This document shows positions 1 to 64,000 of a stretch of DNA of 64,000 bases, piece by piece. This DNA is from Methylobacterium sp. 77 (GTDB lineage: Bacteria; Pseudomonadota; Alphaproteobacteria; Rhizobiales; Beijerinckiaceae): assembly GCF_000372825.1 (NCBI RefSeq), contig NZ_KB910516.1, positions 2,140,011 to 2,204,010 of the forward strand. The letters run 5' to 3'. Each line of letters starts with the position of its first letter. Positions within the stretch are counted from its first letter, which is position 1. A model generated the notes under the pieces. That model did not search any database. It saw nothing but the letters and a program-made list of their open reading frames with translations, and had not been told where the DNA came from. A program made the position numbers and the translations under genes.

Positions 1-2048
1 AGATCGGGGAATCGGTCGCGCAGCATCTCGCGCAGGCGCTTAGTGTATCCCGCTACCGAGCCGTGCCCCTCCTTGAGGTTGATCAGCATCTGGCCGTCGT
101 TGTTGGCGACGAACGATCCGTCCGAGAAGGCGAAATTGTAGTTGTTCGCGGGCAGGCCGATATTGTCGAGAATCTGATCGATTTCGCCCTCGGGAATGAT
201 CTCGCGGACGACGGAATGGACTTCGGCGAAGGTCTGTTCGGCGGTCTCGATGCGCATGCCCGGCCGGGTGCGCAGGTGCAGCGTCATCTGGCTCGATTCG
301 ACCTGCGGGAAGTAATCCTGCCCGACGAAGCCGAACAGAACGGCCGTCCCCATGAAGATCACCGCCACCGTCGCGAGCGTGACGAAGCGGCGCCGCAGGA
401 CCACGTGCAGCAGACCGAGATAGCCACGGTGGAACCGGGCGAAGCGCGTTTCAAAACCTTGGCGGAAACGCCCGGCGAGGCGGAAGATCGGTCCGAACAC
501 CCACCCCAGCGCGCGCGCGATGCGGCCCCTTCGCGGCGGCTCCCCACCCGTCCCGTGATGCTGTTCGTATTCGCGCGCCACCAGCACGTCGATGAGAACA
601 GGCACCAGGGTGCGTGACAGGACGTAGGACGTCAGCATCGCGAACACGACCGCCAGCGCCTGCGGCGTGAACAGGTATTTCGGCGTGTCGGTGAGCGCGA
701 AGACCGAGACGAAGGCGGCGCAGATCGAGAGGGTCGAGATCAGCGCCGGCTTGGCGATGCCCGCCGCACCCTCGACCACGGACTTGCGGAACGGCTCGCC
801 CTCTTCGAACAGCCGATAGGTGTTCTCGATCGCAACCGTCGCGTCATCGACGAGGATGCCCACCGCCAAGGCGAGACCGCCGAGCGTCATGACGTTGATG
901 GTCTCGCCGAGCGACGTGAGGATCGCCAGCGATGTCAGGATCGAGAGCGGGATCGAGACCAGCACCACGATGGTGGAACGCCATGAGCCGAGGAACAGCA
1001 GGATCGTCAGGCCGGTGAGGCCGGCGGCGATGATCGCCTCGTGGATCACACCCTCGATGGCGGCCGAGACGAAGACCGACTGGTCGAACAATTCGCGGAG
1101 CGCCATGCCCTCGGGCGCGGCGGCGCGGATGTCGGGCAAGGCCTTTTTCACGTTGTTGACGACATCGAGGGTCGAGGCGGTGCCGTTCTTGAAGATGCGC
1201 ATCAACACCGAGTTGAGGCCGTCGGCCCGCACGATGTTCACCTGCGGCGGGCCGCCGTCACGCACATTGGCGACATCGCGCACCAGCACCGGTTGCCCGC
1301 CCACTACCTTAATCGGGACCTGATTGAGCGCCTCGATGGCATCGGGAGTCGCGTTGAGCTGGATCGGATATTGCTGCTCTCCGATCTTGGCGAGACCCGA
1401 CGGTACGGTCAGGTTCTGCGCCGTCATGGCATTGGTGACGTCGAGGGCGGTCAGACCGAGCGCGCGCAACGCCTGGAGGTCGAGATCGACCATGATCTGG
1501 CGCGGCGTTCCACCGAAGGGCGAAGGCAGTGTCGAGCCCGGCACCTGGGTCAGCCGCTGCCGGATGCGGTACTGGGCGTAATCGTAGACTTTGGTCAGGC
1601 TCTCACTCGTGGAGGAGAGCGAGAGCTGGATCACCGGAACGGACGAGGCTGAGAAGCGCAGGACGATGGGCGGCTGGACGCCCGGGGGCATGGTCGACCG
1701 GATCGAATTCATCGCCGAGACGGTCTGAGCGATGGCGAGATCGATACTCACCGCCTGATCGAAATAGATCTTCTGGATCGCCGTGCCCTGGAGCGTCGTC
1801 GATTCCATTCGGGCGATGTTGTTGACGTTGTTGGAGAGCGAGAACTCCGCGTAGGTGGTGATGCGACGCTCCATCTCGGAGGTCGAAAGGCCGGTATAGG
1901 TCCACACCACGACGACGACCGGGATATCGACGGTCGGCAGTACGTCCTTAGGTGCCACGACCACGGCCGCGGCTCCGCCGAGCATCATCAGCACGGCGAG
2001 CACGTAGATCGTGATGCGAAACTTCAGAGCATACTGGACGAGGCCCAT
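1..2048 (-). CDS. RND-family efflux permease, C-terminus beyond window
   Basis: Inner-membrane proton-driven efflux pump subunit of the RND superfamily, which would work with a periplasmic adaptor and an outer-membrane channel. The start is ATG at 2048 (MGLVQYALKF) and the frame stays open to base 1, so about 680 residues are visible and the C-terminal third is missing. Visible features are the first transmembrane helix near residues 12-30, a large periplasmic loop (MTAQNLTVPSGLAKIG region), and the transmembrane-4 proton-relay stretch GLALAVGILVDDATVAIENT with its paired aspartates. No adaptor gene lies upstream of the start inside the window; the next gene on this strand is an unrelated metalloprotease, so the adaptor, if linked, is beyond base 1. 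Substrate (drugs versus metals) cannot be told from the visible part. Confidence 0.93.
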   Translation of the reverse strand, partial: MGLVQYALKFRITIYVLAVLMMLGGAAAVVVAPKDVLPTVDIPVVVVVWTYTGLSTSEMERRITTYAEFSLSNNVNNIARMESTTLQGTAIQKIYFDQAVSIDLAIAQTVSAMNSIRSTMPPGVQPPIVLRFSASSVPVIQLSLSSTSESLTKVYDYAQYRIRQRLTQVPGSTLPSPFGGTPRQIMVDLDLQALRALGLTALDVTNAMTAQNLTVPSGLAKIGEQQYPIQLNATPDAIEALNQVPIKVVGGQPVLVRDVANVRDGGPPQVNIVRADGLNSVLMRIFKNGTASTLDVVNNVKKALPDIRAAAPEGMALRELFDQSVFVSAAIEGVIHEAIIAAGLTGLTILLFLGSWRSTIVVLVSIPLSILTSLAILTSLGETINVMTLGGLALAVGILVDDATVAIENTYRLFEEGEPFRKSVVEGAAGIAKPALISTLSICAAFVSVFALTDTPKYLFTPQALAVVFAMLTSYVLSRTLVPVLIDVLVAREYEQHHGTGGEPPRRGRIARALGWVFGPIFRLAGRFRQGFETRFARFHRGYLGLLHVVLRRRFVTLATVAVIFMGTAVLFGFVGQDYFPQVESSQMTLHLRTRPGMRIETAEQTFAEVHSVVREIIPEGEIDQILDNIGLPANNYNFAFSDGSFVANNDGQMLINLKEGHGSVAGYTKRLREMLRDRFPD

Positions 2049-2208
2049 CCGATCTCCGCGTTTCCCTGGCCGAACTGGTGTACCACGTTCGTCGCATGCC
2101 ACGGGGAGATCTGTAGCCGTGACGACGCGACGCAATGAGCCGGCACGGCCAGGAAATTTGTTTCCGGATGTAACTCGCGCGCGGATGCGGCCCGGATGGG
2201 CTCCCTGC

Positions 2209-3306
2209 CTATTTCACGGATTTGGCCGGCAGGTTGCGGCAGATGCCCTTGAGCGTTGCCCATTCCGCTTCGTCGAGAATGCGCCGGCCGACGGTCTCGG
2301 TGCCCGCCATCTCGGCGATGCGGTCGGCGCGCTCCGCCGTGTAGGGATGGCTGCGCAGCAGGCTCGCGAACTCGTCCTTGGCGTCGTCCTTGGCGATGCG
2401 CCGGAGGATCGTGGCGAGAGCGGTGGCGTCACCGCCCGACCGCCGCATCACCTCCACCGAATAGGCATCCGCCGCATTCTCGGCCTCGCGCGAATAGCCT
2501 GCGGAGATGGCGGCCTGGCCCACCGCCACAATGATCGTCGAGCCGGTGAGATCGCCGAGAACGAGGCTGAGGAGGAACGAGCTTCCGCTCGCTGCTAGCA
2601 AAGCCCGCATGGGATCGTGCGCGGCGACATGGCCGAATTCGTGGGCGAGCACGCCGGCGAACTCGTCGGGCGTGTCGGACTTGTCGATGAGCTCCGAGAG
2701 CACGACGACCCGGCCGCCAGGAAGGGTCAGTGCGTTGGCGATGCCGTGCCTGCGGATGGTCACTGCCGGATCGACCGACAGGTCGCCATTCGCCGTCATC
2801 CGCTGGATCAGCCGATCGAGGACGGCCCGCGCCGAAGCGTCGTCGCATAAGGGCGGGTCGCCCAGCAATCGGCCGATTTGCCCGTCCACCGCCCCGCCGA
2901 TCCGCGCTTCCATCGCCGCGGGGATCACCGGGGCCAGGCGGACTGCGATGGCCGGAACACCGTAGACCGCCAGACCGATCACCGAGATCCCGGCCGCGAT
3001 CGACCACAGGACGAGACGCAGGCGACCACCCGATGCGGAGGGATCGGTCCGATACAGGCCGGGGCATCGTTCCTTGAGCGCCTCGGCCAGACCCTCGTCG
3101 GTGAACTCGACCCGGGCGGCGCTTCCGGTCGGGCCGACCCGCATGAGCGGGCGCGCCGTGTCTCCGGCCACCAGATCGGGCAGGCTCCAGGCGAGGCGCA
3201 GGTCGCGCCCGGTGATCTCCAGACTGTCCTCGAGGACGAGGGACACAGGATGGGCCCTGGCGCTCTGGCCATCGAAATACGTGCCGTGAACCGAGGGTGC
3301 CGGCAC
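2209..3306 (-). CDS. M48-family zinc metallopeptidase
   Basis: Membrane-anchored M48 (Ste24/HtpX-like) peptidase of 365 residues. An N-terminal region of about 90 residues precedes one transmembrane helix at about 98-123. The catalytic zinc motif HEFGH is at residues 222-226 and the third ligand is probably Glu276 in ENAAD. The peptidase domain probably faces the periplasm, where such enzymes clear misfolded membrane or secreted proteins; that role is family knowledge. The start is GTG at 3306, sharing one base with the TAG stop of the upstream DUF898 gene (TAGTG), which indicates translational coupling and supports this start. The DUF898-M48 order is a known pairing as far as I recall. Confidence 0.9.
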   Translation of the reverse strand: MPAPSVHGTYFDGQSARAHPVSLVLEDSLEITGRDLRLAWSLPDLVAGDTARPLMRVGPTGSAARVEFTDEGLAEALKERCPGLYRTDPSASGGRLRLVLWSIAAGISVIGLAVYGVPAIAVRLAPVIPAAMEARIGGAVDGQIGRLLGDPPLCDDASARAVLDRLIQRMTANGDLSVDPAVTIRRHGIANALTLPGGRVVVLSELIDKSDTPDEFAGVLAHEFGHVAAHDPMRALLAASGSSFLLSLVLGDLTGSTIIVAVGQAAISAGYSREAENAADAYSVEVMRRSGGDATALATILRRIAKDDAKDEFASLLRSHPYTAERADRIAEMAGTETVGRRILDEAEWATLKGICRNLPAKSVK

Positions 3307-4601
3307 TAGAACCCCACTTCGAGCGCACCGCCGACATCGAGTGCGTCGGCGAGTCCTTCGTTGAGGCCGCTGCCTACGCGGCGGCTCGAGGCCAAGATGG
3401 CGTCGAGACCGTCAGCATTCTCGATGGTCGTGGTGGTGGCGACCGCCGCCCAGAGCCGCGCCGTGATGACCCGGACATAGAGCACCGAGAACAGCAGAAC
3501 GAAGGCAAAATAGCCAATCATTATGCAGAGGACGATCGCCCAGTGGAGACTGCTTTCCATGCCCTTCGTCCGCAGGAGCAGGGCGGCGCCGCCGATCACG
3601 AGACCCAGGACCAGGACGAACCCGACCAACGACAGGAAGTAGACGAGATACGGCCAGTAGAACTGGCGAGCCTTCAGTGTCGACATCAGCCGCACCGGGC
3701 CGAGGCTTGCCGCGTTCATGAAGATCCGCGTCTCGCGTGCCCGGTAGAACGGGATGAGGAGAACGCCGAGGGGCACCGTGATGCTGACTGTGTTGATGAG
3801 GAGTGCCCCGAAGGTGAGGATGGGCGTGTGGTCGTAGACTCTGTTGAAGACAAACTCGCCGGGCTTGCCGCCTTGCCTGGGAACGAACAGGTCGCCGGGA
3901 ATGGAGGAGAAATCGGTTGCCGAGAGGAAGGCCAGGAACGCAGCGGCGATGGGCAGGAGAACGACCACGTAGAATGTCAGCCAGGGCAGCAGGAGCGAGC
4001 GCCCGCGCGCGGTGGATTCCATCCGGCTCGACCCGATCAGCGTATGATTGATGCGGTAGCGCTCGAGGCTCGCGCGCATGAAGGGGAAGGCGAGGCCGAG
4101 GGTCAGGAGCGTGAGCAGCGACCAGCCGATCGCCATCAGCGCGTAGGTGATCGCCGATCCGTCCTGTCCGAGTCGGATGCCGCGCCACAGGGTGCGCGAG
4201 GCGCGATAGCGCCGGCCACGATACACCGCGAACTTGCCGAGGACGAACAGGACCAGGAAGGACAGGCCGCTGCCGAAGGCGGCGACCGATGGTGCCGAGA
4301 TCGTTGCGATGAAGATCAGGACGTAGATGGGAATCAGGATGGCGATGGCGACGAGGAAGCCGAGGAACAGCTCCTTGCCGGTTCCGGTATATTCGGCCGG
4401 GCTGCCATCGACCACCGTGCGGTTCCAGAAATAGCGCCGCAACTCGGAGATGTACCAGAACCGATAGATGCCGAACGTGACCAGGGTAAGGAGGAAGCCA
4501 CGTACGGCGATGCCGGTGAGCCCCTGGAGTCGCCTGTCGAAGGTGATCGCTCCGGAGCGCCCCATCCCGGATGGCGTCTCGTTGACTGGCGGCTGCGACA
4601 T
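3306..4601 (-). CDS. DUF898 (YjgN-like) multi-pass membrane protein
   Basis: A 431-residue polytopic inner-membrane protein of the DUF898/YjgN family, whose biochemical role is unknown. The diagnostic start of the domain is visible at about residues 20-65 (RLQGLTGIAVRGFLLTLVTF followed by GIYRFWYISELRRYFWNRT). Six or more hydrophobic helices follow, including two spaced long hydrophobic blocks near residues 85-130 and 170-185. The stop codon overlaps the start of the M48 peptidase by one base, so the two are co-translated and probably act together at the membrane. The start is ATG at 4601. An alternative within the first 14 residues is possible because the N-terminus (MSQPPVNETPSG) is low-complexity. 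Confidence 0.88.
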   Translation of the reverse strand: MSQPPVNETPSGMGRSGAITFDRRLQGLTGIAVRGFLLTLVTFGIYRFWYISELRRYFWNRTVVDGSPAEYTGTGKELFLGFLVAIAILIPIYVLIFIATISAPSVAAFGSGLSFLVLFVLGKFAVYRGRRYRASRTLWRGIRLGQDGSAITYALMAIGWSLLTLLTLGLAFPFMRASLERYRINHTLIGSSRMESTARGRSLLLPWLTFYVVVLLPIAAAFLAFLSATDFSSIPGDLFVPRQGGKPGEFVFNRVYDHTPILTFGALLINTVSITVPLGVLLIPFYRARETRIFMNAASLGPVRLMSTLKARQFYWPYLVYFLSLVGFVLVLGLVIGGAALLLRTKGMESSLHWAIVLCIMIGYFAFVLLFSVLYVRVITARLWAAVATTTTIENADGLDAILASSRRVGSGLNEGLADALDVGGALEVGF

Positions 4602-4824
4602 GGTGCCTCCTCACTCAGGTTGCACCACATAAGCCTATTTTTCGGGTCGAGCCATGGCCAAGCTTCGGCGATCCCCATCCGCGTCGACCAAACAGGACGC
4701 CGCCGGCCGAGCACGAAGCCCGGATCGCAATCCCACTGCCGGCTTTAGAATGTGCTCAGTCTCGACCATGGATGAGAGACGATTCGACTCTCATGCGCCC
4801 GTGGATCGCCATCGGCCGGTCCGG

Positions 4825-5049
4825 TCAGCAGCAACGGAATCCGTTCCGATTACCCACACCGAACCGGGCATTCTCCCGGTTGCGGTAGAAATCGCGCTCG
4901 CTCATCGGCTCCTGATCGGCATGGGTCCGGCGGATATGGGCGGCATAGGCCTCGTAATCGCCCTGTCCCACCATGAGCCGGGCGCCGTCGCAGACGCATT
5001 TCGAGAAGGTCTTCAGCCGATCCCGCAATTCCGACGACGACAGCGCCAT
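4825..5049 (-). CDS. YbdD/YjiX-family small protein
   Basis: A 74-residue soluble protein of the YbdD/YjiX family. Visible hallmarks are the CVCDGARLMVGQGDYEAYAA stretch and the C-terminal block ERDFYRNRENARFG, both typical of the partner encoded beside CstA/BtsT transporters. The ATG at 5049 lies 6 bases after the transporter stop, so it belongs to the same transcript. The cysteines (positions 18, 20, 73, 74) are notable, but I do not know a proven role. Function is thought to be support of CstA-type uptake (family knowledge). Confidence 0.88.
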   Translation of the reverse strand: MALSSSELRDRLKTFSKCVCDGARLMVGQGDYEAYAAHIRRTHADQEPMSERDFYRNRENARFGVGNRNGFRCC

Positions 5050-5054
5050 GCCCG

Positions 5055-7115
5055 TTACTCCGCCGGGACGGCGGACGGGCCGCCGCTCTCGAGGGCCGTC
5101 CAGCGATCGGCGCGATAGGCCTTGACGCAGGCCATGATGCCGAAGACGGCGATGGCCACGACGAGACCGACGAACATGACGGCGAGCGCCGCATCGATCC
5201 GGTCGTTGAAGACGATCTTGTGCATGTCGACCATGTTCTTGGCCGGACCCAGCACCTTGCCCTCGGCGATGGCCGCCGAGAACCGGTCGGCATGGGACAG
5301 GAAGCCGATCTTGGGATCGGCGGAGAAGATCTTCTGCCAGCCAGCGTTGAGAGTGCAGATCAGCAGCCAGACGGTGGGGATGATCGTGACGAAGGCGTAG
5401 CGCTCGCGCTTCATCTTGAAGATCACCACGGTGGCGAGCGTCAGGGCCACCGCCGCCAGCATCTGGTTCGAGATGCCGAAGAGCGGCCACAGGGTGTAGA
5501 TGCCGCCGAGGGGATCGGTGACGCCCTGGTAGAGGAAGTAGCCCCAGGCCGCCACGCACAGGGCCGTGGCCAGGATGCTGGGCGCCCAGGCCGAGGTGTT
5601 CTTGAAACTCGGCGAGATCAGCCCGAGCAGGTCCTGCAGCATGAAGCGCCCGGCCCGCGTGCCGGCATCGACCGCGGTGAGGATGAAGAGGGCCTCGAAC
5701 AGGATCGCGAAATGGTACCAGAAGGCCATCATGGTCTTGCCTCCGATGGCCGACGAGATGATGTGGGCCATGCCGACGGCGAGGGTCGGGGCGCCGCCGG
5801 TGCGCGAGATGATCGAGTGCTCGCCCACATCCTTGGCGGTCTGGGTGATCAAGTCGGCGGAGATCGGGAAGCCGAGATTGGTCACGGCGGTCGCCGCGGA
5901 CTCGGCCGAGGTGCCGAGCAGGGCGCCCGGCGCGTTCATGGTGAAGTAGATGCCCGGATCGATCACGGTCGCGGCGACCAGCGCCATGATCGCGACGAAG
6001 CTCTCCATCAGCATGCCGCCGTAGCCGATGAACCGGGTGTCCATCTCGTTGTCGATGAGTTTCGGGGTCGTCCCCGACGAGATCAGCGCGTGGAAGCCGG
6101 AGACCGCGCCGCAGGCGATGGTGATGAACAGGAACGGGAACAGGGAACCCGCCCAGACCGGACCGGTGCCGTCGACGAACTTCGTCATGGCCGGCATCTG
6201 CAGGTGCGGAGCGACGACGACGATGCCCAGTGCGAGGCCGATGATGGTGCCGATCTTGAGGAAGGTCGAGAGGTAGTCGCGGGGGGCGAGCAGCAGCCAT
6301 ACCGGCAGGATCGAGGCGATGAAGCCGTAGCCGATCAGCATCCAGGTGAGCTGGGTGCCGGTGAAGGTGAAGGCCGGGCCCCAGAACGGGTGTTCGTTGA
6401 TCTGGCCGCCGCCGATGATGGCGGCCATGAGCAGGATGAAGCCGATGATGGAGACTTCGCCGATCTTGCCCGGCCGGATGAAGCGCGCATAGAGGCCCAT
6501 CAGGATCGCGATCGGGATCGTGGCAGCCACCGTGAAGGTGCCCCAGGGGCTCTCGGCCAGCGCCTTGACCACGATCATCGCCAGGACGGCGAGCAGGATC
6601 ACCATGATCATGAAGGTGCCGAACAGCGCGATCACGCCGGGGATCACACCGAGCTCGGCCCGGATCAGCTCACCGAGGGAGCGCCCGTCGCGTCGCATGG
6701 AGATGAACAGGATCATGAAGTCCTGCACCGCGCCCGCCAGCACGACGCCGGCCAGGATCCAGAGCATGCCGGGCAGGTAGCCCATCTGCGCCGCCAGGAC
6801 GGGGCCGACCAGAGGGCCCGCACCCGCGATGGCCGCGAAATGGTGGCCGAACAGGACGGTCTTGTTGGTCGGGACGTAATCGAGCCCGTCATTGTGTTGA
6901 TGGGCCGGTGTCTTGCGGCTCGGGTCGAGCCGCATCACCTTCTCGGAGATGAAGAGCGAGTAATAGCGGTAGGAGATGAGATAGACGCAGACTGCGGCCA
7001 CCACGATCCAGAGGGCGTTGATCGATTCGCCCCGGCTCGTCGCGACAATCGCCAGGGCCGCAGCGCCCAGCGCACCGACAAGGGCCCAGGGCCCGTGCTT
7101 TTGTATCGCACTCAT
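5055..7115 (-). CDS. cstA: CstA-family (carbon starvation/pyruvate-peptide) transporter
   Basis: A 686-residue inner-membrane transporter of the CstA/BtsT family, which imports pyruvate or peptides when carbon is scarce. Visible: an N-terminal helix at about 10-25, the highly conserved stretch PTNKTVLFGHHFAAIAGAG near residue 85, the SSGTTPKLIDNEMD region in mid-protein, and about 16 hydrophobic helices across the length. The open frame extends further upstream to 7208, but the ATG at 7115 (MSAIQKHGPW) is preceded by a GGAG at a usable distance and matches the usual family N-terminus, so I chose it. The gene is followed after 5 bases by its YbdD partner. No sensor pair of the BtsSR type is seen nearby. 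Confidence 0.93.
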   Translation of the reverse strand: MSAIQKHGPWALVGALGAAALAIVATSRGESINALWIVVAAVCVYLISYRYYSLFISEKVMRLDPSRKTPAHQHNDGLDYVPTNKTVLFGHHFAAIAGAGPLVGPVLAAQMGYLPGMLWILAGVVLAGAVQDFMILFISMRRDGRSLGELIRAELGVIPGVIALFGTFMIMVILLAVLAMIVVKALAESPWGTFTVAATIPIAILMGLYARFIRPGKIGEVSIIGFILLMAAIIGGGQINEHPFWGPAFTFTGTQLTWMLIGYGFIASILPVWLLLAPRDYLSTFLKIGTIIGLALGIVVVAPHLQMPAMTKFVDGTGPVWAGSLFPFLFITIACGAVSGFHALISSGTTPKLIDNEMDTRFIGYGGMLMESFVAIMALVAATVIDPGIYFTMNAPGALLGTSAESAATAVTNLGFPISADLITQTAKDVGEHSIISRTGGAPTLAVGMAHIISSAIGGKTMMAFWYHFAILFEALFILTAVDAGTRAGRFMLQDLLGLISPSFKNTSAWAPSILATALCVAAWGYFLYQGVTDPLGGIYTLWPLFGISNQMLAAVALTLATVVIFKMKRERYAFVTIIPTVWLLICTLNAGWQKIFSADPKIGFLSHADRFSAAIAEGKVLGPAKNMVDMHKIVFNDRIDAALAVMFVGLVVAIAVFGIMACVKAYRADRWTALESGGPSAVPAE

Positions 7116-7238
7116 CGACGTCTCGCTCCAGCGACCCGTCCTTGCTGGCGGATCGTCAAGACCCTTCTCGCGCAAAAAATCAGGCAGGACCAGAGGCGAA
7201 AAATACAATCCGGTGTCGGGTGTCAGTCGTACATCGCG

Positions 7239-7850
7239 TCAGTCCGTCACGATGACCCGGTTCGGCAACTCGTCCGTATCTCCCGCCTGACGCGGCAATT
7301 GCTGCGCGAGGATCGCGCCGATCGTTTCGACGGCCGTGACAAGTCCCTCGGCTGCTTCGCCTCTTCTGAGCGACGACAGCAGCCCCCCGATGGCCGACGA
7401 CCATGCTGCCGGGGAGATGCGTGAGGCGATGCCGGAATCCGCGACGATCTCCGCATGGCCCTCGGCCATGGCGAGATAGATCAGGATTCCCGTTCTCCCG
7501 CGTGTCCCGGCCAATCCGCGACCGGCGAATTCCCGCGTTGCCGCCTCATGGGCCCGTTCCCGGCGGATCGCGTGCGGCACCAGGGCGAGCCGGGCTCGCG
7601 GATGCGCCGCCGCTGCCAGCGCGATCAGCACGGTCGCAGCCTGCACCAAGGCGATGGACGCTGCGCTCCATGGCGTCAGCAGGATCAGCGGCCAGGGTAT
7701 CGCAAGCCCGAGAGCCAAGGCAGGCACCAGAGCTGCCGACCGATAGAGGCCGGCACGGGCGGCCACCAGGACGACGATCTCCGCGGAGGTCGCCGTTTCG
7801 GCCGTTGCGATCGCCTGCGCGATCCGTGTCCTGTCGGTCTCGCTGAGCAT
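7239..7850 (-). CDS. TPM-domain membrane protein, short form
   Basis: A 203-residue protein with an N-terminal TPM-domain fragment (MLSETDRTRIAQAIATAE, then SAEIVVLVA), two central hydrophobic helices at about residues 38-85, and a C-terminal region with GRTGILIYLAMAEGHAEIVA, the second half of a TPM fold. The start is ATG at 7850, two bases beyond the stop of the upstream TPM gene (TAG-G-ATG), so the genes are coupled. The frame continues upstream, but that extension overlaps the Gly-rich tail of the neighbour and is Ala-rich shadow. Part of a LemA-TPM-TPM gene set. TPM proteins have roles in membrane-protein or photosystem repair in some organisms; here the role is unknown. Confidence 0.85.
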   Translation of the reverse strand: MLSETDRTRIAQAIATAETATSAEIVVLVAARAGLYRSAALVPALALGLAIPWPLILLTPWSAASIALVQAATVLIALAAAAHPRARLALVPHAIRRERAHEAATREFAGRGLAGTRGRTGILIYLAMAEGHAEIVADSGIASRISPAAWSSAIGGLLSSLRRGEAAEGLVTAVETIGAILAQQLPRQAGDTDELPNRVIVTD

Positions 7851-7851
7851 C

Positions 7852-8646
7852 CTACCAGTCTCCGGAGGCGCCACCGCCTCCCGATGAGCCACCGCCGCCG
7901 GAGAAGCCGCCTCCGCCTCCGCCGAAGCCGCCCGAGACGCCGCCGCTCCATCCGCCCGAGGATGGGCCGGGCAGGATGATGAAACCGCCACCGCTCCGAC
8001 CGCGGTTCATCCGGTAGACCACGAACAGAATCACCAGAAAGAGGATGATGAAGCCGATGACGTGAGCAGGCTCGGCCTCGTCGCTCCGGATCTTGCCCTT
8101 GCGTTGCCACTCTTCGGCATCGCCGGACAGGATCGACAGCATGGCGTCGATCCCGGCCTTGATGCCGCCGCCATAATCGCCCGTCTTGAAGCGCGGGGTG
8201 ATGGCGGTGGTGATGATGACCTTCGACAAGGCGTCGGTCAGAGCTCCCTCGAGACCGTAGCCCACCTCGATCCGCACCTTGCGGTCGTTCGGGGCCACGA
8301 GGAGCAGCGCGCCGTTATTGGTCTTCGTCTGGCCGATGGCCCAGGACCGGAACAACCGGTTTCCGTAATCCTCGATGGTCAGGCCCTGCAGATTCGGGAC
8401 CGTGGCGACGACGACCTGATCGGAGGTCTTGTCCTCATAGGCCTTCAGCTGTGCTTCCAGCCCGGACTTCTCCTCCGGCTTCAGGATGCCGGCAGCGTCG
8501 ACGACCCGGCCGCTGAGGGCCGGAAACGCCGGGTCTGCGGCCAGGGCATGGCCGCCCGCAAGAAGGGCGCTGCCCGCCAGGAAGACGACGAAACATGCCA
8601 GCAGCGGCGCGAGCACGCTCCATCGAAAGGCCTCGGCACGGGTCAC
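7852..8646 (-). CDS. TPM-domain (YgcG-type) protein with signal peptide and Gly-rich tail
   Basis: A 264-residue exported protein. It has a signal peptide at about residues 1-37 (cleavage near HALAADP), a TPM domain from about 40 to 175 (GRVVDAAGILKPEEKSGLE, then VGYGLEGALTDALSKVI), one transmembrane helix at about 193-210, and a C-terminal tail made almost only of Gly and Ser ending in GASGDW. This is the usual YgcG architecture, with the TPM domain in the periplasm. The start is GTG at 8646, just after the LemA gene stop (8651), consistent with an operon LemA > TPM > TPM. Confidence 0.9.
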   Translation of the reverse strand: MTRAEAFRWSVLAPLLACFVVFLAGSALLAGGHALAADPAFPALSGRVVDAAGILKPEEKSGLEAQLKAYEDKTSDQVVVATVPNLQGLTIEDYGNRLFRSWAIGQTKTNNGALLLVAPNDRKVRIEVGYGLEGALTDALSKVIITTAITPRFKTGDYGGGIKAGIDAMLSILSGDAEEWQRKGKIRSDEAEPAHVIGFIILFLVILFVVYRMNRGRSGGGFIILPGPSSGGWSGGVSGGFGGGGGGFSGGGGSSGGGGASGDW

Positions 8647-8650
8647 GGAC

Positions 8651-9304
8651 CTAGAACTTCACGGTCGGTGGCTTGTCCGAATTGGGCGTTGCCGAGAACG
8701 TCTCCATCGGCTTGGCCTCCGGGTAGAACCACGCGGCGATCCAGCGCCCCGGGATGGTGCGGACCTCGGTATTGTAGGCCTGCACAGCGCCGATGTAATC
8801 GCGACGCGCCACCGCGATCCGGTTCTCCGTGCCTTCGAGCTGGGATTGCAGCGCCAGGAAGTTCTGGTTCGACTTGAGGTCGGGATAGCGCTCCACGGTC
8901 ACGAGAAGACGTCCGAGGGCACCGGAGAGCTGGTTCTGGGCGTCTTGAAATTCCTTGAACTTCTGCGGGTCGGAGACGGTGGAGGCATCGACCTTCACGT
9001 TCGACGCCTTGGCGCGGGCTTCGGTGACACCGATGAGAACGTCTTTTTCCTGCTGCGCATAACCCTTCACCGTCTCGACCAGGTTCGGGATGAGGTCCGC
9101 CCGGCGCTGGTACTGGTTCTGCACCTCGCTCCAGGAGGATTTCGCGCTCTCCTCGAGGGTCGGTACCCGGTTGATTGCGCCGCAGCCGGACAACGTCGTG
9201 GCCAAGGCCACGGCCACGAGTGCGGATCGCATCCGGCGGAGCACCGATGGGCGGGGCGTCCGCTCGAAGGTCGCGGTGGCATCGGGACGCAAGACTGACG
9301 ACAT
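8651..9304 (-). CDS. LemA-family lipoprotein
   Basis: A 217-residue LemA-family protein. The N-terminus carries a lipoprotein signal with lipobox LSGC (residues about 38-41, after VAVALATT), so it should be lipid-anchored and face the periplasm. The LemA helical core follows: NQYQRRADLIPNLVETVKGY is the classic motif, then long amphipathic helices to the C-terminus. The start ATG at 9304 has an AAGGAG box six bases upstream; the longer open frame to 9439 lacks this. First gene of the LemA-TPM-TPM unit. LemA homologues are tied to membrane and cell-envelope functions, but no reaction is known. Confidence 0.92.
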   Translation of the reverse strand: MSSVLRPDATATFERTPRPSVLRRMRSALVAVALATTLSGCGAINRVPTLEESAKSSWSEVQNQYQRRADLIPNLVETVKGYAQQEKDVLIGVTEARAKASNVKVDASTVSDPQKFKEFQDAQNQLSGALGRLLVTVERYPDLKSNQNFLALQSQLEGTENRIAVARRDYIGAVQAYNTEVRTIPGRWIAAWFYPEAKPMETFSATPNSDKPPTVKF

Positions 9305-9514
9305 CGGGGTCTCCTTGTAACCGGACGCGGCATGGCGGAGCCTGCTTTCGCCGCCCGGCGACTTTTTGGCAGATAGGGTCACGGCGTCTCTCGAGAAAGG
9401 CCGGCCCGCCGCTCCAACGCGACAAACCTTCACCCACATCCGGCTGCATCCGAAAGCACGACTCTCCCGAAGTCCAGGTTGACAAGCAACCGTGCATGGG
9501 TCGCTGTGCCGGCC

Positions 9515-9820
9515 ATGGACGAAGAGTCACCTGCCCCACAGGTCGAGAAACCCAGGGTTTCCATCACCTACTGCACGCAGTGCCAATGGCTCCTGCGCGC
9601 GGGCTGGATGGCGCAGGAACTCCTTTCCACCTTCCGTGATGAGATCGGAGAGGTCGCCCTCGTCCCCGGGACCGGCGGCGTGTTCGTGATCGCCTGCGGA
9701 TCCGAAACGATCTGGGACCGGACGCGGGACGGGGGATTCCCCGACGTGAAGACCTTGAAGCAGCGCGTCCGCGATCGGCTGGCGCCGTCCCGGGACCTCG
9801 GTCACATCGATAGGCCATGA
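9515..9820 (+). CDS. Rdx/SelW-like thioredoxin-fold protein (Cys form)
   Basis: A 101-residue protein of the Rdx (SelT/SelW/SelH) family. The redox motif YCTQCQW gives a CxxC at about residues 19-22, with cysteine rather than selenocysteine at both sites. The following helix (WMAQELLSTFRDEIGEVAL) and the GGVFVIACGSETIWDR strand pair match the family fold. Likely role: thiol-redox partner protein; the exact substrate is unknown in bacteria. I chose the ATG at 9515 (MDEESPAP) over 9479. Its last four bases (ATGA, 9817-9820) overlap the start of the sensor kinase, so both are co-translated. Confidence 0.85.
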   Translation: MDEESPAPQVEKPRVSITYCTQCQWLLRAGWMAQELLSTFRDEIGEVALVPGTGGVFVIACGSETIWDRTRDGGFPDVKTLKQRVRDRLAPSRDLGHIDRP

Positions 9821-12045
9821 ACGCCGAGACCAAGAGCGAAAAGAAATCCGGCTCAGACGAGAAGACCGTCGGCGGATGGCAGGGAACAGGACCGGGGCGC
9901 ATGATCGCGCGCATCCGGCAGCGCGGGTTCTCGACCCAGGTCTACCTGATCGCCCTCGTCGTGGCGTTGATCGGGCCGGGCCTGCTGTTCACGGCGATCC
10001 TGCTCGTGCGCTATGCCGGAACCGAACGGGCTCGGTTCGAGCAGGATGCGCGCGAGAACGTCCGCGGCATCGCCCTCTCGATCGACCGCGATACGGCGGG
10101 GCTCGTCTCCGTCCTGCAGACACTGGCAACGTCGCCTCGCCTGAAGGATTCGGAGTTCGAGAATTTCGACGCGCAGGCGCGGCTCGTCCGTGAAACCGTC
10201 GGACTCGACATCCTTCTGCGTCGGCCCGACGGACAGCAATTGGTGAACACGTCGGTGCCGCGAGGGGCGCCTTTGCCGAGGACCACCCTCCCCTTCGATC
10301 GCGAGATCGCGTCGGGCACGCAGCGGGCAATGATCTCCGGCATTCTCTCGGGAAGCATGCCGGATCGTGCGACCTATGCCATCGCCGTCCCGGTCCAGAA
10401 CGAGGGAGAGGTCGCCTACCTTCTCAGCTTCACAGCGCCGGTGAACAGGCTGCAGGGCATCCTCGGACGGGAATACGTGCAGGGCTGGATGACCGGAGTT
10501 TCGGACCGGGATGGACTCGCCCTGGCCCGAATTCCAGACCCGGCATCGATCGTCGGCCGCCCACGTCTGGCGACGCTTCGCCAGCGCCAGGCCGAGACGC
10601 CGGGCGTCTGGGAAGGCAAGGATTTCAACATGCGGCCCGTCACGGTGGTGGAGGCGCGCTCCCGCCTCACCGGGTGGACGGTAAGCGCCGTGATTCCGAA
10701 GGCGTTGGTGGAGGCGAGGCTGCGCGGCTGGATCTGGGCCTTTACCGGCTTCGGGTTCCTCGTCCTCGCGACGTCGTCGATTCTCGCCATCAACCTCTGG
10801 TCCAAGGTGTCGCAGCCGCTTCGCCGTCTCGTGGCGAGCGGGCCGGCTCTCGCCAGAGGTGAAGCGATTCCGCGCATCACTTCGCCGATCCACGAGATCC
10901 GCCGTCTCGGCGATGTGTTGGCGGACGCATCCTTGCGTCTGCGAACCCGAAGCGAGGAGCGCGACAGGGCGCTCGCCGAGACGGAGCGCGGCCTCTCTGC
11001 ACTCCGCGAGAGCGAGGCCCGGTTCCGGCACATGGCGGATTCCGCGCCCGCACTGATCTGGATGACGGATGAATCGGCCGAGATCAGCTTCGCCAACATG
11101 CATTTCGATCACCTGTTCGGAAAGCCGGCCAGTGCGCTGGCGTCCGGCGGATGGCAGACGATCGTCCATCCCGACGACCTCCCGGCATTCTCGGCCAAGT
11201 TTTCCGACGCCTTCGCCGGTCGTGTTCCGGTGAAGGCGGAGGTGCGGGTGCTGGATCGCGATGGCGAGGTGCGCTGGCTGCGTTGCGAGGGCGTGCCGCG
11301 CCTCGACGATACCGGAGCCTTCCTCGGCTATACCGGCTGCAACGTCGACATCACGGATGCCAAGCGCGCGGAGGAGCATCTTCTGCTCCTCATCCACGAA
11401 CTGAACCACCGCGTGAAGAACACCCTCGCCACCGTGCAATCCATCGCGATCCAGTCCCTGCGCGGTCTCGATACGCCGGAGGCGGCCGCGGCGAAGGCCG
11501 CGTTCGAGGCCAGACTCCTGGCACTCGCGCGCGTCCACGACGTGCTGACGCGCGAGAGTTGGGAAGGAGCGGAGCTTGGAAACGTCGTGGCCGACGCCAT
11601 CGCTCCCCTCGATTCCGCCGGAGCCGCCCAGTCCCGCTTCATCGTGTCCGGGCCGCATCTGCGCCTCCCGCCACGGCTCGCCCTCTCCATCGCCATGGCC
11701 CTGCACGAGCTCGGCACAAACGCCGTGAAGTACGGCTCGCTCTCTCAGGAGGGCGGTACGGTGACGATCGCTTGGAGTGTGGAGAGAGGCGCAGAGATAC
11801 GGCTCCTGCTACGCTGGAGCGAGAGTGGTGGACCTCTGGTGACTCAGCCGACCCGCACCGGGTTCGGCTCCCGACTCATCGAACGCAGCCTCGCTCGTGA
11901 ACTCGCCGGCGAAGTCCAGCTTCTGTTCGCGGCGAGCGGGGTCGTCTGCTCGATCGAGGCGCCCGTGCCACCACCGACATTGCTGGAGCGCAAGGCCGGG
12001 ATTATCCCGGCACCGACTGCGCCGCGTCTTCCTCGCTCGGCCTGA
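9817..12045 (+). CDS. HWE-family sensor histidine kinase with PAS domain
   Basis: A 742-residue membrane histidine kinase. Transmembrane helix 1 lies at about residues 40-65 and helix 2 at about 305-328, enclosing a periplasmic sensing domain of about 240 residues (dCache-like by size). A linker resembling HAMP follows, then a PAS domain at about 400-510 (FRHMADSAPALIWMTDES) and an HWE/HisKA_2-type kinase core. The phospho-accepting His is residue 531 in ELNHRVKNTLATVQ and the N-box Asn is 635 in HELGTNAVKYG; the WSESGG stretch gives the W-x-E signature. HWE kinases are typical of alphaproteobacteria and often feed PhyR/general-stress or light pathways. No response regulator is adjacent, so its partner is unknown. 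Translation is coupled to the Rdx gene through ATGA. Confidence 0.93.
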   Translation: MNAETKSEKKSGSDEKTVGGWQGTGPGRMIARIRQRGFSTQVYLIALVVALIGPGLLFTAILLVRYAGTERARFEQDARENVRGIALSIDRDTAGLVSVLQTLATSPRLKDSEFENFDAQARLVRETVGLDILLRRPDGQQLVNTSVPRGAPLPRTTLPFDREIASGTQRAMISGILSGSMPDRATYAIAVPVQNEGEVAYLLSFTAPVNRLQGILGREYVQGWMTGVSDRDGLALARIPDPASIVGRPRLATLRQRQAETPGVWEGKDFNMRPVTVVEARSRLTGWTVSAVIPKALVEARLRGWIWAFTGFGFLVLATSSILAINLWSKVSQPLRRLVASGPALARGEAIPRITSPIHEIRRLGDVLADASLRLRTRSEERDRALAETERGLSALRESEARFRHMADSAPALIWMTDESAEISFANMHFDHLFGKPASALASGGWQTIVHPDDLPAFSAKFSDAFAGRVPVKAEVRVLDRDGEVRWLRCEGVPRLDDTGAFLGYTGCNVDITDAKRAEEHLLLLIHELNHRVKNTLATVQSIAIQSLRGLDTPEAAAAKAAFEARLLALARVHDVLTRESWEGAELGNVVADAIAPLDSAGAAQSRFIVSGPHLRLPPRLALSIAMALHELGTNAVKYGSLSQEGGTVTIAWSVERGAEIRLLLRWSESGGPLVTQPTRTGFGSRLIERSLARELAGEVQLLFAASGVVCSIEAPVPPPTLLERKAGIIPAPTAPRLPRSA

Positions 12046-12573
12046 TACGCCTCGGCCAGCGAAGGGGATCACATGCGAACGCGTTCTCATCGTCACGAAT
12101 TATAACGATCGCATATGGTGTGCTGGCTGGAATCCTGAGTCGAGATGAGTGCACGGACGTTGGTGTGCAGCATTATAGTTGAATTAAATTTCTATTATTA
12201 CACCGATTTATCTGTAAAAATGATTAGACCTTACCGATATTTTACATCATTTGCTAGTTGAGGCTATATTTTGGAGATATTAAGTCGATAAAATCCGTTT
12301 TATCAAGATATTGGCACTTATCTAGACGTTGGGAAGAATTAAAATCGCAACGAGGTCCTGATAGCGAGATGCATCAGAGGATCGAACTGTCGGCCAATTT
12401 TCGACTGTCGAGTCTCAAAAACCCGGTTGCATCGCAAAACATTGACTGACATCGCATCGGGAGAAAAATAGCCATCCCTGCATTCCGGCGCGGCGCAAAA
12501 AGCTGTCCGCTAAGGCAGCATTAAGCAATAGGTTCTAAGCCTTTTCCAATCGACGGTTTAGGATCGTAGTTTG
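12046..12573. other. AT-rich intergenic stretch
   Basis: No gene is supported between the kinase and the methyl-accepting protein. The stretch 12170-12470 is clearly more AT-rich than its surroundings and holds a 63-codon open frame (12258-12449) with no ribosome-binding site or recognisable protein features, which I do not call. It probably contains the promoter of the downstream gene. Confidence 0.5.
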
Positions 12574-13950
12574 ATGATTGGCTTTTCCCGCAAGCGTGCC
12601 GTCAATGAAACGGTTGCGATGCCTGCCGCGGCTCAGCAGGTCGAGGCCGATGATCTCCGCCTCAGCGCAGCTGTCGAGGCGCTGATGTCGAGCCAAGGAA
12701 TGGCCGCGGTCGATCTGCCGGACGGAAAGCTCAAATCTTCGCTCGAGCGGTTTCGCAGCCGCGGTGCGGACGACAACCAACGCAACCTGTCCTCCATCGC
12801 CTCGATGGCGAAGGAAGCGTCCGAAGCAGCCATCAACATCGGCTGGATGACTTACGATGTCGGCGAAGTCGCGCGTGCCACGCAGACGATCGCCGGAGCC
12901 ACCGAGGAGATGGCGGCTTCCATCGCCGAAGTCTCGCAGACGTCCGACACGGTCGTCACCGTCGCCCAGGATGCGCTGACCGCCATGAGCGCCTGTATCG
13001 GCGACGGGCGAGAGGCCAAGTCCGCCATGCAGGAGATCGATGCCCGCACGTCGCTGATCTCAGACCGCGTCGTGGTGCTGGAGCGCGCCATCGCTCAGAT
13101 CGAGGTCATGGCGACCGCCATCGCGTCCATCTCAGCCCAGACCAACCTGCTCGCCCTGAATGCGACCATCGAAGCCGCACGTGCGGGCGAAGCCGGGCGC
13201 GGCTTCTCGGTCGTCGCCGCCGAGGTCAAGTCGCTCTCCGCCCAGACCGCCAAGTCGACGGGTGAGATCCGCGGCCTTCTCAGCACCCTGACGGCGGAGA
13301 TGGGGGCCATCTCCGTCGCTGTCGGCGAGAGCCGCAACGCCGTTACCTCCGGCCGCGCGATCGTCGAGCAACTGGAAATGCGGGTCGAGCAGACCAACGA
13401 GCGGATCTCCCAGGCGAGCGACCTGAACCAGGCCATCTCGCAGATGCTGTCCCAGCAGCGTTCCGCTACGGCGGAGATCTCGACCAGTGTCCAGAGCATC
13501 GCCGGCAAGGCCGCCAAGACCCATGAGGAGATCGACAAGATCACGATCCGCCTCGTGAAGGCGGAGAGCTTCGGTCGCAGTGCTCTCGCTGCGGAGAGCG
13601 AGCGCGTCACAGCTTACGGCTTGGTCAGCTTGCCGGCGGATATCGGCATGTGGAAGCGCAAGCTCGCCCGCATCCTCGTCGGACTCGCTCCGGCGGATTC
13701 CACCGATGCGACGATGCTCGGCCGCCCTAACCACAGCGTTTGCACCGACCTGAAAAATGGCCCCATGCGCGATCATCCGGCGCTGGGCCGCCTCTCCGCC
13801 TCCGAAAAGACGGCTCTCGACGAAGCGGCGAAGATGGTGGCGGCTGTTGCCGCGAATAACTGGGACGTCGGCACGCCGGCTTACCAGGCCGCTGCCGCCG
13901 CCATGAAGGAGATGCTCCGCGCCGCCAACGATCTGCTCGACGGCAAGTAG
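12574..13950 (+). CDS. Cytoplasmic methyl-accepting chemotaxis-type protein
   Basis: A 458-residue methyl-accepting signalling protein with no transmembrane helix and no signal peptide, so it should be soluble. The signalling hairpin tip is unmistakable ([20 protein letters not shown], then [18 protein letters not shown]) at about residues 188-225, flanked by long coiled-coil helices. A C-terminal domain of about 110 residues follows ([15 protein letters not shown], then [19 protein letters not shown]). It looks like a CZB-type or related bundle, but I cannot confirm the zinc ligands. ATG 12574 is chosen over the TTG one codon earlier. It would signal through CheA/CheW, encoded elsewhere. Confidence 0.92.
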
Positions 13951-13994
13951 GCCGTCACCGTCAGCCATCGCGGGTGGCATCCTTTTGAATCTTC

Positions 13995-14037
13995 CGAAAC
14001 GCGCGGTCGAGCCACTTGTTGCCGACCGCGCGTTTCG
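13995..14037 (+). terminator. Strong hairpin terminator after the methyl-accepting protein gene
   Basis: A perfect 15-bp inverted repeat (arms 13995-14009 and 14023-14037, beginning CGAAACGCGCGG) with a 13-base loop, 45 bases past the chemoreceptor stop. The second arm ends in GTTTCG with no long T-run, so it could also serve as a transcription block from both sides. It separates the receptor gene from the acyl-CoA synthetase. Confidence 0.7.
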
Positions 14038-14081
14038 TCATGGCTTGGGCCCGTCGCCATGATCGAGCCCGAACCGTCCCC

Positions 14082-15620
14082 ATGACCCGACCGGACGCCT
14101 CGCCACCGCCCCGTTTCAACGCCGCCCGCCATTGCCTCGCGGACAACGCAAGGATCCGTCCGGACAAGGTCGCGCTGATTATGGCCGGTGCGGGCGAAGA
14201 GGCCCGGCGCCTGACCTTCGCCGAGGCGGACCGAGCCGTGCGCGGCATCGCCGGCGGGCTTCTCGCCCTCGGCTTGAGGCGTGGCGACCGCGTGATGATC
14301 CGGATGGGCAACGAGGCGGATTACGTCCTCGTCTATTTCGGTGCGCTCGCAGCCGGCCTCGTGGCGCTGCCCTCATCGCCGCAGCTCACGCCGGCCGAAG
14401 CCACGTTCCTGATGGAGAATTCGGGTGCCGCCGCCGTGGTGACCGGTGCGGGCAACCGCCTCGACGTGACGGATGCCGGCGGCCGGATCCTGCTCGGCCC
14501 GTCCGACATCGCCGCGATGAAGCGCGCCGACCCGATCGCGGATTACGCCGATACTGCAGCCGACGATCCCGCCACGCTGGTCTACACCTCCGGCACCACC
14601 AGCCGGCCGAAGGGCGTCCTCCACGCCCATCGCGCGATCTGGGGGCGGCGGCCGATGCATGCCCACTGGCTCGGCCTGACGGAAGCCGACGTCATGCTAC
14701 ATGCCGGCATCATGAACTGGACCTACACGCTCGGCGTCGGCATCACCGATCCGTGGTCCTGCGGCGCGACCAGCGTGCTCTACGACGGCCCGCGCGATCC
14801 CGCCGTGTGGCCCGCCCTCATCGCCCGCCACGGCGCGACACTTTTCGCTGCCGTACCGAGCCTATACCGCCAGATCCTAAAATACGCCGACCTCGCCGCC
14901 TTCGATCTCTCAAAGCTGCGCCATGGCTGCACCGCCGGTGAGGCGCTTGCCCCCGAATTGCTGGAGGCTTGGACACGGGCGACCGGCAAGCCGCTCTACG
15001 AGGCCCTCGGCATGAGTGAGATCTCGACCTACGTCTCCAGCGGCCCGACCATCCCTGTCCGACCGGGCTCTCCCGGCAAGCCCCAACCCGGGCGCCGGGT
15101 CGCGATCCTGCCAGTGGACGAGACGGACGAACAGCTGGCGACGGGAGAGAGGGGTCTCCTCGCGATCCACCGCTCCGAGCCGGGCCTGATGCTCGGCTAC
15201 TGGAACAGGCCCGATGAGGAAGCGACCGTCATGCGCGGCGAATGGTTCGCTGGTGGTGATCTCGCGAGCCTCGACGAGAACGGGTACCTCTGGTTCCACG
15301 GCCGCAACGACGATCTGATGAACGCTCTCGGATACCGGGTCTCTCCCAACGAGGTCGAGGGCGTGGTGAGCTTGCACCCGTCCGTGGCCGAGGTCGGCGT
15401 CGCCGAACTGCCCGTCCGGTCCGATCTGACGATCATCGCCGCCTTCGTCGTCCTGAAACCCGGTAAGGAGGCGGACGGATCGTCGATCCTGGCCTGGTGC
15501 GGCGAACGGCTCGCCGCCTACAAGTGTCCCCGCGAGATCCGCTTCCTCGACGCCTTGCCGCGTACCGCGAACGGAAAGGTGCAACGCAAGCGCTTGGCCG
15601 AGCAGCCGGTCGTGGCGTGA
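14082..15620 (+). CDS. Acyl/aryl-CoA synthetase (ANL superfamily)
   Basis: A 512-residue AMP-forming ligase that activates a carboxylic acid to an acyl-adenylate and then a CoA thioester. Visible motifs: the P-loop TLVYTSGTTSRPKGV at about residues 165-179, the A5 region YEALGMSEIS, the hinge GRNDDLMNALGYRVSP near 410, and the C-terminal catalytic lysine in RTANGKVQRKRL. The overall sequence resembles benzoate- or aminobenzoate-CoA ligases, but the acid substrate cannot be read from sequence. The ATG at 14082 is chosen because the upstream open frame overlaps the terminator hairpin. It stands alone on its strand. Confidence 0.9.
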   Translation: MTRPDASPPPRFNAARHCLADNARIRPDKVALIMAGAGEEARRLTFAEADRAVRGIAGGLLALGLRRGDRVMIRMGNEADYVLVYFGALAAGLVALPSSPQLTPAEATFLMENSGAAAVVTGAGNRLDVTDAGGRILLGPSDIAAMKRADPIADYADTAADDPATLVYTSGTTSRPKGVLHAHRAIWGRRPMHAHWLGLTEADVMLHAGIMNWTYTLGVGITDPWSCGATSVLYDGPRDPAVWPALIARHGATLFAAVPSLYRQILKYADLAAFDLSKLRHGCTAGEALAPELLEAWTRATGKPLYEALGMSEISTYVSSGPTIPVRPGSPGKPQPGRRVAILPVDETDEQLATGERGLLAIHRSEPGLMLGYWNRPDEEATVMRGEWFAGGDLASLDENGYLWFHGRNDDLMNALGYRVSPNEVEGVVSLHPSVAEVGVAELPVRSDLTIIAAFVVLKPGKEADGSSILAWCGERLAAYKCPREIRFLDALPRTANGKVQRKRLAEQPVVA

Positions 15621-15746
15621 GTCGGTCAGCGCTCGCGCATCTTGCGGGACATGGCATCCGGCACCGCGCCCTAAGCTTTCGCTTCACATCGGATTTTTCG
15701 AGAAAGTGGTATCGGCTGGTCGGGCCGATGCCGTAGAGGCCTCACC

Positions 15747-16577
15747 ATGTCCGCGTTGCCGCTCTCGATCTTCCTCATCGCCTTCAACGAGGCCGACCGG
15801 ATCGGCGCGACCATCCGCGCCGTGCGCGACCTGACCGACGATCTCGTGGTGGTCGATTCCGGCTCCACCGACGGGACGCAGGCCTTGGCCGCCTCGCTCG
15901 GCGCGCGCGTGATCCATCATGCCTGGCCCGGCTATGGCCCCCAAAAGCGCTTCGCGGAGGCCGAGTGCCGTCATGACTGGCTCCTGAACCTCGATGCGGA
16001 CGAGGTGGTGCCTCCGGACCTGGCGGATTCCATTCGTGCCCTGTTCGCCTCCGGCGAGCCCGCCCATCCGGCCTATCGCATCGCCATCGCCGAGATTTTT
16101 CCGGGTGAGACCAAGCCGCACACTTGGGCCTATGCCCTGCACCCGGTGCGCCTCTATCGCAAGGACAGGGGCCGCTACTCGCCCTCCCCCGTCCATGACC
16201 GGGTGGAGCTCAATCCCGGTGCGAGCGTCGGACGAGCCAAGGGCGTCATCCACCATTTCTCGGTGCGCTCGCTCGGCGATCAGCTCGACAAGCTCAACCG
16301 TTATTCCGACCAGCAGGCGAGCGACCTGGAAGCCCGCGGGGTCACGATCCCGACTTGGCGAATCTTCGTCGAACTGCCGCTGAATTTCCTCAAGGCCTAT
16401 TTCGGCCGGCGCCATTTCGTGCGCGGCGTCTACGGCTTCCTCACCGCCACGAACTACGCGATTTCCCGCCATCTCAGGGTGGCGAAGCATTATGAACGGC
16501 GCACGGCGCTGATTTCCATGCCCTTGCCGTCCATCGAGCCGGCGAAGCGGGTTGACCCGTCCGACGCGAAATTCTAG
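15747..16577 (+). CDS. Family-2 glycosyltransferase (lipopolysaccharide-core type)
   Basis: A 276-residue GT-A fold glycosyltransferase. The nucleotide-binding start LSIFLIAFNEADRIGATIRA is at residues 6-25, DSGSTDGTQ at about 38-46, and the metal-binding NLDADEVV at about 81-88. No transmembrane helix is seen, so it should act at the cytoplasmic face. The sequence type is that of WaaE/KdtX-like enzymes that add a hexose to the inner core of lipopolysaccharide; donor and acceptor are not certain. It lies directly upstream of the tRNA-Ser that marks the island border and is probably native chromosome. Confidence 0.9.
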   Translation: MSALPLSIFLIAFNEADRIGATIRAVRDLTDDLVVVDSGSTDGTQALAASLGARVIHHAWPGYGPQKRFAEAECRHDWLLNLDADEVVPPDLADSIRALFASGEPAHPAYRIAIAEIFPGETKPHTWAYALHPVRLYRKDRGRYSPSPVHDRVELNPGASVGRAKGVIHHFSVRSLGDQLDKLNRYSDQQASDLEARGVTIPTWRIFVELPLNFLKAYFGRRHFVRGVYGFLTATNYAISRHLRVAKHYERRTALISMPLPSIEPAKRVDPSDAKF

Positions 16578-16589
16578 AGCCACCCCTAC

Positions 16590-16681
16590 GGAGACGTGGC
16601 CGAGCGGCTGAAGGCACTCGTTTGCTAAATGAGCATACCCCGAAAGGGGTATCGAGGGTTCGAATCCCTCCGTCTCCGCCA
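16590..16681 (+). tRNA. tRNA-Ser(GCT)
   Basis: A 92-base class II tRNA. The acceptor stem GGAGACG (16590-16596) pairs with CGTCTCC (16671-16677), followed by discriminator G and an encoded CCA at 16679-16681. The anticodon stem CTCGT/ATGAG encloses loop TTGCTAA with anticodon GCT at 16624-16626. The long variable arm (TACCCCGAAAGGGGTA) and the T-arm with GGTTCGAATCC are intact. Its 3' end from 16663 is repeated at 58257, marking it as the integration target of the downstream island; integration left the gene whole. Confidence 0.97.
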
Positions 16682-16729
16682 TCTACCCCAAGCCGCTGTA
16701 AGCCATTGGCAGACAAGTGGCTTTTTCTT
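16663..16729 (+). repeat. Left attachment-type direct repeat (attL)
   Basis: Begins within the T-arm of tRNA-Ser and runs past it. The first 26 bases (16663-16688) are identical to 58257-58282. Over 67 bases the two copies differ at only four positions, all transitions. This is the expected product of site-specific integration into a tRNA 3' end. Confidence 0.85.
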
Positions 16730-17086
16730 TGCCGAAAACACATTTGACCCCGATATGACCCCGACGCTGAAGCGTGTGGAAAACCCTGGTCGATGGGGTC
16801 GAGACCGACTCCAGGCACCGTCGCGAATGCGTCGCTGTGCGATTGGCGAAAATGATTCTGGCCACCACACGAATTTGGATCTGTCGCCGCTTCAGTTCAG
16901 GGGCCGGAAGGGAGCTCAGACTGCTGGGTGGTGGCGATGCACGGTTTGGGATGCCAACCGGCTGGGTCCCCAGGGGGCTCGCCTATTCTCGGCGGCCGGT
17001 CAGAGGTGACGTCCTGCAGCGGAGGCTGACGGGTCCTTAAGGCCTTGCTGACATGATGTGCAGAATGCGACCGGTCATGTGCACGG
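16682..17086. other. Non-coding left end of the island
   Basis: About 400 bases between the tRNA and the first island gene. The first part (to 16729) is repeat sequence. Beyond it, TTTGACCCCGATATGACCCC at 16743-16762 resembles sequence just upstream of the integrase near 58160-58190. Short open frames here show no ribosome-binding site or known protein features. Confidence 0.5.
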
Positions 17087-17875
17087 ATGTCTAACCAGGC
17101 TTTTTTCGATGCTGTCGCCGACGCGCTTGTCGAGCAGGGCGTCCGCGTCACCTATGACTCCTTGAACGATGCATTCAAAGAGCGTGACCGCGCCTCCGGA
17201 GGACGGGGACGTGGGAAATCGGATCGGGATCTCCAACGGCCGTTCGACGACTGGAAGAGGCGTCGTCGGTATCGTCCATACCTCGCTCATCTCGACCTGC
17301 CGGATGAGATGGACAAGGCGATTGCGTCCTTCGTTGAAAGGGCCATGAGCGTCGGTCGGCAACATCCCGCACCGAAACCTTCTGCACCGGATGCGAAGCC
17401 CGTTGGGCCGGCTGAAGGTGAGCCAACGCTAGGACAGCAGTTCGCCGAGTTCGCGGCCTCGGTGCAGGAGCAGCTGGATGCCCTTGCGGAAAATTATCGC
17501 TCTCTGCGAGACCAGGGCATCACGCCCTCTACCCGCCACGTAGATCCGCCCGCACTCAAGGAACCGTCTGCTCGCAAACGTGAAGGCCGTCGACGTGGTC
17601 TAGCCGCTGCGATGGGTCGCAAGTTCTGGGATGCCATGATGCAGGACTTTGTGAAGGCGATACGCAAACGCGGCCCCATGACGGCGACCCAGTTGCTTGA
17701 AACATTGGATGAAGATGCTCTCGCGATGGCAGAGGCCGCCTTTGAGCCGGTGACGGTCGTCACACTCACCGAAAAGGTCGATTTTCGGGTCAAGAAAGGC
17801 CGCTTCTTTCAACGGACGTCGGAAGGTCTTTACGACCTACTCCCGAGGCGTGCCGCCCGCGCCAAGAAAGACTAG
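17087..17875 (+). CDS. KfrA-like DNA-binding protein
   Basis: A 262-residue basic protein. Residues 1-65 (QAFFDAVADALVEQGVRVTY, then DLQRPFDDWKRRRRY) fit the KfrA N-terminal DNA-binding domain pattern: a helix, a short turn motif, and the closing W before a basic run. Residues 90-165 are Pro- and Glu-rich and may be partly disordered or coiled. The C-terminal part (LAAAMGRKFWDAMMQDFVKA, then KGRFFQRTSEGLYDLL) resembles a small winged-helix-like fold, which I cannot name. KfrA proteins are plasmid-borne regulators linked to partition; here it may control island genes. The assignment is by motif pattern only, so moderate. Confidence 0.6.
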   Translation: MSNQAFFDAVADALVEQGVRVTYDSLNDAFKERDRASGGRGRGKSDRDLQRPFDDWKRRRRYRPYLAHLDLPDEMDKAIASFVERAMSVGRQHPAPKPSAPDAKPVGPAEGEPTLGQQFAEFAASVQEQLDALAENYRSLRDQGITPSTRHVDPPALKEPSARKREGRRRGLAAAMGRKFWDAMMQDFVKAIRKRGPMTATQLLETLDEDALAMAEAAFEPVTVVTLTEKVDFRVKKGRFFQRTSEGLYDLLPRRAARAKKD

Positions 17876-17946
17876 GGATCGCAAAATTCGAGCCTCTGCT
17901 TTTCGCCCTATCCAACCACGCGCTACCCATCCACGAGATGGTCAAT

Positions 17947-17979
17947 GGTAACAGGTAGGACGTAGCGCTACCTGTTACC
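17947..17979. promoter_or_regulatory. Perfect 12-bp inverted repeat upstream of the cyclase operon
   Basis: GGTAACAGGTAG (17947-17958) and its exact reverse complement (17968-17979) are separated by nine bases. It lies 72 bases past the KfrA-like stop and 111 bases before the cyclase start. There is no T-run, so it is better explained as a protein-binding operator than as a terminator, though it could do both. Candidate binders are the KfrA-like protein or the XRE regulator of the same cluster. Confidence 0.55.
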
Positions 17980-18090
17980 TCTTTAGAATGCGCCGGTCCG
18001 AGGCGTCGAACGTGCGAACCGCCGGCGAACATCGCTATTGACCTCAGCTAATCGCGCGATAAGCTAAATCCCGTACTTGAGGGATTCGGC

Positions 18091-19215
18091 ATGGCTTCGA
18101 CCACCCAGACTGATACCGGCGTGCATCGCTTCCTGCGCCGCTACGCCTCCGACCCGGAGCGGCTGGCAGCCGTTTTGGTGACCGAGTTCGACTTGGTCTC
18201 ATGCGCCGCCGATCACACTCTGTGCCGCGCGGGGGATGAGGCCGACTGCGTCTGGATCGTCGAGGACGGCGAATTCGGTATCCGCACCTCCCACAAGTTC
18301 ACCAGTCGCGGCCTGGGGGAGATCGTCGGCGAGGCCGCCTTTTTCAGGTTGCGACAGGATGGTGGTCCGGCCCGGCGCGGTGCGGATGTCGTCGCAACGA
18401 AGCGCTCGAAGGCATGGCGGATCGACCGGGCGGTTCTGGACGGCCTCGACCCGGAATGCAGGGCCATGTGGCTGGAGGCCATCTGCAGCGCCCTCGTTGC
18501 GAAGCTCGACGAGGCGACGGAGCACCGTGCGGCCCTTACCGGTGAGGTTGGGGACATCGAGGACGTGATCGGCCGCTTCGTTTGCTCGGATGGGGTCCAG
18601 GCCGCGCTCGGCGCCATGCGGGTATCCATCCCAAAGATCAGGCCGGTCAAAAAACACGTCGTGGCCTGGTTCAGCGATATCTCCGGGTTCTCGGCCCACG
18701 CGGTAGGTCTGGAGCCGGCGGCGACCGCGGATGCCGTCGAACTGCTGATGGAGCCCCAGGTCCGTGCGATCAGCGCGGCCGGCGGCCAGGTCGACAAGTT
18801 CCTCGGGGACGGCTTGATGGCTTGGTGGCCCGCGATGGACGAGGCCCGCCTGGCGAAGGCGGCGAACGCCGCGGCCATGGCGGCGCTGGCGTCCGTCGAG
18901 GAGGTCAGACGGATCGCCTCGGAAAACGGCTTCGAGATGGGCCTGCGGATCGGGTTGCATCTCGGCGAGGCCGTGGTCGGCGATTTCGGCGCGGCCGGGC
19001 GGAGTGCCTACACCATCATCGGCGAGACCGTGAACGCGGCGAGCCGCTACGAGCAGTACAAGCCCAAGGACGGGCAGCCGGACGGCCCCGTGCGCATCAG
19101 CGACCGGGTCTACGGACGCCTGCATGCCGACGGTAGGTCGCGGTTCAGTCCCGACCCCTTTGCGATGCCGGACAAGCACGGCCGCACCTATCCCGCTCAT
19201 TTTTCCATCGCTTAA
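18091..19215 (+). CDS. Cyclic-nucleotide-binding and class III nucleotidyl cyclase protein
   Basis: A 374-residue soluble protein with two domains. Residues about 20-125 form a cNMP-binding-like domain (GDEADCVWIVEDGEFGIRT, GEIVGEAAFF, then RRGADVVA in the place of the phosphate-binding cassette). Residues about 187-345 form a class III cyclase domain. The two metal aspartates are Asp196 (FSDISGF) and Asp240 (KFLGDG); Lys236 is kept, and GETVNAASR supplies Asn315 and Arg319. The position that is Asp in ordinary adenylate cyclases is Thr308, as in class IIIb enzymes. All catalytic residues are therefore present and activity is likely, but the base used (A, G, C or U) cannot be predicted. A GAGGG box precedes ATG 18091. 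The next gene starts 10 bases after the stop. Confidence 0.88.
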   Translation: MASTTQTDTGVHRFLRRYASDPERLAAVLVTEFDLVSCAADHTLCRAGDEADCVWIVEDGEFGIRTSHKFTSRGLGEIVGEAAFFRLRQDGGPARRGADVVATKRSKAWRIDRAVLDGLDPECRAMWLEAICSALVAKLDEATEHRAALTGEVGDIEDVIGRFVCSDGVQAALGAMRVSIPKIRPVKKHVVAWFSDISGFSAHAVGLEPAATADAVELLMEPQVRAISAAGGQVDKFLGDGLMAWWPAMDEARLAKAANAAAMAALASVEEVRRIASENGFEMGLRIGLHLGEAVVGDFGAAGRSAYTIIGETVNAASRYEQYKPKDGQPDGPVRISDRVYGRLHADGRSRFSPDPFAMPDKHGRTYPAHFSIA

Positions 19216-19224
19216 GGAACGGCC

Positions 19225-20835
19225 ATGGCCTGGGACAACTCGCGCAGCCGCGCGCGCATCGCCAACCTGATGGGGACCGTGCCGAAGGCGGCGGTTCTCG
19301 TCGAGACCTTCGACCAGGGCTATCTCGACCGGCGTCGGATCGACTTGGGGCGTCGCGGTCGTCGGCTCGGTCAGGACGAGGCACCGATCTTCAGCGTCCC
19401 GGACCGCCGTGCGGTTCTCGTCGACGGCGTCCATGTCTATGTGAACCTCATCGATTACCATGACGCGATGCTGGAGGAGGGCCGCGAGACGGAAGCCGCC
19501 CATCGCCGGGTCATGCAGTTCCTGCACCTCCACTACTCGGCCGCCGACCGGATCGTCGCCGACTACGAGGCACAGCGCGTCGACTTCCATGGGCCACGCC
19601 TGCATGCCGTAGTGGTGACGCCGCCCGGGGGAGGTAACGAACGACAGAGGGTCCTGCGCGCCATCGCGATGGCGAACGCCCTAAAGGACACCATCGAAAC
19701 GGCGGCTCCTCGCCTAGGTAAGACGAACCTGAACACCCGCGTGCGCATCGGAATCGATACGGGCAAAGCGGTCGCGATCAGCAGCGGCCGGAAGCATGAG
19801 CCGGAGCCGCTCTTCCTGGGGCGGCCCGCGAACCACGCCGCCAAGATCGCGGACGGCGACCGGCCGGGGATCTACCTGAGCGACAACGCCCGTGCCGTGG
19901 TCGGTCAGCCCCGGACAGGCTCCCTGTTCCACGAGCGTGCCACCGCGTTGTCCGACACGGAGCGTCTCGGATATCTCAACGAAAGCCTCGGACGCTCATT
20001 CTGGACCCAGGACAGCCAGCCGATCCGCAACCAGGTCGATGCCGCCGTGCGGTCACTGAAGGCGGACGCCGTGCTCATGGAGAGCCTGGCGACCGATGCG
20101 GTCTTCCGCTTCCACCATCACCCGCCGCCCCTGAGTACGGTCGATTTCGGCGACCTGACGCCGAGCTACTCCGTTCGAATGCCGATGATGTCGGTTTTCG
20201 CCGATCTGGACGGCTTCACCGCCTATGTGGACCGCTGCATCGCGACGAACCAGATCGCTGCCATGGTAGCCAACCTGCATTGCATCAGAGGCGAGCTCGC
20301 TGCGGTGGTGAAGCAGGACTTCGACGGTAGGAAGGTGCGCTTCATCGGCGATTGCGTCCACGGCATCGTCGCTGAAGGTACGCGCGTCGAGACCGACAAG
20401 GCGGCCTCGGTCGAGACGGCGGTCCGGATGGCGGGCGGCATCCGCAGTTCATTCAACCTGTGCCAGGCGATGCTGGGCGGCATCGATGACCTTGGCATAG
20501 CCATCGGACTGGAGCTCGGCCCGACGCCCGTGACGCGGCTCGGGATTCGTGGCGACCGCAGCGTGAGGTGCGCATCGAGCCGAGCGGTCTCGGGATCAGA
20601 GGCGCTTCAGAAGGAGTGCTCGGGAACGGAAACGAGCCTCGGCGAAACCGCCAAGGAAGCCGCTCACTTGCGGGTGAGGCAGATCTTCCGCTCGGGCAAG
20701 GCCGGCAACCTGGACTATGCGGCTGTCGAGGCATTGCTAGACAAGCCGACCGTGCCAACCGCAGCAAGGTCGGTGGCGGCCGCGCCTGCGGTAAGGCGGC
20801 CGGAGCCGGAGCACCGGTTCCATGGGAATGGCTAG
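19225..20835 (+). CDS. Tandem nucleotidyl-cyclase-like protein
   Basis: A 536-residue soluble protein made of two cyclase-like halves. The first (about 60-250) has the opening strand AVLVDGVHVYVNLID with Asp67 and the motif RVRIGIDTGKAVAISSG, but the second metal aspartate is not evident, so it looks degenerate. The second (about 318-460) has MSVFADLDGFTAYVD with Asp327 and RFIGDCVHG with Asp376. The usual Lys four residues before that Asp is Arg372, and the Asn/Arg segment is replaced by RGDRSVRCASSRA. The enzyme may use an altered nucleotide or be a regulatory partner of the upstream cyclase. It ends in FHGNG with a C-terminal glycine. AAGGA precedes ATG 19225. The 3' end overlaps the E2-like gene. 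Cyclase homology is inferred by eye. Confidence 0.72.
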   Translation: MAWDNSRSRARIANLMGTVPKAAVLVETFDQGYLDRRRIDLGRRGRRLGQDEAPIFSVPDRRAVLVDGVHVYVNLIDYHDAMLEEGRETEAAHRRVMQFLHLHYSAADRIVADYEAQRVDFHGPRLHAVVVTPPGGGNERQRVLRAIAMANALKDTIETAAPRLGKTNLNTRVRIGIDTGKAVAISSGRKHEPEPLFLGRPANHAAKIADGDRPGIYLSDNARAVVGQPRTGSLFHERATALSDTERLGYLNESLGRSFWTQDSQPIRNQVDAAVRSLKADAVLMESLATDAVFRFHHHPPPLSTVDFGDLTPSYSVRMPMMSVFADLDGFTAYVDRCIATNQIAAMVANLHCIRGELAAVVKQDFDGRKVRFIGDCVHGIVAEGTRVETDKAASVETAVRMAGGIRSSFNLCQAMLGGIDDLGIAIGLELGPTPVTRLGIRGDRSVRCASSRAVSGSEALQKECSGTETSLGETAKEAAHLRVRQIFRSGKAGNLDYAAVEALLDKPTVPTAARSVAAAPAVRRPEPEHRFHGNG

Positions 20836-21562
20836 CGGCTCGTTCGCGCTGGCAATCGCGGCGGCGCCCGACTGGTTCCGGATCGGCGCCACCTCCCAAA
20901 ATCGTGTCATCGGCCTAGCCGCGGTTCCCATCAACGCCGTGGAGGCGACGTTCGAGGTTGATCTTGAGGTTAGGACGGTCGGCAGGGCCGTCAGGGCTAG
21001 GGAACTCGTACCCGGAACTCGCTTCCCGATCCGGTGCTTCGAGCGGCATATCGAGGGGGAAGGCTGGTTCTGCCTCGGTCTCGCGGACCAGGTGGCCATC
21101 TTTGACGGGCAATCGGCCACGACCTGGTGGGAGCGGCTGGAAACCTACCTGCGCATGCAGCGTACGGCGACCAAGACCGGCCTATGGCCTGAGCATCACG
21201 CTCTCTCGCATGGCGAGGCTGGCCTCCATCACCAGAATGCCCTCGATCATGCCCGGAAGGCCGGCATTTCCGATGCCTATGACACGTTTATGCAGGGCGA
21301 CGCATCAGTGTTGACGGTACTCGATCCGCTTTTGCGGAAGGCGGGTGACCGGCTTCGAAACGGTCGCTGCCCGTGTCCTTGCGGGCGCAGGCGTCGGGAT
21401 GGGCAACCTTTTCTGAGGCGGAAATGCCCGCATCGCGAGGATGTAGTTGCGGTTCTGCGGGAGGAACGACTGCGCAAGGAGAAGCTGGCGGTCTTCGTCG
21501 AGACCACGAAGCGTTCGGGCATGTCCTGCTGCGGCACGATGCAGATATGTCCGCTGCGGTGA
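20822..21562 (+). CDS. E2 (ubiquitin-conjugating-like) domain protein with Cys-rich tail
   Basis: A 246-residue protein. Residues about 10-115 look like an E2 core: strands VEATFEVDLEVRTVG, then FERHIEGEGWFCLGL, which matches the E2 active-site pattern of a His followed seven residues later by Cys-Leu (His76, candidate catalytic Cys84). The tail (180-246) holds Cys183, 185, 187, 202, 236, 237 and 243 plus His204, with CPCPCG and KCPH resembling a SEC-C-type zinc motif. This combination recalls bacterial E2-domain, cysteine-rich proteins seen in conflict systems. The reading frame overlaps the cyclase gene by 14 bases (8 if ATG 20828 is used), so they are co-translated. No E1 or ubiquitin-like gene is nearby. 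Confidence 0.7.
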   Translation: MGMASGSFALAIAAAPDWFRIGATSQNRVIGLAAVPINAVEATFEVDLEVRTVGRAVRARELVPGTRFPIRCFERHIEGEGWFCLGLADQVAIFDGQSATTWWERLETYLRMQRTATKTGLWPEHHALSHGEAGLHHQNALDHARKAGISDAYDTFMQGDASVLTVLDPLLRKAGDRLRNGRCPCPCGRRRRDGQPFLRRKCPHREDVVAVLREERLRKEKLAVFVETTKRSGMSCCGTMQICPLR

Positions 21563-21729
21563 CATGGTTCGGACGCGGACGAGCCCCCCAAGGGGCCGAC
21601 GAGGCATGGGCCGGCGGTGCGAGGCGTTGAGCCTGCGGCGTCTTTCACCATAACTTTCAGAACGGCTACCCGACCGAATCATGCGATGGTACGCTGATCC
21701 GCGAATTGGCTTACAGTGGTAGATCGACC

Positions 21730-22044
21730 ATGACCGCAACATTTGGCTCATACATCGTGAGCAGGAGAAAAGAACTTGGCATTAGCCAAAAGGAACTTGC
21801 CAGTAAAATCCTGAAGGAAGAAGACGGCAAGCCTATTACGCCTCAGTATCTTAATGACATTGAAAAAGACAGGCGACAGCCAAATTCGGAGCATATCATC
21901 AATCAATTTTCAAAGGCGCTTGAAGTAGAGGCCGATTATCTGTTTTATCGTTCTGGAATATTCCCTGCCGATGTGAGACAAGCAAATATGCCTCGTGAAG
22001 AGGTCGTGCAGATGTTCCGGGCCTTCAGGCGAACGGCAAAATAG
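21730..22044 (+). CDS. XRE-family helix-turn-helix regulator
   Basis: A 104-residue protein with a single Cro/C1-type helix-turn-helix at about residues 5-65 (SYIVSRRKELGISQKELASK, then YLNDIEKDRRQPNSE). The gene is noticeably more AT-rich than its neighbours, which suggests separate origin. It is followed after 10 bases by an ImmA/IrrE-type peptidase gene. This pairing is a known derepression module in which the peptidase inactivates the repressor. It may control the cyclase/E2 cluster or itself. Confidence 0.9.
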   Translation: MTATFGSYIVSRRKELGISQKELASKILKEEDGKPITPQYLNDIEKDRRQPNSEHIINQFSKALEVEADYLFYRSGIFPADVRQANMPREEVVQMFRAFRRTAK

Positions 22045-22054
22045 GGTTCACGAC

Positions 22055-22771
22055 GTGATCTCTTGGGTGGACGACAGGACTGGCCGCTTTGGTAAACGCC
22101 CGTACTACCGGGAGAAGGACCTCGACAGAGCCTGCGAGGTCATGGTCCGGCGCCTGCTGCAGGATAAGGTCGGATGTGTTCGGTTCCCGCTTACGACCGA
22201 CGAGTTATTCGTCCTCGTCGAGCAACACGTCTCCGACCTCGATGTTTATGCCGATCTGACGGATGAAGGCTTTGAGGTAGAGGGCGCCACCGACTTCGCT
22301 GTCGGAAAGCGCCCGGCCATCAAGGTCTCCGAAAAACTGTCAGCCAGCGAGGGACGGGAGAACCGGTACCGGACGACGTTAGCCCATGAGCTCGGCCACG
22401 CGGTCTTCCACGACGAGGTGTTCCAGTTGCGCTTCGCGTCCGGGGATCTGCTAAGCGACCGAGGCGAGGCACGCATCGTTTGCAAGCGCGAAACGATGAT
22501 TGACGCCCCTCAGGTTGATTGGATGGAATGGCAGGCGTCCTACGCCAGCTGCGCGTTTCTCATGCCGAGGGAGGCGATGTCTGACCTGCTCCGGCCGCTC
22601 GTGGTCGCAAGCGGTAAGCTGGCGCCGTTCCGTGTGGGCTCCGAAACCGCGAACGTCCTGATTGCAACCGTGATCGACGCTTTCGCGGTGTCGCGAGATG
22701 CTGCAAGGGTGCGGTTGACCAAACTGAACTACCTATCGGACAAGCCCGTGGCGGCGACGCTCTTCGACTGA
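22055..22771 (+). CDS. ImmA/IrrE-family metallo-endopeptidase
   Basis: A 238-residue soluble protein with the zinc motif HELGHAVFH at residues 111-119 in the sequence TLAHELGHAVFHDE. The downstream part (YASCAFLMPREAMSDLLRPL) matches the ImmA/IrrE fold, where a third acidic ligand follows the motif. The start is GTG at 22055, ten bases after the XRE stop; an ATG at 21995 would overlap the regulator by 50 bases and gives an implausible basic N-terminus. Family members cleave their partner XRE repressor in response to DNA damage or phage-related signals. The N-terminal 40 residues are basic and may bind DNA or the repressor. Confidence 0.88.
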   Translation: MISWVDDRTGRFGKRPYYREKDLDRACEVMVRRLLQDKVGCVRFPLTTDELFVLVEQHVSDLDVYADLTDEGFEVEGATDFAVGKRPAIKVSEKLSASEGRENRYRTTLAHELGHAVFHDEVFQLRFASGDLLSDRGEARIVCKRETMIDAPQVDWMEWQASYASCAFLMPREAMSDLLRPLVVASGKLAPFRVGSETANVLIATVIDAFAVSRDAARVRLTKLNYLSDKPVAATLFD

Positions 22772-22979
22772 TGCAAACCTTTTAGGCGCGACGCCCAGAT
22801 CGTTCGTCGATGGGAGCCTTATCGACGGCTGTTGGCGCAATCTTTCGGCTAAAAGACTGATCGACATCCTGGCCTTCAGGACGGGGATTGTGTCGAGCGA
22901 CCTCACTATTTTGCGGGTGATCCCGTATGGGCCGGCATGATTCTGTACGTCTCCTTCGGAGGGGCCAGAGTCGGACGTT

Positions 22980-24518
22980 TCATACGGAGCCCGCACCGGT
23001 CTCCAAGAACTTCACGATGGTGCGGACCCGCTTCGCATGGAAAATGGCGTCCGCCGGGTACGTCTCGCCACCGTACTCATCCTCCAAGGTCGTCCCGAAG
23101 TGCACGAAGGCGAGACCGAGCTCCGGGTTGGAAAGGTGTAGCAGGACCAGGAGCCTTCGTCCGTCCGGCAACATGGCCTGTTGTCCCCATCGCATGGGAA
23201 GTGACACGACGGTCCCCATGAACTGGAATAGGACCCCGTCCTTCTCCAGTTGGGCGAACACAGGGTCCAGGCCAGCTTCCCGGATCATGGCCGCGAGCCA
23301 ACGCTTCTCGACTTGCCGTTTCGCCCCCTCCTTCAGATAGGAGCGTTCGCCCCTTGCAACCTCATGGAAACCGAGCCCCTCCTCTCTGACGCCCTCCTCG
23401 ATCTCGTTGTCCATGGACTGCATGACGTGGGCCGGGGGTGGTCCCAGTACGCCCGTGCGAGAAAGTTGCAGGGTCCGATCAAGGTTGTGGTTACGGGCAA
23501 GCTGTTCGAGCTCGAAACTCCAGATCGACCCCGGGACTACCCAGATGATGAGGTCGCGATAGAGGGGATCCTTCCGCGTCTTCTCGAAGCGGTCCAGGGT
23601 CCGAATGATCTTCCCAGTCCACTCGACGACCTGGCGCTCAGCAGCCTTCACCACGTCATTGTCGTAGGCCCACTCATCCTCGTCGGCGTCGAAGCAGGCC
23701 GCCACGGGAAGCAGGACGGCACGAGAGCGGCCGACCCTGCCGAAGATCCCAACGACATGACCACTGAGCTTGAGGCGAGGCCCCGGCCTGAACATCGGCA
23801 GGTACTCCCTCATCCACGCATCGACGTCGGCGATGAAGGTCTCGGCTATGGCCGCAAAATCGTCCGACGAAGGTTTTGTCGGTACCTCGACCCGGGCAAC
23901 GACTTTGAGGGCGACGATGTCTAGGCCTGGTCCGAGATACTCCAAGGTCTCCGGCGCCTCCGGCGGTGGCACCACCCGGAAGTACACCGTCTTCGAGGAA
24001 CGGCCCTCCCACGCTCCTTCTACCTCGAATGCCGCCGTCCCATCGGAGGTCTCGACCACGGCAATCGCCTTCCCAGCGCGACGAACGATGCGTGCGCCGC
24101 CACGGGCATGGCCCGGACTGACGGCCAAGTGTTCGTCGGATGCGGAAGGTCCGAGGCAGGCGCGTCGCTCCTGCTGCCATCGGGCGATGCCGCCGGCGTC
24201 GGCGAAAGCCGAAACACGGCCATTCTCAGAATCGGTGCATCCGTGCTTGGGCCAGGGCTGCCCCAGGTGATTAAAGAAGACCCGACCGCCATTCGCGGCC
24301 ATGAAGAAGAACACCGGGTCACCGCAGACCGGGCAACGCGCGTTCGGAATGGTGACGTTGCGCGAAACCGAGGACGCGTCGTCGTGCCCGTAGACCCTCA
24401 TCTCCGGACGAGGGACTCCGGCCGGCCAGTCATCCCGGCTGACGCTATGGTCGCTGACCCAAAATGTCGTGCCGTTCTGGTTGGTCCGGTAGTGACCCGA
24501 CCTGTCGAACTTCGTCAT
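22980..24518 (-). CDS. Unknown protein with N-terminal Cys/His cluster
   Basis: A 512-residue protein I cannot assign to a named family. It starts with MTKFDRSGHYRTNQNGTTFW. A likely zinc cluster follows: Cys62-x2-Cys65 (CPVCGDPVFFF), then VFFNHLGQPWPKHGC with His84, His92 and Cys94. Residues 100-320 include a possible beta-rich domain, and 330-512 hold mixed strands (FMGTVVSLPMRWGQQAMLPD). No transmembrane helix is evident. The upstream frame continues to 24563, but ATG 24518 fits best. It is the last gene of the minus-strand defence operon, 91 bases after the helicase stop, so it may be an accessory or nuclease-like subunit; that is inference. Confidence 0.7.
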   Translation of the reverse strand: MTKFDRSGHYRTNQNGTTFWVSDHSVSRDDWPAGVPRPEMRVYGHDDASSVSRNVTIPNARCPVCGDPVFFFMAANGGRVFFNHLGQPWPKHGCTDSENGRVSAFADAGGIARWQQERRACLGPSASDEHLAVSPGHARGGARIVRRAGKAIAVVETSDGTAAFEVEGAWEGRSSKTVYFRVVPPPEAPETLEYLGPGLDIVALKVVARVEVPTKPSSDDFAAIAETFIADVDAWMREYLPMFRPGPRLKLSGHVVGIFGRVGRSRAVLLPVAACFDADEDEWAYDNDVVKAAERQVVEWTGKIIRTLDRFEKTRKDPLYRDLIIWVVPGSIWSFELEQLARNHNLDRTLQLSRTGVLGPPPAHVMQSMDNEIEEGVREEGLGFHEVARGERSYLKEGAKRQVEKRWLAAMIREAGLDPVFAQLEKDGVLFQFMGTVVSLPMRWGQQAMLPDGRRLLVLLHLSNPELGLAFVHFGTTLEDEYGGETYPADAIFHAKRVRTIVKFLETGAGSV

Positions 24519-24609
24519 GCTTCGCCTAGACGGGACAGGGGAAAAGGCTGGGCGCGAACTCACTCGTCACGCCATATTCCTGGTTTCGTCGCCTAAACCG
24601 AGAGCACGA

Positions 24610-27357
24610 TCACCAGCCTTTGCGCATGAACTCCTCGATATCCCGGGACGAAATGATGCGCTCGGTCCCTTCCCAGTTCAGGCCGATGTCATCTGCGATA
24701 TCCCGGAAGTAGCGCCGCTCGACGGGCGACCGGATCTGCTCCACCCGCGTGGGAAACAGCTTGACCGCGTCTCGGTCCTTGAGGACGGCATCGACCCACT
24801 CGTCTTCGAATGAATCGGGAAGCTGGCCGAGCACCTTGAAGATGTCCTCGAACCGTTCCGAGAGGGCTCCGTATACCTCATCCTCGTAGGTGCCGGCGTA
24901 GCGGAGGTTTGCGACGTGGATCTCGGGTCGCGGCTGTCCGATACGTTGGATACGACCCTTGCGCTGTTCCAGCCGTGAGGGGTTCCAGGGCAGATCGACG
25001 TTCACCTGCGAACCAAGGCGCTGCAGGTTCAACCCCTCGCAAGCGGCGTCGGTTGCGGCCACCAGCTTGATCCCCCCGGTGCGTACGAGTTCTTTGATGA
25101 CGTTGCGATCCGTCCGGCGGCGCTCGCCGCCGTGGAGAACGAAAGAGCGGCCGCCGCCCGCGTAGATGGCAACCGCCTGATCGGGAAAGCGTGCGGCCAG
25201 CCCCATGCCAACGAACTCAGCGGTGTCGAAGAACTGGCTGAACGCGATCATGCCGTGATCGGCAAGCCAGTTGTTGTCGGTGAGGTAGCGGATGATGACC
25301 TCGACCTTGGGATCTCGTTTCCCACGGTCGAGTACGGCGAGGAGGTGCGTCTCGACCTCGCGCAGAGCAGCCACCTCGTCCGGCGTGAGCGGCATGCGCT
25401 CGCGCTCCTGGGCGTAGAGATCCTCGTCCTCGTCGTCGATGGCCGAACCGGTGATGGCCCCGGCGAGTAGAGCCCGTGTTGTCGACAGCCCCGCCGCAAC
25501 CGACGAGCCGATCCGACGTAGCAGGATGGTCTTCATGAACCCCGCCGCAGGGCGGGTGCGGGCATACAGGCCACAGAAGCGTATCGCGGCATCGTAAGCC
25601 TGGCGGAACGAGAAGCCCATCTCCAGCCCCTCGCCGGAGAAAAGTTCGGCCGGGAGCCCGTCGCCGGCCCGCGGGTGCACGACCACGCCGATCTTTGGCA
25701 GGAGGCCAGCATTCTCCAACATCGGACGGGACCGTCGTATCACGCGCCGAATGATGGGATTGGTCTGCGCCACCAGAGTCGGAAACTCGTTCCGCAACCT
25801 GCTTTTCTGCCCCTGCGAGAGATCATCATACCGGGGCCCGTCGACGCGTGCGTCGGGCAGCCGATGCCCCGTGCGCAACACCTTGTAGAAGCCAGCCTCG
25901 CCCCCCGGTGGAAGGGGGTTGCGGAGGAGCGCCCATTGGTCGGTGGGGTCCTCTGGCCACGGCTTCTCGCCCGTGAGGTAGCCGATGCTGTCGTCGGACG
26001 ACCACCCCCGGCTACCCTCCTTGCCGAGGACGTGGGTCGTACCCTTGGCCAGCATGACGATGAGGTCGTGCAACTCGACCGCTTTCAGCTGGATGGGCGT
26101 GGCGGTCCCGATGATGACGTTGTCGGAGTTGGCCGCAAGCCGCTCCATGAAGTCCAACAGGCGTTTGGCACCGACTCGGGCATCGTCCTTCCCGCTGCGG
26201 TCCGCCCTGGCCTTATGCGCCTCGTCGAGGATCACCACCCCGAAGTGCCGGTCCCGCAGGTGCCGGATCTCGCCATCCTCGTCTCCACTGACGATCAGCC
26301 CGGTCGAGACGATGCCGACGCGCATCGGACAGCGGGCGACCGCGCTGGCGTCGCCCTTGGGCGACACGGCGAATTCCTTGCCGTCGAGCCACTGCTTCTT
26401 GGCCGAGGACCAGATGGCGGACGGAAGCCCGAGCATGTCCTCCAACTCGGTCTGCCACTGCCGCGTCAGGGTGGCCGGCGCCAGGATAAGCACGCCGCCT
26501 CCCGAGAGGAGTGACAGCACCAGAGCGGCCGCGGCCATGGACAGGGTCTTGCCAAGTCCGACGTCGTCCGCGATCAGGAAGCGCGCCTTGCCGTATAGGG
26601 CGTGGTCGTCGACGCATGCCTGGACGAAGCGCTTCTGCCAGGGGCGGAGGATCTGGCCCGTCTTGTAGATCGGTCGTTCGACCAGGGCGGCGGCAGGATT
26701 GGAAAGACCCCCCTCCTTCCGGGCTTGTTCGATGGAGCCGTACTCAAGACGTTGCGAGACCGCGCCGATGTGGCTGATGACCGCCTCCGGCAGGTCGACG
26801 CCCAGGTCCCAGAAGTGCTCGAACTCCTCCCGCACCCATTGGGTCGCCTCAGGCGCGTCATCCTCCCAAAGGATCTCGTATGAGTGCAGTAGGCCGGTGG
26901 CGCTCTCGTTCATGGAGCCGACGAAAGCGGTCGAGCCGCCGTCGCGGAACTCCATGATGCCGGCCTTACCGTGGACGAACACGTTCGTGCCGTCCCGTGG
27001 CACGACCTTCACTCGCATGCGCCCGGACGCGAGCAGGTCGTGAAGGATGCGATAGCGGCCTTTGGCGAGAAGCTCTTCGATGCTGGACTGTCCGGCCATC
27101 CAGCCAGAGACAAGGGCACGCGACAGGGCGTCGGAACCCTCGCTGGCGGCCTTGGCGATTCTAACGTCGTTCGGATCGAGCTCGGCGTTGCACACCACCC
27201 GGATCTCATCGACGCCGGAGAGCTCCTCCGACATGAGCTCCAAGAGCGACGACCGGAAGTATCCGGCGATGCGCAGGTAGCGGCGCGAGCGCGAGAGCCG
27301 CTCGCCCAGGACGTCACGCAGGGGCTCGCGACGAGAGGAGTGACGCAACATGACCAC
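24610..27357 (-). CDS. Phospholipase D-like / SNF2-type helicase fusion
   Basis: A 915-residue protein. Residues about 10-185 are a PLD-type nuclease-like domain with one HxK motif (VHGKAG, His129 and Lys131) followed by FVGSMNESATG with Asn150. From about 235 on it is a superfamily 2 SNF2-like ATPase: motif I DDVGLGKT (264-271), motif II DEAH (378-381), motif III GTATP, and the C-terminal lobe with IAFSQFFDTAEF and NLQRLGSQVNVDLPWNPSRL, RKGRIQRIGQ. The start is GTG at 27357 with GGAG seven bases upstream; ATG 27351 is an alternative. This protein type goes with DUF499, DUF1156 and DUF3780 genes and is thought to act against phage DNA. Confidence 0.9.
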   Translation of the reverse strand: MVMLRHSSRREPLRDVLGERLSRSRRYLRIAGYFRSSLLELMSEELSGVDEIRVVCNAELDPNDVRIAKAASEGSDALSRALVSGWMAGQSSIEELLAKGRYRILHDLLASGRMRVKVVPRDGTNVFVHGKAGIMEFRDGGSTAFVGSMNESATGLLHSYEILWEDDAPEATQWVREEFEHFWDLGVDLPEAVISHIGAVSQRLEYGSIEQARKEGGLSNPAAALVERPIYKTGQILRPWQKRFVQACVDDHALYGKARFLIADDVGLGKTLSMAAAALVLSLLSGGGVLILAPATLTRQWQTELEDMLGLPSAIWSSAKKQWLDGKEFAVSPKGDASAVARCPMRVGIVSTGLIVSGDEDGEIRHLRDRHFGVVILDEAHKARADRSGKDDARVGAKRLLDFMERLAANSDNVIIGTATPIQLKAVELHDLIVMLAKGTTHVLGKEGSRGWSSDDSIGYLTGEKPWPEDPTDQWALLRNPLPPGGEAGFYKVLRTGHRLPDARVDGPRYDDLSQGQKSRLRNEFPTLVAQTNPIIRRVIRRSRPMLENAGLLPKIGVVVHPRAGDGLPAELFSGEGLEMGFSFRQAYDAAIRFCGLYARTRPAAGFMKTILLRRIGSSVAAGLSTTRALLAGAITGSAIDDEDEDLYAQERERMPLTPDEVAALREVETHLLAVLDRGKRDPKVEVIIRYLTDNNWLADHGMIAFSQFFDTAEFVGMGLAARFPDQAVAIYAGGGRSFVLHGGERRRTDRNVIKELVRTGGIKLVAATDAACEGLNLQRLGSQVNVDLPWNPSRLEQRKGRIQRIGQPRPEIHVANLRYAGTYEDEVYGALSERFEDIFKVLGQLPDSFEDEWVDAVLKDRDAVKLFPTRVEQIRSPVERRYFRDIADDIGLNWEGTERIISSRDIEEFMRKGW

Positions 27358-27377
27358 CGGCTCGCTCCAGCCCGCCC

Positions 27378-30305
27378 TCAGACCTTGTCGACTTCGAGGC
27401 GCTGGCCGAGAAGGTCGGCCGCAGAGCTCTCAACAGGTCGCGTTCTCGTGGTCTTGGTTGAGACGTACTTAGCGAGCGCGACAAGCTTGGCCCGGTTAGG
27501 CCAGTAATCCTGCCCTAGTTCCGTCTTGAGAAATGCCAATCCCTCGCGCGGGTCGTCCTTCTGCATCGTCTTGTGCGTCGCGAAGAGCACGCGGCGCAGG
27601 GGAGACGTCCCGAAGCCCTTGCCGCCTAGCATCCTTGCCTTCAGCGCACCCGCACCTGCGAGCGAAGCTGCGTTCGCCTTGGTCGAGTCCATCAGATCGG
27701 CGTAGTCCGCAACAGAGAAGGTTCGGGCGAAGTCCTGATAGTCGGCGAACTTAGTCGTGCCCTTGCTCTCCATGTCGAGCATGCGAACGTAGAACCGAGA
27801 CGGCGCATCGAGGTCCCGCCACATGGCAGGGGGGAAACCATCTGGAACAAGCTTGTTGTTGGCGACTGAGGCTGCGTACTCGATCAGCTCGCGGATAACG
27901 GTCTTCTCTCCCTTCTCAAGCTTTCGGTAAACATCCGCACCAACTTCCTTTCGGTCGATGGTGGCATATGTTGTTATCACTCTAAGCGCTGCAGCATAAG
28001 CTGCAAGCTGAAGATCGCCGTCCGTATATAGTCTCTCGAATGTCCAGTCTTCATCAAGGGCATTTAGCGAAGATAGCTGATGGTCAACTGCCTCCTCAAT
28101 TTCCCCTTCAATGTCCATGCGCTTGATATTTCCCGATAGCACGCGCTTACGGAGCACAAGGAGAATTGTTCCCTGAACGTAATTACCTTCTCTTAAAGCG
28201 CTTTCGGTCTCGGTGACTATGTTCCAGGCTGCGGAAACACGCAGACCAGCAGCCCACATGATAGCAGCAAGATCAGCCCAAACACCCGCATCCTGGTGAG
28301 TGAACATAACCACTTGCTGTCCGTCGTCAGGCATATGGTTCGCCATCGCCCGATAAGCGGCAATCATATCAGATCGGAATTTTTCATCACTACCTTTGAT
28401 CGCGATTGGACGCTGCGAGTCCCAGGTCCACTTATCGAATGGCGGATGCGGACGGCGACTAAGCCAAGCGATAAAGAATTCTGTTATTTCATGGTAATTG
28501 ACAGCATCTGCGTAAGGCGGATCGGTAACAAAGATGTCAGCATTGAATAAAATATCGCTTGCAGGATGAGAGTTTACTACGCCTATTGTCCCGATGTGAG
28601 AATATCTCCGATCCTCGTCAATGAACGTTAGCATGTTATATGCAGCGTAACTCCCATAAGTGTAATACGTATTGAGTGCTTGGTTTGCAAATACATTTGC
28701 AGGCGCATCGGCGCGACTTGCGGAGGGTATCCACGTATTCAGTTTCGACGATCTGTCCAGCATGCGAGCTAAAATGATGTTCATCAAAGGCGATGAAGCA
28801 ACCTTGTTGAATTCAGCAAAAAACAGGAGTTGCCGCGCAGTGTATAGGTGATGCCAATAAGTCCATCCACGCGTACGAATTGGCTCGTCCGTTTTGCCAC
28901 CCCGTTGAATTTTCATCTCTGGTACGAGACCTGCACTTTGCCACCGTGCAAGGTTCTCACCAACTATAGCGTCCACCTGATTTTCTCGAACCAAATCTTC
29001 TTCAGTGACGCCAGCGAAGAACGTTTCCTGACGACCGCCATCAACCCTTGGGTTTCTTATCCATTGTATACAATACAAACGCTCTTGGAAAACATCGTCC
29101 GGCAGAGGCTTGTAATCTTCCTTTTCCCACATACGCAGGCCGTTACCGTTTAGACCCTCCGAACGAAAGTCCCCTCTGATAACCTTCACCGCGACGCCAT
29201 CTCGGTTCGGGTTCATTGGGTGAACCAAGCAGCCGCCTACAATGGTACCGCGCTCTGCACTGGCCATCGATGCAGCATCAACGCCGCTTTCGACGATTAT
29301 GTCATATGTTTTACTTGCTTCATTGGGAACAAGTTTTGCTATAACATTCTTTTGCTTAGAAATTACCCACGATGGAGCCATTGGCACCATCCACCCAGTC
29401 TTTGGACACTTGGTCTCCAGACAATATAGATAAGCTTTTGCTTTGTTTCCAGAGCTATTACGCTCGATCCCTAAACGGTCAATTTCGGCTGCAACTAAGT
29501 CCGATACTCGGCGCTGCTCCACCTGAATGATAGTTCTGTCCTCAGGAGCCGACCCAATTATATTAAAGCCGCCCCAGGTAAGCATGCAGGCGATAGGGTT
29601 TAGGTCCGATGCATACACATCGCATCCCATGCGCGCCGCTTCGAACGGGATTGAACCTCCGCCGCAGAACGTGTCCGCAACTCTAGGTCTATGACCATAG
29701 CGCATAATTCCAAGCTGTTCGATCAACTCCGCCATTGATTTGGCGGATGTACCGAGATGTTCGTTGATTATACGCCAGGCAGGTGCGCCTATAATTAAAT
29801 CACCTACTTCTTCCGGACGGTGAGTATATGATAACCGACTGTCGTAAGGAAGCGTAGAAAGCCATTGGGCGATCAAAGTGTCGCGCTCGTCACGCTTCAA
29901 CGTTTCCCGCCAACGTGCTCGACCGGCCGCATTAATATCAACTAAATCGCCGTAGAGATCAAAATCTGTGGCAATATCACTTGGCTTAATTGACTTTATT
30001 CTTTGAGCGAAGCTGGAGTCATCCATGCCCATTAGCAGTAGGAATACGCGAAGGTCATTTACTGGATCAACCGTTGCCGGCAATAAACATCCGAGCAGCG
30101 TTGCACGCACAAGGATTAGCGGCTTGCGTCCTTTCCAGTAAGCCCCAAGAGAGGTTAGAGTCTGGCCTTGTTTAGCCATTCTTTCTTTGTAAGCTTCAGC
30201 CGATATTCTCCCAACGGGAAATTGCGCTTCGATAAACGATGGCGCATCCTTGAGGGAATACGGAGTCACCGCGGGTTTCCTCTCAGCATGATGATGGATG
30301 TTCAC
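27378..30305 (-). CDS. DUF1156-family DNA methyltransferase
   Basis: A 975-residue DNA methylase. The DUF1156 start is visible at about residues 24-45 (FIEAQFPVGRISAEAYKERM). Motif I for S-adenosylmethionine is VADTFCGGGSIPFEAA (209-224) and the catalytic motif is DPPY at 595-598 (TDPPYADAVNYHE), which points to an amino-methyltransferase acting on adenine N6 or cytosine N4. Target site unknown. Its ATG overlaps the DUF3780 stop by four bases (ATGA, 30302-30305). The stretch from about 28.0 to 30.3 kb is much more AT-rich than the 3' end of the gene and its neighbours, a sign of mosaic origin. In the defence cassette it probably marks self DNA. Confidence 0.9.
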   Translation of the reverse strand: MNIHHHAERKPAVTPYSLKDAPSFIEAQFPVGRISAEAYKERMAKQGQTLTSLGAYWKGRKPLILVRATLLGCLLPATVDPVNDLRVFLLLMGMDDSSFAQRIKSIKPSDIATDFDLYGDLVDINAAGRARWRETLKRDERDTLIAQWLSTLPYDSRLSYTHRPEEVGDLIIGAPAWRIINEHLGTSAKSMAELIEQLGIMRYGHRPRVADTFCGGGSIPFEAARMGCDVYASDLNPIACMLTWGGFNIIGSAPEDRTIIQVEQRRVSDLVAAEIDRLGIERNSSGNKAKAYLYCLETKCPKTGWMVPMAPSWVISKQKNVIAKLVPNEASKTYDIIVESGVDAASMASAERGTIVGGCLVHPMNPNRDGVAVKVIRGDFRSEGLNGNGLRMWEKEDYKPLPDDVFQERLYCIQWIRNPRVDGGRQETFFAGVTEEDLVRENQVDAIVGENLARWQSAGLVPEMKIQRGGKTDEPIRTRGWTYWHHLYTARQLLFFAEFNKVASSPLMNIILARMLDRSSKLNTWIPSASRADAPANVFANQALNTYYTYGSYAAYNMLTFIDEDRRYSHIGTIGVVNSHPASDILFNADIFVTDPPYADAVNYHEITEFFIAWLSRRPHPPFDKWTWDSQRPIAIKGSDEKFRSDMIAAYRAMANHMPDDGQQVVMFTHQDAGVWADLAAIMWAAGLRVSAAWNIVTETESALREGNYVQGTILLVLRKRVLSGNIKRMDIEGEIEEAVDHQLSSLNALDEDWTFERLYTDGDLQLAAYAAALRVITTYATIDRKEVGADVYRKLEKGEKTVIRELIEYAASVANNKLVPDGFPPAMWRDLDAPSRFYVRMLDMESKGTTKFADYQDFARTFSVADYADLMDSTKANAASLAGAGALKARMLGGKGFGTSPLRRVLFATHKTMQKDDPREGLAFLKTELGQDYWPNRAKLVALAKYVSTKTTRTRPVESSAADLLGQRLEVDKV

Positions 30306-30949
30306 GCGAATGCCTCCAGTCGACCCGAGATGGCCCTGAGCGCGGCGAACTCGTTGCGCTTCTGCGCGACGTCAGGCTGTTGAGTGGCGCCTGTGTTCTT
30401 CCTCGGTGGCAAGTGCCCCCGACCTGTCATGACCCCAAGGGAGAACACGTCGCGCTTCGTCCCAAAGCAAAGGGCCTTACGCAAAGCGTCGCGCCAGCCC
30501 ATGCCGACCTGGTGCGAGTAGCCCGTCGAGGCGGCGGTCATGGTGTAGAGCCACCAGCGCTCCTCCGGCTTGAGACCAAGCCAGTTCCGGATGGCCACAT
30601 CGCAGTGCTCCACGGACACGTCGTCCTGCTCGATGGCCCAGACCAGGACCAAGAGCTCCTTACCAAGCAAGCGCTGGACGCCGTTATTTCCCTGAGCCCA
30701 CGAGCCCGAACGCTTGCGTTCGGTCTTGAGGCGCCGATTGAACTCAGAGCGCACCTCGCCCGAGACAGCGTCCCATTTTGCCTTAGGGAGCTGGGCTCGA
30801 AGGATCACCTCCGGAGAAAGAACCGGATCGGTCGCGACCGGAGGGCGACCGAATACCTCGAAGACGTCGACCGTCTCCTTCGTGGCCCGTGGCACCTGCA
30901 CGAGGTAGCAGTGCTCGACGTAGTAGTCGGTGCAATCGAAGTCCGCCAT
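30302..30949 (-). CDS. DUF3780 protein, defence-cassette associated
   Basis: A 215-residue soluble protein of the DUF3780 family, recognised by ADFDCTDYYVEHCYLVQVPR at its start and the GLKPEERWWLYTMTAAS block near residue 126. No catalytic motif is known. It is always found beside DUF499 and DUF1156 genes as far as I recall, and is thought to be a structural or specificity subunit. It starts 11 bases downstream of the DUF499 stop and overlaps the methylase by ATGA, so it is part of the same operon. Confidence 0.85.
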   Translation of the reverse strand: MADFDCTDYYVEHCYLVQVPRATKETVDVFEVFGRPPVATDPVLSPEVILRAQLPKAKWDAVSGEVRSEFNRRLKTERKRSGSWAQGNNGVQRLLGKELLVLVWAIEQDDVSVEHCDVAIRNWLGLKPEERWWLYTMTAASTGYSHQVGMGWRDALRKALCFGTKRDVFSLGVMTGRGHLPPRKNTGATQQPDVAQKRNEFAALRAISGRLEAFA

Positions 30950-30959
30950 GATGCTCCCC

Positions 30960-33900
30960 TCAGACGCCTTCGTCCTGCGCCCACTTCATGGTCTCGAAAT
31001 CGAGACCCACGGCGTCGGCGAACACCTTGTAATCCTTGCCCGAGGCGAACCGGGTCTCGTTGAAGCTTGCGCTTGCCCGGCTCGCGGTGAACCCGCCCGA
31101 CTGGGAGACCGAAGCGATGACCGCCGTCACCGCTTCCGCCGTCATCGCCACACCCTCGCCGAAGGTGATGTCGGCGAACACGTCGCTGTCGACGGTTCCG
31201 ATCTCAATCTGCCCCCCGCGCACGGAAGCCCCCGTAGCCGCTTGCAGCGCCGTCATCGCGTCGGTGAGACGGGTGATGGAATCGAAACGCAGAGCGTGGC
31301 GCAGCAGCAGCGGCCGGTCATCGCGGATCTCTCTAGAGGGCTGAGGCGCCTGAGACCCACCGCCCAGGGCCAGGCGCACCTCCTCGCCTGATCGTCCGTC
31401 GATCATGGGCAGGAGCCGGACTTCCTTCGCGGAGGTCGGCACCGAGAGCGGGCTCGTGACCACCGCGGCCTGCGCCGGGTCCGAACCGTCGAAGGATGCA
31501 CGGACCTGGGCCAAGCGAGGGACAACTGTCCAGTCGATGATCGTCCCGGTCGATGTCGAAGCCGCATGGGCCGTGAGCTTAACGGGCGCGAGCCACTCAA
31601 CAGGCGGACCCGACTTCGCCTCTCCCCGGCTGTCCACCGGCAGGAACCAGGCTCTGGTCGCGCTGGTCTCGTAACTGCGCCCGACGACCTTCCCGGAAAC
31701 CGTGGGGTCCGGATGGCCCGTCTCCGAGGCGTAGACGGTGTCCGCCTCCTCGGGCGTCACAATCAGCTTGTAGACCCCCTTCTCCAAGGCGGCGTCGAGC
31801 GAGCCTTCCAAGCGGACGGTGACGGACGTGACCCGCTCGAACTTCTTCTCGACCAGCCCGTTGCGCTCGCGCCAGTGCTTCGTGCGAACGCTTTCGGCGA
31901 CGAGGTGGTCGAGCCCGCCGGAGGAGAGCCAGTACCAGCCCGCCTTGGCCGCCGCTTTTCGCCTCAGCTCGCCGCGCTGCACCGCATCGGCGTCGAAGAG
32001 CTCGTGCTCGGCCTCCTCGCGCAACGTCGCGATCTCGGCTTCGAGCTTGGCCGCCGGATAGTATTTCCCGCGGGACTCCAGGGTCTTGAGGATCTGCTCC
32101 TCGCCCCGGTAGTCGTTGTTATCGAACTCCATGCGGAACTGCCCGTAGTCCCGCAGGCCCGATCCGGTCGGGAAAACGAGGGTGGTGAACGTCTCGCGTA
32201 CGGCTGAGGTGAAGCTGTTCGCGGCGCGGCCCTTGATCGCCTCCACCTCGCGCATCTGGCTGGTCTCCTTGCCGTGCCGCGATGCGATGGCCTTCTCAAC
32301 GATGGAGATCGCACGCATCTGGCGCGCGATAGTCCGCAGCGACCCGAGTGAGTTCAGGTCCGCCGTCAGGATCAGCACACGATTCTGGCGGTCGAGCTTT
32401 TTCCACCAATCGACGAGGGCCGGCGGCAGGCTCTGGGCCGGACGCTCGACGATGATCAGCGTCACGTCCTCGTCACCGACCTTGATCTCATCGAGTGAGG
32501 GCAGGATGGCCAGGTTCTTGTTGTAGAGCGCTTTGGTCTTCGGCTCGAAGACCTCTGCGAGCTTGTTGCGTAGCTCCTGGTCGACGACCTCCTCCGCTAA
32601 GCTCGTGGCGGTGTTGTTGATCTCGGATACCACGTTCGCCGTCTGGCCGAAGTAGATCCGCTCGTCGGGGCCCTTGAACAGATACTCGGCGTTGCCGCTG
32701 AGCCTATCCAAAGCCGTCGAGATCGCCGGGGTCCGGGTCAAGGGGTCGATCAGGCACTCGATGATCTCCGACCGCCGCAGGCCAAGGATGGGCTGCTCCG
32801 CCGTCGAGAGCGAGGACATCAGGACGAGCTTGGCGACTGAGGTCGCCGTGGACGAGCCTTCGCCGGCGTCGACCTGCTCGGCCAAGGCGTTGCCTCGGTC
32901 CGCAATGTCCTTCGAGATGGCGTTCGTGAAATGGTTGTTGATCTTGCGGATCTCCTCGACCGTCCCGGGATGGTTGAGGTCGAGATGCTGCAGGCCGATG
33001 AGGAAAATCGAATCGTCAGATGCCCAGGCATTCCGGACGGCGAGACGAAGGATACGGATGAGAGCCCGGGTTTGTTGGTACCCAGGGTTCTCCTTGAAAC
33101 GGGCGACGATGTCTCGGATCGACGGATGGAAGGGGTAGGTTTCTCTAATCCGGGCGATGAAGCTCTCGGGTATCGATGGAACGTCGTCCACCTTCTTTGC
33201 CCGATTGAGCTCGTCGACGTAGGCCTGGGCGATCTCGTCAATGACGTCGCCGTCCGGAAGTTTGTCGAAGAGTTTTTTCCGGATGATCTGGAAAACTTCG
33301 CCCGAGTTCTGCTGCACCGGCGTGATAGCCTGGGCGTACTTTCCGTACTGCTTGTTGAGCGTATTGATGAGCGTTTTCAGCTTGCCGGAGCCCTCGGCGA
33401 AGACGTCGTCAATAAGGTTCGTGACGACCACGCAGGCCCGCGGCAGCTGAGACAGGGCGTTGAACAGACGCTCCAGGGCGCCGATGGTGATGTCCGCAAG
33501 CGTCGAGTTCCCAACCGCCTGGCCCTCAGCCATCTGCAGGTAGCTTGGGAGCTCGTCCAATAGGATCAGGACGGGGCCGTCGCCGAGCGCTTCGACCCAG
33601 TCATCGACGCCTGGGGTCTTGGCCCCATCCTTCCAGAAGCGCGTCATAGCTTCCGGCCGCCCGAGGCGATCAGCGATCTCGCCCCAGAGGAAGTTGGAGG
33701 GGTTCTGATGGCCGTTGAAGATGACGACCTTTGCCGAGCCGAAGGTCGCGGTTGGGGCGATGTTAGGTATGATACGATGGCGTAGGCCGTCGTCCTGGGC
33801 GAGCAGGGCAAAGGCAATCAGGGAGTGCGTCTTGCCGCCACCCATCGACTGGGAAAGATAGAAGGCGCCGTCCCCGGTTCTGCCCGAAAGGCGGTCAAAA

Positions 33901-34073
33901 CCGTTCCGGACAAGCGCATTTAGACCCTCCGTAAAGTGGTTGCGCCGGAAGAATGCGTCGGCGTCGATCTTGCCCTTGTGCAGGTCGTCTAGGTTGGCGA
34001 TCTGATCGACGAGACCGTCCTTCGAGACGATGTCGCTGAGTTCGCAAAGCTGCCGTACGCTCTGAATGGCCAT
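30960..34073 (-). CDS. DUF499-family large ATPase
   Basis: A 1037-residue AAA-type ATPase. Walker A is GGGKTH at residues 78-83 (YLSQSMGGGKTHSLIAFALL) and Walker B is LLDE at 171-174 (GPVLILLDELPSYLQ), with an arginine-bearing stretch RIRETYPFHPSIRDIVARFK near 305. The C-terminal 450 residues form a mixed region with no named domain. DUF499 proteins accompany DUF1156 methylases and are thought to drive DNA translocation or complex assembly in anti-phage systems. ATG 34073 lies three bases from the stop of the small ribbon-helix-helix gene, so expression is coupled. Confidence 0.9.
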   Translation of the reverse strand: MAIQSVRQLCELSDIVSKDGLVDQIANLDDLHKGKIDADAFFRRNHFTEGLNALVRNGFDRLSGRTGDGAFYLSQSMGGGKTHSLIAFALLAQDDGLRHRIIPNIAPTATFGSAKVVIFNGHQNPSNFLWGEIADRLGRPEAMTRFWKDGAKTPGVDDWVEALGDGPVLILLDELPSYLQMAEGQAVGNSTLADITIGALERLFNALSQLPRACVVVTNLIDDVFAEGSGKLKTLINTLNKQYGKYAQAITPVQQNSGEVFQIIRKKLFDKLPDGDVIDEIAQAYVDELNRAKKVDDVPSIPESFIARIRETYPFHPSIRDIVARFKENPGYQQTRALIRILRLAVRNAWASDDSIFLIGLQHLDLNHPGTVEEIRKINNHFTNAISKDIADRGNALAEQVDAGEGSSTATSVAKLVLMSSLSTAEQPILGLRRSEIIECLIDPLTRTPAISTALDRLSGNAEYLFKGPDERIYFGQTANVVSEINNTATSLAEEVVDQELRNKLAEVFEPKTKALYNKNLAILPSLDEIKVGDEDVTLIIVERPAQSLPPALVDWWKKLDRQNRVLILTADLNSLGSLRTIARQMRAISIVEKAIASRHGKETSQMREVEAIKGRAANSFTSAVRETFTTLVFPTGSGLRDYGQFRMEFDNNDYRGEEQILKTLESRGKYYPAAKLEAEIATLREEAEHELFDADAVQRGELRRKAAAKAGWYWLSSGGLDHLVAESVRTKHWRERNGLVEKKFERVTSVTVRLEGSLDAALEKGVYKLIVTPEEADTVYASETGHPDPTVSGKVVGRSYETSATRAWFLPVDSRGEAKSGPPVEWLAPVKLTAHAASTSTGTIIDWTVVPRLAQVRASFDGSDPAQAAVVTSPLSVPTSAKEVRLLPMIDGRSGEEVRLALGGGSQAPQPSREIRDDRPLLLRHALRFDSITRLTDAMTALQAATGASVRGGQIEIGTVDSDVFADITFGEGVAMTAEAVTAVIASVSQSGGFTASRASASFNETRFASGKDYKVFADAVGLDFETMKWAQDEGV

Positions 34074-34076
34074 CGC

Positions 34077-34283
34077 CTACTTCTTCCCCCCGTTAGCTGC
34101 CGCCTCTTCGCGGGCTTGCAGCATTTGCGTCACGGCTTCTTCGACCAAGGCGTAGACAGGCCGATTGTCATCGAGCGCGGCCTTCTTGAGGCTGACGATC
34201 AGTTCCGGCGGCAGGTACACGTACAAGGGCTTTCGCCCGTCTGGACGGGGCGATTGCCTGCTATCGTCAGGGGTGAAGACCAT
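34077..34283 (-). CDS. Small ribbon-helix-helix-like protein
   Basis: A 68-residue protein. The segment KPLYVYLPPELIVSLKKAAL followed by NRPVYALVEEAVTQML has the strand-helix-helix pattern of a CopG/Arc-type DNA-binding protein. It is the first gene of the minus-strand defence operon and ends three bases before the DUF499 start, so autoregulation of the operon is a reasonable guess. The region between it and the divergent plus-strand genes (34284-34678) would hold the promoter. Confidence 0.72.
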   Translation of the reverse strand: MVFTPDDSRQSPRPDGRKPLYVYLPPELIVSLKKAALDDNRPVYALVEEAVTQMLQAREEAAANGGKK

Positions 34284-34678
34284 TTTGGCAATCCAGATAT
34301 CCAGATTGCTGGGCTCTCACGTGGAGGACGATTCGGCAATCGTCTGGCTGGATCGGAAGCTGCAACCTAGGCGATTTCCTGGGTTACGGGTTTCGTCGCC
34401 ACAGAGCCAATTTGTAGTTGGGCGAGGAGCCGGTCACCCGCGGAATATGCGGGTTGCGGGAATCCCCTGACATCCATCGCCCCGAACCTGATCGGTCACC
34501 GGGAGCGTCTCGGGCTGCCGATCTTGTGGATCCGCGATACCAACCTTGCCTTGTGGGACCGGCCAGGTCACGGTCACGCCGCTTCGAGGAGAGCCACGAT
34601 GATACGCAAGCACATGCACCCATTCGACTGATCCCGGGGTGCCGCCGCGTGCGTAAGCCTCCGTTTTTCGAGGCTTCC
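34284..34678. other. Divergent intergenic region between defence operon and phosphoesterases
   Basis: About 395 bases without a supported gene. It should hold the promoters for the minus-strand defence operon and for the plus-strand phosphoesterase pair. A short hairpin (CCCGC/GCGGG around 34438-34454) is visible. Open frames on both strands here lack ribosome-binding sites and look like GC-rich shadow. Confidence 0.45.
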
Positions 34679-35230
34679 ATGTCACGCCAATTCTTCGTTT
34701 CCGATACCCACTTTGGCCACACGCACATCCTCTCGACCCGGATGCTGGCCCCCCGACCGTTCGCCTCCATCGACGAGCACGACGAGACCCTGATCTCGCG
34801 ATGGAACGCCGTCGTGCGCCCCGAGGACACCGTCTGGCACCTCGGCGATTTCTGCTACCGCTGCCCCGAGGCCCGCGCGCGAAGCGTGTTTCGCCGTCTG
34901 GCCGGGCAGCGCCGACTGGTGCGGGGCAACCACGATAGGATCGCCTCGCGGTTGCCTTGGGATGGACCCGTCGTCGACGTCATCAGGGTCGTCGTCGAGA
35001 ACGCCGACGGAACCACCACCGGGGTCTGGTGCTCGCACTACGCCCACCGCGTCTGGCCGCGCCAGCACTACGGCGACCTCCACCTCTTCGGACATTCGCA
35101 CGGCAGCCTGCCCGGCACGGCGACGAGCACCGACGTCGGCGTCGACTGCTTCGGCTTCAGGCCGGTGACCCTGGCCGAGATCCGCGTTCGCCTCGCCGAG
35201 AACGCCATGGCCGCGCGAGGCGAGCGATGA
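34679..35230 (+). CDS. Metallophosphoesterase, phage-type
   Basis: A 183-residue calcineurin-like phosphoesterase. The metal motifs are SDTHFGH near residue 8, LGDF near 56, RGNHD near 81 and HLFGHSHG near 138. The start MSRQFFVSDTHFGHTHIL resembles small phosphoesterases common in phages and islands; the substrate may be a phosphodiester or phosphomonoester but is unknown. I chose ATG 34679 because it sits just before the first motif; the longer frame upstream is unlike the family. Its last bases (ATGA) overlap the next phosphoesterase start. Confidence 0.88.
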   Translation: MSRQFFVSDTHFGHTHILSTRMLAPRPFASIDEHDETLISRWNAVVRPEDTVWHLGDFCYRCPEARARSVFRRLAGQRRLVRGNHDRIASRLPWDGPVVDVIRVVVENADGTTTGVWCSHYAHRVWPRQHYGDLHLFGHSHGSLPGTATSTDVGVDCFGFRPVTLAEIRVRLAENAMAARGER

Positions 35231-36030
35231 CGCACGACCCCACACGACTCTGGATCTTCTCGGACCTGCACCAGGACTGCCCCGAGAACGCCTGGGACCC
35301 CGCCGCCCACGCGCCTGCCGGCGGCTTCGACGTGGCCGTGATCGCGGGCGACGTCCACATGCCGCTCCTGCGGGCGCTGGACTGGCTCGGCGAGCGCCTG
35401 CCCGGCGTCCCGGTCATCTATGTCCCCGGCAACCACGACTTCTGGTGGGACCGCGGCGAGGAGCGCTACACCATCCACGATCAGATTTCGCGAGGACGCG
35501 ACCGGGGTGCCGCGCTCGGCATCACGCTTCTGATGGACGACGCGGTAACGCTCAGCGGTACCCGCTACCTGGGCGGCACGCTCTGGACCGACTTCCGGCT
35601 CGGGTCCTTCAGCCTGACGCACGGGTTCCGTTCCGCCCAGGGTCGCGGCGGAATGGTGGACTACCGCCGCATCCGCACCGGGCCGAGCTCAAGGCACCGG
35701 ATCGAGCCCGAGGAGGTTTTCGCCCTACACCGGACGACGCGGGCCTTCCTCGACGCCGGGCTCGCCAAGGCCCACGACGGCCCCACCGTGGTCGTCACCC
35801 ACCACGCACCCCATCCGGACAGCCTGCCGTCGCGGCACCAGCCTCTCGCTTGGTGCGACGCCTCCGACCTGTCGGACATCATCGAGGGGCAGGGGCCGGA
35901 CCTGTGGGTGCATGGTCACGTCCACCGGCATTCGGACTACCGGATCGGACGGACCCGCATCGTCTGCAACGCCCGCGGCCACGTCGACGAGGACACAAGG
36001 TTCCTGGCCGACATGATCGTCGAGGTCTGA
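35227..36030 (+). CDS. Metallophosphoesterase, second copy
   Basis: A 267-residue calcineurin-like phosphoesterase with the full set of metal motifs: IFSDLHQD near residue 10, IAGDVH near 39, VPGNHDFWWD near 66, VVTHHAPH near 180 and VHGHVHRHSDY near 222. It is longer and only distantly similar to the preceding gene, so this is a pair of related enzymes rather than a recent duplication. Translation is coupled to the first through an ATGA overlap at 35227-35230. The physiological substrate is unknown. No other gene follows on this strand before the convergent LysR gene. Confidence 0.88.
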   Translation: MTHDPTRLWIFSDLHQDCPENAWDPAAHAPAGGFDVAVIAGDVHMPLLRALDWLGERLPGVPVIYVPGNHDFWWDRGEERYTIHDQISRGRDRGAALGITLLMDDAVTLSGTRYLGGTLWTDFRLGSFSLTHGFRSAQGRGGMVDYRRIRTGPSSRHRIEPEEVFALHRTTRAFLDAGLAKAHDGPTVVVTHHAPHPDSLPSRHQPLAWCDASDLSDIIEGQGPDLWVHGHVHRHSDYRIGRTRIVCNARGHVDEDTRFLADMIVEV

Positions 36031-36073
36031 CGCACCCCTCGCGGACGACGTCGCACCGTGCCTCTCGGAAGGC

Positions 36074-36967
36074 TCAGGACCGATAGCGCAGGGCCTCGAC
36101 CAGCAGGGCGAAGGCGGGCGTCTGCTGACGCCGGCTTGGGTAATAAAGGTGGTATCCCGGCAGCGTCGGGGACCAGTCGGCCAGGACCCGGACGAGGCGC
36201 CCGTCGTTGATGCCTGCCTGCACGACATCCTCGGGCAGGAAGGCGAGGCCGAGGCCGGCAATGGCCATGTCCAGCATCAGCGTGATGGTGTTGAAGGTGA
36301 GTTGTCCCTCGGGACGCACCCGCACGGACTGGCCCTGCCTCGTGAACGGCCACACGTATACACCGCCCGACGTCGGTAGGCGCAAATTGATGCAGTCGTG
36401 GTCGGCGAGGTCGTGCGGCGTACGGGGGCGGCCACGGCTCTTGAGGTAGGCGGGCGATCCGACCAGCGCCTGCTTGAAATCCGGGCCGATACGGACGCCG
36501 ATCATGTCCTTGGCCACCTGCTCGCCCAGGCGCACGCCCGCGTCGAACCGGTCGGCGACGATGTCGGAGAGGCCGTAGTCGTTGATGATCTCGACCTTGA
36601 TGTCGGGGTAGTCCGGCAGAAGCTTCGCCAGCGCGGGCGCCAGGAGGGTGTTCGAGGCGTGCTCGACCGAGGTGATGCGAAGGCTTCCGGACGGCTTCTC
36701 GCGCAACGCCGTCAGGTCGGACAGCCCGGCCTCGATCCCTTCGAAGTGAGGTCCGACCGACGCTAGCAGGCGCTCTCCGGCCTCGGTCGGTGCGACGCTG
36801 CGGGTGGTTCGGGTCAGGAGGCGCACGCCCAGACGCGCCTCAAGCTCGCGGATCGTCCGGCTCAGCGCCGGCTGCGAAACGCCAAGGTGGGCCGCCGCCC
36901 GGGTGAAGCTCCGCTCCCGGGCAACCGCCATGAAGACCAGCAGGTCGGTGATGGTCTCCCGTGCCAT
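36074..36967 (-). CDS. LysR-family transcriptional regulator (copy 1)
   Basis: A 297-residue LysR-type regulator. The winged helix-turn-helix is at residues about 5-62 (FTRAAAHLGVSQPALSRTIR, LEARLGVRLLTRTTRSVAPT), followed by the effector-binding domain of two Rossmann-like lobes. It is divergent from the old-yellow-enzyme gene at 37101, which is its probable target. It is strikingly similar along its whole length to the LysR at 40471 (for example SLRITSVEHA, EIINDYGL, HDCINLRLPTSGG), so the two are paralogues. The upstream region of both genes carries the same operator-like sequence. Confidence 0.93.
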   Translation of the reverse strand: MARETITDLLVFMAVARERSFTRAAAHLGVSQPALSRTIRELEARLGVRLLTRTTRSVAPTEAGERLLASVGPHFEGIEAGLSDLTALREKPSGSLRITSVEHASNTLLAPALAKLLPDYPDIKVEIINDYGLSDIVADRFDAGVRLGEQVAKDMIGVRIGPDFKQALVGSPAYLKSRGRPRTPHDLADHDCINLRLPTSGGVYVWPFTRQGQSVRVRPEGQLTFNTITLMLDMAIAGLGLAFLPEDVVQAGINDGRLVRVLADWSPTLPGYHLYYPSRRQQTPAFALLVEALRYRS

Positions 36968-36994
36968 TGATGCTCCGGCGTTATGAACCCATGC

Positions 36995-37013
36995 CGTTTA
37001 AGGCATCTAATCG
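36995..37013 (-). promoter_or_regulatory. LysR box upstream of LysR copy 1
   Basis: On the minus strand the site reads CGATTAGATGCCTTAAACG, an interrupted palindrome (CGATT-N9-AAACG, one mismatch) of the T-N11-A type bound by LysR proteins. It begins 46 bases upstream of the LysR ATG, the same distance as the matching site at 40425-40443. It lies between LysR copy 1 and the divergent old-yellow-enzyme gene. Confidence 0.6.
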
Positions 37014-37100
37014 CATGAGGAAACGGACGTTAGCTTCGATGGTGAACGAGGCGTCCGGCGTCACGGCATGCCGGCAGGCAACCCAGCGAAGATCCCGATC

Positions 37101-38228
37101 ATGTCCCAGGCCACCCTTTTCGAGCCCTTCGAACTCAACGCTGGCGTCGCACTGCGCAATCGCGTGGCCATGGCCCCGATGACGACCTGGGCGAGCAATG
37201 ACGACGGCACGGTCTCGGACGCCGAGGACGCCTACTATCGCCGCCGCGTCTCAGGCGTGGGTCTCGTCATCACCGGCTGCACCCACGTTCAGGCGAACGG
37301 AGTCGGTTTTACCGGGGAGTTCGCCGCCCACGACGACGCCTTCATCCCGAGCCTCACGCGGCTAGCGGTGGCGGCCAAGAGCGGGGGAGCCCCGGCCATT
37401 CTCCAGATCTTCCACGCCGGCGCGAAGGCCCCCCCGGACCTGGTGCCCGAAGTCGTCGCCGCCAGCGCCGTCGCCATGAAGCCGGGGGCGTCCAACGCAG
37501 CGGCGACGCCCCGCGCCTTGACGGAAGAGGAAGTCCTCGGGGTCATCCGGGCCTTCGGAGAGACCACACGGCGCGCGATCCTGGCCGGCTTCGACGGGGT
37601 CGAACTCCACGGTGCACACGCCTTCCTGATCCAGAACTTCCTATCCCCGCACTTCAACCGACGCGAGGATGCCTGGGGCGGATCCCCCGACAATCGCATG
37701 CGCTTCCCGCTCGCCGTGGTGGAGGAGGTCCGGCGCGTCATCGCCGCCCACGCGGACCGGCCGTTCGTCCTGGGGTACCGGATCTCGCCCGAGGAGCCCG
37801 AGAAGGACGGCCTGAGGATCTGTGACACGCTCGTCCTCGTCGACCGCCTCGTGGAAGCCGGGATCGACTATCTCCACGCCTCGCTACAGGATGCGCTGAC
37901 GACCAAGCCACTCGACGCCCCCGAAGGTGCGACTATCGCGAAAATCCTCGTCGAGCACGTCGGCGGTCGTATCCCCGTCATCGCCGCGGGGCGGATGCGG
38001 ACGCCGTACGAGGCGGCCCGGGCCCTTTCGGAAGGACTCTCGCTCGTTGCCATCGGCCAAGGCTTGGTGATGAACCCCGACTGGGTCGAGTTGGCGGAAA
38101 GTCGGCGCCAGGATGCCATCGCGCAGGATGTCGCCGCATCGGACGTCCCCCGACTCGCCATCCCGGAAAAGCTCTGGCAGGTCATCGAAGCAGCCACCGG
38201 TTGGTTTAGGGTCAGGCAGACGGCCTGA
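37101..38228 (+). CDS. Old-yellow-enzyme family NADH:flavin oxidoreductase
   Basis: A 375-residue FMN-dependent ene-reductase of the OYE family (TIM barrel). Visible: the start LFEPFELNAGVALRNRVAMA, the substrate-binding ELHGAHAFLIQNFLSPHFNR block near residue 175, followed by the GG of DAWGGS, and the C-terminal FMN phosphate-binding part PVIAAGRMRTP with VAIGQGLVMNPDW. It would reduce activated double bonds or nitro compounds in the cytoplasm. ATG 37101 (MSQATLFEP) is chosen because it matches the family start. It is divergent from LysR copy 1, its probable regulator. Confidence 0.92.
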   Translation: MSQATLFEPFELNAGVALRNRVAMAPMTTWASNDDGTVSDAEDAYYRRRVSGVGLVITGCTHVQANGVGFTGEFAAHDDAFIPSLTRLAVAAKSGGAPAILQIFHAGAKAPPDLVPEVVAASAVAMKPGASNAAATPRALTEEEVLGVIRAFGETTRRAILAGFDGVELHGAHAFLIQNFLSPHFNRREDAWGGSPDNRMRFPLAVVEEVRRVIAAHADRPFVLGYRISPEEPEKDGLRICDTLVLVDRLVEAGIDYLHASLQDALTTKPLDAPEGATIAKILVEHVGGRIPVIAAGRMRTPYEAARALSEGLSLVAIGQGLVMNPDWVELAESRRQDAIAQDVAASDVPRLAIPEKLWQVIEAATGWFRVRQTA

Positions 38229-38305
38229 CACGTCGACCGGTCGGCCAGTAAAGGTCCAGTCGATGACGGCCGAGGAGGTCGCATGTTACGCGACGCCGAC
38301 GGACC

Positions 38306-39361
38306 TCAGGCGCGTCGTTTCCGATCCACGCGGCGAGTGTCGACCATGAACGGCTTCGGTGCCGCGGCCAGGATCGGCTTCCAGGTGGCACCCCACTCTT
38401 CGAGCGGAACCGGATCGGACCGGTGAACGAGATCGAGGAAGGCGAGCCCCACCTCCGCTGTCGCGCGCTTCACGAGGGGGTTCAGCGGTCCGCCGTTCCG
38501 GAGGGAGCGGTCCGTGAACACGCTGTGCGATCCGCCCTGAAAGACGGCCAAAGCTTTCTGCGGCGTCGGAATCGCCGCGTAGACGTCGATGCGGTCCTGG
38601 ACCGGGGAGTACCGGCCCGGGATGCGGATCGTGTCCTCCGTCGTGGTCACGTGGAGGGTCGGAACGTCGACCGAGGCGAGGACCGCGGCGAGGTCGGTCT
38701 CGCCGTAGAAGGGCGGCGCCGAGATGACGATGCTCGCCGTGAAGCGCGGGTCCCGGTACCCCAGGGGCTTACCGTCCCGGATCACCTGGGCGCCGGTGAG
38801 GATCAGGGTGGTGTTCGCCCCGTAGGAGTGACCGGCCGCGACGATGCGCTTCCGGTCGATGGCGGCGTGGAAGGGATTGTCACGGTGGAGCAGGCGGTCG
38901 AGGCCGAAGCTCACGTCCCGCGTCCGCTCGATGGCCTCGCGTTCGTCGGCCGCCCCGTCGAGGCGGTCGAGGAGCATGATCGGGTTTCCCTGCCAGAGCG
39001 TCTCGTCGCTCCCGACATGCTGGATGTGCAGGCTGGCGGTGCCGCGCCCGGACCACCCCTCGCCGAGGTAGCTATAGCCTTTCCGCGAACCGCCGAGCCC
39101 GTGGGAGAACACGATCAGCGGGACCGGGCCCTTCGTGGCGGAGGCCGCTGGCCAGTAGAGCCGGGCCGGTACGGCGCGGTCGCGTGCGGGATCGACCCAC
39201 TCGAAGTCGATGAAGCGTGCTTCGGCGGACATTGGCAGCGCCGATGCCGAACTGCGCCCAAGCAGGCCGCCGACGCCTGCCGCCAGGACCATGGCACCGA
39301 AGCGGCGACGGTGGAGGCTGTGCGGCTCCGCATCCGGGGAGGGATCGACGGGAATGGTCAT
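38306..39361 (-). CDS. Exported alpha/beta hydrolase (PAF-acetylhydrolase type)
   Basis: A 351-residue alpha/beta hydrolase. An N-terminal signal with twin arginine (HRRRFGAMVLAAGVGGLLG, residues 17-35) suggests export by the Tat route. The catalytic domain starts near residue 50. The oxyanion region is VFSHGLGGSRKGYS, the nucleophile is Ser179 in AAGHSYGANTT, and the late catalytic His is probably in GGSHSVFTD. The closest family by sequence pattern is platelet-activating-factor-acetylhydrolase-like or chlorophyllase-like esterases. It likely cleaves an ester in the periplasm. It is convergent with the OYE gene and stands alone. Confidence 0.85.
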   Translation of the reverse strand: MTIPVDPSPDAEPHSLHRRRFGAMVLAAGVGGLLGRSSASALPMSAEARFIDFEWVDPARDRAVPARLYWPAASATKGPVPLIVFSHGLGGSRKGYSYLGEGWSGRGTASLHIQHVGSDETLWQGNPIMLLDRLDGAADEREAIERTRDVSFGLDRLLHRDNPFHAAIDRKRIVAAGHSYGANTTLILTGAQVIRDGKPLGYRDPRFTASIVISAPPFYGETDLAAVLASVDVPTLHVTTTEDTIRIPGRYSPVQDRIDVYAAIPTPQKALAVFQGGSHSVFTDRSLRNGGPLNPLVKRATAEVGLAFLDLVHRSDPVPLEEWGATWKPILAAAPKPFMVDTRRVDRKRRA

Positions 39362-39500
39362 GGATGTCTCGTGGCGCCCCGACGGGCAGGTCGAATAGAC
39401 CGGAGCCTTGTGGCCTCGGTTTGACGCCGCCGGGCTTGGTCGGATGTGTCCTCTCGCACGGTCACGACCCCTGAATGCGGCCCGTGACCGTGGCCCTGGA

Positions 39501-40337
39501 TCAGGCCTCGCCGCTGGCGGCCCGGGACAGGGCTTCGTGATCGCGCATGTCCTTCAGGCGGGCTTCGACGACCGGGGTGATCATCGCCAGGGCGTCGCCG
39601 CCGGCGGCGAAGATCGCGGGCGGCTCGGCGAGGCGCGACAGGTTCACCAGCGCCGGTCCGAGCTTGGACGGGTCGCCGCTCTGCTGGCCGCTGAACGAGG
39701 AGTACATCGCCTCGGCCGGCCCCTCATGGGCGTAGTCGGCGATGCTGCTGGTTGCGTACCGGGCGTTGCGGGAGTCGAGGAAGTCCGTGCGGAAGAAGCC
39801 GGGCTCGACCACGGTCACGCGAATGCCGAACTGGCCGACCTCGTTGGCGATGGCGAACGACAGTCCCTCCAGCGCGAACTTGGACGCCGCATAGGCGCTG
39901 CAATGCCTCTGCCCGACCACGCCGGCCACGGAACTGATGTTCAGGACGTAACCCGAACGCTGCCGACGCAACGTCGGCAGCACGGCGCGCAGGACGTTGC
40001 TCACGCCCCAGAAGTTGGTGGCGAACTGCTGCTCGAACTCGGACTGGGTGATCTCCTCGAAGTTGCCGAGTATGCAGTAGCCGGCATTGTTCACCAGCAC
40101 GTCGATGCGCCCGAAGGCCTGCACGGCCTCCTCGGCCGCCGCCTTGGCCTGCGCGGCATCAGCCACATCGAGGCGGATATAGGTGAGGCTGTCGCCGGCA
40201 TCCTGCCCGATGGCCGTCCGGACCTTGTCGAGGTCGCGCCCCGTGGCGACAACGCGGTCGCCGGCGGCCAGCGCAGCCTTGGCCGTCTCCGCGCCCATGC
40301 CGCTGCCGGCGCCGGTGATGAACCACACCTTGCTCAT
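39501..40337 (-). CDS. Short-chain dehydrogenase/reductase
   Basis: A 278-residue classical SDR. The nucleotide-binding motif TGAGSGMG is at about residues 8-15, NNAG at about 84-87, the catalytic Ser lies in NISSVAG and the Tyr/Lys pair is SAYAASKFAL near 150. It would oxidise or reduce a small carbonyl/alcohol substrate with NADP or NAD. The frame extends upstream, but ATG 40337 (MSKVWFITGAG) is the natural start. It is divergent from LysR copy 2, which probably controls it through the box at 40425-40443. Confidence 0.92.
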   Translation of the reverse strand: MSKVWFITGAGSGMGAETAKAALAAGDRVVATGRDLDKVRTAIGQDAGDSLTYIRLDVADAAQAKAAAEEAVQAFGRIDVLVNNAGYCILGNFEEITQSEFEQQFATNFWGVSNVLRAVLPTLRRQRSGYVLNISSVAGVVGQRHCSAYAASKFALEGLSFAIANEVGQFGIRVTVVEPGFFRTDFLDSRNARYATSSIADYAHEGPAEAMYSSFSGQQSGDPSKLGPALVNLSRLAEPPAIFAAGGDALAMITPVVEARLKDMRDHEALSRAASGEA

Positions 40338-40424
40338 GACATTCGCCCTTTGGATTCTGAGCCGAAGAAACCCGTGCGTTTCTTCATCCGTCTCGTGACC
40401 CAAGCTAGCGAACGGCCCCACACC

Positions 40425-40443
40425 CGATTAGATGGCTCAATCG
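40425..40443 (+). promoter_or_regulatory. LysR box upstream of LysR copy 2
   Basis: CGATTAGATGGCTCAATCG, an exact CGATT-N9-AATCG palindrome of the T-N11-A class, starting 46 bases before the LysR ATG and lying between it and the divergent SDR gene. The whole 46-base leader aligns without gaps with that of LysR copy 1 (shared CGATTAGATG, CGGC, GCATCAATGG), so the two leaders are homologous. Confidence 0.65.
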
Positions 40444-40470
40444 GCTTGAACCCATATCCGAGACGCATCA

Positions 40471-41364
40471 ATGGACCGGGAGAACGTCGCCGACCTGATC
40501 GCCTTCCTGGCGGTGGCGCGCGAACGCAACTTCACCAGGGCGGCGGCCCAACTCGCTGTGTCGCAACCGGCGCTCAGCCGAACGATCCGGTCCCTGGAAG
40601 CCCGTCTCGGCGTCCGTCTGCTGACCCGCAGCACCCGCAGCGTGGCACCCACCGAGGCGGGTGAACGTCTCCTCCAGACGGTGGGACCGCTATTCGAGGG
40701 GATCGGGGTCGGTCTGGCGGCCTTGAGTGACCATCGTGATAAGCCGGCGGGCAGCCTTCGCATCACCTCGGTCGAGCACGCCACGGACACGGTCCTCATG
40801 CCGGCCGTGGCCAAGCTCCTGACGGCGTACCCGGACATCCGCATAGAGATCATCAACGACTACGGCCTGGCCGATATCGTCGCCGACCGGTTCGACGCCG
40901 GCATCCGCCTCGGTGAGCAGGTCGCCAAGGACATGATCGCGATGCGGATCGGTCCCGACTTCCGCCAGGCGGTCGTCGCGTCGCCTGACTACTTCGCCAA
41001 ACGTCCCCCGCCGACGACCCCGCACGACCTCACCGAACACGCCTGCATCAACCTGCGCCTGCCGACCTCGGGTGGCCTGTGGACGTGGCCTTTCGTCAAG
41101 GACGGTCGCGAATTGCGGGTGCGGACGGAGGGGGCCCTGACCTTCAACGCGATCCCGATGATCGTCAGGGCGGCCCTGAAGGGACTCGGTGTGACCTACG
41201 TCCCCGAGGATCGCGTGCTGGATCACGTGGCGGCGGGACGCCTCGTCCGGGTCCTTCCGGAATGGTCCGTGACCATGACCGGCTATCACCTCTACTATCC
41301 GAGCCGCCATCAGCATGCGCCGGCCTTCGCCCTGCTGATCGAAGCGCTGCGCTACCGCGCCTAA
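40471..41364 (+). CDS. LysR-family transcriptional regulator (copy 2)
   Basis: A 297-residue LysR-type regulator with the DNA-binding domain at residues about 5-62 (FTRAAAQLAVSQPALSRTIR) and a C-terminal effector domain. It is a close paralogue of the regulator at 36074-36967, equal in length and ending in the same ALRYRA/S motif. It sits between a divergent SDR gene and a downstream molybdenum hydroxylase pair on the same strand, so it may control either or both. The operator-like palindrome at 40425-40443 is the probable binding site. Confidence 0.93.
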   Translation: MDRENVADLIAFLAVARERNFTRAAAQLAVSQPALSRTIRSLEARLGVRLLTRSTRSVAPTEAGERLLQTVGPLFEGIGVGLAALSDHRDKPAGSLRITSVEHATDTVLMPAVAKLLTAYPDIRIEIINDYGLADIVADRFDAGIRLGEQVAKDMIAMRIGPDFRQAVVASPDYFAKRPPPTTPHDLTEHACINLRLPTSGGLWTWPFVKDGRELRVRTEGALTFNAIPMIVRAALKGLGVTYVPEDRVLDHVAAGRLVRVLPEWSVTMTGYHLYYPSRHQHAPAFALLIEALRYRA

Positions 41365-41553
41365 TTGATGCGCCAGAGGCATAAGCCCTAGATCGAGAAG
41401 CCTCCTAATCGGAAGGATGCGATGGTCGTACCATCGATTAAGCGCACCGGATTCGGTGCGGATCTCCGGTTCCACCGGCCTGATGCGGCGCTTTCCGACC
41501 CGTCCCTATCTGGGCGGCTGGGACCGCCCGACCGGCCAGTCGCGGGCAGCACG

Positions 41554-42027
41554 ATGGCACAGCTTCTCATCAACGGTGTCAGGCATGCGGTCGATCTCGA
41601 TCCGGCCACGCCGATCCTCTGGGCCCTGCGCGACACGCTGGGCATGACTGGCACCAAGTTCGGATGCGGGGCCGGCCTGTGCGGGGCGTGCACGGTCCAT
41701 CTCGAAGGCGAGGCCGTCCGCTCCTGCAGCACCTCGATCTCGGATGCCAAGGGCAAGAAGATCACCACCATCGAGGCCGCGACCGCGAGCACCACGCGGA
41801 TCGGGGCCGCCGTCCACGCCGCCTGGGTCAGGCACGACGTGGCCCAGTGCGGCTACTGCCAGAGCGGCCAGATCATGAGCGCCATCGCCTTCCTCAAGGG
41901 GCTCCCACGGGGGACCCGGCCGAGCCCCGCCGACATCGATGCCGCCATGGCCGGAAACATCTGCCGTTGCGGCACCTACGCCCGCATCCGTGCCGCCGTG
42001 GCCGATGCCGCCCGCGCCATCGCCTGA
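41554..42027 (+). CDS. [2Fe-2S] subunit of a molybdenum hydroxylase (IorA-like)
   Basis: A 157-residue small subunit of a xanthine-oxidase-family enzyme. The plant-type [2Fe-2S] ligands lie in GTKFGCGAGLCGACTVHL with a fourth Cys in RSCST, and the second cluster in QCGYCQSGQIM with ICRCGTY. This matches isoquinoline 1-oxidoreductase alpha or aldehyde dehydrogenase iron-sulfur subunits. The subunit passes electrons from the molybdenum centre to the acceptor. ATG 41554 (MAQLLINGV) is the family start; the longer frame to 41422 is unlike it. The large subunit follows after 10 bases. Confidence 0.93.
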   Translation: MAQLLINGVRHAVDLDPATPILWALRDTLGMTGTKFGCGAGLCGACTVHLEGEAVRSCSTSISDAKGKKITTIEAATASTTRIGAAVHAAWVRHDVAQCGYCQSGQIMSAIAFLKGLPRGTRPSPADIDAAMAGNICRCGTYARIRAAVADAARAIA

Positions 42028-42037
42028 GGGACACGCC

Positions 42038-44278
42038 ATGATGCACAAGGTCGACTTCAGCGATCTCCCGCGCGCGCTCCAGCACCTGATGACCCGCGAC
42101 CGGCCGGCCCCGAAGGCCCTGGCCCGCCGCAGCTTCCTCAAGCTCGCCGGCGCCGGCGGCCTGGCGCTGGGCGTCTTTCCCCAAGTCGCCGGGGCCGAGA
42201 CAGCGACGCCCAGGGGCGCCAGCGCCCTCAAGGCGACGCAGCAGCCTTCGGCCTTCGTCCGGATCGCCCGCGACGGCGAGGTCACGGTGACGATCAACCG
42301 GCTGGAGTTCGGGCAGGGCGTCAACACCGCCCTGGCGATGATCCTGGCCGAGGAGCTCGACGCCGACTGGGGCCGGGTGCGGAGCAAGCACGGCACGAAC
42401 GACATGGCCTATGTCGATCCGGCCTTCGGCATGCACCTGACCGGTGGCTCCAACACGATCAAGAACAGCTTCACCCAGTACCGCGAACTCGGGGCACGGA
42501 CACGTGCCATGCTGCTGGCCGCGGCGGCGGCGCGCTGGAAGGTCGATGCCGCCACCCTCACCACGCGCGCCGGCACCGTGGTCGGACCCAAGGGACGCAC
42601 GGTGGGATACGGCGAGCTTGCCGATGCCGCCATGGCGCTGCCGGTCCCCGAGACCGTGGTGCTGAAGGACCCGAAGGATTTCCGCATCATCGGCCGCCCG
42701 ACGCCACGGCTCGATGCCACCGCCAAGAGCAGCGGCCGGCAGGTTTTCGGAATCGACATGGCCCTTCAGGGCCAGCTCACCGCCGTGGTGGCGCGGCCTC
42801 CGGTGTTCGGGGCGAAGGTGGCAACGGTGGATGACCGCGCCGCCCGGGCTGTCCGGGGCGTGAAGGCCGTCCTGCGGGTGCCACTGGACGGGGGCGCCCA
42901 GGGCATCGCCGTGATCGCGGAGGGGTACTGGCAGGCCACCCAGGGGCGTGATGCCCTCAAGGTCGAGTGGGACACCTCGGGCGTCGAGAAGGTCGATAGC
43001 GAACGCCTGCTTGCCCGGTACCGCGAACTCTCCGGCCAGCCCGGCCGGCGCAAGTTCGACGCCGACATGACGCCGCTCGACACGGCCCCCCAGACCCTGG
43101 AGGCCGAGTTCGTCTTCCCCTTCCTCGCCCACGCGGCGATGGAGCCCCTGAACTGCACCGTCCGCCTCGCCGACGACCGGGCGATGATCTGGATGGGCAG
43201 TCAGAGCCCCGGCCTCGACGCGGCCGCCGCCTCCAAGGCCCTCGGCCTGCAGCCGGAGCAGGTCGCCATCAACGTCCAGATGTCGGGCGGCGGCTTCGGG
43301 CGGCGCTTTTCGAGCACGAGCGACACGGCGGTCGAGGCCTGCATGATCGCCAAGGCGGCGCGCGCCGCCGGGCTCGACGTCCCGATCCGGACGGTGTGGA
43401 GCCGCGAGGACGACATGAAGGGCGGCTTCTACCGCCCGATGCACCTGCACCGCGCCCGCATCGGCTTCGACGAGCAGGGCAAGGTGCTGGCCTGGGACCA
43501 CGTCCTCGTCGGGCAGTCGATCCTCGACGGCACCGTGTTCGCCGCCTTCCAGGTCAAGGACGGCATCGACGCCTCGGCGACCGAGGGCATGCGAGAGCCC
43601 TACGCGCTGCCGATGCGCCTGACGGTGCACCATCCCAAGGTCAACGTGCCGGTCCTGTGGTGGCGCAGCGTCGGGTCCACCCACACCGCCTTCGTGATGG
43701 AGACCCTGCTCGACGACATCGCCCGCGCCACGAACCAGGACCCGGTCGCCTACCGCATGCGGTTGTTCGGCGACGAGAACCCTCGCCATCGCGCCGCCCT
43801 ACAACTGTCCGTCGATAAGAGCGGCTACGGCAAGGCGCCATTGGCGGACGGTCGCGCCTGGGGCGTCGCCGTGCATGAATCCTTCGGGTCCGTGGTCGCC
43901 TACGTCGTCGAGGCGTCGGTGAAGGACGGCCAGCCGGTCCTGCACAAGGTCACGGCCGGGGTTCACTGCAACCTGGCGGTCAACCCGCGCACCATCGAGG
44001 CCCAGGTCCAGGGCGCGGCGGTGATGGGGCTGTCGATGTGCCTGGAGGGGTCGGCCATCACGCTCAAGGACGGCATCGTCGAGCAGGCCAACTTCGACGC
44101 CTACAAGGTCGCCCGCGTGACGGACGTCCCGGAGTTCGCCGTCCACATCGTCCCAAGCGCGGAGCCGCCCACCGGCATGGGCGAACCCGGCCTGCCGCCC
44201 CTGGCGCCGGCCTTCGCCAACGCGATTGCGAAACTGACCGGCAAACCGATGCGGCAGCTGCCCTTCGCCGTGGCGTAA
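42038..44278 (+). CDS. Molybdopterin-binding subunit of a molybdenum hydroxylase (IorB-like)
   Basis: A 746-residue large subunit of the xanthine dehydrogenase family. It has a twin-arginine signal (ALARRSFLKLAGAGGLALG, residues about 28-46), so the enzyme is exported folded, with its small subunit carried along. Cofactor motifs include MSGGGFGRRFSS near residue 415 and VLWWRSVGSTHTAF near 540, and the C-terminal GMGEPGLPPLAPAFANA carries the conserved catalytic Glu. Substrate could be an aldehyde or N-heterocycle. GAGGGA seven bases upstream supports ATG 42038. No cytochrome c subunit or XdhC-type maturation gene lies nearby, so those functions must come from elsewhere. Confidence 0.93.
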   Translation: MMHKVDFSDLPRALQHLMTRDRPAPKALARRSFLKLAGAGGLALGVFPQVAGAETATPRGASALKATQQPSAFVRIARDGEVTVTINRLEFGQGVNTALAMILAEELDADWGRVRSKHGTNDMAYVDPAFGMHLTGGSNTIKNSFTQYRELGARTRAMLLAAAAARWKVDAATLTTRAGTVVGPKGRTVGYGELADAAMALPVPETVVLKDPKDFRIIGRPTPRLDATAKSSGRQVFGIDMALQGQLTAVVARPPVFGAKVATVDDRAARAVRGVKAVLRVPLDGGAQGIAVIAEGYWQATQGRDALKVEWDTSGVEKVDSERLLARYRELSGQPGRRKFDADMTPLDTAPQTLEAEFVFPFLAHAAMEPLNCTVRLADDRAMIWMGSQSPGLDAAAASKALGLQPEQVAINVQMSGGGFGRRFSSTSDTAVEACMIAKAARAAGLDVPIRTVWSREDDMKGGFYRPMHLHRARIGFDEQGKVLAWDHVLVGQSILDGTVFAAFQVKDGIDASATEGMREPYALPMRLTVHHPKVNVPVLWWRSVGSTHTAFVMETLLDDIARATNQDPVAYRMRLFGDENPRHRAALQLSVDKSGYGKAPLADGRAWGVAVHESFGSVVAYVVEASVKDGQPVLHKVTAGVHCNLAVNPRTIEAQVQGAAVMGLSMCLEGSAITLKDGIVEQANFDAYKVARVTDVPEFAVHIVPSAEPPTGMGEPGLPPLAPAFANAIAKLTGKPMRQLPFAVA

Positions 44279-44451
44279 ATCGGCGCCCCGGGTTCTGCGA
44301 GAGATGCTCAAGGGGCTGAGCTCCAGCAGCTTGACCTTGTTCGGGTCCGCGAATGATGGAAATTTGACTCCTGGCACCCGCGCAGAACGGCAGCTTAGGG
44401 TGGATCTTTGCCGGTCTGCTTCGGAGCGTACCAGTCCGGAGAGCGGACGTC

Positions 44452-45783
44452 TCAGCCCAGGGGAAAGAAGCGGTTCGACGGCCTGGGAAGGCCGAGATGG
44501 TCACGGAGGGTCGCACCCTCGTACTCGGTGCGGAAAAGGCCGCGCCGCTGAAGCTCCGGCACCAACCCGTCCACCACATCGTCGAGCCCCTCGGGCACGG
44601 TGTGGAACATCAGGTTGAAGCCATCGCAGGCGCGGGTCTCCAGCCATTCCTGCATCCGGTCGGCGACCTGGGCCGATGTGCCTACGATGTGCAGGCCGCC
44701 GTAGCCGCCGACCTTGCGGGCGAGTTCCCGGACGGTCGCGCCGGTGCGTCGGGCATACGCGACGATCTGCGCCTGGTTGCTCTTGCTCGCATTCGTCTCG
44801 GGTAGGTCCGGCAGCGGCGCGTCGAGGTCGAAGCCCGAGGCATCGACGCCGAGGCGCACCGAAAGGTTGGCGAGCCCGCTGTCGGGATGGACGAGGTCGT
44901 CGAGGCGTTCCTTCTTGGCCTTCGCGTCCGCTTCGGTCGCGCCAAGGACGACCACGCAAGCCGGCAGGATCTTGAGGTGGTCGGGGTCGCGCCCAACCGC
45001 CGGCATGCGGCCCTTCACGTCGGTGTAGAAGGCCTGGGCCGCCTCCAGGGTAGAGGCCGAGCCGAAGACCATTTCGGCGGTCTCGGCTGCGATTTGGCGC
45101 CCCGCCTCGGACGCGCCCGCCTGCACGATAACCGGCCAGCCCTGGACCGGACGGGCGACGTTCAGCGGCCCCTTCACCTTCAGGTTCTCGCCGTGGTGGT
45201 CGAGGACATGCATCTTCGCGGGGTCGAAGAATACCCCGCTTTTCTGGTCCATCGGGAAGGCGTCGTCGGCAAAGCTATCCCACAGGCCGGTGACCACGTC
45301 GAAGAACTCGCGGGCGCGGGTATAGCGGGTGGCGTGGCCGAGATGTTCGTCGCGGCCGAAGTTCAGCGCCTCGTCGGGGTTGTGCGACGTGACGAGGTTC
45401 CAGCCTGCGCGACCCTTCGAGATGTGGTCGAGCGAGGCGAACTTGCGGGCCACATGATAGGGCTCGTTGTAGGTGGTTGAGGCAGTGGCGATCAGGCCGA
45501 TGCGCTCGGTAAGCACAGCGAGCGCCGGGAGCAAGGTCAGCGGATCGAACGAGGTCACGGTGGCCGAGCGGCGCAAAGCCGCCATTGGCATGTTCATCAC
45601 CGCGAGATGGTCGGCCATGAAGAAGGCGTCGAACTTCGCCGCCTCCAACCGGCGGGCAAAGTGCGCCAGGTGCTCGAAGTTGAAGTTGGCGTCTGGATAG
45701 GCCCCGGGATAGCGCCACCATGCGGTGTGGATGCCCACGGGGCGCATGAAGGCGCCGAGGTGAAGCCGGCGTTCCTGGGCCAT
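44452..45783 (-). CDS. Flavin-dependent monooxygenase, bacterial luciferase-like (NtaA/DszA type)
   Basis: A 443-residue reduced-flavin-dependent monooxygenase of the luciferase-like superfamily. The N-terminus RLHLGAFMRPVGIHTAWWRY is characteristic of the NtaA/SnaA/DszA/SoxA group, with FDAFFMADHLAVMN near 50 and GRAGWNLVTSHNPDEALNFG near 130. Substrates in this group include nitrilotriacetate and sulfur heterocycles, and the exact one cannot be read here. It needs a partner flavin reductase, which is not evident adjacent. ATG 45783 (MAQERRLHL) is chosen; the longer frame has no similarity. It is downstream of the SDR gene on the same strand with an 89-base gap. Confidence 0.9.
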   Translation of the reverse strand: MAQERRLHLGAFMRPVGIHTAWWRYPGAYPDANFNFEHLAHFARRLEAAKFDAFFMADHLAVMNMPMAALRRSATVTSFDPLTLLPALAVLTERIGLIATASTTYNEPYHVARKFASLDHISKGRAGWNLVTSHNPDEALNFGRDEHLGHATRYTRAREFFDVVTGLWDSFADDAFPMDQKSGVFFDPAKMHVLDHHGENLKVKGPLNVARPVQGWPVIVQAGASEAGRQIAAETAEMVFGSASTLEAAQAFYTDVKGRMPAVGRDPDHLKILPACVVVLGATEADAKAKKERLDDLVHPDSGLANLSVRLGVDASGFDLDAPLPDLPETNASKSNQAQIVAYARRTGATVRELARKVGGYGGLHIVGTSAQVADRMQEWLETRACDGFNLMFHTVPEGLDDVVDGLVPELQRRGLFRTEYEGATLRDHLGLPRPSNRFFPLG

Positions 45784-45872
45784 GCGGGCGCTCCATAGGG
45801 TTCGGGAGAACGCGCCTGAGCGCGGAACGACGCCACCGACCGGCATGGGAGCCGGCCGGTGACGGATCGGGA

Positions 45873-46541
45873 TCAGCCCTTGGGCGTGTATACGGCTTCC
45901 ATCTCCCACGAGCCCTTCGGCTGCGTGTGGAACTGCCAGAACTGCTCGCCTACCGCCTTCGCATCCTCGGAGCCGGCGTTCACGAAGCCCGCCACCGTGA
46001 CAGTCGCGACGTGGATGCCCTTCTCCTGGAAGGTCTCGAAAATGCCCTGAGCCAGGGCGCGGATGCCAGCCTTGCCGATGCTGAGCGACAGGTAGTCCGG
46101 GTGTGGCTGGAGGCCGAAGCCGCCGCCGGTGAATAGGATGGTACCGGTACCGCGCTCGGCCATCTTCGGTGCAACCGCCTGGGCAGCCGCCATGGCGCCG
46201 CCGATGTTCACGGCGAGATCGGCGTTGAAGGTGTCGCGCGGCTGGTCGGCAAGGGTCGCCTGGCGCATGCCGGCGGCGTTGTAGTGCAGGACGTCGACGC
46301 TGCCGAACTCGCGCTCAACGGTTTCGACGAGATTAGCCACGCTCGCGGGATCGCTCGCGTCCACCGTGCGCACCTCGGCCGTGTGGCCCTTCGCCTTGAG
46401 CTGCTGTGCGAGTTCCTGCGTCTTGCCCTCGTTGCGGGCGCTCAGGATCACCTGAAAGCCCTCACGAGCGAAGCGCTCCGCGGTCTCAAGGCCCATACCC
46501 GGGCCGGCGCCGATGCTGAGAAAGGTCTTCGTCACTGTCAT
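45873..46541 (-). CDS. SDR-fold protein lacking the usual catalytic tyrosine
   Basis: A 222-residue Rossmann-fold protein of the SDR class. The nucleotide motif is SIGAGPGMG near residue 8. The typical YxxxK is replaced by SLSIGKAG: the Lys is present, but the residue four before it is Leu and a Tyr sits further upstream (DYLSLSIGK). It may therefore have lost oxidoreductase activity or use a shifted Tyr. ATG 46541 has AGGAG immediately adjacent, which is too close; a GTG two codons in (46535) would have proper spacing and may be the true start. It is divergent from LysR copy 3. Confidence 0.85.
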   Translation of the reverse strand: MTVTKTFLSIGAGPGMGLETAERFAREGFQVILSARNEGKTQELAQQLKAKGHTAEVRTVDASDPASVANLVETVEREFGSVDVLHYNAAGMRQATLADQPRDTFNADLAVNIGGAMAAAQAVAPKMAERGTGTILFTGGGFGLQPHPDYLSLSIGKAGIRALAQGIFETFQEKGIHVATVTVAGFVNAGSEDAKAVGEQFWQFHTQPKGSWEMEAVYTPKG

Positions 46542-46585
46542 CTCCTCGCGTTTTCGATGAACACGATGTACGTCTTGCACTGGCT

Positions 46586-46597
46586 CGGATTAATCCG
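46586..46597. promoter_or_regulatory. Palindrome between SDR and LysR copy 3
   Basis: CGGATTAATCCG, a perfect 12-base palindrome in the 84-base gap between the divergent SDR-like and LysR genes, 29 bases before the regulator start. It fits a LysR-type operator controlling both directions. Sequence alone supports the site; binding is inferred. Confidence 0.5.
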
Positions 46598-46625
46598 GGT
46601 CAGCAGCATTACACTCGTGCAGATC

Positions 46626-47549
46626 ATGCAGGAATTATCGGATCAGGCCAGCGTCGAAGATCTCACCGCCTTCGTCGCGGTGGCAGAGGCTGGGAGCTTC
46701 ACCGAGGCCGCGAAGGTGCTCGAACGCGACGCCTCCGTGCTTTCGCGCCGCGTGAGCCAGTTGGAGCAGCGCCTCGGAGTCCGCCTGCTCTCCCGGACCA
46801 CACGCCGCGTGTCTTTGACGGAAGTCGGGGCAACGTACTGCCGGCGCGTTCAGGCGCTTCTGGAGGAACTAGCGAGCGCTAACCGAGAAGCCAGCGACCA
46901 CGCCGCAAGCCCGCAGGGTCTCGTACGAGCCTCATTGCCCCTGACCTTCGGACGCCAGTGGGTCTCTCCGATCCTACCTGGCTTTCTCGCTCGCCACCCG
47001 CAGATCCGCCTCGACCTACGCTTCACCGACCGCTTCGTCGACCTTGTGGCGGAGGGCGTCGACGTCTCCATCCGAGTGGCGGCGGGCAAGCCCCGCGACA
47101 GTTCGCTGACGACCCGCAGGATAGCAACCTACCGGAACCTGCTCGTAGCTTCCCCGGCCTACCTTGCCGCTCGTGGCACGCCGAACGGTCCGGCCGATCT
47201 AACAAACCATGACTGCTTGGGCTTCACGGGCTTCGCGGCTTGGCCGGACTGGCCTCTGACGAAGGAGGGCAAGCGCCATACGGTGCGCCCGGCCTGCACC
47301 CTCGTCGCCGATCATTCCGAAGTGCTGCTTGCCGCCGCCATCGCGGACGCGGGCATCACCTTCACGGCTGATTGGCTGGCGGGACCGGCCCTGCGCGCTG
47401 GCGAGCTGGTCGAGGTCCTACCGGGCTGGGGCGGGCGCGAGGATGGCGGCGTCTACGCGGTCATGCCCCCAGGGCGCTTGGTGCCGGCGAAGACACGCCT
47501 GTTCGTCGATGAGGTCGCGGCGGCGATCAAGGCAGGCTGGATACGGTAG
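46626..47549 (+). CDS. LysR-family transcriptional regulator (copy 3)
   Basis: A 307-residue LysR-type regulator. The helix-turn-helix occupies residues about 12-68 (FTEAAKVLERDASVLSRRVS, then LSRTTRRVSLTEVG), and the effector domain includes LPLTFGRQWVSPILPGFLAR. It belongs to a different LysR branch from the pair at 36074 and 40471 (the CrgA/DmlR-like type by its QGLVRASLP linker). It is divergent from the SDR-like gene and flavin monooxygenase, its probable targets. ATG 46626 is chosen; the long frame upstream to 46284 runs antisense through the SDR gene. Confidence 0.92.
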   Translation: MQELSDQASVEDLTAFVAVAEAGSFTEAAKVLERDASVLSRRVSQLEQRLGVRLLSRTTRRVSLTEVGATYCRRVQALLEELASANREASDHAASPQGLVRASLPLTFGRQWVSPILPGFLARHPQIRLDLRFTDRFVDLVAEGVDVSIRVAAGKPRDSSLTTRRIATYRNLLVASPAYLAARGTPNGPADLTNHDCLGFTGFAAWPDWPLTKEGKRHTVRPACTLVADHSEVLLAAAIADAGITFTADWLAGPALRAGELVEVLPGWGGREDGGVYAVMPPGRLVPAKTRLFVDEVAAAIKAGWIR

Positions 47550-47691
47550 GTTGCCGCGATCCGCGACGCCCCGGGCGTTCGCTTTGGAGGATCGCTCCGA
47601 AAGGCTTCTACGACCATGTCGGGTCGGATGCGGCCGCTCCCACAGTCAAGCTGTTTGAGTGCCGACCTTATGAGCGTCCCGGCCTGGGTCG

Positions 47692-48615
47692 TCAGCGACC
47701 CAGAAGCTTGCCGGTGTGCAGCAGGTGCCGGACATCCTCGGCGACTTGGTTCCGGGCACCGAGCCTTTCGATGAGCTGAGCAGGACGGCTACCCCGCAGG
47801 CCGGCGAGCGTGAGCTGCTTGTCGCGGACATACGTATAGACACCGCTGACCGCGAACGGGGAGGCGAAGGCTATGTCCGCCTTCAGGCCTTCGGCGGCCT
47901 GGATGAAGGCATCGGAGGCGTAAAAGGTGCTCCGGTCCAGGGGCGAGGCGAATGCGATGTCGAGGATCGCGACGAGGCGCCGTTCGGCAGGGACCTCGTG
48001 CCCCACGTTGGGCGCCGGGGGAGCCGGGTGGGCGTTGTCGTAGGCATCCGGCAGGTGAAGGCGGAGCCGAAGCACCGCCTCCTCGGCGGCGAGCGCCTGG
48101 GCGAGACGGCCGACGCGGTCGCCGAACGCCGCCGCATCGTCGTGGACGGCGCCGAGGTGGAGGTGGATGCGGTCGAGCCCATCGTCGGCGTTCGGGGAGG
48201 GTTCGGCGACCCGGTCTACCAACGTGGTCGACCCGTTCGGCAGCGCGTAGGCGACGGTGGCGGCGAACATGTTCTGCTCGTCCGCGAACAGGATCGGGCA
48301 TGCCTCGTTAAATGCGGCCTGGTCTTTGGCTGAGTGGAAGCCGATCTCGACGCCGCCGTCCAAGTCGTAGTCCGGGAACGGCCTGATACCCTCCATCGCG
48401 GGCCAGAGACGGGCGTCCTGCTCGCGCGAGAGGTGTGTCTGTACGTACCAGCCAAGCCCGGGGATCCGCGAGCACAAGGGGCCGTGAACGTCCCGCCAGT
48501 AGGTCGCGAAAAGCTCGTGCGGGACCTTCGGGTGGCGAAGGACCGTCGTGTACGAGTTGATGGCGATGGCGGCGTCGCGGTCGGAATAGTCGACGGATGT
48601 CGTGATCTTGGGCAA
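47692..48615 (-). CDS. EthD-domain protein
   Basis: A 307-residue protein with an EthD/dimeric alpha-beta barrel N-terminal half (HELFATYWRDVHGPLCSRIP near residues 33-52, the typical EthD stretch) and a second, degenerate half near 180-290. EthD-like proteins support cytochrome P450 or other degradation pathways, with unclear chemistry. The best start is TTG at 48615 (LPKITTSVDYSD), which has AAGGA seven bases upstream. A longer frame with ATG at 48720 exists, but its extra residues are Arg/Pro-rich and unlike the family. It lies downstream of the aldo/keto reductase on the same strand, so IS insertion upstream may reduce its expression. Confidence 0.78.
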   Translation of the reverse strand: MPKITTSVDYSDRDAAIAINSYTTVLRHPKVPHELFATYWRDVHGPLCSRIPGLGWYVQTHLSREQDARLWPAMEGIRPFPDYDLDGGVEIGFHSAKDQAAFNEACPILFADEQNMFAATVAYALPNGSTTLVDRVAEPSPNADDGLDRIHLHLGAVHDDAAAFGDRVGRLAQALAAEEAVLRLRLHLPDAYDNAHPAPPAPNVGHEVPAERRLVAILDIAFASPLDRSTFYASDAFIQAAEGLKADIAFASPFAVSGVYTYVRDKQLTLAGLRGSRPAQLIERLGARNQVAEDVRHLLHTGKLLGR

Positions 48616-48766
48616 GGTGGTGTCCTTGGGTGAGCGGCAGCGCGCGGGACGAGGCGTCGTGCGATCCCAGGGGGATGACGCGCGAGACGTGTCACCGGGC
48701 GCACGAACCAAGCAAAGCATCGTACCGGAGTCGTACAAGGCGGCTCCGGTCCGTCGCATCGACCGC

Positions 48767-49765
48767 TCAGAGCTCGCGAAGGGCCTGCTCGCTTGAGTCG
48801 ATATAGCGTTCCCGCTGGAGGGCTCCGAAGCGGCCGTAGGGGTAATCCTCCGGCCTGGGGGCGCTCACCTGCGACAGCGTCTCGGTCACGTCGGCATCCA
48901 GGACGAGGTTCGCCGCCACGAGGTTGTCGCGCAACTGCTCCATCGTACGTGCGCCGATGATCGGGGCGGTCACGGATGCCTGGGCCATCACCCAGGCGAG
49001 AGCGACCTGGCTCGGCGTCGCCCCGATCCGCTCGGCGGCCTGCCTCACGGCGTCGAGCGTCGCCCACTTGGCGTCGTTGTCGTGCAATTGCTTGGCTTGG
49101 TGCTGGACCATGGGATTGTCCGCGGCCAGGCGGCCATCCGAGGACGCGCCGCCCCGCACGTACTTCCCGCTGAGGAAGCCGGCGGCCAGCGGCGACCACG
49201 GCAGCAGGCCGACGGCGTTGTGCAGGGCCGCGGGGATCACCTCGTACTCGATCTCACGGTAAATCAGGCTGTACTGCTGCTGCAGGGTGACCGGTACGGG
49301 GGCCCCCATCCCCTTGGCGGTCGAGAGGAAGAGCTGCATCTGCCAGCCGGTGAAGTTGGACAGGCCAACGTGGTGGATCTTGCCCGCGCGGGTCGCGGCG
49401 TCGAGGAAGGCGATGGTCTCCTCGACCGGGGTCAGGGGGTCCCAGCCGTGAAGCTGGTAGAGGTCGATGGTCTCCACCTTCAGCCGGCGGAGCGACGTCT
49501 CCAGCGAGCGATGGAGATGGCGGCGGGAGGTCCCGACGTCGTTGACGTCCGGCCCCGTCCCGAACCGGCCCTTGGTCAGTGTCACGGCTCGATCCGTGAC
49601 GTCGCTCGGACGGCTTGCACGCCAACGGCCAAGGAGCTCTTCCGACGCACCCTTGCCGTACACGTCGGCCGTGTCGATGCCGTTCCCACCGGCCTCGAAG
49701 AATGCGTCGAGGATCGCGAAGGATTCTGTCTCGTCCGTCTCGGTGCCCAACCCCATGGTCCCTAG
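48767..49765 (-). pseudogene. Aldo/keto reductase, larger 3' fragment, split by IS
   Basis: The C-terminal 330-odd residues of an aldo/keto reductase (GGNGIDTADVYGKGASEELL, LHGWDPLTP, LPWSPLAAGFLSGKY, LAWVMAQASVTAPIIGARTM). The N-terminal barrel start is missing. It lies across the inserted element at 50624-50678 (MKYRKLGNSGLSVSNLIL). Joining the two parts after removing the element and one CTAG copy restores a single frame of 350 codons including the stop (VSNLIL then GTMGLGTE). An ATG at 49756 could still start a truncated product lacking the first barrel strand, probably inactive. Confidence 0.9.
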
Positions 49766-50623
49766 AGGCTGTTATGAACTGAAAGGGTGTGGTTTGCGTT
49801 TTTGGGCATGAGCGAAGGTCGTGCCGGCTATCCCTCTGACGTGTCCGATGAGGAATGGGCGCTGGTTGCGCCGTATCTGGCGTTGTTGCGGGAGAGTTCA
49901 GGTCAGCGCGACCACGAGTTGCGGGAGGTGTTCAACGGCTTGCGGTTCATCGTGAAGACGGGGGCGCCGTGGCGGTTCATGCCGCACGACCTGCCGCCGT
50001 GGGCGGCGGTGTACCAGCAGACGCAGCGCTGGCTGGCTGCGGAGTGCTTCACCGATGTGGCCGGGGACCTGCGGGCGGTTCTACGGATAGCGGGGGACCG
50101 GGAGCCGGAGCCGTCGGCGGTGATCCTGGACAGCCGAACGCTGCGGTCCTCGCCCGAGAGCGGCGAGCGGGCGGGCTACGACGGGGCCAAGCGCAAGCGG
50201 GGTTCGAAGGTGCATCTGGCGGTAGACACGCCCGGCCACGTGGTGGCGCTGCATGTCACCCCGGCCGATGCCGACGATCGCGGCGAGGTCGATCGCCTGA
50301 CCGGCGCGGTGCAAACGGAGACGGGCGGAAGCGTCGAGACGGGCTTCGTCGATCAGGGCTACACCGGCGCGCGGGCGGCGGACGCGGCCCAGGAACACGG
50401 TATCGCCCTGGAGGTGGTCAAGGCGCCCGAGGCCAAACGCGGGTTTGTCCTGCTGCCGCGTCGCTGGGTGGTGGAGCGGTCCTTCGCCTGGGCGACGCGC
50501 TGTCGGCGCCTGGTCAAGGATTACGAACGTTATGCCAGCACGCTGGCAGGACTTCATATGGTCGCCTTCGTCTGTCTCATGCTGAAACAGGCAGAACGAC
50601 TGATGACAGGTTCATAACACGCG
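49766..50623 (+). mobile_element. IS5-superfamily insertion sequence (IS427-like)
   Basis: An 858-bp element with imperfect terminal inverted repeats sharing TGTTATGAAC (left end AGGCTGTTATGAAC, right end reading CGCGTGTTATGAAC on the other strand). It carries one transposase gene and is inserted into an aldo/keto reductase with duplication of CTAG. The intact open frame and preserved ends suggest a recent, possibly still active copy. The group assignment to IS427 is by memory of the transposase type. Confidence 0.88.
49808..50617 (+). CDS. IS5-family DDE transposase
   Basis: A 269-residue single-frame transposase. The N-terminal DUF4096-type domain (YPSDVSDEEWALVAPYL, FIVKTGAPWRFMPHDLPPW) is followed by the DDE domain: first Asp in VILDSRTL, second in FVDQGYTG and Glu in WVVERSFAW. 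ATG 49808 is chosen; a frame to 49787 exists but includes part of the terminal repeat region. No frameshift is needed, unlike many IS5 relatives. It catalyses movement of the flanking element. Confidence 0.95.
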   Translation: MSEGRAGYPSDVSDEEWALVAPYLALLRESSGQRDHELREVFNGLRFIVKTGAPWRFMPHDLPPWAAVYQQTQRWLAAECFTDVAGDLRAVLRIAGDREPEPSAVILDSRTLRSSPESGERAGYDGAKRKRGSKVHLAVDTPGHVVALHVTPADADDRGEVDRLTGAVQTETGGSVETGFVDQGYTGARAADAAQEHGIALEVVKAPEAKRGFVLLPRRWVVERSFAWATRCRRLVKDYERYASTLAGLHMVAFVCLMLKQAERLMTGS

Positions 50624-50678
50624 CTAGGATCAGGTTCGAGACGGACAGGCCGGAATTTCCAAGCTTGCGGTACTTCAT
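50624..50678 (-). pseudogene. Aldo/keto reductase, 5' fragment
   Basis: The first 18 codons of the split aldo/keto reductase (MKYRKLGNSGLSVSNLIL, ATG at 50678). It is continuous with the larger fragment beyond the IS element. The original promoter would lie at 50679 and beyond. Confidence 0.88.
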
Positions 50679-50795
50679 AGCGTCTTCGCTCCGGCGATGG
50701 CGCAGGCCCGTTAGGGGCGAATGGACTGCGCGCGATTGCGACCGCAACCGGGGTCGGCACGGTCCATCACATGTCGGGCGGAAGCACGGGCGGAA

Positions 50796-50949
50796 TTAGA
50801 GGACTAAATCCTCTAAGGCTTATAACAATCCGGCATAGAACCGGCCTAAACCGCTCCCGATGCGCCGGTTGGCGGCTTAGAGACGGCAGCAGTAAAGGTG
50901 GTACGGCCCACCTCATCTCAAAGGCCGCCCAGCAAAGGACGGCCTTTTT
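50796..50949 (+). ncRNA. Candidate small RNA with terminator-like end
   Basis: Three inverted repeats follow each other: TTAGAGGA/TCCTCTAA (50796-50816), AACCGG/CCGGTT (50839-50870), and AAAGGCCG/CGGCCTTT (50920-50947) closing with five Ts, the usual shape of a Rho-independent terminator. No open frame explains them. I recognise no RNA family, so this is a structural guess only. Confidence 0.3.
50920..50949 (+). terminator. Rho-independent terminator-like hairpin
   Basis: Eight-base stem AAAGGCCG (50920-50927) with CGGCCTTT (50940-50947) and a T5 run, pointing to termination of a plus-strand transcript. The nearest annotated plus-strand gene is the transposase 300 bases upstream, so an unannotated small transcript is possible. 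Confidence 0.6.
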
Positions 50950-51415
50950 CGTCGACCCCTAAACCGCCGATACGCGAAACTTTGGGTGCACAATTCGGAT
51001 CTTTGGAGCGGCCCTCAAAGGGTGCCTCGAAGTCGCGATGCGTGCCCGCCGTCACCGAAGCTTGTTAACCACAAGACGGCGTAGGGGTTGGAGGTCGACG
51101 GGCGTGAATGTCGAAAATTACCCTGGACTTTGGGGTATCTTCCACAGCGCCCCACAGGCCCCATCAGCTCAAACTACACAGATGCGAGATCTTTCGAATC
51201 CCTGGCCTTGACGTATAAGCTCTGCGATTCAATGTGAATCCACGAAGCTGGTGCCCTCCGCACCCTGTCGAACAGAGACACCCGTCCGTGACCCTGGGCC
51301 GCCTCATATGGAAACCTCGCCTGCCCTCAGGCAGCGCCACGTTTCCCACCTCTCCTATCACCCGGGCCTAGGCGGCGCGCATCCAGCGCCCCGGCGGCCC
51401 GCGTCAGAGGCCGCC

Positions 51416-51691
51416 ATGACAACACATCCCATCGACGACGACACCCGGACCAACGACGACCTCGTGGGCGAACTTTTTCGTCGGCTCTTCATCATGAGGG
51501 GCTTCCACGAACCCGTCTTTCGGGCCGCCCTGCGCGACGCCATCCTGGTCGTGGCGCGCGCCGCCCACGCCGAGGCAGAGGCCCGCGGCCGCCGCGTCGC
51601 CGAGCGGACCGGTTCCTGGCCGACCGACTTCAGCGGCACGCCCTGGGGCCAGCGTCGCCCTACCGAGGGCGACGACCTCCCCGAAGGCTGA
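51416..51691 (+). CDS. Small hypothetical protein upstream of FtsH-like gene
   Basis: A 91-residue soluble protein, not recognised. It begins MTTHPIDDDTRTNDDLVGEL and has a helical middle (FRAALRDAILVVARAAHAEA) with no known motif. I chose ATG 51416. It precedes a 31-codon frame and the FtsH-like gene on the same strand with short gaps, so it may be in that operon. Confidence rests on codon style and context. Confidence 0.55.
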   Translation: MTTHPIDDDTRTNDDLVGELFRRLFIMRGFHEPVFRAALRDAILVVARAAHAEAEARGRRVAERTGSWPTDFSGTPWGQRRPTEGDDLPEG

Positions 51692-51714
51692 CCCCCTCCC
51701 ACCAGGACATCACC

Positions 51715-51810
51715 ATGACCGTCTTCAAGATACCGCGCTTCGCCGGCCAGCCGAAACGCTCGCCGAGCCTCCTTCCCACACCCCTTCCCGACACCCATCC
51801 CAGGGCCTGA
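51715..51810 (+). CDS. Possible 31-residue peptide
   Basis: A short frame, MTVFKIPRFAGQPKRSPSLL then PTPLPDTHPRA, starting at ATG 51715 with AGGA eight bases upstream and ending 36 bases before the FtsH-like gene. It may be a leader peptide or chance. No similarity is recognised. Confidence 0.3.
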   Translation: MTVFKIPRFAGQPKRSPSLLPTPLPDTHPRA

Positions 51811-51845
51811 CCGGCGCATGCGCGCGGCGGCCCTACGAGGCCGCC

Positions 51846-53882
51846 ATGACCAAGAAGACCAAGATCCCCGCCAGCATCCTCAAGAGCCTTCCCCGGAAGG
51901 CCAACCGAGACTTCGAGGACGCCTACGACGACGGCTATCCGCAGGACGGTGAGCCCACCGACGAGACCAAGCCGTCCACGCCTGAGGAGGTGCTGGCCAC
52001 GGCGAGCGTCAGCACGGTGCTCGCGATCAGCATGTTGCATGCGATGCTGCCGCCAAAGGTCCTCGCCCGCATCCAAGCGCCGCCGAGCCTCGCGCTGGTG
52101 GTGGCCGTTCCGGGACCGGACTGGATCGGGCCCATCGCTCATGCCCTCACGTCGATGCGGGCCTGGACCGAGGTGATCAAGCGCAGCGGTTCGAGCAAGG
52201 TCAGCGACAAGTCGGGCATGGGCGGGGAGTTCGTCGCTTCCGCTTTAGGGGCGGGTCGTAGCGTCGTTGGCGTAACGACCGCGCCCGAGCGTTACCTGCC
52301 TGCCGCCCTCATTACGACTGCCGACCTCCGCATCGAGCTGAAGCCACCTACCCCGAAGGCTCTCCGGGCGACAATCCGGCTCGTCACCGGGCGCCGTGCC
52401 GGCCGCTTACCCGCCGACATCGTCCAGGGCTTGGGTTTCGACGAGATCACAGGCTGCATCCGCAAGGGCAGCACGCCCCGGGACTGCGTCCGACGACTCA
52501 AGGCAGCCTCGGCCTCGAAGCGGGCAGCCTCTTCCGACCTTGCCGACGTTCCCCTCGTCGAGGATACCTGTGGTTATGGGCCAGCAGGAGATCATGCCAA
52601 GGCTTTGGTTGAGGCCGTCAAGGCACATCGGCGTGGAGCGCCATGGCCGGCGGCGACGCGTTTCATCCTGGCCGGCCCGCCCGGAACAGGCAAGACATCG
52701 CTAGCGCGCAGTATTGCCAAGTCGCTCGGCGTACGTATTACTGCGACAAGCGTGTCCTCGTGGTTCGCTCAGACGAACGGATATCTCAACGACATTTGCA
52801 AGAAGGTCGACGAGGTATTTTTAGAAGCATCTCAAAACGGGGGCGTCTTGCTCATTGATGAGCTAGATAGCCTGCCAAATAGAGAGACCTGCGATAGTCG
52901 TCATCGCGACTACTGGGTAACTGTTGTAAATCACGTCTTGATGACATTGGATGGTGCGGTATCGAGCCCGGCGTCGAGGCTTGTCATCATCGGGGCGACC
53001 AACTTCCCGGAAAGGCTCGACCCCGCCCTCGTGCGGCCTGGACGCCTCGACCGCGTCGTGAGGATCGACCTGCCGGATGAGGACGCCATCGAGGGCATTC
53101 TGCGCCAGCACCTCGTGGACGACCTCGCCAACGAGGATCTCGGGCCTATCGCAGCCATCGGCATCGGCGCAACCGGGGCTGACATCGCCGGGTGGGTTGG
53201 GGGCGCCCGTATGGTCGCCCTGGCGGGCAAGCGCCAGATGAACCTGGCGGACCTCATCGGTCGGATCGTTCCACCGGAAACTCGCACGCCAGCGCAGCAG
53301 CTTTCGGTTGCAAGGCACGAAGCCAGTCACGCGGTGATCTTGGAGACCCAAGCTGTCGGAGACGTCAGAACGGTCTCTCTGGTCGCCCAGGGGGCCTTTG
53401 CAGGACGAACCCTAAGCCGACTCAACAACGACACGTCAGTGATGTCGGTAACCGACCTCGACGCACTCATCGTCAGCGTCTTGGCCGGTCGCGCCGCCGA
53501 TCAGCAGTGGGATGCGGTCACTGCGGGCTCGGCAGGCGGTTCGGGCTCTGACTTGGCGCACGCCACAGCGCTAGTGGCCGGGAAGCACGCTTCGTGGGGA
53601 CTGGGACAAAGTTTGCTCTACCGAGGCGACCAGGCGGACGCGTTGGCGCTACTTCGGGTGGACCCCGCGTTCAGGCGCCTGGTTGAGGACGACCTCTCCC
53701 GTTTGTACGAGATCAGCCGCGACTTGGTGAGCCGTAACACCGACGTCATCGACCGGATCGCTCGACGCTTGGTCGAACGCCGGGTCATGAGCGGGGCCGA
53801 GGTCCGCGCGATCATCGCCGGCTCGCCGATGGCTGGCGACAAGCAGGATCGCAAGTCCGGCAGGGGAGGTCCCAATGCTTGA
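51846..53882 (+). CDS. Soluble FtsH-like AAA+ protease (M41 type)
   Basis: A 678-residue protein. The AAA+ module has Walker A GPPGTGKT at residues 277-284, Walker B VLLIDELDSLPNRE, sensor VIIGATNFPERLDPALVRPG, followed by RLDRVV with the arginine finger. The M41-like peptidase has HEASH at residues 491-495 and the third ligand probably Asp in GSGSDLAHAT. Unlike true FtsH it lacks N-terminal membrane helices; the first 270 residues are unassigned and helical. It is a type often carried by rhizobial islands, with an unknown substrate. Its stop overlaps the next small gene by eight bases (ATGCTTGA). Confidence 0.88.
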   Translation: MTKKTKIPASILKSLPRKANRDFEDAYDDGYPQDGEPTDETKPSTPEEVLATASVSTVLAISMLHAMLPPKVLARIQAPPSLALVVAVPGPDWIGPIAHALTSMRAWTEVIKRSGSSKVSDKSGMGGEFVASALGAGRSVVGVTTAPERYLPAALITTADLRIELKPPTPKALRATIRLVTGRRAGRLPADIVQGLGFDEITGCIRKGSTPRDCVRRLKAASASKRAASSDLADVPLVEDTCGYGPAGDHAKALVEAVKAHRRGAPWPAATRFILAGPPGTGKTSLARSIAKSLGVRITATSVSSWFAQTNGYLNDICKKVDEVFLEASQNGGVLLIDELDSLPNRETCDSRHRDYWVTVVNHVLMTLDGAVSSPASRLVIIGATNFPERLDPALVRPGRLDRVVRIDLPDEDAIEGILRQHLVDDLANEDLGPIAAIGIGATGADIAGWVGGARMVALAGKRQMNLADLIGRIVPPETRTPAQQLSVARHEASHAVILETQAVGDVRTVSLVAQGAFAGRTLSRLNNDTSVMSVTDLDALIVSVLAGRAADQQWDAVTAGSAGGSGSDLAHATALVAGKHASWGLGQSLLYRGDQADALALLRVDPAFRRLVEDDLSRLYEISRDLVSRNTDVIDRIARRLVERRVMSGAEVRAIIAGSPMAGDKQDRKSGRGGPNA

Positions 53883-54108
53883 GGACTCCGACGAGCGCAT
53901 CGCGCAGGTCATGCTCGGCCTGTTGAGGGCAAGACGCGCCCTCCATCACGACCCGCAGACCTTCGACGACCTGATCGGCGCCGTCCTGGTTGAGCTCGAC
54001 CTCGGCATGCAGGTCGCGGAGGAGGCCGCGCTGGAGTCTCGCCTTCGGAAAAAGGTCGAAGGTAACGTCTTACATTTCCCATTACCAATTCACCCGTTGC
54101 CTAGGTAG
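53875..54108 (+). CDS. Small helical partner of the FtsH-like protease
   Basis: A 77-residue protein starting MLEDSDERIAQVMLGLLRAR, mostly helical and acidic, with no named domain. A GGGGAGG box upstream and an eight-base overlap with the protease gene show co-translation, so it is likely an adaptor, inhibitor or substrate. This pairing is inference from position. Confidence 0.6.
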   Translation: MLEDSDERIAQVMLGLLRARRALHHDPQTFDDLIGAVLVELDLGMQVAEEAALESRLRKKVEGNVLHFPLPIHPLPR

Positions 54109-54304
54109 CGCATTTCGCCTCCGGCAGGCGGGACCCGTCGCGAAGCAAGTTCGGCCAGACGGCAGCATGCATTCAAATCAAACCGCATATATATTTTGAT
54201 TAGACTTTAGCATGTGATCGCAACAATGGTAATAACCAATAGTTAGGTCACATAAAATCAATCTGTTTTTCGTCTTCGGCACGAACACTGAGAGATTGAA
54301 ACCA

Positions 54305-54796
54305 ATGGCTGAGCACAACTCCAACGTCATGCCCCACTCTGCCCACACGGAGCAAGGGCTGAGTGATGAAACTATAAACCATGTATCATCAGAACCTTTC
54401 AACCAAACTTCTATCGCGGAATGGTCAGTCTCAGAGCTAATTAACGAGGCGGAGGCATATCGTCGTTTCGGTAAACTGCTTGAAGACAAGGAACTTCGAC
54501 GCGCCCGACAGGACCACCGTATTGGCTATCTGCGGCGCAAGAGAATGATCTGGTACCGGCTGACGGAGCTTGTGGCTTTCGTAAATGCCGCCACCCAAAA
54601 GGATTTCGTACCATGCCGAAGCGTTCAAGCCCCCGCGAAGTGTCAGCCACGGAGCGTCGATGCACCGTCAAGGACTGCGACTGGACCTACCGCGAATACG
54701 GCATCAAGAAGAATGGCGGCAAGACTTGGTACGTCTGGTGGTACTGCCCGGTCGAGCAAGACACGCTTCGACACTCACTCTACACGACAGAATTAA
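54305..54796 (+). CDS. Putative excisionase (HTH_17/Xis-like)
   Basis: A 163-residue frame. Residues about 44-97 (EAEAYRRFGKLLEDKELRRA, then IGYLRRKRMIWYRLTELVAF) fit the winged-helix pattern of phage excisionases, in which a helix-turn is followed by a short wing and the closing helix. The last 60 residues overlap the downstream recombinase gene by 184 bases and have shadow-like composition, so the functional part may be only the first 100 residues. It precedes a recombinase gene, as xis genes usually do. The region is AT-rich. Confidence 0.5.
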   Translation: MAEHNSNVMPHSAHTEQGLSDETINHVSSEPFNQTSIAEWSVSELINEAEAYRRFGKLLEDKELRRARQDHRIGYLRRKRMIWYRLTELVAFVNAATQKDFVPCRSVQAPAKCQPRSVDAPSRTATGPTANTASRRMAARLGTSGGTARSSKTRFDTHSTRQN

Positions 54797-56616
54797 ATCT
54801 AGCGATTGAGAAGGTTATCAATTACGCGAACGGTATTGACGAAAAGTATTTAGGGGGAGACCCTATCGTTTATGATATCGTTCTTGAATTCGTGAATACT
54901 TTTCCGAAGGAGCTGCCGCCACTGATGCCCGCGCCTGAAGGCACAGCTACTAAGCCATGGATGCGATCTCAGAGAAAGAGGCTCAATTACATTCATCGGC
55001 TTTGGACAATGATGGAGCCTACCTTCGCGGCACTGCTGAAGAACACGAAGATTTCTAAGTTGACGCCGGCTTTGCAGCACGAGGTACTCGACCACCTTGC
55101 ATCTCGCGGATACAAGGTCAGCTCTATTTCGACCATGGCATCCTTGTGGTCGCGTGCATTTACCTGGGCTGCAGAGCCAGACATGCACAACATCATCAAG
55201 TCAAAGTTCAGGCCGGAAATTATCCGCAAGGGAACGCGAATTGCCAAGATCGTTCGCCAGCCCCGCCCCAAGGCCGATAATTACGCACCGAAGCGTGATG
55301 AGTTAGTCAAGCTGCTTCTCGCTTTCGCCGCAGATGAACCGGTTCGCCGGTGGTTCGTTCTTATGCTTGCTTTCGGGTGCCGCGTCGAAGCTGCAGCCGA
55401 AGCCACAAGCGCGCAATTGGTCGATGGCGTCTTTCACCTCAATCCGGATGAGAGGGAGGAGGTGCCGAACAAGATCCGACCTTCGCTTCCTGTGGCTTGG
55501 TCTGCACTCCAGGAAATCCAATCGTGGGGTGATGGGGATTGGGTCGCACTATCAGCGGACTCGATTGGCGAGCGCATCCGAAAGGTCCGCCTCGGACTCG
55601 ACCTTCCCAGACTGAAGGCGAGCAGCATCCGCGACTACATCGCGACGATGCTGCGCGTAGCGCACGTGCACTACGGCTGCAGGAAGATCGACAAGGAGGA
55701 GCGACGCCTCTGGCAGGGTCATGCCTTCGAGCGTGATGATACGAACGACAAGTATGGCGAGTACCTGCCGGAGTTCTATCTGCGCTCCAAGGTAGCCACC
55801 GAGGCCATGATGCGCGATCTGGATTTTCGGACGGGTGGCTTGTTGTTCCGACAAGGTCCCGACAAGACCCCTCTTTCCGTGCATGCTTCCCTAGAGGATC
55901 CCGACAAATCCGGGTTATTAGGGGCAAATCCCGACACCGAGCTTCCTCAGGAAACCAGCGTTTTCATCGGGCCTAAACGGGCGAAAACGGGTGTTTCTGG
56001 GCCCCATCAGGGCACTTTCCGACAAGTTTCCGGCAAAGTTGCCAGACACCCGGACGGCACGGTCGACGCCTTGAACTCCTTTGGCATGCCCTCGGTGGCC
56101 GAGCGTTTGGCCAAACAGGGTGTCGTTCTGTATGAGGCGACTGGACAGGCCAACACTTCGGACGATCAAGGGCTATATCTCGTCGCTGGGGGATCCAACC
56201 TCATACCGGCTGCGAGTGCGGGCACGCTCAGACAGTCTGATAAGCCAGCAGGCAAACTGAAGGCATCTGAGATCGACGAGATGGCTGATACGCTGTCTAA
56301 AGCCGCAGATGATTATTACGAATTTAAGCTACGCGCATTCGAACTGGAGATGACCAGACTCTACGCGGATTGCGTGGACGATGAAGACCGCGCGAGCCTG
56401 GACTTCCGCTTTGACAGGGAGCTTCCCTTCATCGTCGGACCAATCATCTGCGCGTTGGAAGAGCCCTTCGAACGCGAGGAGCCTGATTTCTCTGATTGGA
56501 CGGACGAGGCACTTGGTGAGCACGCTGACAAGCAGGCGGCCGAGCGGAAGGCGAAGATCGCTTCGGGAGAATGGATCTCACTGAACTCTGGACCGTCGTC
56601 CATTAAAGCAGCTTGA
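54613..56616 (+). CDS. Divergent tyrosine recombinase-like protein
   Basis: A 667-residue protein. The C-terminal catalytic domain of a phage integrase is suggested by Arg257 in LAFGCRVEAAAE, Arg340 in SSIRDYIATML (where most integrases have His-x-x-Arg), His370 in RRLWQGHAF and a Tyr at 381 or 384 (DKYGEYLPEF). The N-terminus has CxxxxC (RRCTVKDCDW) and an SAM-like helical region near 110-190 is plausible. A 270-residue C-terminal extension has no named domain. It may be the integrase of an older or nested element, or a recombinase with accessory function. Start ATG 54613. Confidence 0.6.
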   Translation: MPKRSSPREVSATERRCTVKDCDWTYREYGIKKNGGKTWYVWWYCPVEQDTLRHSLYTTELNLAIEKVINYANGIDEKYLGGDPIVYDIVLEFVNTFPKELPPLMPAPEGTATKPWMRSQRKRLNYIHRLWTMMEPTFAALLKNTKISKLTPALQHEVLDHLASRGYKVSSISTMASLWSRAFTWAAEPDMHNIIKSKFRPEIIRKGTRIAKIVRQPRPKADNYAPKRDELVKLLLAFAADEPVRRWFVLMLAFGCRVEAAAEATSAQLVDGVFHLNPDEREEVPNKIRPSLPVAWSALQEIQSWGDGDWVALSADSIGERIRKVRLGLDLPRLKASSIRDYIATMLRVAHVHYGCRKIDKEERRLWQGHAFERDDTNDKYGEYLPEFYLRSKVATEAMMRDLDFRTGGLLFRQGPDKTPLSVHASLEDPDKSGLLGANPDTELPQETSVFIGPKRAKTGVSGPHQGTFRQVSGKVARHPDGTVDALNSFGMPSVAERLAKQGVVLYEATGQANTSDDQGLYLVAGGSNLIPAASAGTLRQSDKPAGKLKASEIDEMADTLSKAADDYYEFKLRAFELEMTRLYADCVDDEDRASLDFRFDRELPFIVGPIICALEEPFEREEPDFSDWTDEALGEHADKQAAERKAKIASGEWISLNSGPSSIKAA

Positions 56617-56691
56617 AACACAGAAGCAAGGACGCGGATCACAGACGGCCTTCGGGCAGCTGCGGTCCGCGGCCATCTACAATTTCATAGT

Positions 56692-58137
56692 TCAGCTCGT
56701 CCTGGTCTTCCGTCGGCGCGGCGTCAGCGCCTGCGCCTCTGTCACCGGACTGCCGTCCAACGGAGGCAGCATGACCTTGGCGACCGCGATCTTGGCGGCG
56801 GCCATCTCGGGGCCTTCCGAGTAGCGCCCGAGCGTAAGGCCGGAACGCTTATGCCCGACGATGGCGGCGAGCAGGTCGCCATCGACCGCGGCCCGCTCGG
56901 CCTTGGTGATGAACCACCGGCGGAAGCTATGGAAGTTCACCAGCGAGCGCCGCTTGCCCTCGACCTGCTCATCCACACCGAGAGCGCGTCGGTACTTCGT
57001 GAAGCGCTTGGAGAAATAGGCGCTCCTCTCCCGTATCGACCCCTTCGCCACTGCTGCCGGCCATTCCGGAAAGAGATCGTCCTCGGGGGCCTTGCCCATG
57101 GCGCGGCCGGCGACCATCGCCTTCAGGGCAGAATGGATCGGGACGTCCCGAGCTGACTTCTCCTTTTTCTGCGGCTTGAACGTGAACCAGCCGTCGGCGC
57201 ACTCGCCGACCCTAAGGTCGATCACGGCGTCCAGGCGGGCGCCCGTAAGTGCAGCGATCAGCATGACGTCCAGCATGCCGGGGTCGGCCTTGCTCATCAG
57301 AAGCGTCTGGACCTCTGTGTCGGTGAAGGCGCGCTCCTCCTCGTCGTGGTCGACGGACGGCTTTTCCAGGTGCAGGTCGGCGAACACATTCCGGTCCACC
57401 GGAGTGCGCAGGACGAGGTAGGTCCAGTAGCGCCGCAGCCGGCCAAGGTACTTCGTGGCAGTGGCCCAGCCGAGGCCCGTGAAGTCCTGCAGCTCGTCCA
57501 TGAAGCGGACTGCGGCCTTGACGTCGAACCGCTCCAGGTAAGGGGGAACGTCCCGAGCCGCGCACCATTCCAGAAGGATCTTGAGCGCCCTGGGGTCGTC
57601 CGTCAGCGACCGCTCCTTGATTTTCAGGGTCTTCATGAAGGCGGGATGATGCAGGGCGATGGGCGTGGCCGTACCGCGAGCCACCGCTCCGAACTGTGCC
57701 GCCTTTTCCTTCGCCTCGCGAGTGGGCACCTCGAACTCGAAGACCTCACCATCCTCGTCCAGATCGGTCTCGGTTCGAGAACCGGCCGACCATATCTCGG
57801 CTTCCCGGTCCCGCAGAGCGGCCGCGTAGTAGTCGTACGCCTGATCGCCTGGCTTGCCAGAGTGGGCGAGGATGCCTGCCCAGGCGGTCGCCTCCTGCAA
57901 CTCCGACCCCTTTCGTCCTCCCAGGGTAAGCCAAGCCTTATCGAGGCGCGCCTTGAAGTCCTTGACGATGGGACCCTTCAGGACGTTGGCCGAGAGCAGC
58001 GATTTGGTGCCCAATCCTTGCTTCAGACGGGCGCAGCCGACGAGCGACCGCAGAGGCGCAGGCACACCCATGCTCACGCGGTAATACCCGTCATGAAGCT
58101 CCAGATAGGCGTTCCTTGGGTCCGGCTTGCGAGGCAC
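56692..58137 (-). CDS. Tyrosine recombinase (island integrase)
   Basis: A 481-residue phage-type integrase beginning at GTG 58137 with a strong GGAGG box five bases upstream; the frame extends to 58218 but only this start has a proper site. The core helical DNA-binding domain lies at about 160-265 and the catalytic domain at about 272-450. Catalytic residues are Arg301 (TGARLDAVIDLR), His403 and Arg406 (FHSFRRWF), His429 (IVGHKRSG) and Tyr439 (LGRYSEG). It lies next to the right direct repeat and reads away from it, typical for tRNA-targeting islands. It should catalyse integration and excision at tRNA-Ser. Confidence 0.93.
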   Translation of the reverse strand: MPRKPDPRNAYLELHDGYYRVSMGVPAPLRSLVGCARLKQGLGTKSLLSANVLKGPIVKDFKARLDKAWLTLGGRKGSELQEATAWAGILAHSGKPGDQAYDYYAAALRDREAEIWSAGSRTETDLDEDGEVFEFEVPTREAKEKAAQFGAVARGTATPIALHHPAFMKTLKIKERSLTDDPRALKILLEWCAARDVPPYLERFDVKAAVRFMDELQDFTGLGWATATKYLGRLRRYWTYLVLRTPVDRNVFADLHLEKPSVDHDEEERAFTDTEVQTLLMSKADPGMLDVMLIAALTGARLDAVIDLRVGECADGWFTFKPQKKEKSARDVPIHSALKAMVAGRAMGKAPEDDLFPEWPAAVAKGSIRERSAYFSKRFTKYRRALGVDEQVEGKRRSLVNFHSFRRWFITKAERAAVDGDLLAAIVGHKRSGLTLGRYSEGPEMAAAKIAVAKVMLPPLDGSPVTEAQALTPRRRKTRTS

Positions 58138-58256
58138 GAGGTCCTCCGGTGGATAAGGGGCCTTATGACCCCGATATGTCCCGAGACATGTCCCGGAATC
58201 CTCCGCCAAGCCAAGCACTTATATGGTTAACAAGGGCTTAGCAGAGGGTCTCGGAC

Positions 58257-58323
58257 AATCCCTCCGTCTCCGCCATCTACCCTAAGCTGCTGTAAGCCAT
58301 TGGCAAACAAGCGGCTTTTTCTT
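58257..58323 (+). repeat. Right attachment-type direct repeat (attR)
   Basis: Copies the tRNA-Ser 3' end from 16663. Identical for 26 bases (58257-58282) and near-identical to 58323, with four transitions. The downstream flank still resembles the left copy (TTTGACC, then GTGGAAAACTCTGG), which is more than a minimal crossover site would give. Confidence 0.85.
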
Positions 58324-58741
58324 CGGCCAGATCGCGTTTGACCCTGCTGCGTAAGAGGGTGGAAAACTCTGGCCCGTGGAATGCCGCGACAGCGTCAGGC
58401 ATCTTTCGGCCGTGATCGGGCATCGGACCGGTGCCGGTATGTTCATGGTTTCAGTCCAGGGCTAAACCGATAGCCCTCGGTGCTACCGCGTGTGATGTCG
58501 GTGTAGGCCGCCGATCCGTCGACGCGGATGGTCGAGCGCTCGCTGTCTCGCCCGAGATCCGGTCCACCATACTGCCGGCAGGACGGCTCGATCGCGAAGA
58601 CGTTTGCCTGACGGGACACGACGTGGTTCGCCGACGCGTATTGAGAGGACTGGACTGCCTCGCGGCAACCGACCGTGATCCGGCGGCAGGCCGCTGCCTC
58701 ACGGTCGGTCCCCTCCTCGGAAGCCTGCCGAAAGCGAGATC
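58283..58741. other. Non-coding region right of the island
   Basis: About 460 bases. The start is repeat sequence and its homologous flank (to about 58370). The remainder has several overlapping open frames on both strands without ribosome-binding sites; none looks real. Confidence 0.45.
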
Positions 58742-59749
58742 TCAGGGCACGACACGCCGGACCTCGTTCGCACCCCAGCGCATTCTCCGACGCGGCGGCG
58801 CGGCAAGCTCGAGGTCGCTCGCTGCGTCGAGCTTGTCGAGATGCTCCGACGACAGTTCCAGCGTCGTTGCGCCGAGATTGCTCTTCAGTTGAGCGAGGGA
58901 CCGTGGCCCGATCATCGGCACGGTGCCATGCGTTCCGGCCCATGCCACGGCGACCTGATCCGGCGTGGCACCGAGCTCGGCCGCGACCGCGAGCACCGTA
59001 TCGAGGATGTCTGTCCTCTGCGCGGTGTCCTCGGGCCGGAACACCTTTCCGCCGAACCCCTCGGCACGGCCCTTCTCACCTTGCCGGTACTTGGCCGTCA
59101 GCATCCCGCCGCCCAGCGGCGACCAGGTGACGACGCCGAGCCCGAGAGCCTCCGACGCCGGAAGCAGGTCGGCCTCGGGATGGCGGTGAACCAGGCTATG
59201 CTCGAACTGCGCCGCGGCGATGGGCACGGACCGGGTCATCTCCGCGACCGTGACCGCGCGGGACAGGCGCCAGGCGGCGAAGTTCGAGAGGCCCGCGTAG
59301 AGGATCTTGCCGGCACGCGCGAGGTCATCGAACCCACGGACGATCTCCTCGGACGGCGTGAGGCCGTCGGGATGATGCGCCCAGTAGATGTCGATCCGGT
59401 CCGTCCGCAGCCGCTTCAGGCTCGCCTCGACCGATGCGACCATCGCCTTGCGGCTGTTGCCGGTGACTAGCCGGTCGGCGTTGGGCGACGAGCCGCTGGT
59501 GTACTTGCTCGCGAGCACGAAGGACTCGCGTCGCCCGGCCAGGAGCCCGCCGAGGAGTTCCTCGGACTGGCCGAACTGGTAGACGTCGGCGGTGTCGATG
59601 AAGTTGCCGCCCGCCTCGGCGTAGGCGTCGAAGATGCGCCCGCTCTCGGCGGCATCCGCACCGTGGCCCCAGCCGGTGCCGAAGGTGCCGGTTCCGAGGG
59701 CGATCTCGGATACGCGCAGGCCCGTCCTGCCGAAGACATCGTATCTCAT
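58742..59749 (-). CDS. Aldo/keto reductase
   Basis: A 335-residue NADP-dependent aldo/keto reductase (TIM barrel). The start MRYDVFGRTGLRVSEIALGT and the catalytic Asp/Tyr (GGNFIDTADVYQFGQ, near residue 48) are visible, together with the conserved Lys in VLASKYTSG, the His in IYWAHHPDG and the cofactor-binding end VPMIGPRSLAQLKSN. It reduces carbonyl compounds in the cytoplasm; substrate unknown. It is the last gene of the minus-strand run read away from the TetR gene, after a 150-base gap. It is not a copy of the split aldo/keto reductase, whose sequence differs clearly. Confidence 0.92.
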   Translation of the reverse strand: MRYDVFGRTGLRVSEIALGTGTFGTGWGHGADAAESGRIFDAYAEAGGNFIDTADVYQFGQSEELLGGLLAGRRESFVLASKYTSGSSPNADRLVTGNSRKAMVASVEASLKRLRTDRIDIYWAHHPDGLTPSEEIVRGFDDLARAGKILYAGLSNFAAWRLSRAVTVAEMTRSVPIAAAQFEHSLVHRHPEADLLPASEALGLGVVTWSPLGGGMLTAKYRQGEKGRAEGFGGKVFRPEDTAQRTDILDTVLAVAAELGATPDQVAVAWAGTHGTVPMIGPRSLAQLKSNLGATTLELSSEHLDKLDAASDLELAAPPRRRMRWGANEVRRVVP

Positions 59750-59899
59750 GGCTCAAGTTTCTCGTGAAAGCGGGATCAAGTCGCGTCAGGGCGCGGCGAC
59801 CTTGGCAAGCGCAGCGGTCATGGGCGCTTGGGGTGCCGCTCCCCGAGCGGCTTGCACGTCTCGACAGTCCGGACGTCGAATGCCGGGACGTCGCGGTCG

Positions 59900-60190
59900 T
59901 CAGGCGGCCGGGAAGGCGGTCATCCGTCGGATGGCGAGATGGTCGCAGAGCGGCTTCACGGTGCCGATCAACGCTCCGAAGTGTTCCGTCTCGTTGTGGA
60001 CGGCGATGGCCGCCTCGTCCCGCCAGATCTCGTAGACGAGGAACCGGCCGGGCCGTTCCACCTCTTCGAGCGGCTGATAGACGACGTTGCCCGGTTCGGC
60101 GCGACTGAGCCGCGCGCAAGCGTCCAGGGCGGCGCGGATTGCGGCCTCGTGGCCGGGTTTGGCGGTCGCTTCGGCGACGATGGTGATCAT
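59900..60190 (-). CDS. Antibiotic-biosynthesis-type (YgiN-like) monooxygenase
   Basis: A 96-residue ABM-domain protein (dimeric alpha-beta barrel). The opening strand MITIVAEATAKPGHEAAIRA and the NETEHFGALI segment (with His70) are typical of small quinol monooxygenases. It probably acts on an aromatic or quinone compound without metal or flavin cofactor (family knowledge). In the minus-strand run between the SMP-30-like gene and the aldo/keto reductase. Confidence 0.88.
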   Translation of the reverse strand: MITIVAEATAKPGHEAAIRAALDACARLSRAEPGNVVYQPLEEVERPGRFLVYEIWRDEAAIAVHNETEHFGALIGTVKPLCDHLAIRRMTAFPAA

Positions 60191-60311
60191 GATTTCCCTT
60201 GCCCTTCGCTGGAACTGGACACTGCACGACGGACGGCGCGGCGACGGTCGATCACGCCCGGACGCGCGTGGGCGGCCCTCGGGCGCTCGAACGAAATGAT
60301 CGCGGCGCGCG

Positions 60312-61271
60312 TCAGGGCGCGCGGACCGCGCGCAATTGGAAGGTCGGGGTCTGACCCTTCTTCTCGGGATTCATCAGGTAGTCGAGCTGGCCCTCCGCCA
60401 CCCAGACGGTGTCGCCCACCCGCGCCAAGCCGGTCGGTCCGGCGAAATCCTTGACCGTCTCGACCTCCGCCAAGTCATCGGTGACGGTCACCCTGGAGAG
60501 CGGACCGGCGCCTTCGACCATGAGGAACCCGGTTCCATCCGCCTTGAAGCCGTCGGGAAACGTGAGCGGCCGGGAGGTCCGCAGTTTGGTGACGGCTCCG
60601 GCCGCGCCCCCCTTCGCCTCGATGCGGAAGAGCTCGCCGCTGAGGAACGTGTTGACGTAGAGCGCGCCGTCCCGGCCGAAGGCGAGGCCGTCGAGCCCGC
60701 CTTTCAGACGGTCGTCCTGCACCCAGACTTCTAGCTCGGATGCTCCCTTGCTCAGGCGCAGGATCTGGGGCTGCAGGGTATTCGAAACGTAGAGTGCGCC
60801 GTCGGGGCCGATCGTCAGGTCGTTGCAGAGCGAAGGCTTCGCGGGAAGCGGGAGGCTGACCTTGCCTTCCCCGGTCGCGAGGTCGAAGCCCTTCACGAAG
60901 GCACCCTCGATGGCGTTGGGACCCGCGACCCCGAGGGGCGTCGCATCGTTGGAGCAGACCCAGAGAAGGCCCGACCGCTCGTCGGCCAGGACGCCGAACG
61001 TCGAGCGCGTGTCGAACGCGCCGGGCTTGATCCAGGGCTCGGCGACATCCGAACCGGCCTTCACGCGGACGATCCCGCCCTGCGTGAGACTGCTCGCATA
61101 CAGGGTTCCGTCGGCGGTCGCGGTCAGGCCCTCAGGGAATCGCGAGACCGACGAGAGCGAAATCGAAGCCGGAGAGGCGTACGCGGCGAGTGTGACGCCG
61201 ATGACCATGGCGACGCCGCCGAGCAGGAGCTTGCCGACTTTGGGACGTGGGGCTTGCACATCATTCTCCAT
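60312..61271 (-). CDS. SMP-30/strictosidine-synthase-like beta-propeller protein
   Basis: A 319-residue protein with one N-terminal hydrophobic segment (residues about 12-33, LLLGGVAMVIGVTLAAYA), so exported or membrane-anchored, followed by a six-bladed propeller of the SMP-30/gluconolactonase type. Repeating blade motifs are visible: FPEGLTATADGTLYASSL, LTIGPDGALYVSN, LAFGRDGALYVNT and FPDGFKADGTGFL. It may hydrolyse a lactone or ester in the periplasm. The open frame continues upstream to 62012, but that is shadow; ATG 61271 begins the real protein. It is 17 bases downstream of the alpha/beta hydrolase. Confidence 0.85.
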   Translation of the reverse strand: MENDVQAPRPKVGKLLLGGVAMVIGVTLAAYASPASISLSSVSRFPEGLTATADGTLYASSLTQGGIVRVKAGSDVAEPWIKPGAFDTRSTFGVLADERSGLLWVCSNDATPLGVAGPNAIEGAFVKGFDLATGEGKVSLPLPAKPSLCNDLTIGPDGALYVSNTLQPQILRLSKGASELEVWVQDDRLKGGLDGLAFGRDGALYVNTFLSGELFRIEAKGGAAGAVTKLRTSRPLTFPDGFKADGTGFLMVEGAGPLSRVTVTDDLAEVETVKDFAGPTGLARVGDTVWVAEGQLDYLMNPEKKGQTPTFQLRAVRAP

Positions 61272-61288
61272 GTTTGTCCGCGACGGGT

Positions 61289-62155
61289 TCAGGCGTCGAG
61301 GAAAGCGACGGCCTTCCGCGTGAAGTCCTCGTGGTTCTGGAAAATGCCGCCGTGACCCGCGTCGGCGTAGAGGACCAATTCGGCGTTCGGCAGACGCCGG
61401 GCCATGTCCTCGGAGTTGACGCTCGGCACCATGATGTCCCGGTCGCCGTTCGCGACGAGGACGGGGTGGGCGATGCGCCCGAGATCCTGCGGTGGCTGCC
61501 TTCCCCAGGCGTGGATCGCCCGCACTTGCTTCAGCAGCACCCCGAGGCCAGCGGGCCTGTCCCGATCCGACCGGCGTTCCTTCAGCCGCTCCAGGAACTC
61601 TCGTGCGGCTCGACGGCTCGTCTCGGACGCGGTGAAGAATAGGTAGGTCTTCGGGTCCTTGAAGGTCGCGAGCCCCTTCAGGATGAGCGGCCAGGACACG
61701 CTGCCGACCCGGTCGATGCCGACGCCGCCGGCGGGGCCCGTGCCGGCCAGGATGATCCGTCGGACCAGGGCGGGCTCGCTGAGAGCCACCTGCTGCGCCA
61801 CGAACCCGCCAAGGGAGAACCCGAGAAGATCGACGCGGTCCAGCCCGAGGGCGCGGATGACCGCGACCGTGTCGCCGGCCATCTCTGCCACTGTGCGGGG
61901 CACCTCTCCACCCGAGGCACCGACCCCGCGGTAATCGAGTGCGATGACGGGCCGGCTCGCAGCCAGGCCGTCGACGATGCGCGGGTCGAAGTTGTCGAGA
62001 TTGGCGCCCCAATGGTTGAGCAGCACCACGGGCACGCCGGCCGAAGGTCCGAGCAGCCGGTAGGCGAATGTCGTTCCCGCTGCAGTGACGCTACGGTTTG
62101 GTGCATCGGTCCATGGCGATGGGGAGGATGCAAGCTGGGAGACCGACATGTTCAT
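61289..62155 (-). CDS. Alpha/beta hydrolase
   Basis: A 288-residue alpha/beta hydrolase of the non-haem peroxidase/lactonase type. Residues 41-54 (VPVVLLNHWGANLD) form the oxyanion strand, the nucleophile is Ser114 in DLLGFSLGGFVAQ, the catalytic Asp is probably in VANGDRDIMVP and the His in YADAGHGGIFQN. It would cleave esters or lactones in the cytoplasm. The ATG at 62155 overlaps the stop of the upstream oxidoreductase by four bases (ATGA), so it is co-translated with it. Confidence 0.92.
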   Translation of the reverse strand: MNMSVSQLASSPSPWTDAPNRSVTAAGTTFAYRLLGPSAGVPVVLLNHWGANLDNFDPRIVDGLAASRPVIALDYRGVGASGGEVPRTVAEMAGDTVAVIRALGLDRVDLLGFSLGGFVAQQVALSEPALVRRIILAGTGPAGGVGIDRVGSVSWPLILKGLATFKDPKTYLFFTASETSRRAAREFLERLKERRSDRDRPAGLGVLLKQVRAIHAWGRQPPQDLGRIAHPVLVANGDRDIMVPSVNSEDMARRLPNAELVLYADAGHGGIFQNHEDFTRKAVAFLDA

Positions 62156-63171
62156 GCCGCCGCTCCTTCCGAATGCAGTTCGACCACGACCTTGCCTTTG
62201 GACCTGCCGGCCTCAAGCTCGGTCAGAGCCCGGTCGGTCGCCTCGAACGGCACCACCCGGTCGATGACAGGGCGGATGGTCCCAGCCTCGAGCAGCGTCG
62301 CGATCTCCGCCAGTTGAGCGCCGCTCGCGCGCATGAACAGGAACGCGTAGTCGATGCCGCGTGCCTTGGCCTTGCGCCGGATGCCGAGGCTTAACAGACG
62401 CATGATCTGCGTAAGCACCCAGTTCAGGCCTTGCGCCTTGGCGAAGGCCGGGTCCGGAGGCCCGGAGATCGAGATCAGCTTGCCGCCCGGTTTGAGGACG
62501 TTCAGGGACTTCCGAAGCGTCTCGCCGTCCAGGCTGTTGATGACCACATCGTAGCCGGACAGGATTTTCTCGAAGTCCTGTCGCCTGTAGTCGATGACGA
62601 TATCGGCGCCGAGGCTCCTGACAAGGTCGGCGTTCGCCGCGCTCGTCGTCGTCGCCACCGTCGCGCCGAGATGCTTGGCGAGCTGGATCGCGAAGGTGCC
62701 GACCCCGCCGGAGCCGGCGTGGATCAGCACTTTGTCGCCCGGCTTCAGCTCTGCCATTTCGACCAGGGCCTGCCACGCCGTCAGCCCGACCAAGGGAATG
62801 GACGCCGCCTCGGCCATCGACAGGTTTGTCGGCTTCAAGGCGAGGTCTGCCTCGTCGACCGCGATGCGTTCGGCGAACGTGCCGATCCGTCCGTCCCGGG
62901 GCCGCGCGTAGACCGCGTCGCCGACCTTGAAGCGCCGGACGTTCCGCCCGATCCGGATGACGGTCCCAGCGAGGTCGTGGCCCAGCACGAACGGGGGACG
63001 GTACTTGAGGAGCGCTTTGAACTCGCCGTTGCGGATCTTGGCGTCGAGGAGATTCAGTCCGGCGGCTTCGATGGCGACGAGGACGTCACCGTCCCGTATC
63101 GTCGGCTCGGGCATCTCGCCGAGCCGGAGCGGCTGCTTCTTCTTGTAACGGTCGAGGATGAAGGCCTTCAT
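62152..63171 (-). CDS. NADP-dependent zinc-free alcohol dehydrogenase-like oxidoreductase
   Basis: A 339-residue medium-chain dehydrogenase of the quinone oxidoreductase branch. The catalytic-domain stretch GHDLAGTVIRIGRNVRRFKV and the Rossmann motif AGSGGVGTFAIQLAKHLGA (near 153) are clear. The usual zinc-ligand cysteines are absent, as expected for the quinone-reductase type. It would reduce quinones or enones with NADPH. First well-supported gene of the TetR-flanked operon; the next (alpha/beta hydrolase) overlaps it by ATGA. Confidence 0.93.
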   Translation of the reverse strand: MKAFILDRYKKKQPLRLGEMPEPTIRDGDVLVAIEAAGLNLLDAKIRNGEFKALLKYRPPFVLGHDLAGTVIRIGRNVRRFKVGDAVYARPRDGRIGTFAERIAVDEADLALKPTNLSMAEAASIPLVGLTAWQALVEMAELKPGDKVLIHAGSGGVGTFAIQLAKHLGATVATTTSAANADLVRSLGADIVIDYRRQDFEKILSGYDVVINSLDGETLRKSLNVLKPGGKLISISGPPDPAFAKAQGLNWVLTQIMRLLSLGIRRKAKARGIDYAFLFMRASGAQLAEIATLLEAGTIRPVIDRVVPFEATDRALTELEAGRSKGKVVVELHSEGAAA

Positions 63172-63208
63172 GGTCGCTGAAACTCCGCGTGCCGAGGATG
63201 GGATGACG

Positions 63209-63397
63209 TCACGCGGCGAAGGCGTAGCGCTTGGTCGTATGGATGGTGCCGAAGTCGGGGATCATCGCCTGTCGCGCCGCTTGAAAGGCTTTCCATTGGC
63301 CGGCGATATGGAGGTGTGGGATCGTCACCGGCTCGCGCCGCACGAACCGGTCCGCATAGGTGGCGCCGGTGACGAGGACGGCGGGCTTGGTCAGCAT
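63209..63397 (-). CDS. Short frame, possible remnant of an NAD(P)-binding protein
   Basis: A 62-residue frame beginning MLTKPAVLVTGATYADRFVR. The first 13 residues match the opening beta strand of an NmrA/SDR-type NAD(P)-binding fold (VLVTGAT), but the continuation lacks the glycine loop and the rest of the fold. It may be an internally deleted gene or a small real protein. It lies directly behind the promoter next to the TetR gene and would be the first gene transcribed from it. Confidence 0.4.
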   Translation of the reverse strand: MLTKPAVLVTGATYADRFVRREPVTIPHLHIAGQWKAFQAARQAMIPDFGTIHTTKRYAFAA

Positions 63398-63450
63398 GGT
63401 ATGACCCTTTCGCGTAACGCCATTTTCATGACTGAGATCATGATTGACCT

Positions 63451-63480
63451 TTAATATGATCGTGATCATAATAGTGTCAA
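63451..63480 (-). promoter_or_regulatory. Promoter for the minus-strand operon
   Basis: On the minus strand, TTGACA (63475-63480) and TATTAA (63451-63456) are separated by 18 bases, a plausible housekeeping-type promoter. The TetR palindrome lies mostly within this spacer. Confidence 0.55.
63455..63470. promoter_or_regulatory. Likely TetR operator
   Basis: TATGATC-GT-GATCATA, a perfect palindrome (7-2-7) in the gap between the divergent TetR gene and the minus-strand operon, inside the predicted promoter spacer. This is the usual position for repression by the neighbouring TetR protein. Binding is inferred. Confidence 0.65.
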
Positions 63481-63504
63481 CGGTCCTGACGGGATATTTT
63501 CGGT

Positions 63505-64000
63505 ATGCGGGTCACCCAGGAACAGATGCGCGAGAACCGCCAGCGCATCCTCACGGAGGCCAGCCGGTTGTTCCGAGAGAAGGGCTTCGAGGCGGTCGGT
63601 GTGGCCGAGGTGATGAAGGCGGTCGGCCTCACGCATGGCGGCTTCTATGGGCACTTCGCCTCGAAGGAGGACTTGATGGCCCACGCCATCGCGCATGCGG
63701 CAGCCGAAAAAGCCGGTTCGGGAGGCAGTCTGCCCGCCTTCCTCACCGCCTATCTGTCACCGGCACACCGGGACGACGCCGCTGGCGGTTGCCCGATGGC
63801 CGCCCTGGCGGCGGACGTCCGGCTCCGGCCGGCTCCCGCGCGTTCGGCCATGACCGCCGGCATCCGCTCGCAGATTGCTCGCATCGAGACGGCGCTTCCG
63901 GACACCGTCGAGGACAGACGCCGCGAGGCCATCGGCACCTACGCGGCCATGCTCGGAGCGTTGATTCTGGCGCGTGCAGTCGACGACGCGTCGTTCTCGG
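63505..64000 (+). CDS. TetR/AcrR-family repressor, C-terminus beyond window
   Basis: The first 165 residues of a TetR-family regulator. The helix-turn-helix is clear (ILTEASRLFREKGFEAVGVA, then VMKAVGLTHGGFYGHFASKE). The ligand-binding domain begins near residue 70 and is cut by the window edge. It is divergent from the oxidoreductase operon and separated from it by a palindrome inside the operon promoter, so it most likely represses that operon until a reactive compound binds. Start ATG 63505. Confidence 0.92.
   Translation, partial: MRVTQEQMRENRQRILTEASRLFREKGFEAVGVAEVMKAVGLTHGGFYGHFASKEDLMAHAIAHAAAEKAGSGGSLPAFLTAYLSPAHRDDAAGGCPMAALAADVRLRPAPARSAMTAGIRSQIARIETALPDTVEDRRREAIGTYAAMLGALILARAVDDASFS

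Follow-up and report, generated by a model that had tools for sequence, protein, structure and literature searches.

A Pycsar-type cyclase cluster with an adjacent E2-like protein on a putative mobile island of Methylobacterium sp. 77

Whether class III cyclases lying beside an E2-like protein in Methylobacterium sp. 77 form an immune system of their own or belong to a known family is the question raised by this locus. Five plus-strand ORFs at 18091..22771 of the window (the whole stretch of 64,000 nucleotides analysed) are real genes, which confirms the gene cluster noticed in the initial annotation:

18091..19215, plus strand: cyc1, a cyclic-nucleotide-binding (CNB) domain (~36-117) joined to a class III cyclase domain (~188-345), 374 aa
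19225..20835, plus strand: cyc2, a long tandem-domain PycC, 536 aa, with the C-terminal tail ...EPEHRFHGNG
20815..20832, plus strand: last six codons of cyc2 (R-F-H followed by G-N-G), a loose tail motif and proposed E2 recognition site
20822..21562, plus strand: E2, a protein of E2-ntca and E2-Crich parts, 246 aa
21730..22044, plus strand: XRE-type HTH regulator, CapH-like (HTH_3; PADLOC capH 20.7 bits, weak; HTH_VI 32.3 bits)
21995..22771, plus strand: ImmA/IrrE (M78) peptidase, CapP-like (Peptidase_M78; PADLOC capP 33.7 bits, weak), whose start may be at 21995 or 22055

Judged from its sequences, the cluster appears to be a variant within the Pycsar family of defence systems, not an unrelated system, and it is fairly probably an E2-coupled Pycsar-type system in which cyc1 acts as the receiver. 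The cyc1 product has Pfam matches to cNMP_binding and Guanylate_cyc and scores 536 bits against PADLOC PDLC00734 PycC, and cyc2 matches PADLOC PDLC00762 PycC over its length with 634 bits and is kin of the solved P. aeruginosa PycC 6YII (303 bits). Residues D327, N203, K207, D376, and R372 of cyc2 are conserved in 47/47 aligned rows (an IS-split cyclase, L038, and a short cyclase ORF, L039, were left out of this alignment and of the trees); as a class III cyclase of the PycC type, cyc2 retains the metal and catalytic residues, and a single composite active site is predicted for it. Similarly, D196, K236, D240, N315, and R319 of cyc1, together with E81 and R96 of its CNB domain, are invariant in 28 aligned rows. 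The third gene product matches PADLOC PDLC00875 E2 (331 bits) and the Pfam families PF20298 (74 bits) and PF20272 (47 bits). The HMM searches recognised both families, and the initial annotation was borne out in placing class III cyclases next to a solitary E2, as it was in its choice of Pycsar and type II CBASS for comparison; its term "undescribed" was too strong, because curated models already cover the parts (PADLOC PycC full-length for both cyclases, PADLOC E2, and Pfam). What appears to be new is the switching of cyclase tails with the conjugation module and a CNB-cyclase in the effector's place, neither of which was found described in the open-access literature searched, where no link of Pycsar with E2, E1, or JAB occurred among the matches listed by partly unspecific searches.

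Cys84 in the arrangement C72-x2-RH76-x7-C84 is probably the catalytic cysteine of the E2 protein; C72, R75, H76, and C84 are invariant in 38 aligned rows, as is the CC...C of the Cys-rich end. The predicted structure has a pLDDT of 90 and matches E2 enzymes, CBASS ones first, so that the fold anticipated in the initial annotation was recovered, but with weak scores and near ties. The top VIA matches, in which Z differences below 1 were counted as ties, are Cap2-CdnD and CdnG-E2 (8YJY/8HSB near the top), tied with other E2s, and the fold is not specific to CBASS because eukaryotic E2s score nearly as high. The sole match in a PDB sequence search with the E2 profile was a zinc regulator (E 0.3), and no E2 was found in viral contigs by tblastn in one scan. 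An E2 protein adjoins a cyclase in the window as in type II CBASS (fold scores weak), and, as initially annotated, no CD-NTase, E1, JAB, TIR, or membrane effector occurs among the 15 window proteins scanned; Pfam and PADLOC found no E1 (ThiF) in the operon, and the sole match in the genome lies ~400 kb away.

Among 51 loci with a long PycC, E2 is present in 42, in each case directly beside the cyclase, and a ThiF (E1) protein takes its place in 9 (records covered were 17/20 of one search, all but H12, H17, and H20, and 24/28 of another, all but H32, H40, H43, and H47). Near the E2, 37/42 loci carry an effector recognised as Pycsar-type (PycTIR, PycTM, other CNB proteins, or Tle1-like), and chance neighbourhood of E2 and long PycC was rejected. 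The three ThiF proteins scanned (L051, L053, and L055) match PADLOC E1-E2 models, and L053 and L055 additionally carry a JAB. Three E2-like matches stand without a long PycC, namely a damaged E2 copy (L012), a sub-cut-off match with an internal stop (behind L028), and a sub-cut-off match near an ORF named patatin-like by eye (behind L030). The pairing points to the E2 as an overlooked third gene next to long PycC, also on a P. aeruginosa plasmid, where its ORF lies directly 3' of pycC and has no gene entered in the incomplete PLSDB gene table.

The last codons of cyc2 (20815..20832) overlap the start of the E2 gene, and it is at this cyclase end that the partner is reflected. A loose tail motif, [RKQATS][APSF][HY] followed by 2-9 residues to the cyclase end, is present in 42/42 E2 loci (37/37 at first look, a tally that still counted the tails of L038 and L039) and in 0/9 ThiF loci, whose cyclases end in HA or GFS, with Ala last in 7/9 and Ser in 2/9. 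A stricter form occurs in 31/37 E2 loci, and window cyc2 fits the loose form only. Information peaks at the motif (2.6/2.9/3.5 bits vs 0.8-2.1 in the preceding 25 columns), at least two residues follow its H/Y, and the last cyclase residue in E2 loci varies while the motif is conserved, which rules out a terminal Gly as the common tail feature. When GRHA tails were used to predict a ThiF partner, this was borne out in 5/5 Methylobacterium-genus loci (2/5 damaged). Trees built without the tails (L076 and L078 left out, and nine further locus rows omitted from the second tree) contain three partner switches, and the tail switches too in 3/3 independent pairs. These relatives suggest that E2 acts on the cyclase tail, which it may modify or dock by analogy with Cap2/E2 and CD-NTases. 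That E2 is instead a non-covalent chaperone or inhibitor gripping the cyc2 tail, without conjugation, would agree with the missing E1, the unconserved last residue, and the residues beyond the motif H/Y, unlike a free C-terminal Gly; it is unlikely, however, in view of the invariant, enzyme-like C72, H76, C84, and CC...C and of the ThiF proteins that replace E2 at other loci.

The receiver of the E2-coupled Pycsar-type system is proposed to be cyc1, a nucleotide-gated cyclase standing in for the killer effector. By Pfam, its product has the CNB domain and lacks a toxic domain, and no effector of the reference types was found near the window cluster. A recognised effector is present in 1/12 loci with cyc1 vs 38/39 without it. 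A doubtful alternative is ordinary Pycsar, with cyc1 merely a second cyclase and the killer elsewhere or encoded at 17087-17875 or 22980-24563; these neighbour ORFs are uncharacterised, and cyc2 is paired with a separate small cyclase in 11/51 loci, with an effector in 11/11 of them, but cyc1 and a recognised effector are mutually exclusive in 11/12 loci and the minus-strand neighbours resemble a separate anti-phage set.

A mobile island around the cluster, as claimed in the initial annotation, is supported by three features:

16663..16720, plus strand: left att-like repeat, made up of the tRNA-Ser(GCT) 3' end and the bases that follow
56692..58218, minus strand: integrase-like gene (DUF6538 above cut-off, Phage_integrase just under cut-off)
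58257..58314, plus strand: right att-like repeat, 93% identical to the left (contig 2198267-2198324)

The second defence cassette noted near the cluster is an anti-phage-associated cassette in this island. It speaks against a general stress-signalling module carried on mobile elements, as do the kin loci, which are accompanied by annotated Pycsar effectors and, in several cases, by plasmid-borne defence genes such as toxin-antitoxin systems; this non-immune role is quite improbable, although the cyc1 CNB lacks Asn at the position of PycTIR's cUMP-specific Asn.

The long PycC-E2 pairing recurs at other loci. The XRE-ImmA pair occurs in only 2/51 loci, the window counted, and has another position in L009. 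It is by these counts an optional regulator, and its place as a core component is unsupported. Operons next to CapH+CapP and CapW, Pycsar and CBASS among them, are said to be under their control, and the same source describes an ssDNA-activated peptidase that cuts its repressor for CapH/CapP only (PMC13373217). As in CapH+CapP, the HTH gene of the window cluster precedes one for an M78 peptidase; differences are the weak scores, the pair's other position in L009, and its rarity among the loci.

In the E2-coupled Pycsar-type system, infection would lead cyc2 to make a cyclic nucleotide, likeliest cUMP because cyc2 is akin to clade A PycC, a kinship that suggests this product. The adjacent E2 would recognise the short C-terminal motif of cyc2 and, via Cys84, couple cyc2 to the E2 or to a different protein, or at the minimum hold it, keeping it ready or restrained in the way that Cap2 or CBASS E2 treats CD-NTases. 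The signal would be received by cyc1 rather than by a TIR or membrane killer and, because the CNB of cyc1 is fused to a second cyclase, could be relayed or amplified, or the nucleotide drained, with XRE and ImmA possibly controlling expression in a CapH/CapP-like manner. A bolder joint reading, held only tentatively and considered improbable, is that Pycsar cyclases are a second, unrelated immune cyclase class under ubiquitin-like conjugation, in which an E1-free stand-alone E2 takes the R-[A/P]-[H/Y] motif transpeptidase-like with loss of the variable last 2-9 residues, and a nucleotide-gated cyclase relays the alarm with no killer. Should this hold, immune cyclases came under ubiquitin-like control in two unrelated enzyme classes, the CD-NTases and the class III cyclases, and conjugation would therefore serve generally to arm nucleotide alarms; a nucleotide-gated cyclase as effector would likewise be a new output.

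CBASS is a bacterial relative of human cGAS immunity. Its type II-short form, as CdnG-E2 of Serratia marcescens was reportedly called by Yan in 2024, resembles the window in having a lone E2 with its cyclase, and differs in that the cyclases are unrelated and the window E2 has an added Cys-rich domain. Type II CBASS (CD-NTase, Cap2 E1-E2, and Cap3 JAB) likewise places a cyclase beside a conjugation enzyme and ties the tail class to the partner, a likeness extended by the E1-E2 matches and two JABs of the sister loci, whereas the window cyclase is of class III and its E2 stands without E1 or JAB. The tail motif of the window is internal, in contrast to the terminal Gly/Ala of type II CBASS, which according to one source is conserved at the cGAS C-terminus in Cap2 and Cap3 operons and not in other architectures (PMC10097602); no conserved Gly/Ala of this kind occurs in the E2 loci. 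From Pycsar, the window differs in the E2 directly after the cyclase, the CNB fused to a cyclase, and the lack of a detected TIR or TM effector, and it resembles Pycsar in that cyc2 is a long PycC related to 6YII and that PycTIR or PycTM is present at kin E2 loci.

The five plus-strand ORFs and their domain content proposed by the initial annotation were confirmed by an ORF check and Pfam/PADLOC scans, with the cyc2 and E2 genes overlapping by 14 bases, and the cluster is read as a variant of the Pycsar family (a PycC cyclase with an effector, PycTIR or PycTM) coupled to a ubiquitin-like E2, with immunity and conjugation both putative:

18091..19215 (+), cyc1, cNMP-binding (CNB) and class III cyclase
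19225..20835 (+), cyc2, long tandem PycC
20822..21562 (+), E2-ntca and E2-Crich protein
21730..22044 (+), XRE regulator
21995..22771 (+), ImmA/IrrE peptidase
22980-34073 (-), second cassette, with DUF499, DUF3780, DUF1156, PLD-helicase and a 527-aa protein without assignment

The genome is one contig of 4.66 Mb, and the nearest named relatives of the window E2 and cyclases come from Methylobacterium and Methylorubrum. The proposed location in a mobile island is supported, since the left flank is matched in most same-genus relatives searched as far as the tRNA-Ser end, bases 16663-16720 are repeated at 58257-58314 with 93% identity, and an integrase-like gene adjoins the right repeat; a narrower search covering 16400-40000 only found no repeat of the tRNA-Ser end. 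The island also contains an FtsH-like AAA and Peptidase_M41 protein (51846-53882, +) and, in a lower-GC stretch, a 667-aa ORF (54613-56616, +) with no match in the Pfam scan. The defence nature claimed for the second cassette beside the cluster also found support, as anti-phage models were the best NCBIfam matches of its DUF499, DUF3780, DUF1156, and PLD-helicase genes, with DUF1156 above the cut-off and the other three below theirs. A DUF499/DUF3780/DUF1156 set likewise adjoins PycTIR-PycC-E2 at comparison locus L046. The XRE and ImmA proteins scored weakly against PADLOC capH/capP, and the pair occurs in 2/51 loci including the window, the other being L009, where clear homologues of both lie upstream of cyc1; a different ImmA gene lies upstream in L054, and ImmA and HTH genes lie about 3 kb off in L034. 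Pycsar is among the operons described as controlled by CapW or CapH+CapP (PMC13373217).

Among 47 aligned long PycC rows, the metal Asp residues D327 and D376 of domain 2 are kept, as are N203 and K207 of domain 1 (47/47), all four presumably acting as in class III cyclases; a single composite active site is therefore expected in cyc2. The protein matched the PADLOC PycC models over its full length (634 bits) and, at 303 bits, 6YII, a P. aeruginosa protein of solved structure. The latter is assigned to clade A of PycC, and cUMP is stated to be the product of clades A-D (PMC11224242), from which we infer that cyc2 may also produce cUMP.

Loci were fetched around E2-ntca matches and around long PycC matches, and the check for the same gene order in other genomes placed a long PycC directly beside the E2 match at 42/45 places examined, the other three being one damaged E2 copy and two matches below the Pfam cut-off. 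Order-wide, the seven genomes with long PycC were exactly the seven with E2-ntca above the cut-off (397 genomes). The records opened were 16/20 plasmid E2 records via the E2 list, one more of those 20 (P. aeruginosa plasmid p382, L074) via its cyclase match, and 24/28 cyclase records, and the loci include near copies (L046/L047/L074; L043/L080/L081; L075-L078; L051/L073). In p382, the E2 ORF (L074 5434-6207) overlaps the 3' end of the annotated pycC, and the incomplete PLSDB gene table has no gene there. An IS3 element splits the tandem cyclase in L038 (4282-6965), leaving the E2 ORF intact, and a sub-cut-off E2-like match in L030 (1036-3268) lies near an ORF that is patatin-like by eye, perhaps a CBASS.

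In cyc1, the presumed catalytic residues (D196, K236, D240, N315, and R319) and two residues of the CNB domain (E81 and R96) show no variation across 28 aligned rows, and the presumed base-specifying position, usually Asp/Thr, is nearly always Ala. Recognised effectors, of the CNB-TIR, PycTM, WYL-linked CNB, or Tle1-like type, occur in 1/12 loci that have cyc1 versus 38/39 that lack it (51 loci, which are not independent; Fisher p 3e-9), and because of this distribution cyc1 is read as a probable replacement of the effector. The exception is L040, with cyc1 and a Tle1-like gene; L038 is the single locus without either, and L013 is cut at a contig end. A separate small cyclase (11 loci) never occurs together with cyc1. 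The cUMP contacts reported for PycTIR are Arg138 and Asn143 (PMC11224242); cyc1 has Lys at the former position and, at the latter, mostly Thr or Ser when counted ungapped and a residue other than Asn with MAFFT's gap. A WYL regulator and CNB protein pair lies on the opposite strand beside cyc2-E2 in L026, L029, L033, L041, L042, L048, and L049.

A ThiF-family (E1-type) protein occupies the E2 position in nine loci, two of them damaged: L076 is rearranged and its cyc1 and ThiF genes are fragmented, and in L078 ThiF is split over two ORFs. The ThiF proteins of L051, L053, and L055 scored about 600-660 bits against PADLOC E1-E2 models. In the Pfam scan, L051 gave Prok-E2_B and ThiF, L053 gave ThiF together with E2-E1mid below its cut-off, and L055 gave ThiF without E2-E1mid. 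The remaining six were assigned via phmmer similarity to L051. L053 and L055 additionally carry a JAB gene, as in type II CBASS. The cyclases paired with ThiF and JAB (L053 7542 and L055 7413) both end in -GFS, and JAB might expose the Gly two residues before the end.

At the cyc2 C-terminus, three motif-anchored columns stand out among 37 distinct tails (R/A/K/Q/T 2.6 bits, P/A 2.9, and H/Y 3.5), the 25 preceding columns having 0.8-2.1 bits. The loose pattern [RKQATS][APSF][HYF]x(2,10)-end, formulated after viewing the 37 E2 loci, fits 37/37 of them at first look (2000 composition shuffles: mean 5.8, maximum 14), and a strict form, [RKQ][AP][HY] or APY, matches 31/37 (shuffles: mean 1.3, maximum 6). 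The window tail, RFHGNG, matches only the loose form, which also fits the later-found L064 and four further E2 loci that are close kin of earlier ones (L074 and L080-82). It fits 0/7 ThiF-locus cyclases tested, and the other two (L076 and L078) share the final letters of one tested. The 120 cyc2 homologues listed, counted by tail alone and with partners mostly unassigned, comprise 79 strict fits, 12 more loose fits, 12 ending in HA, 3 ending in [FY]G, and 14 outside these classes, mostly near variants such as RGH and YPH.

The HA-tailed long PycC P0033, used as a query, matched Agrobacterium loci carrying ThiF, and in 99 genomes of the window's genus it found matches in eight genomes at nine places, the window being one. 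All five P0033-like loci carry cyc1, cyc2, and ThiF (L076 and L078 damaged), and the three other same-genus loci have TPY tails, E2, and TIR; the ThiF partner forecast from the HA tail was thus borne out. Cyclase-core trees built without the tails (85 rows, LG+G4; 57 rows, mixture model), which have several weak branches and long-branch warnings, contain three partner changes and six tail-class changes. Tail and partner change jointly in 3/3 independent pairs, and with a sign test p of 0.25 this co-change gives a direction rather than proof. Taken comparatively, these patterns suggest a tail-directed partnership of cyc2 and E2. In CBASS, conservation of a terminal Gly/Ala of cGAS is described for operons carrying Cap2 and Cap3 but not for those of other architectures, and conjugation is stated to require this residue (PMC10097602); reversible conjugation of a CBASS cyclase has been reported (PMC11153139). 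The tail class of the long PycC would be tied to its conjugation partner much as the cGAS terminus is to Cap2/Cap3 operons, but in the E2 loci the motif is an internal one followed by 2-9 residues, whereas the CBASS Gly/Ala is terminal.
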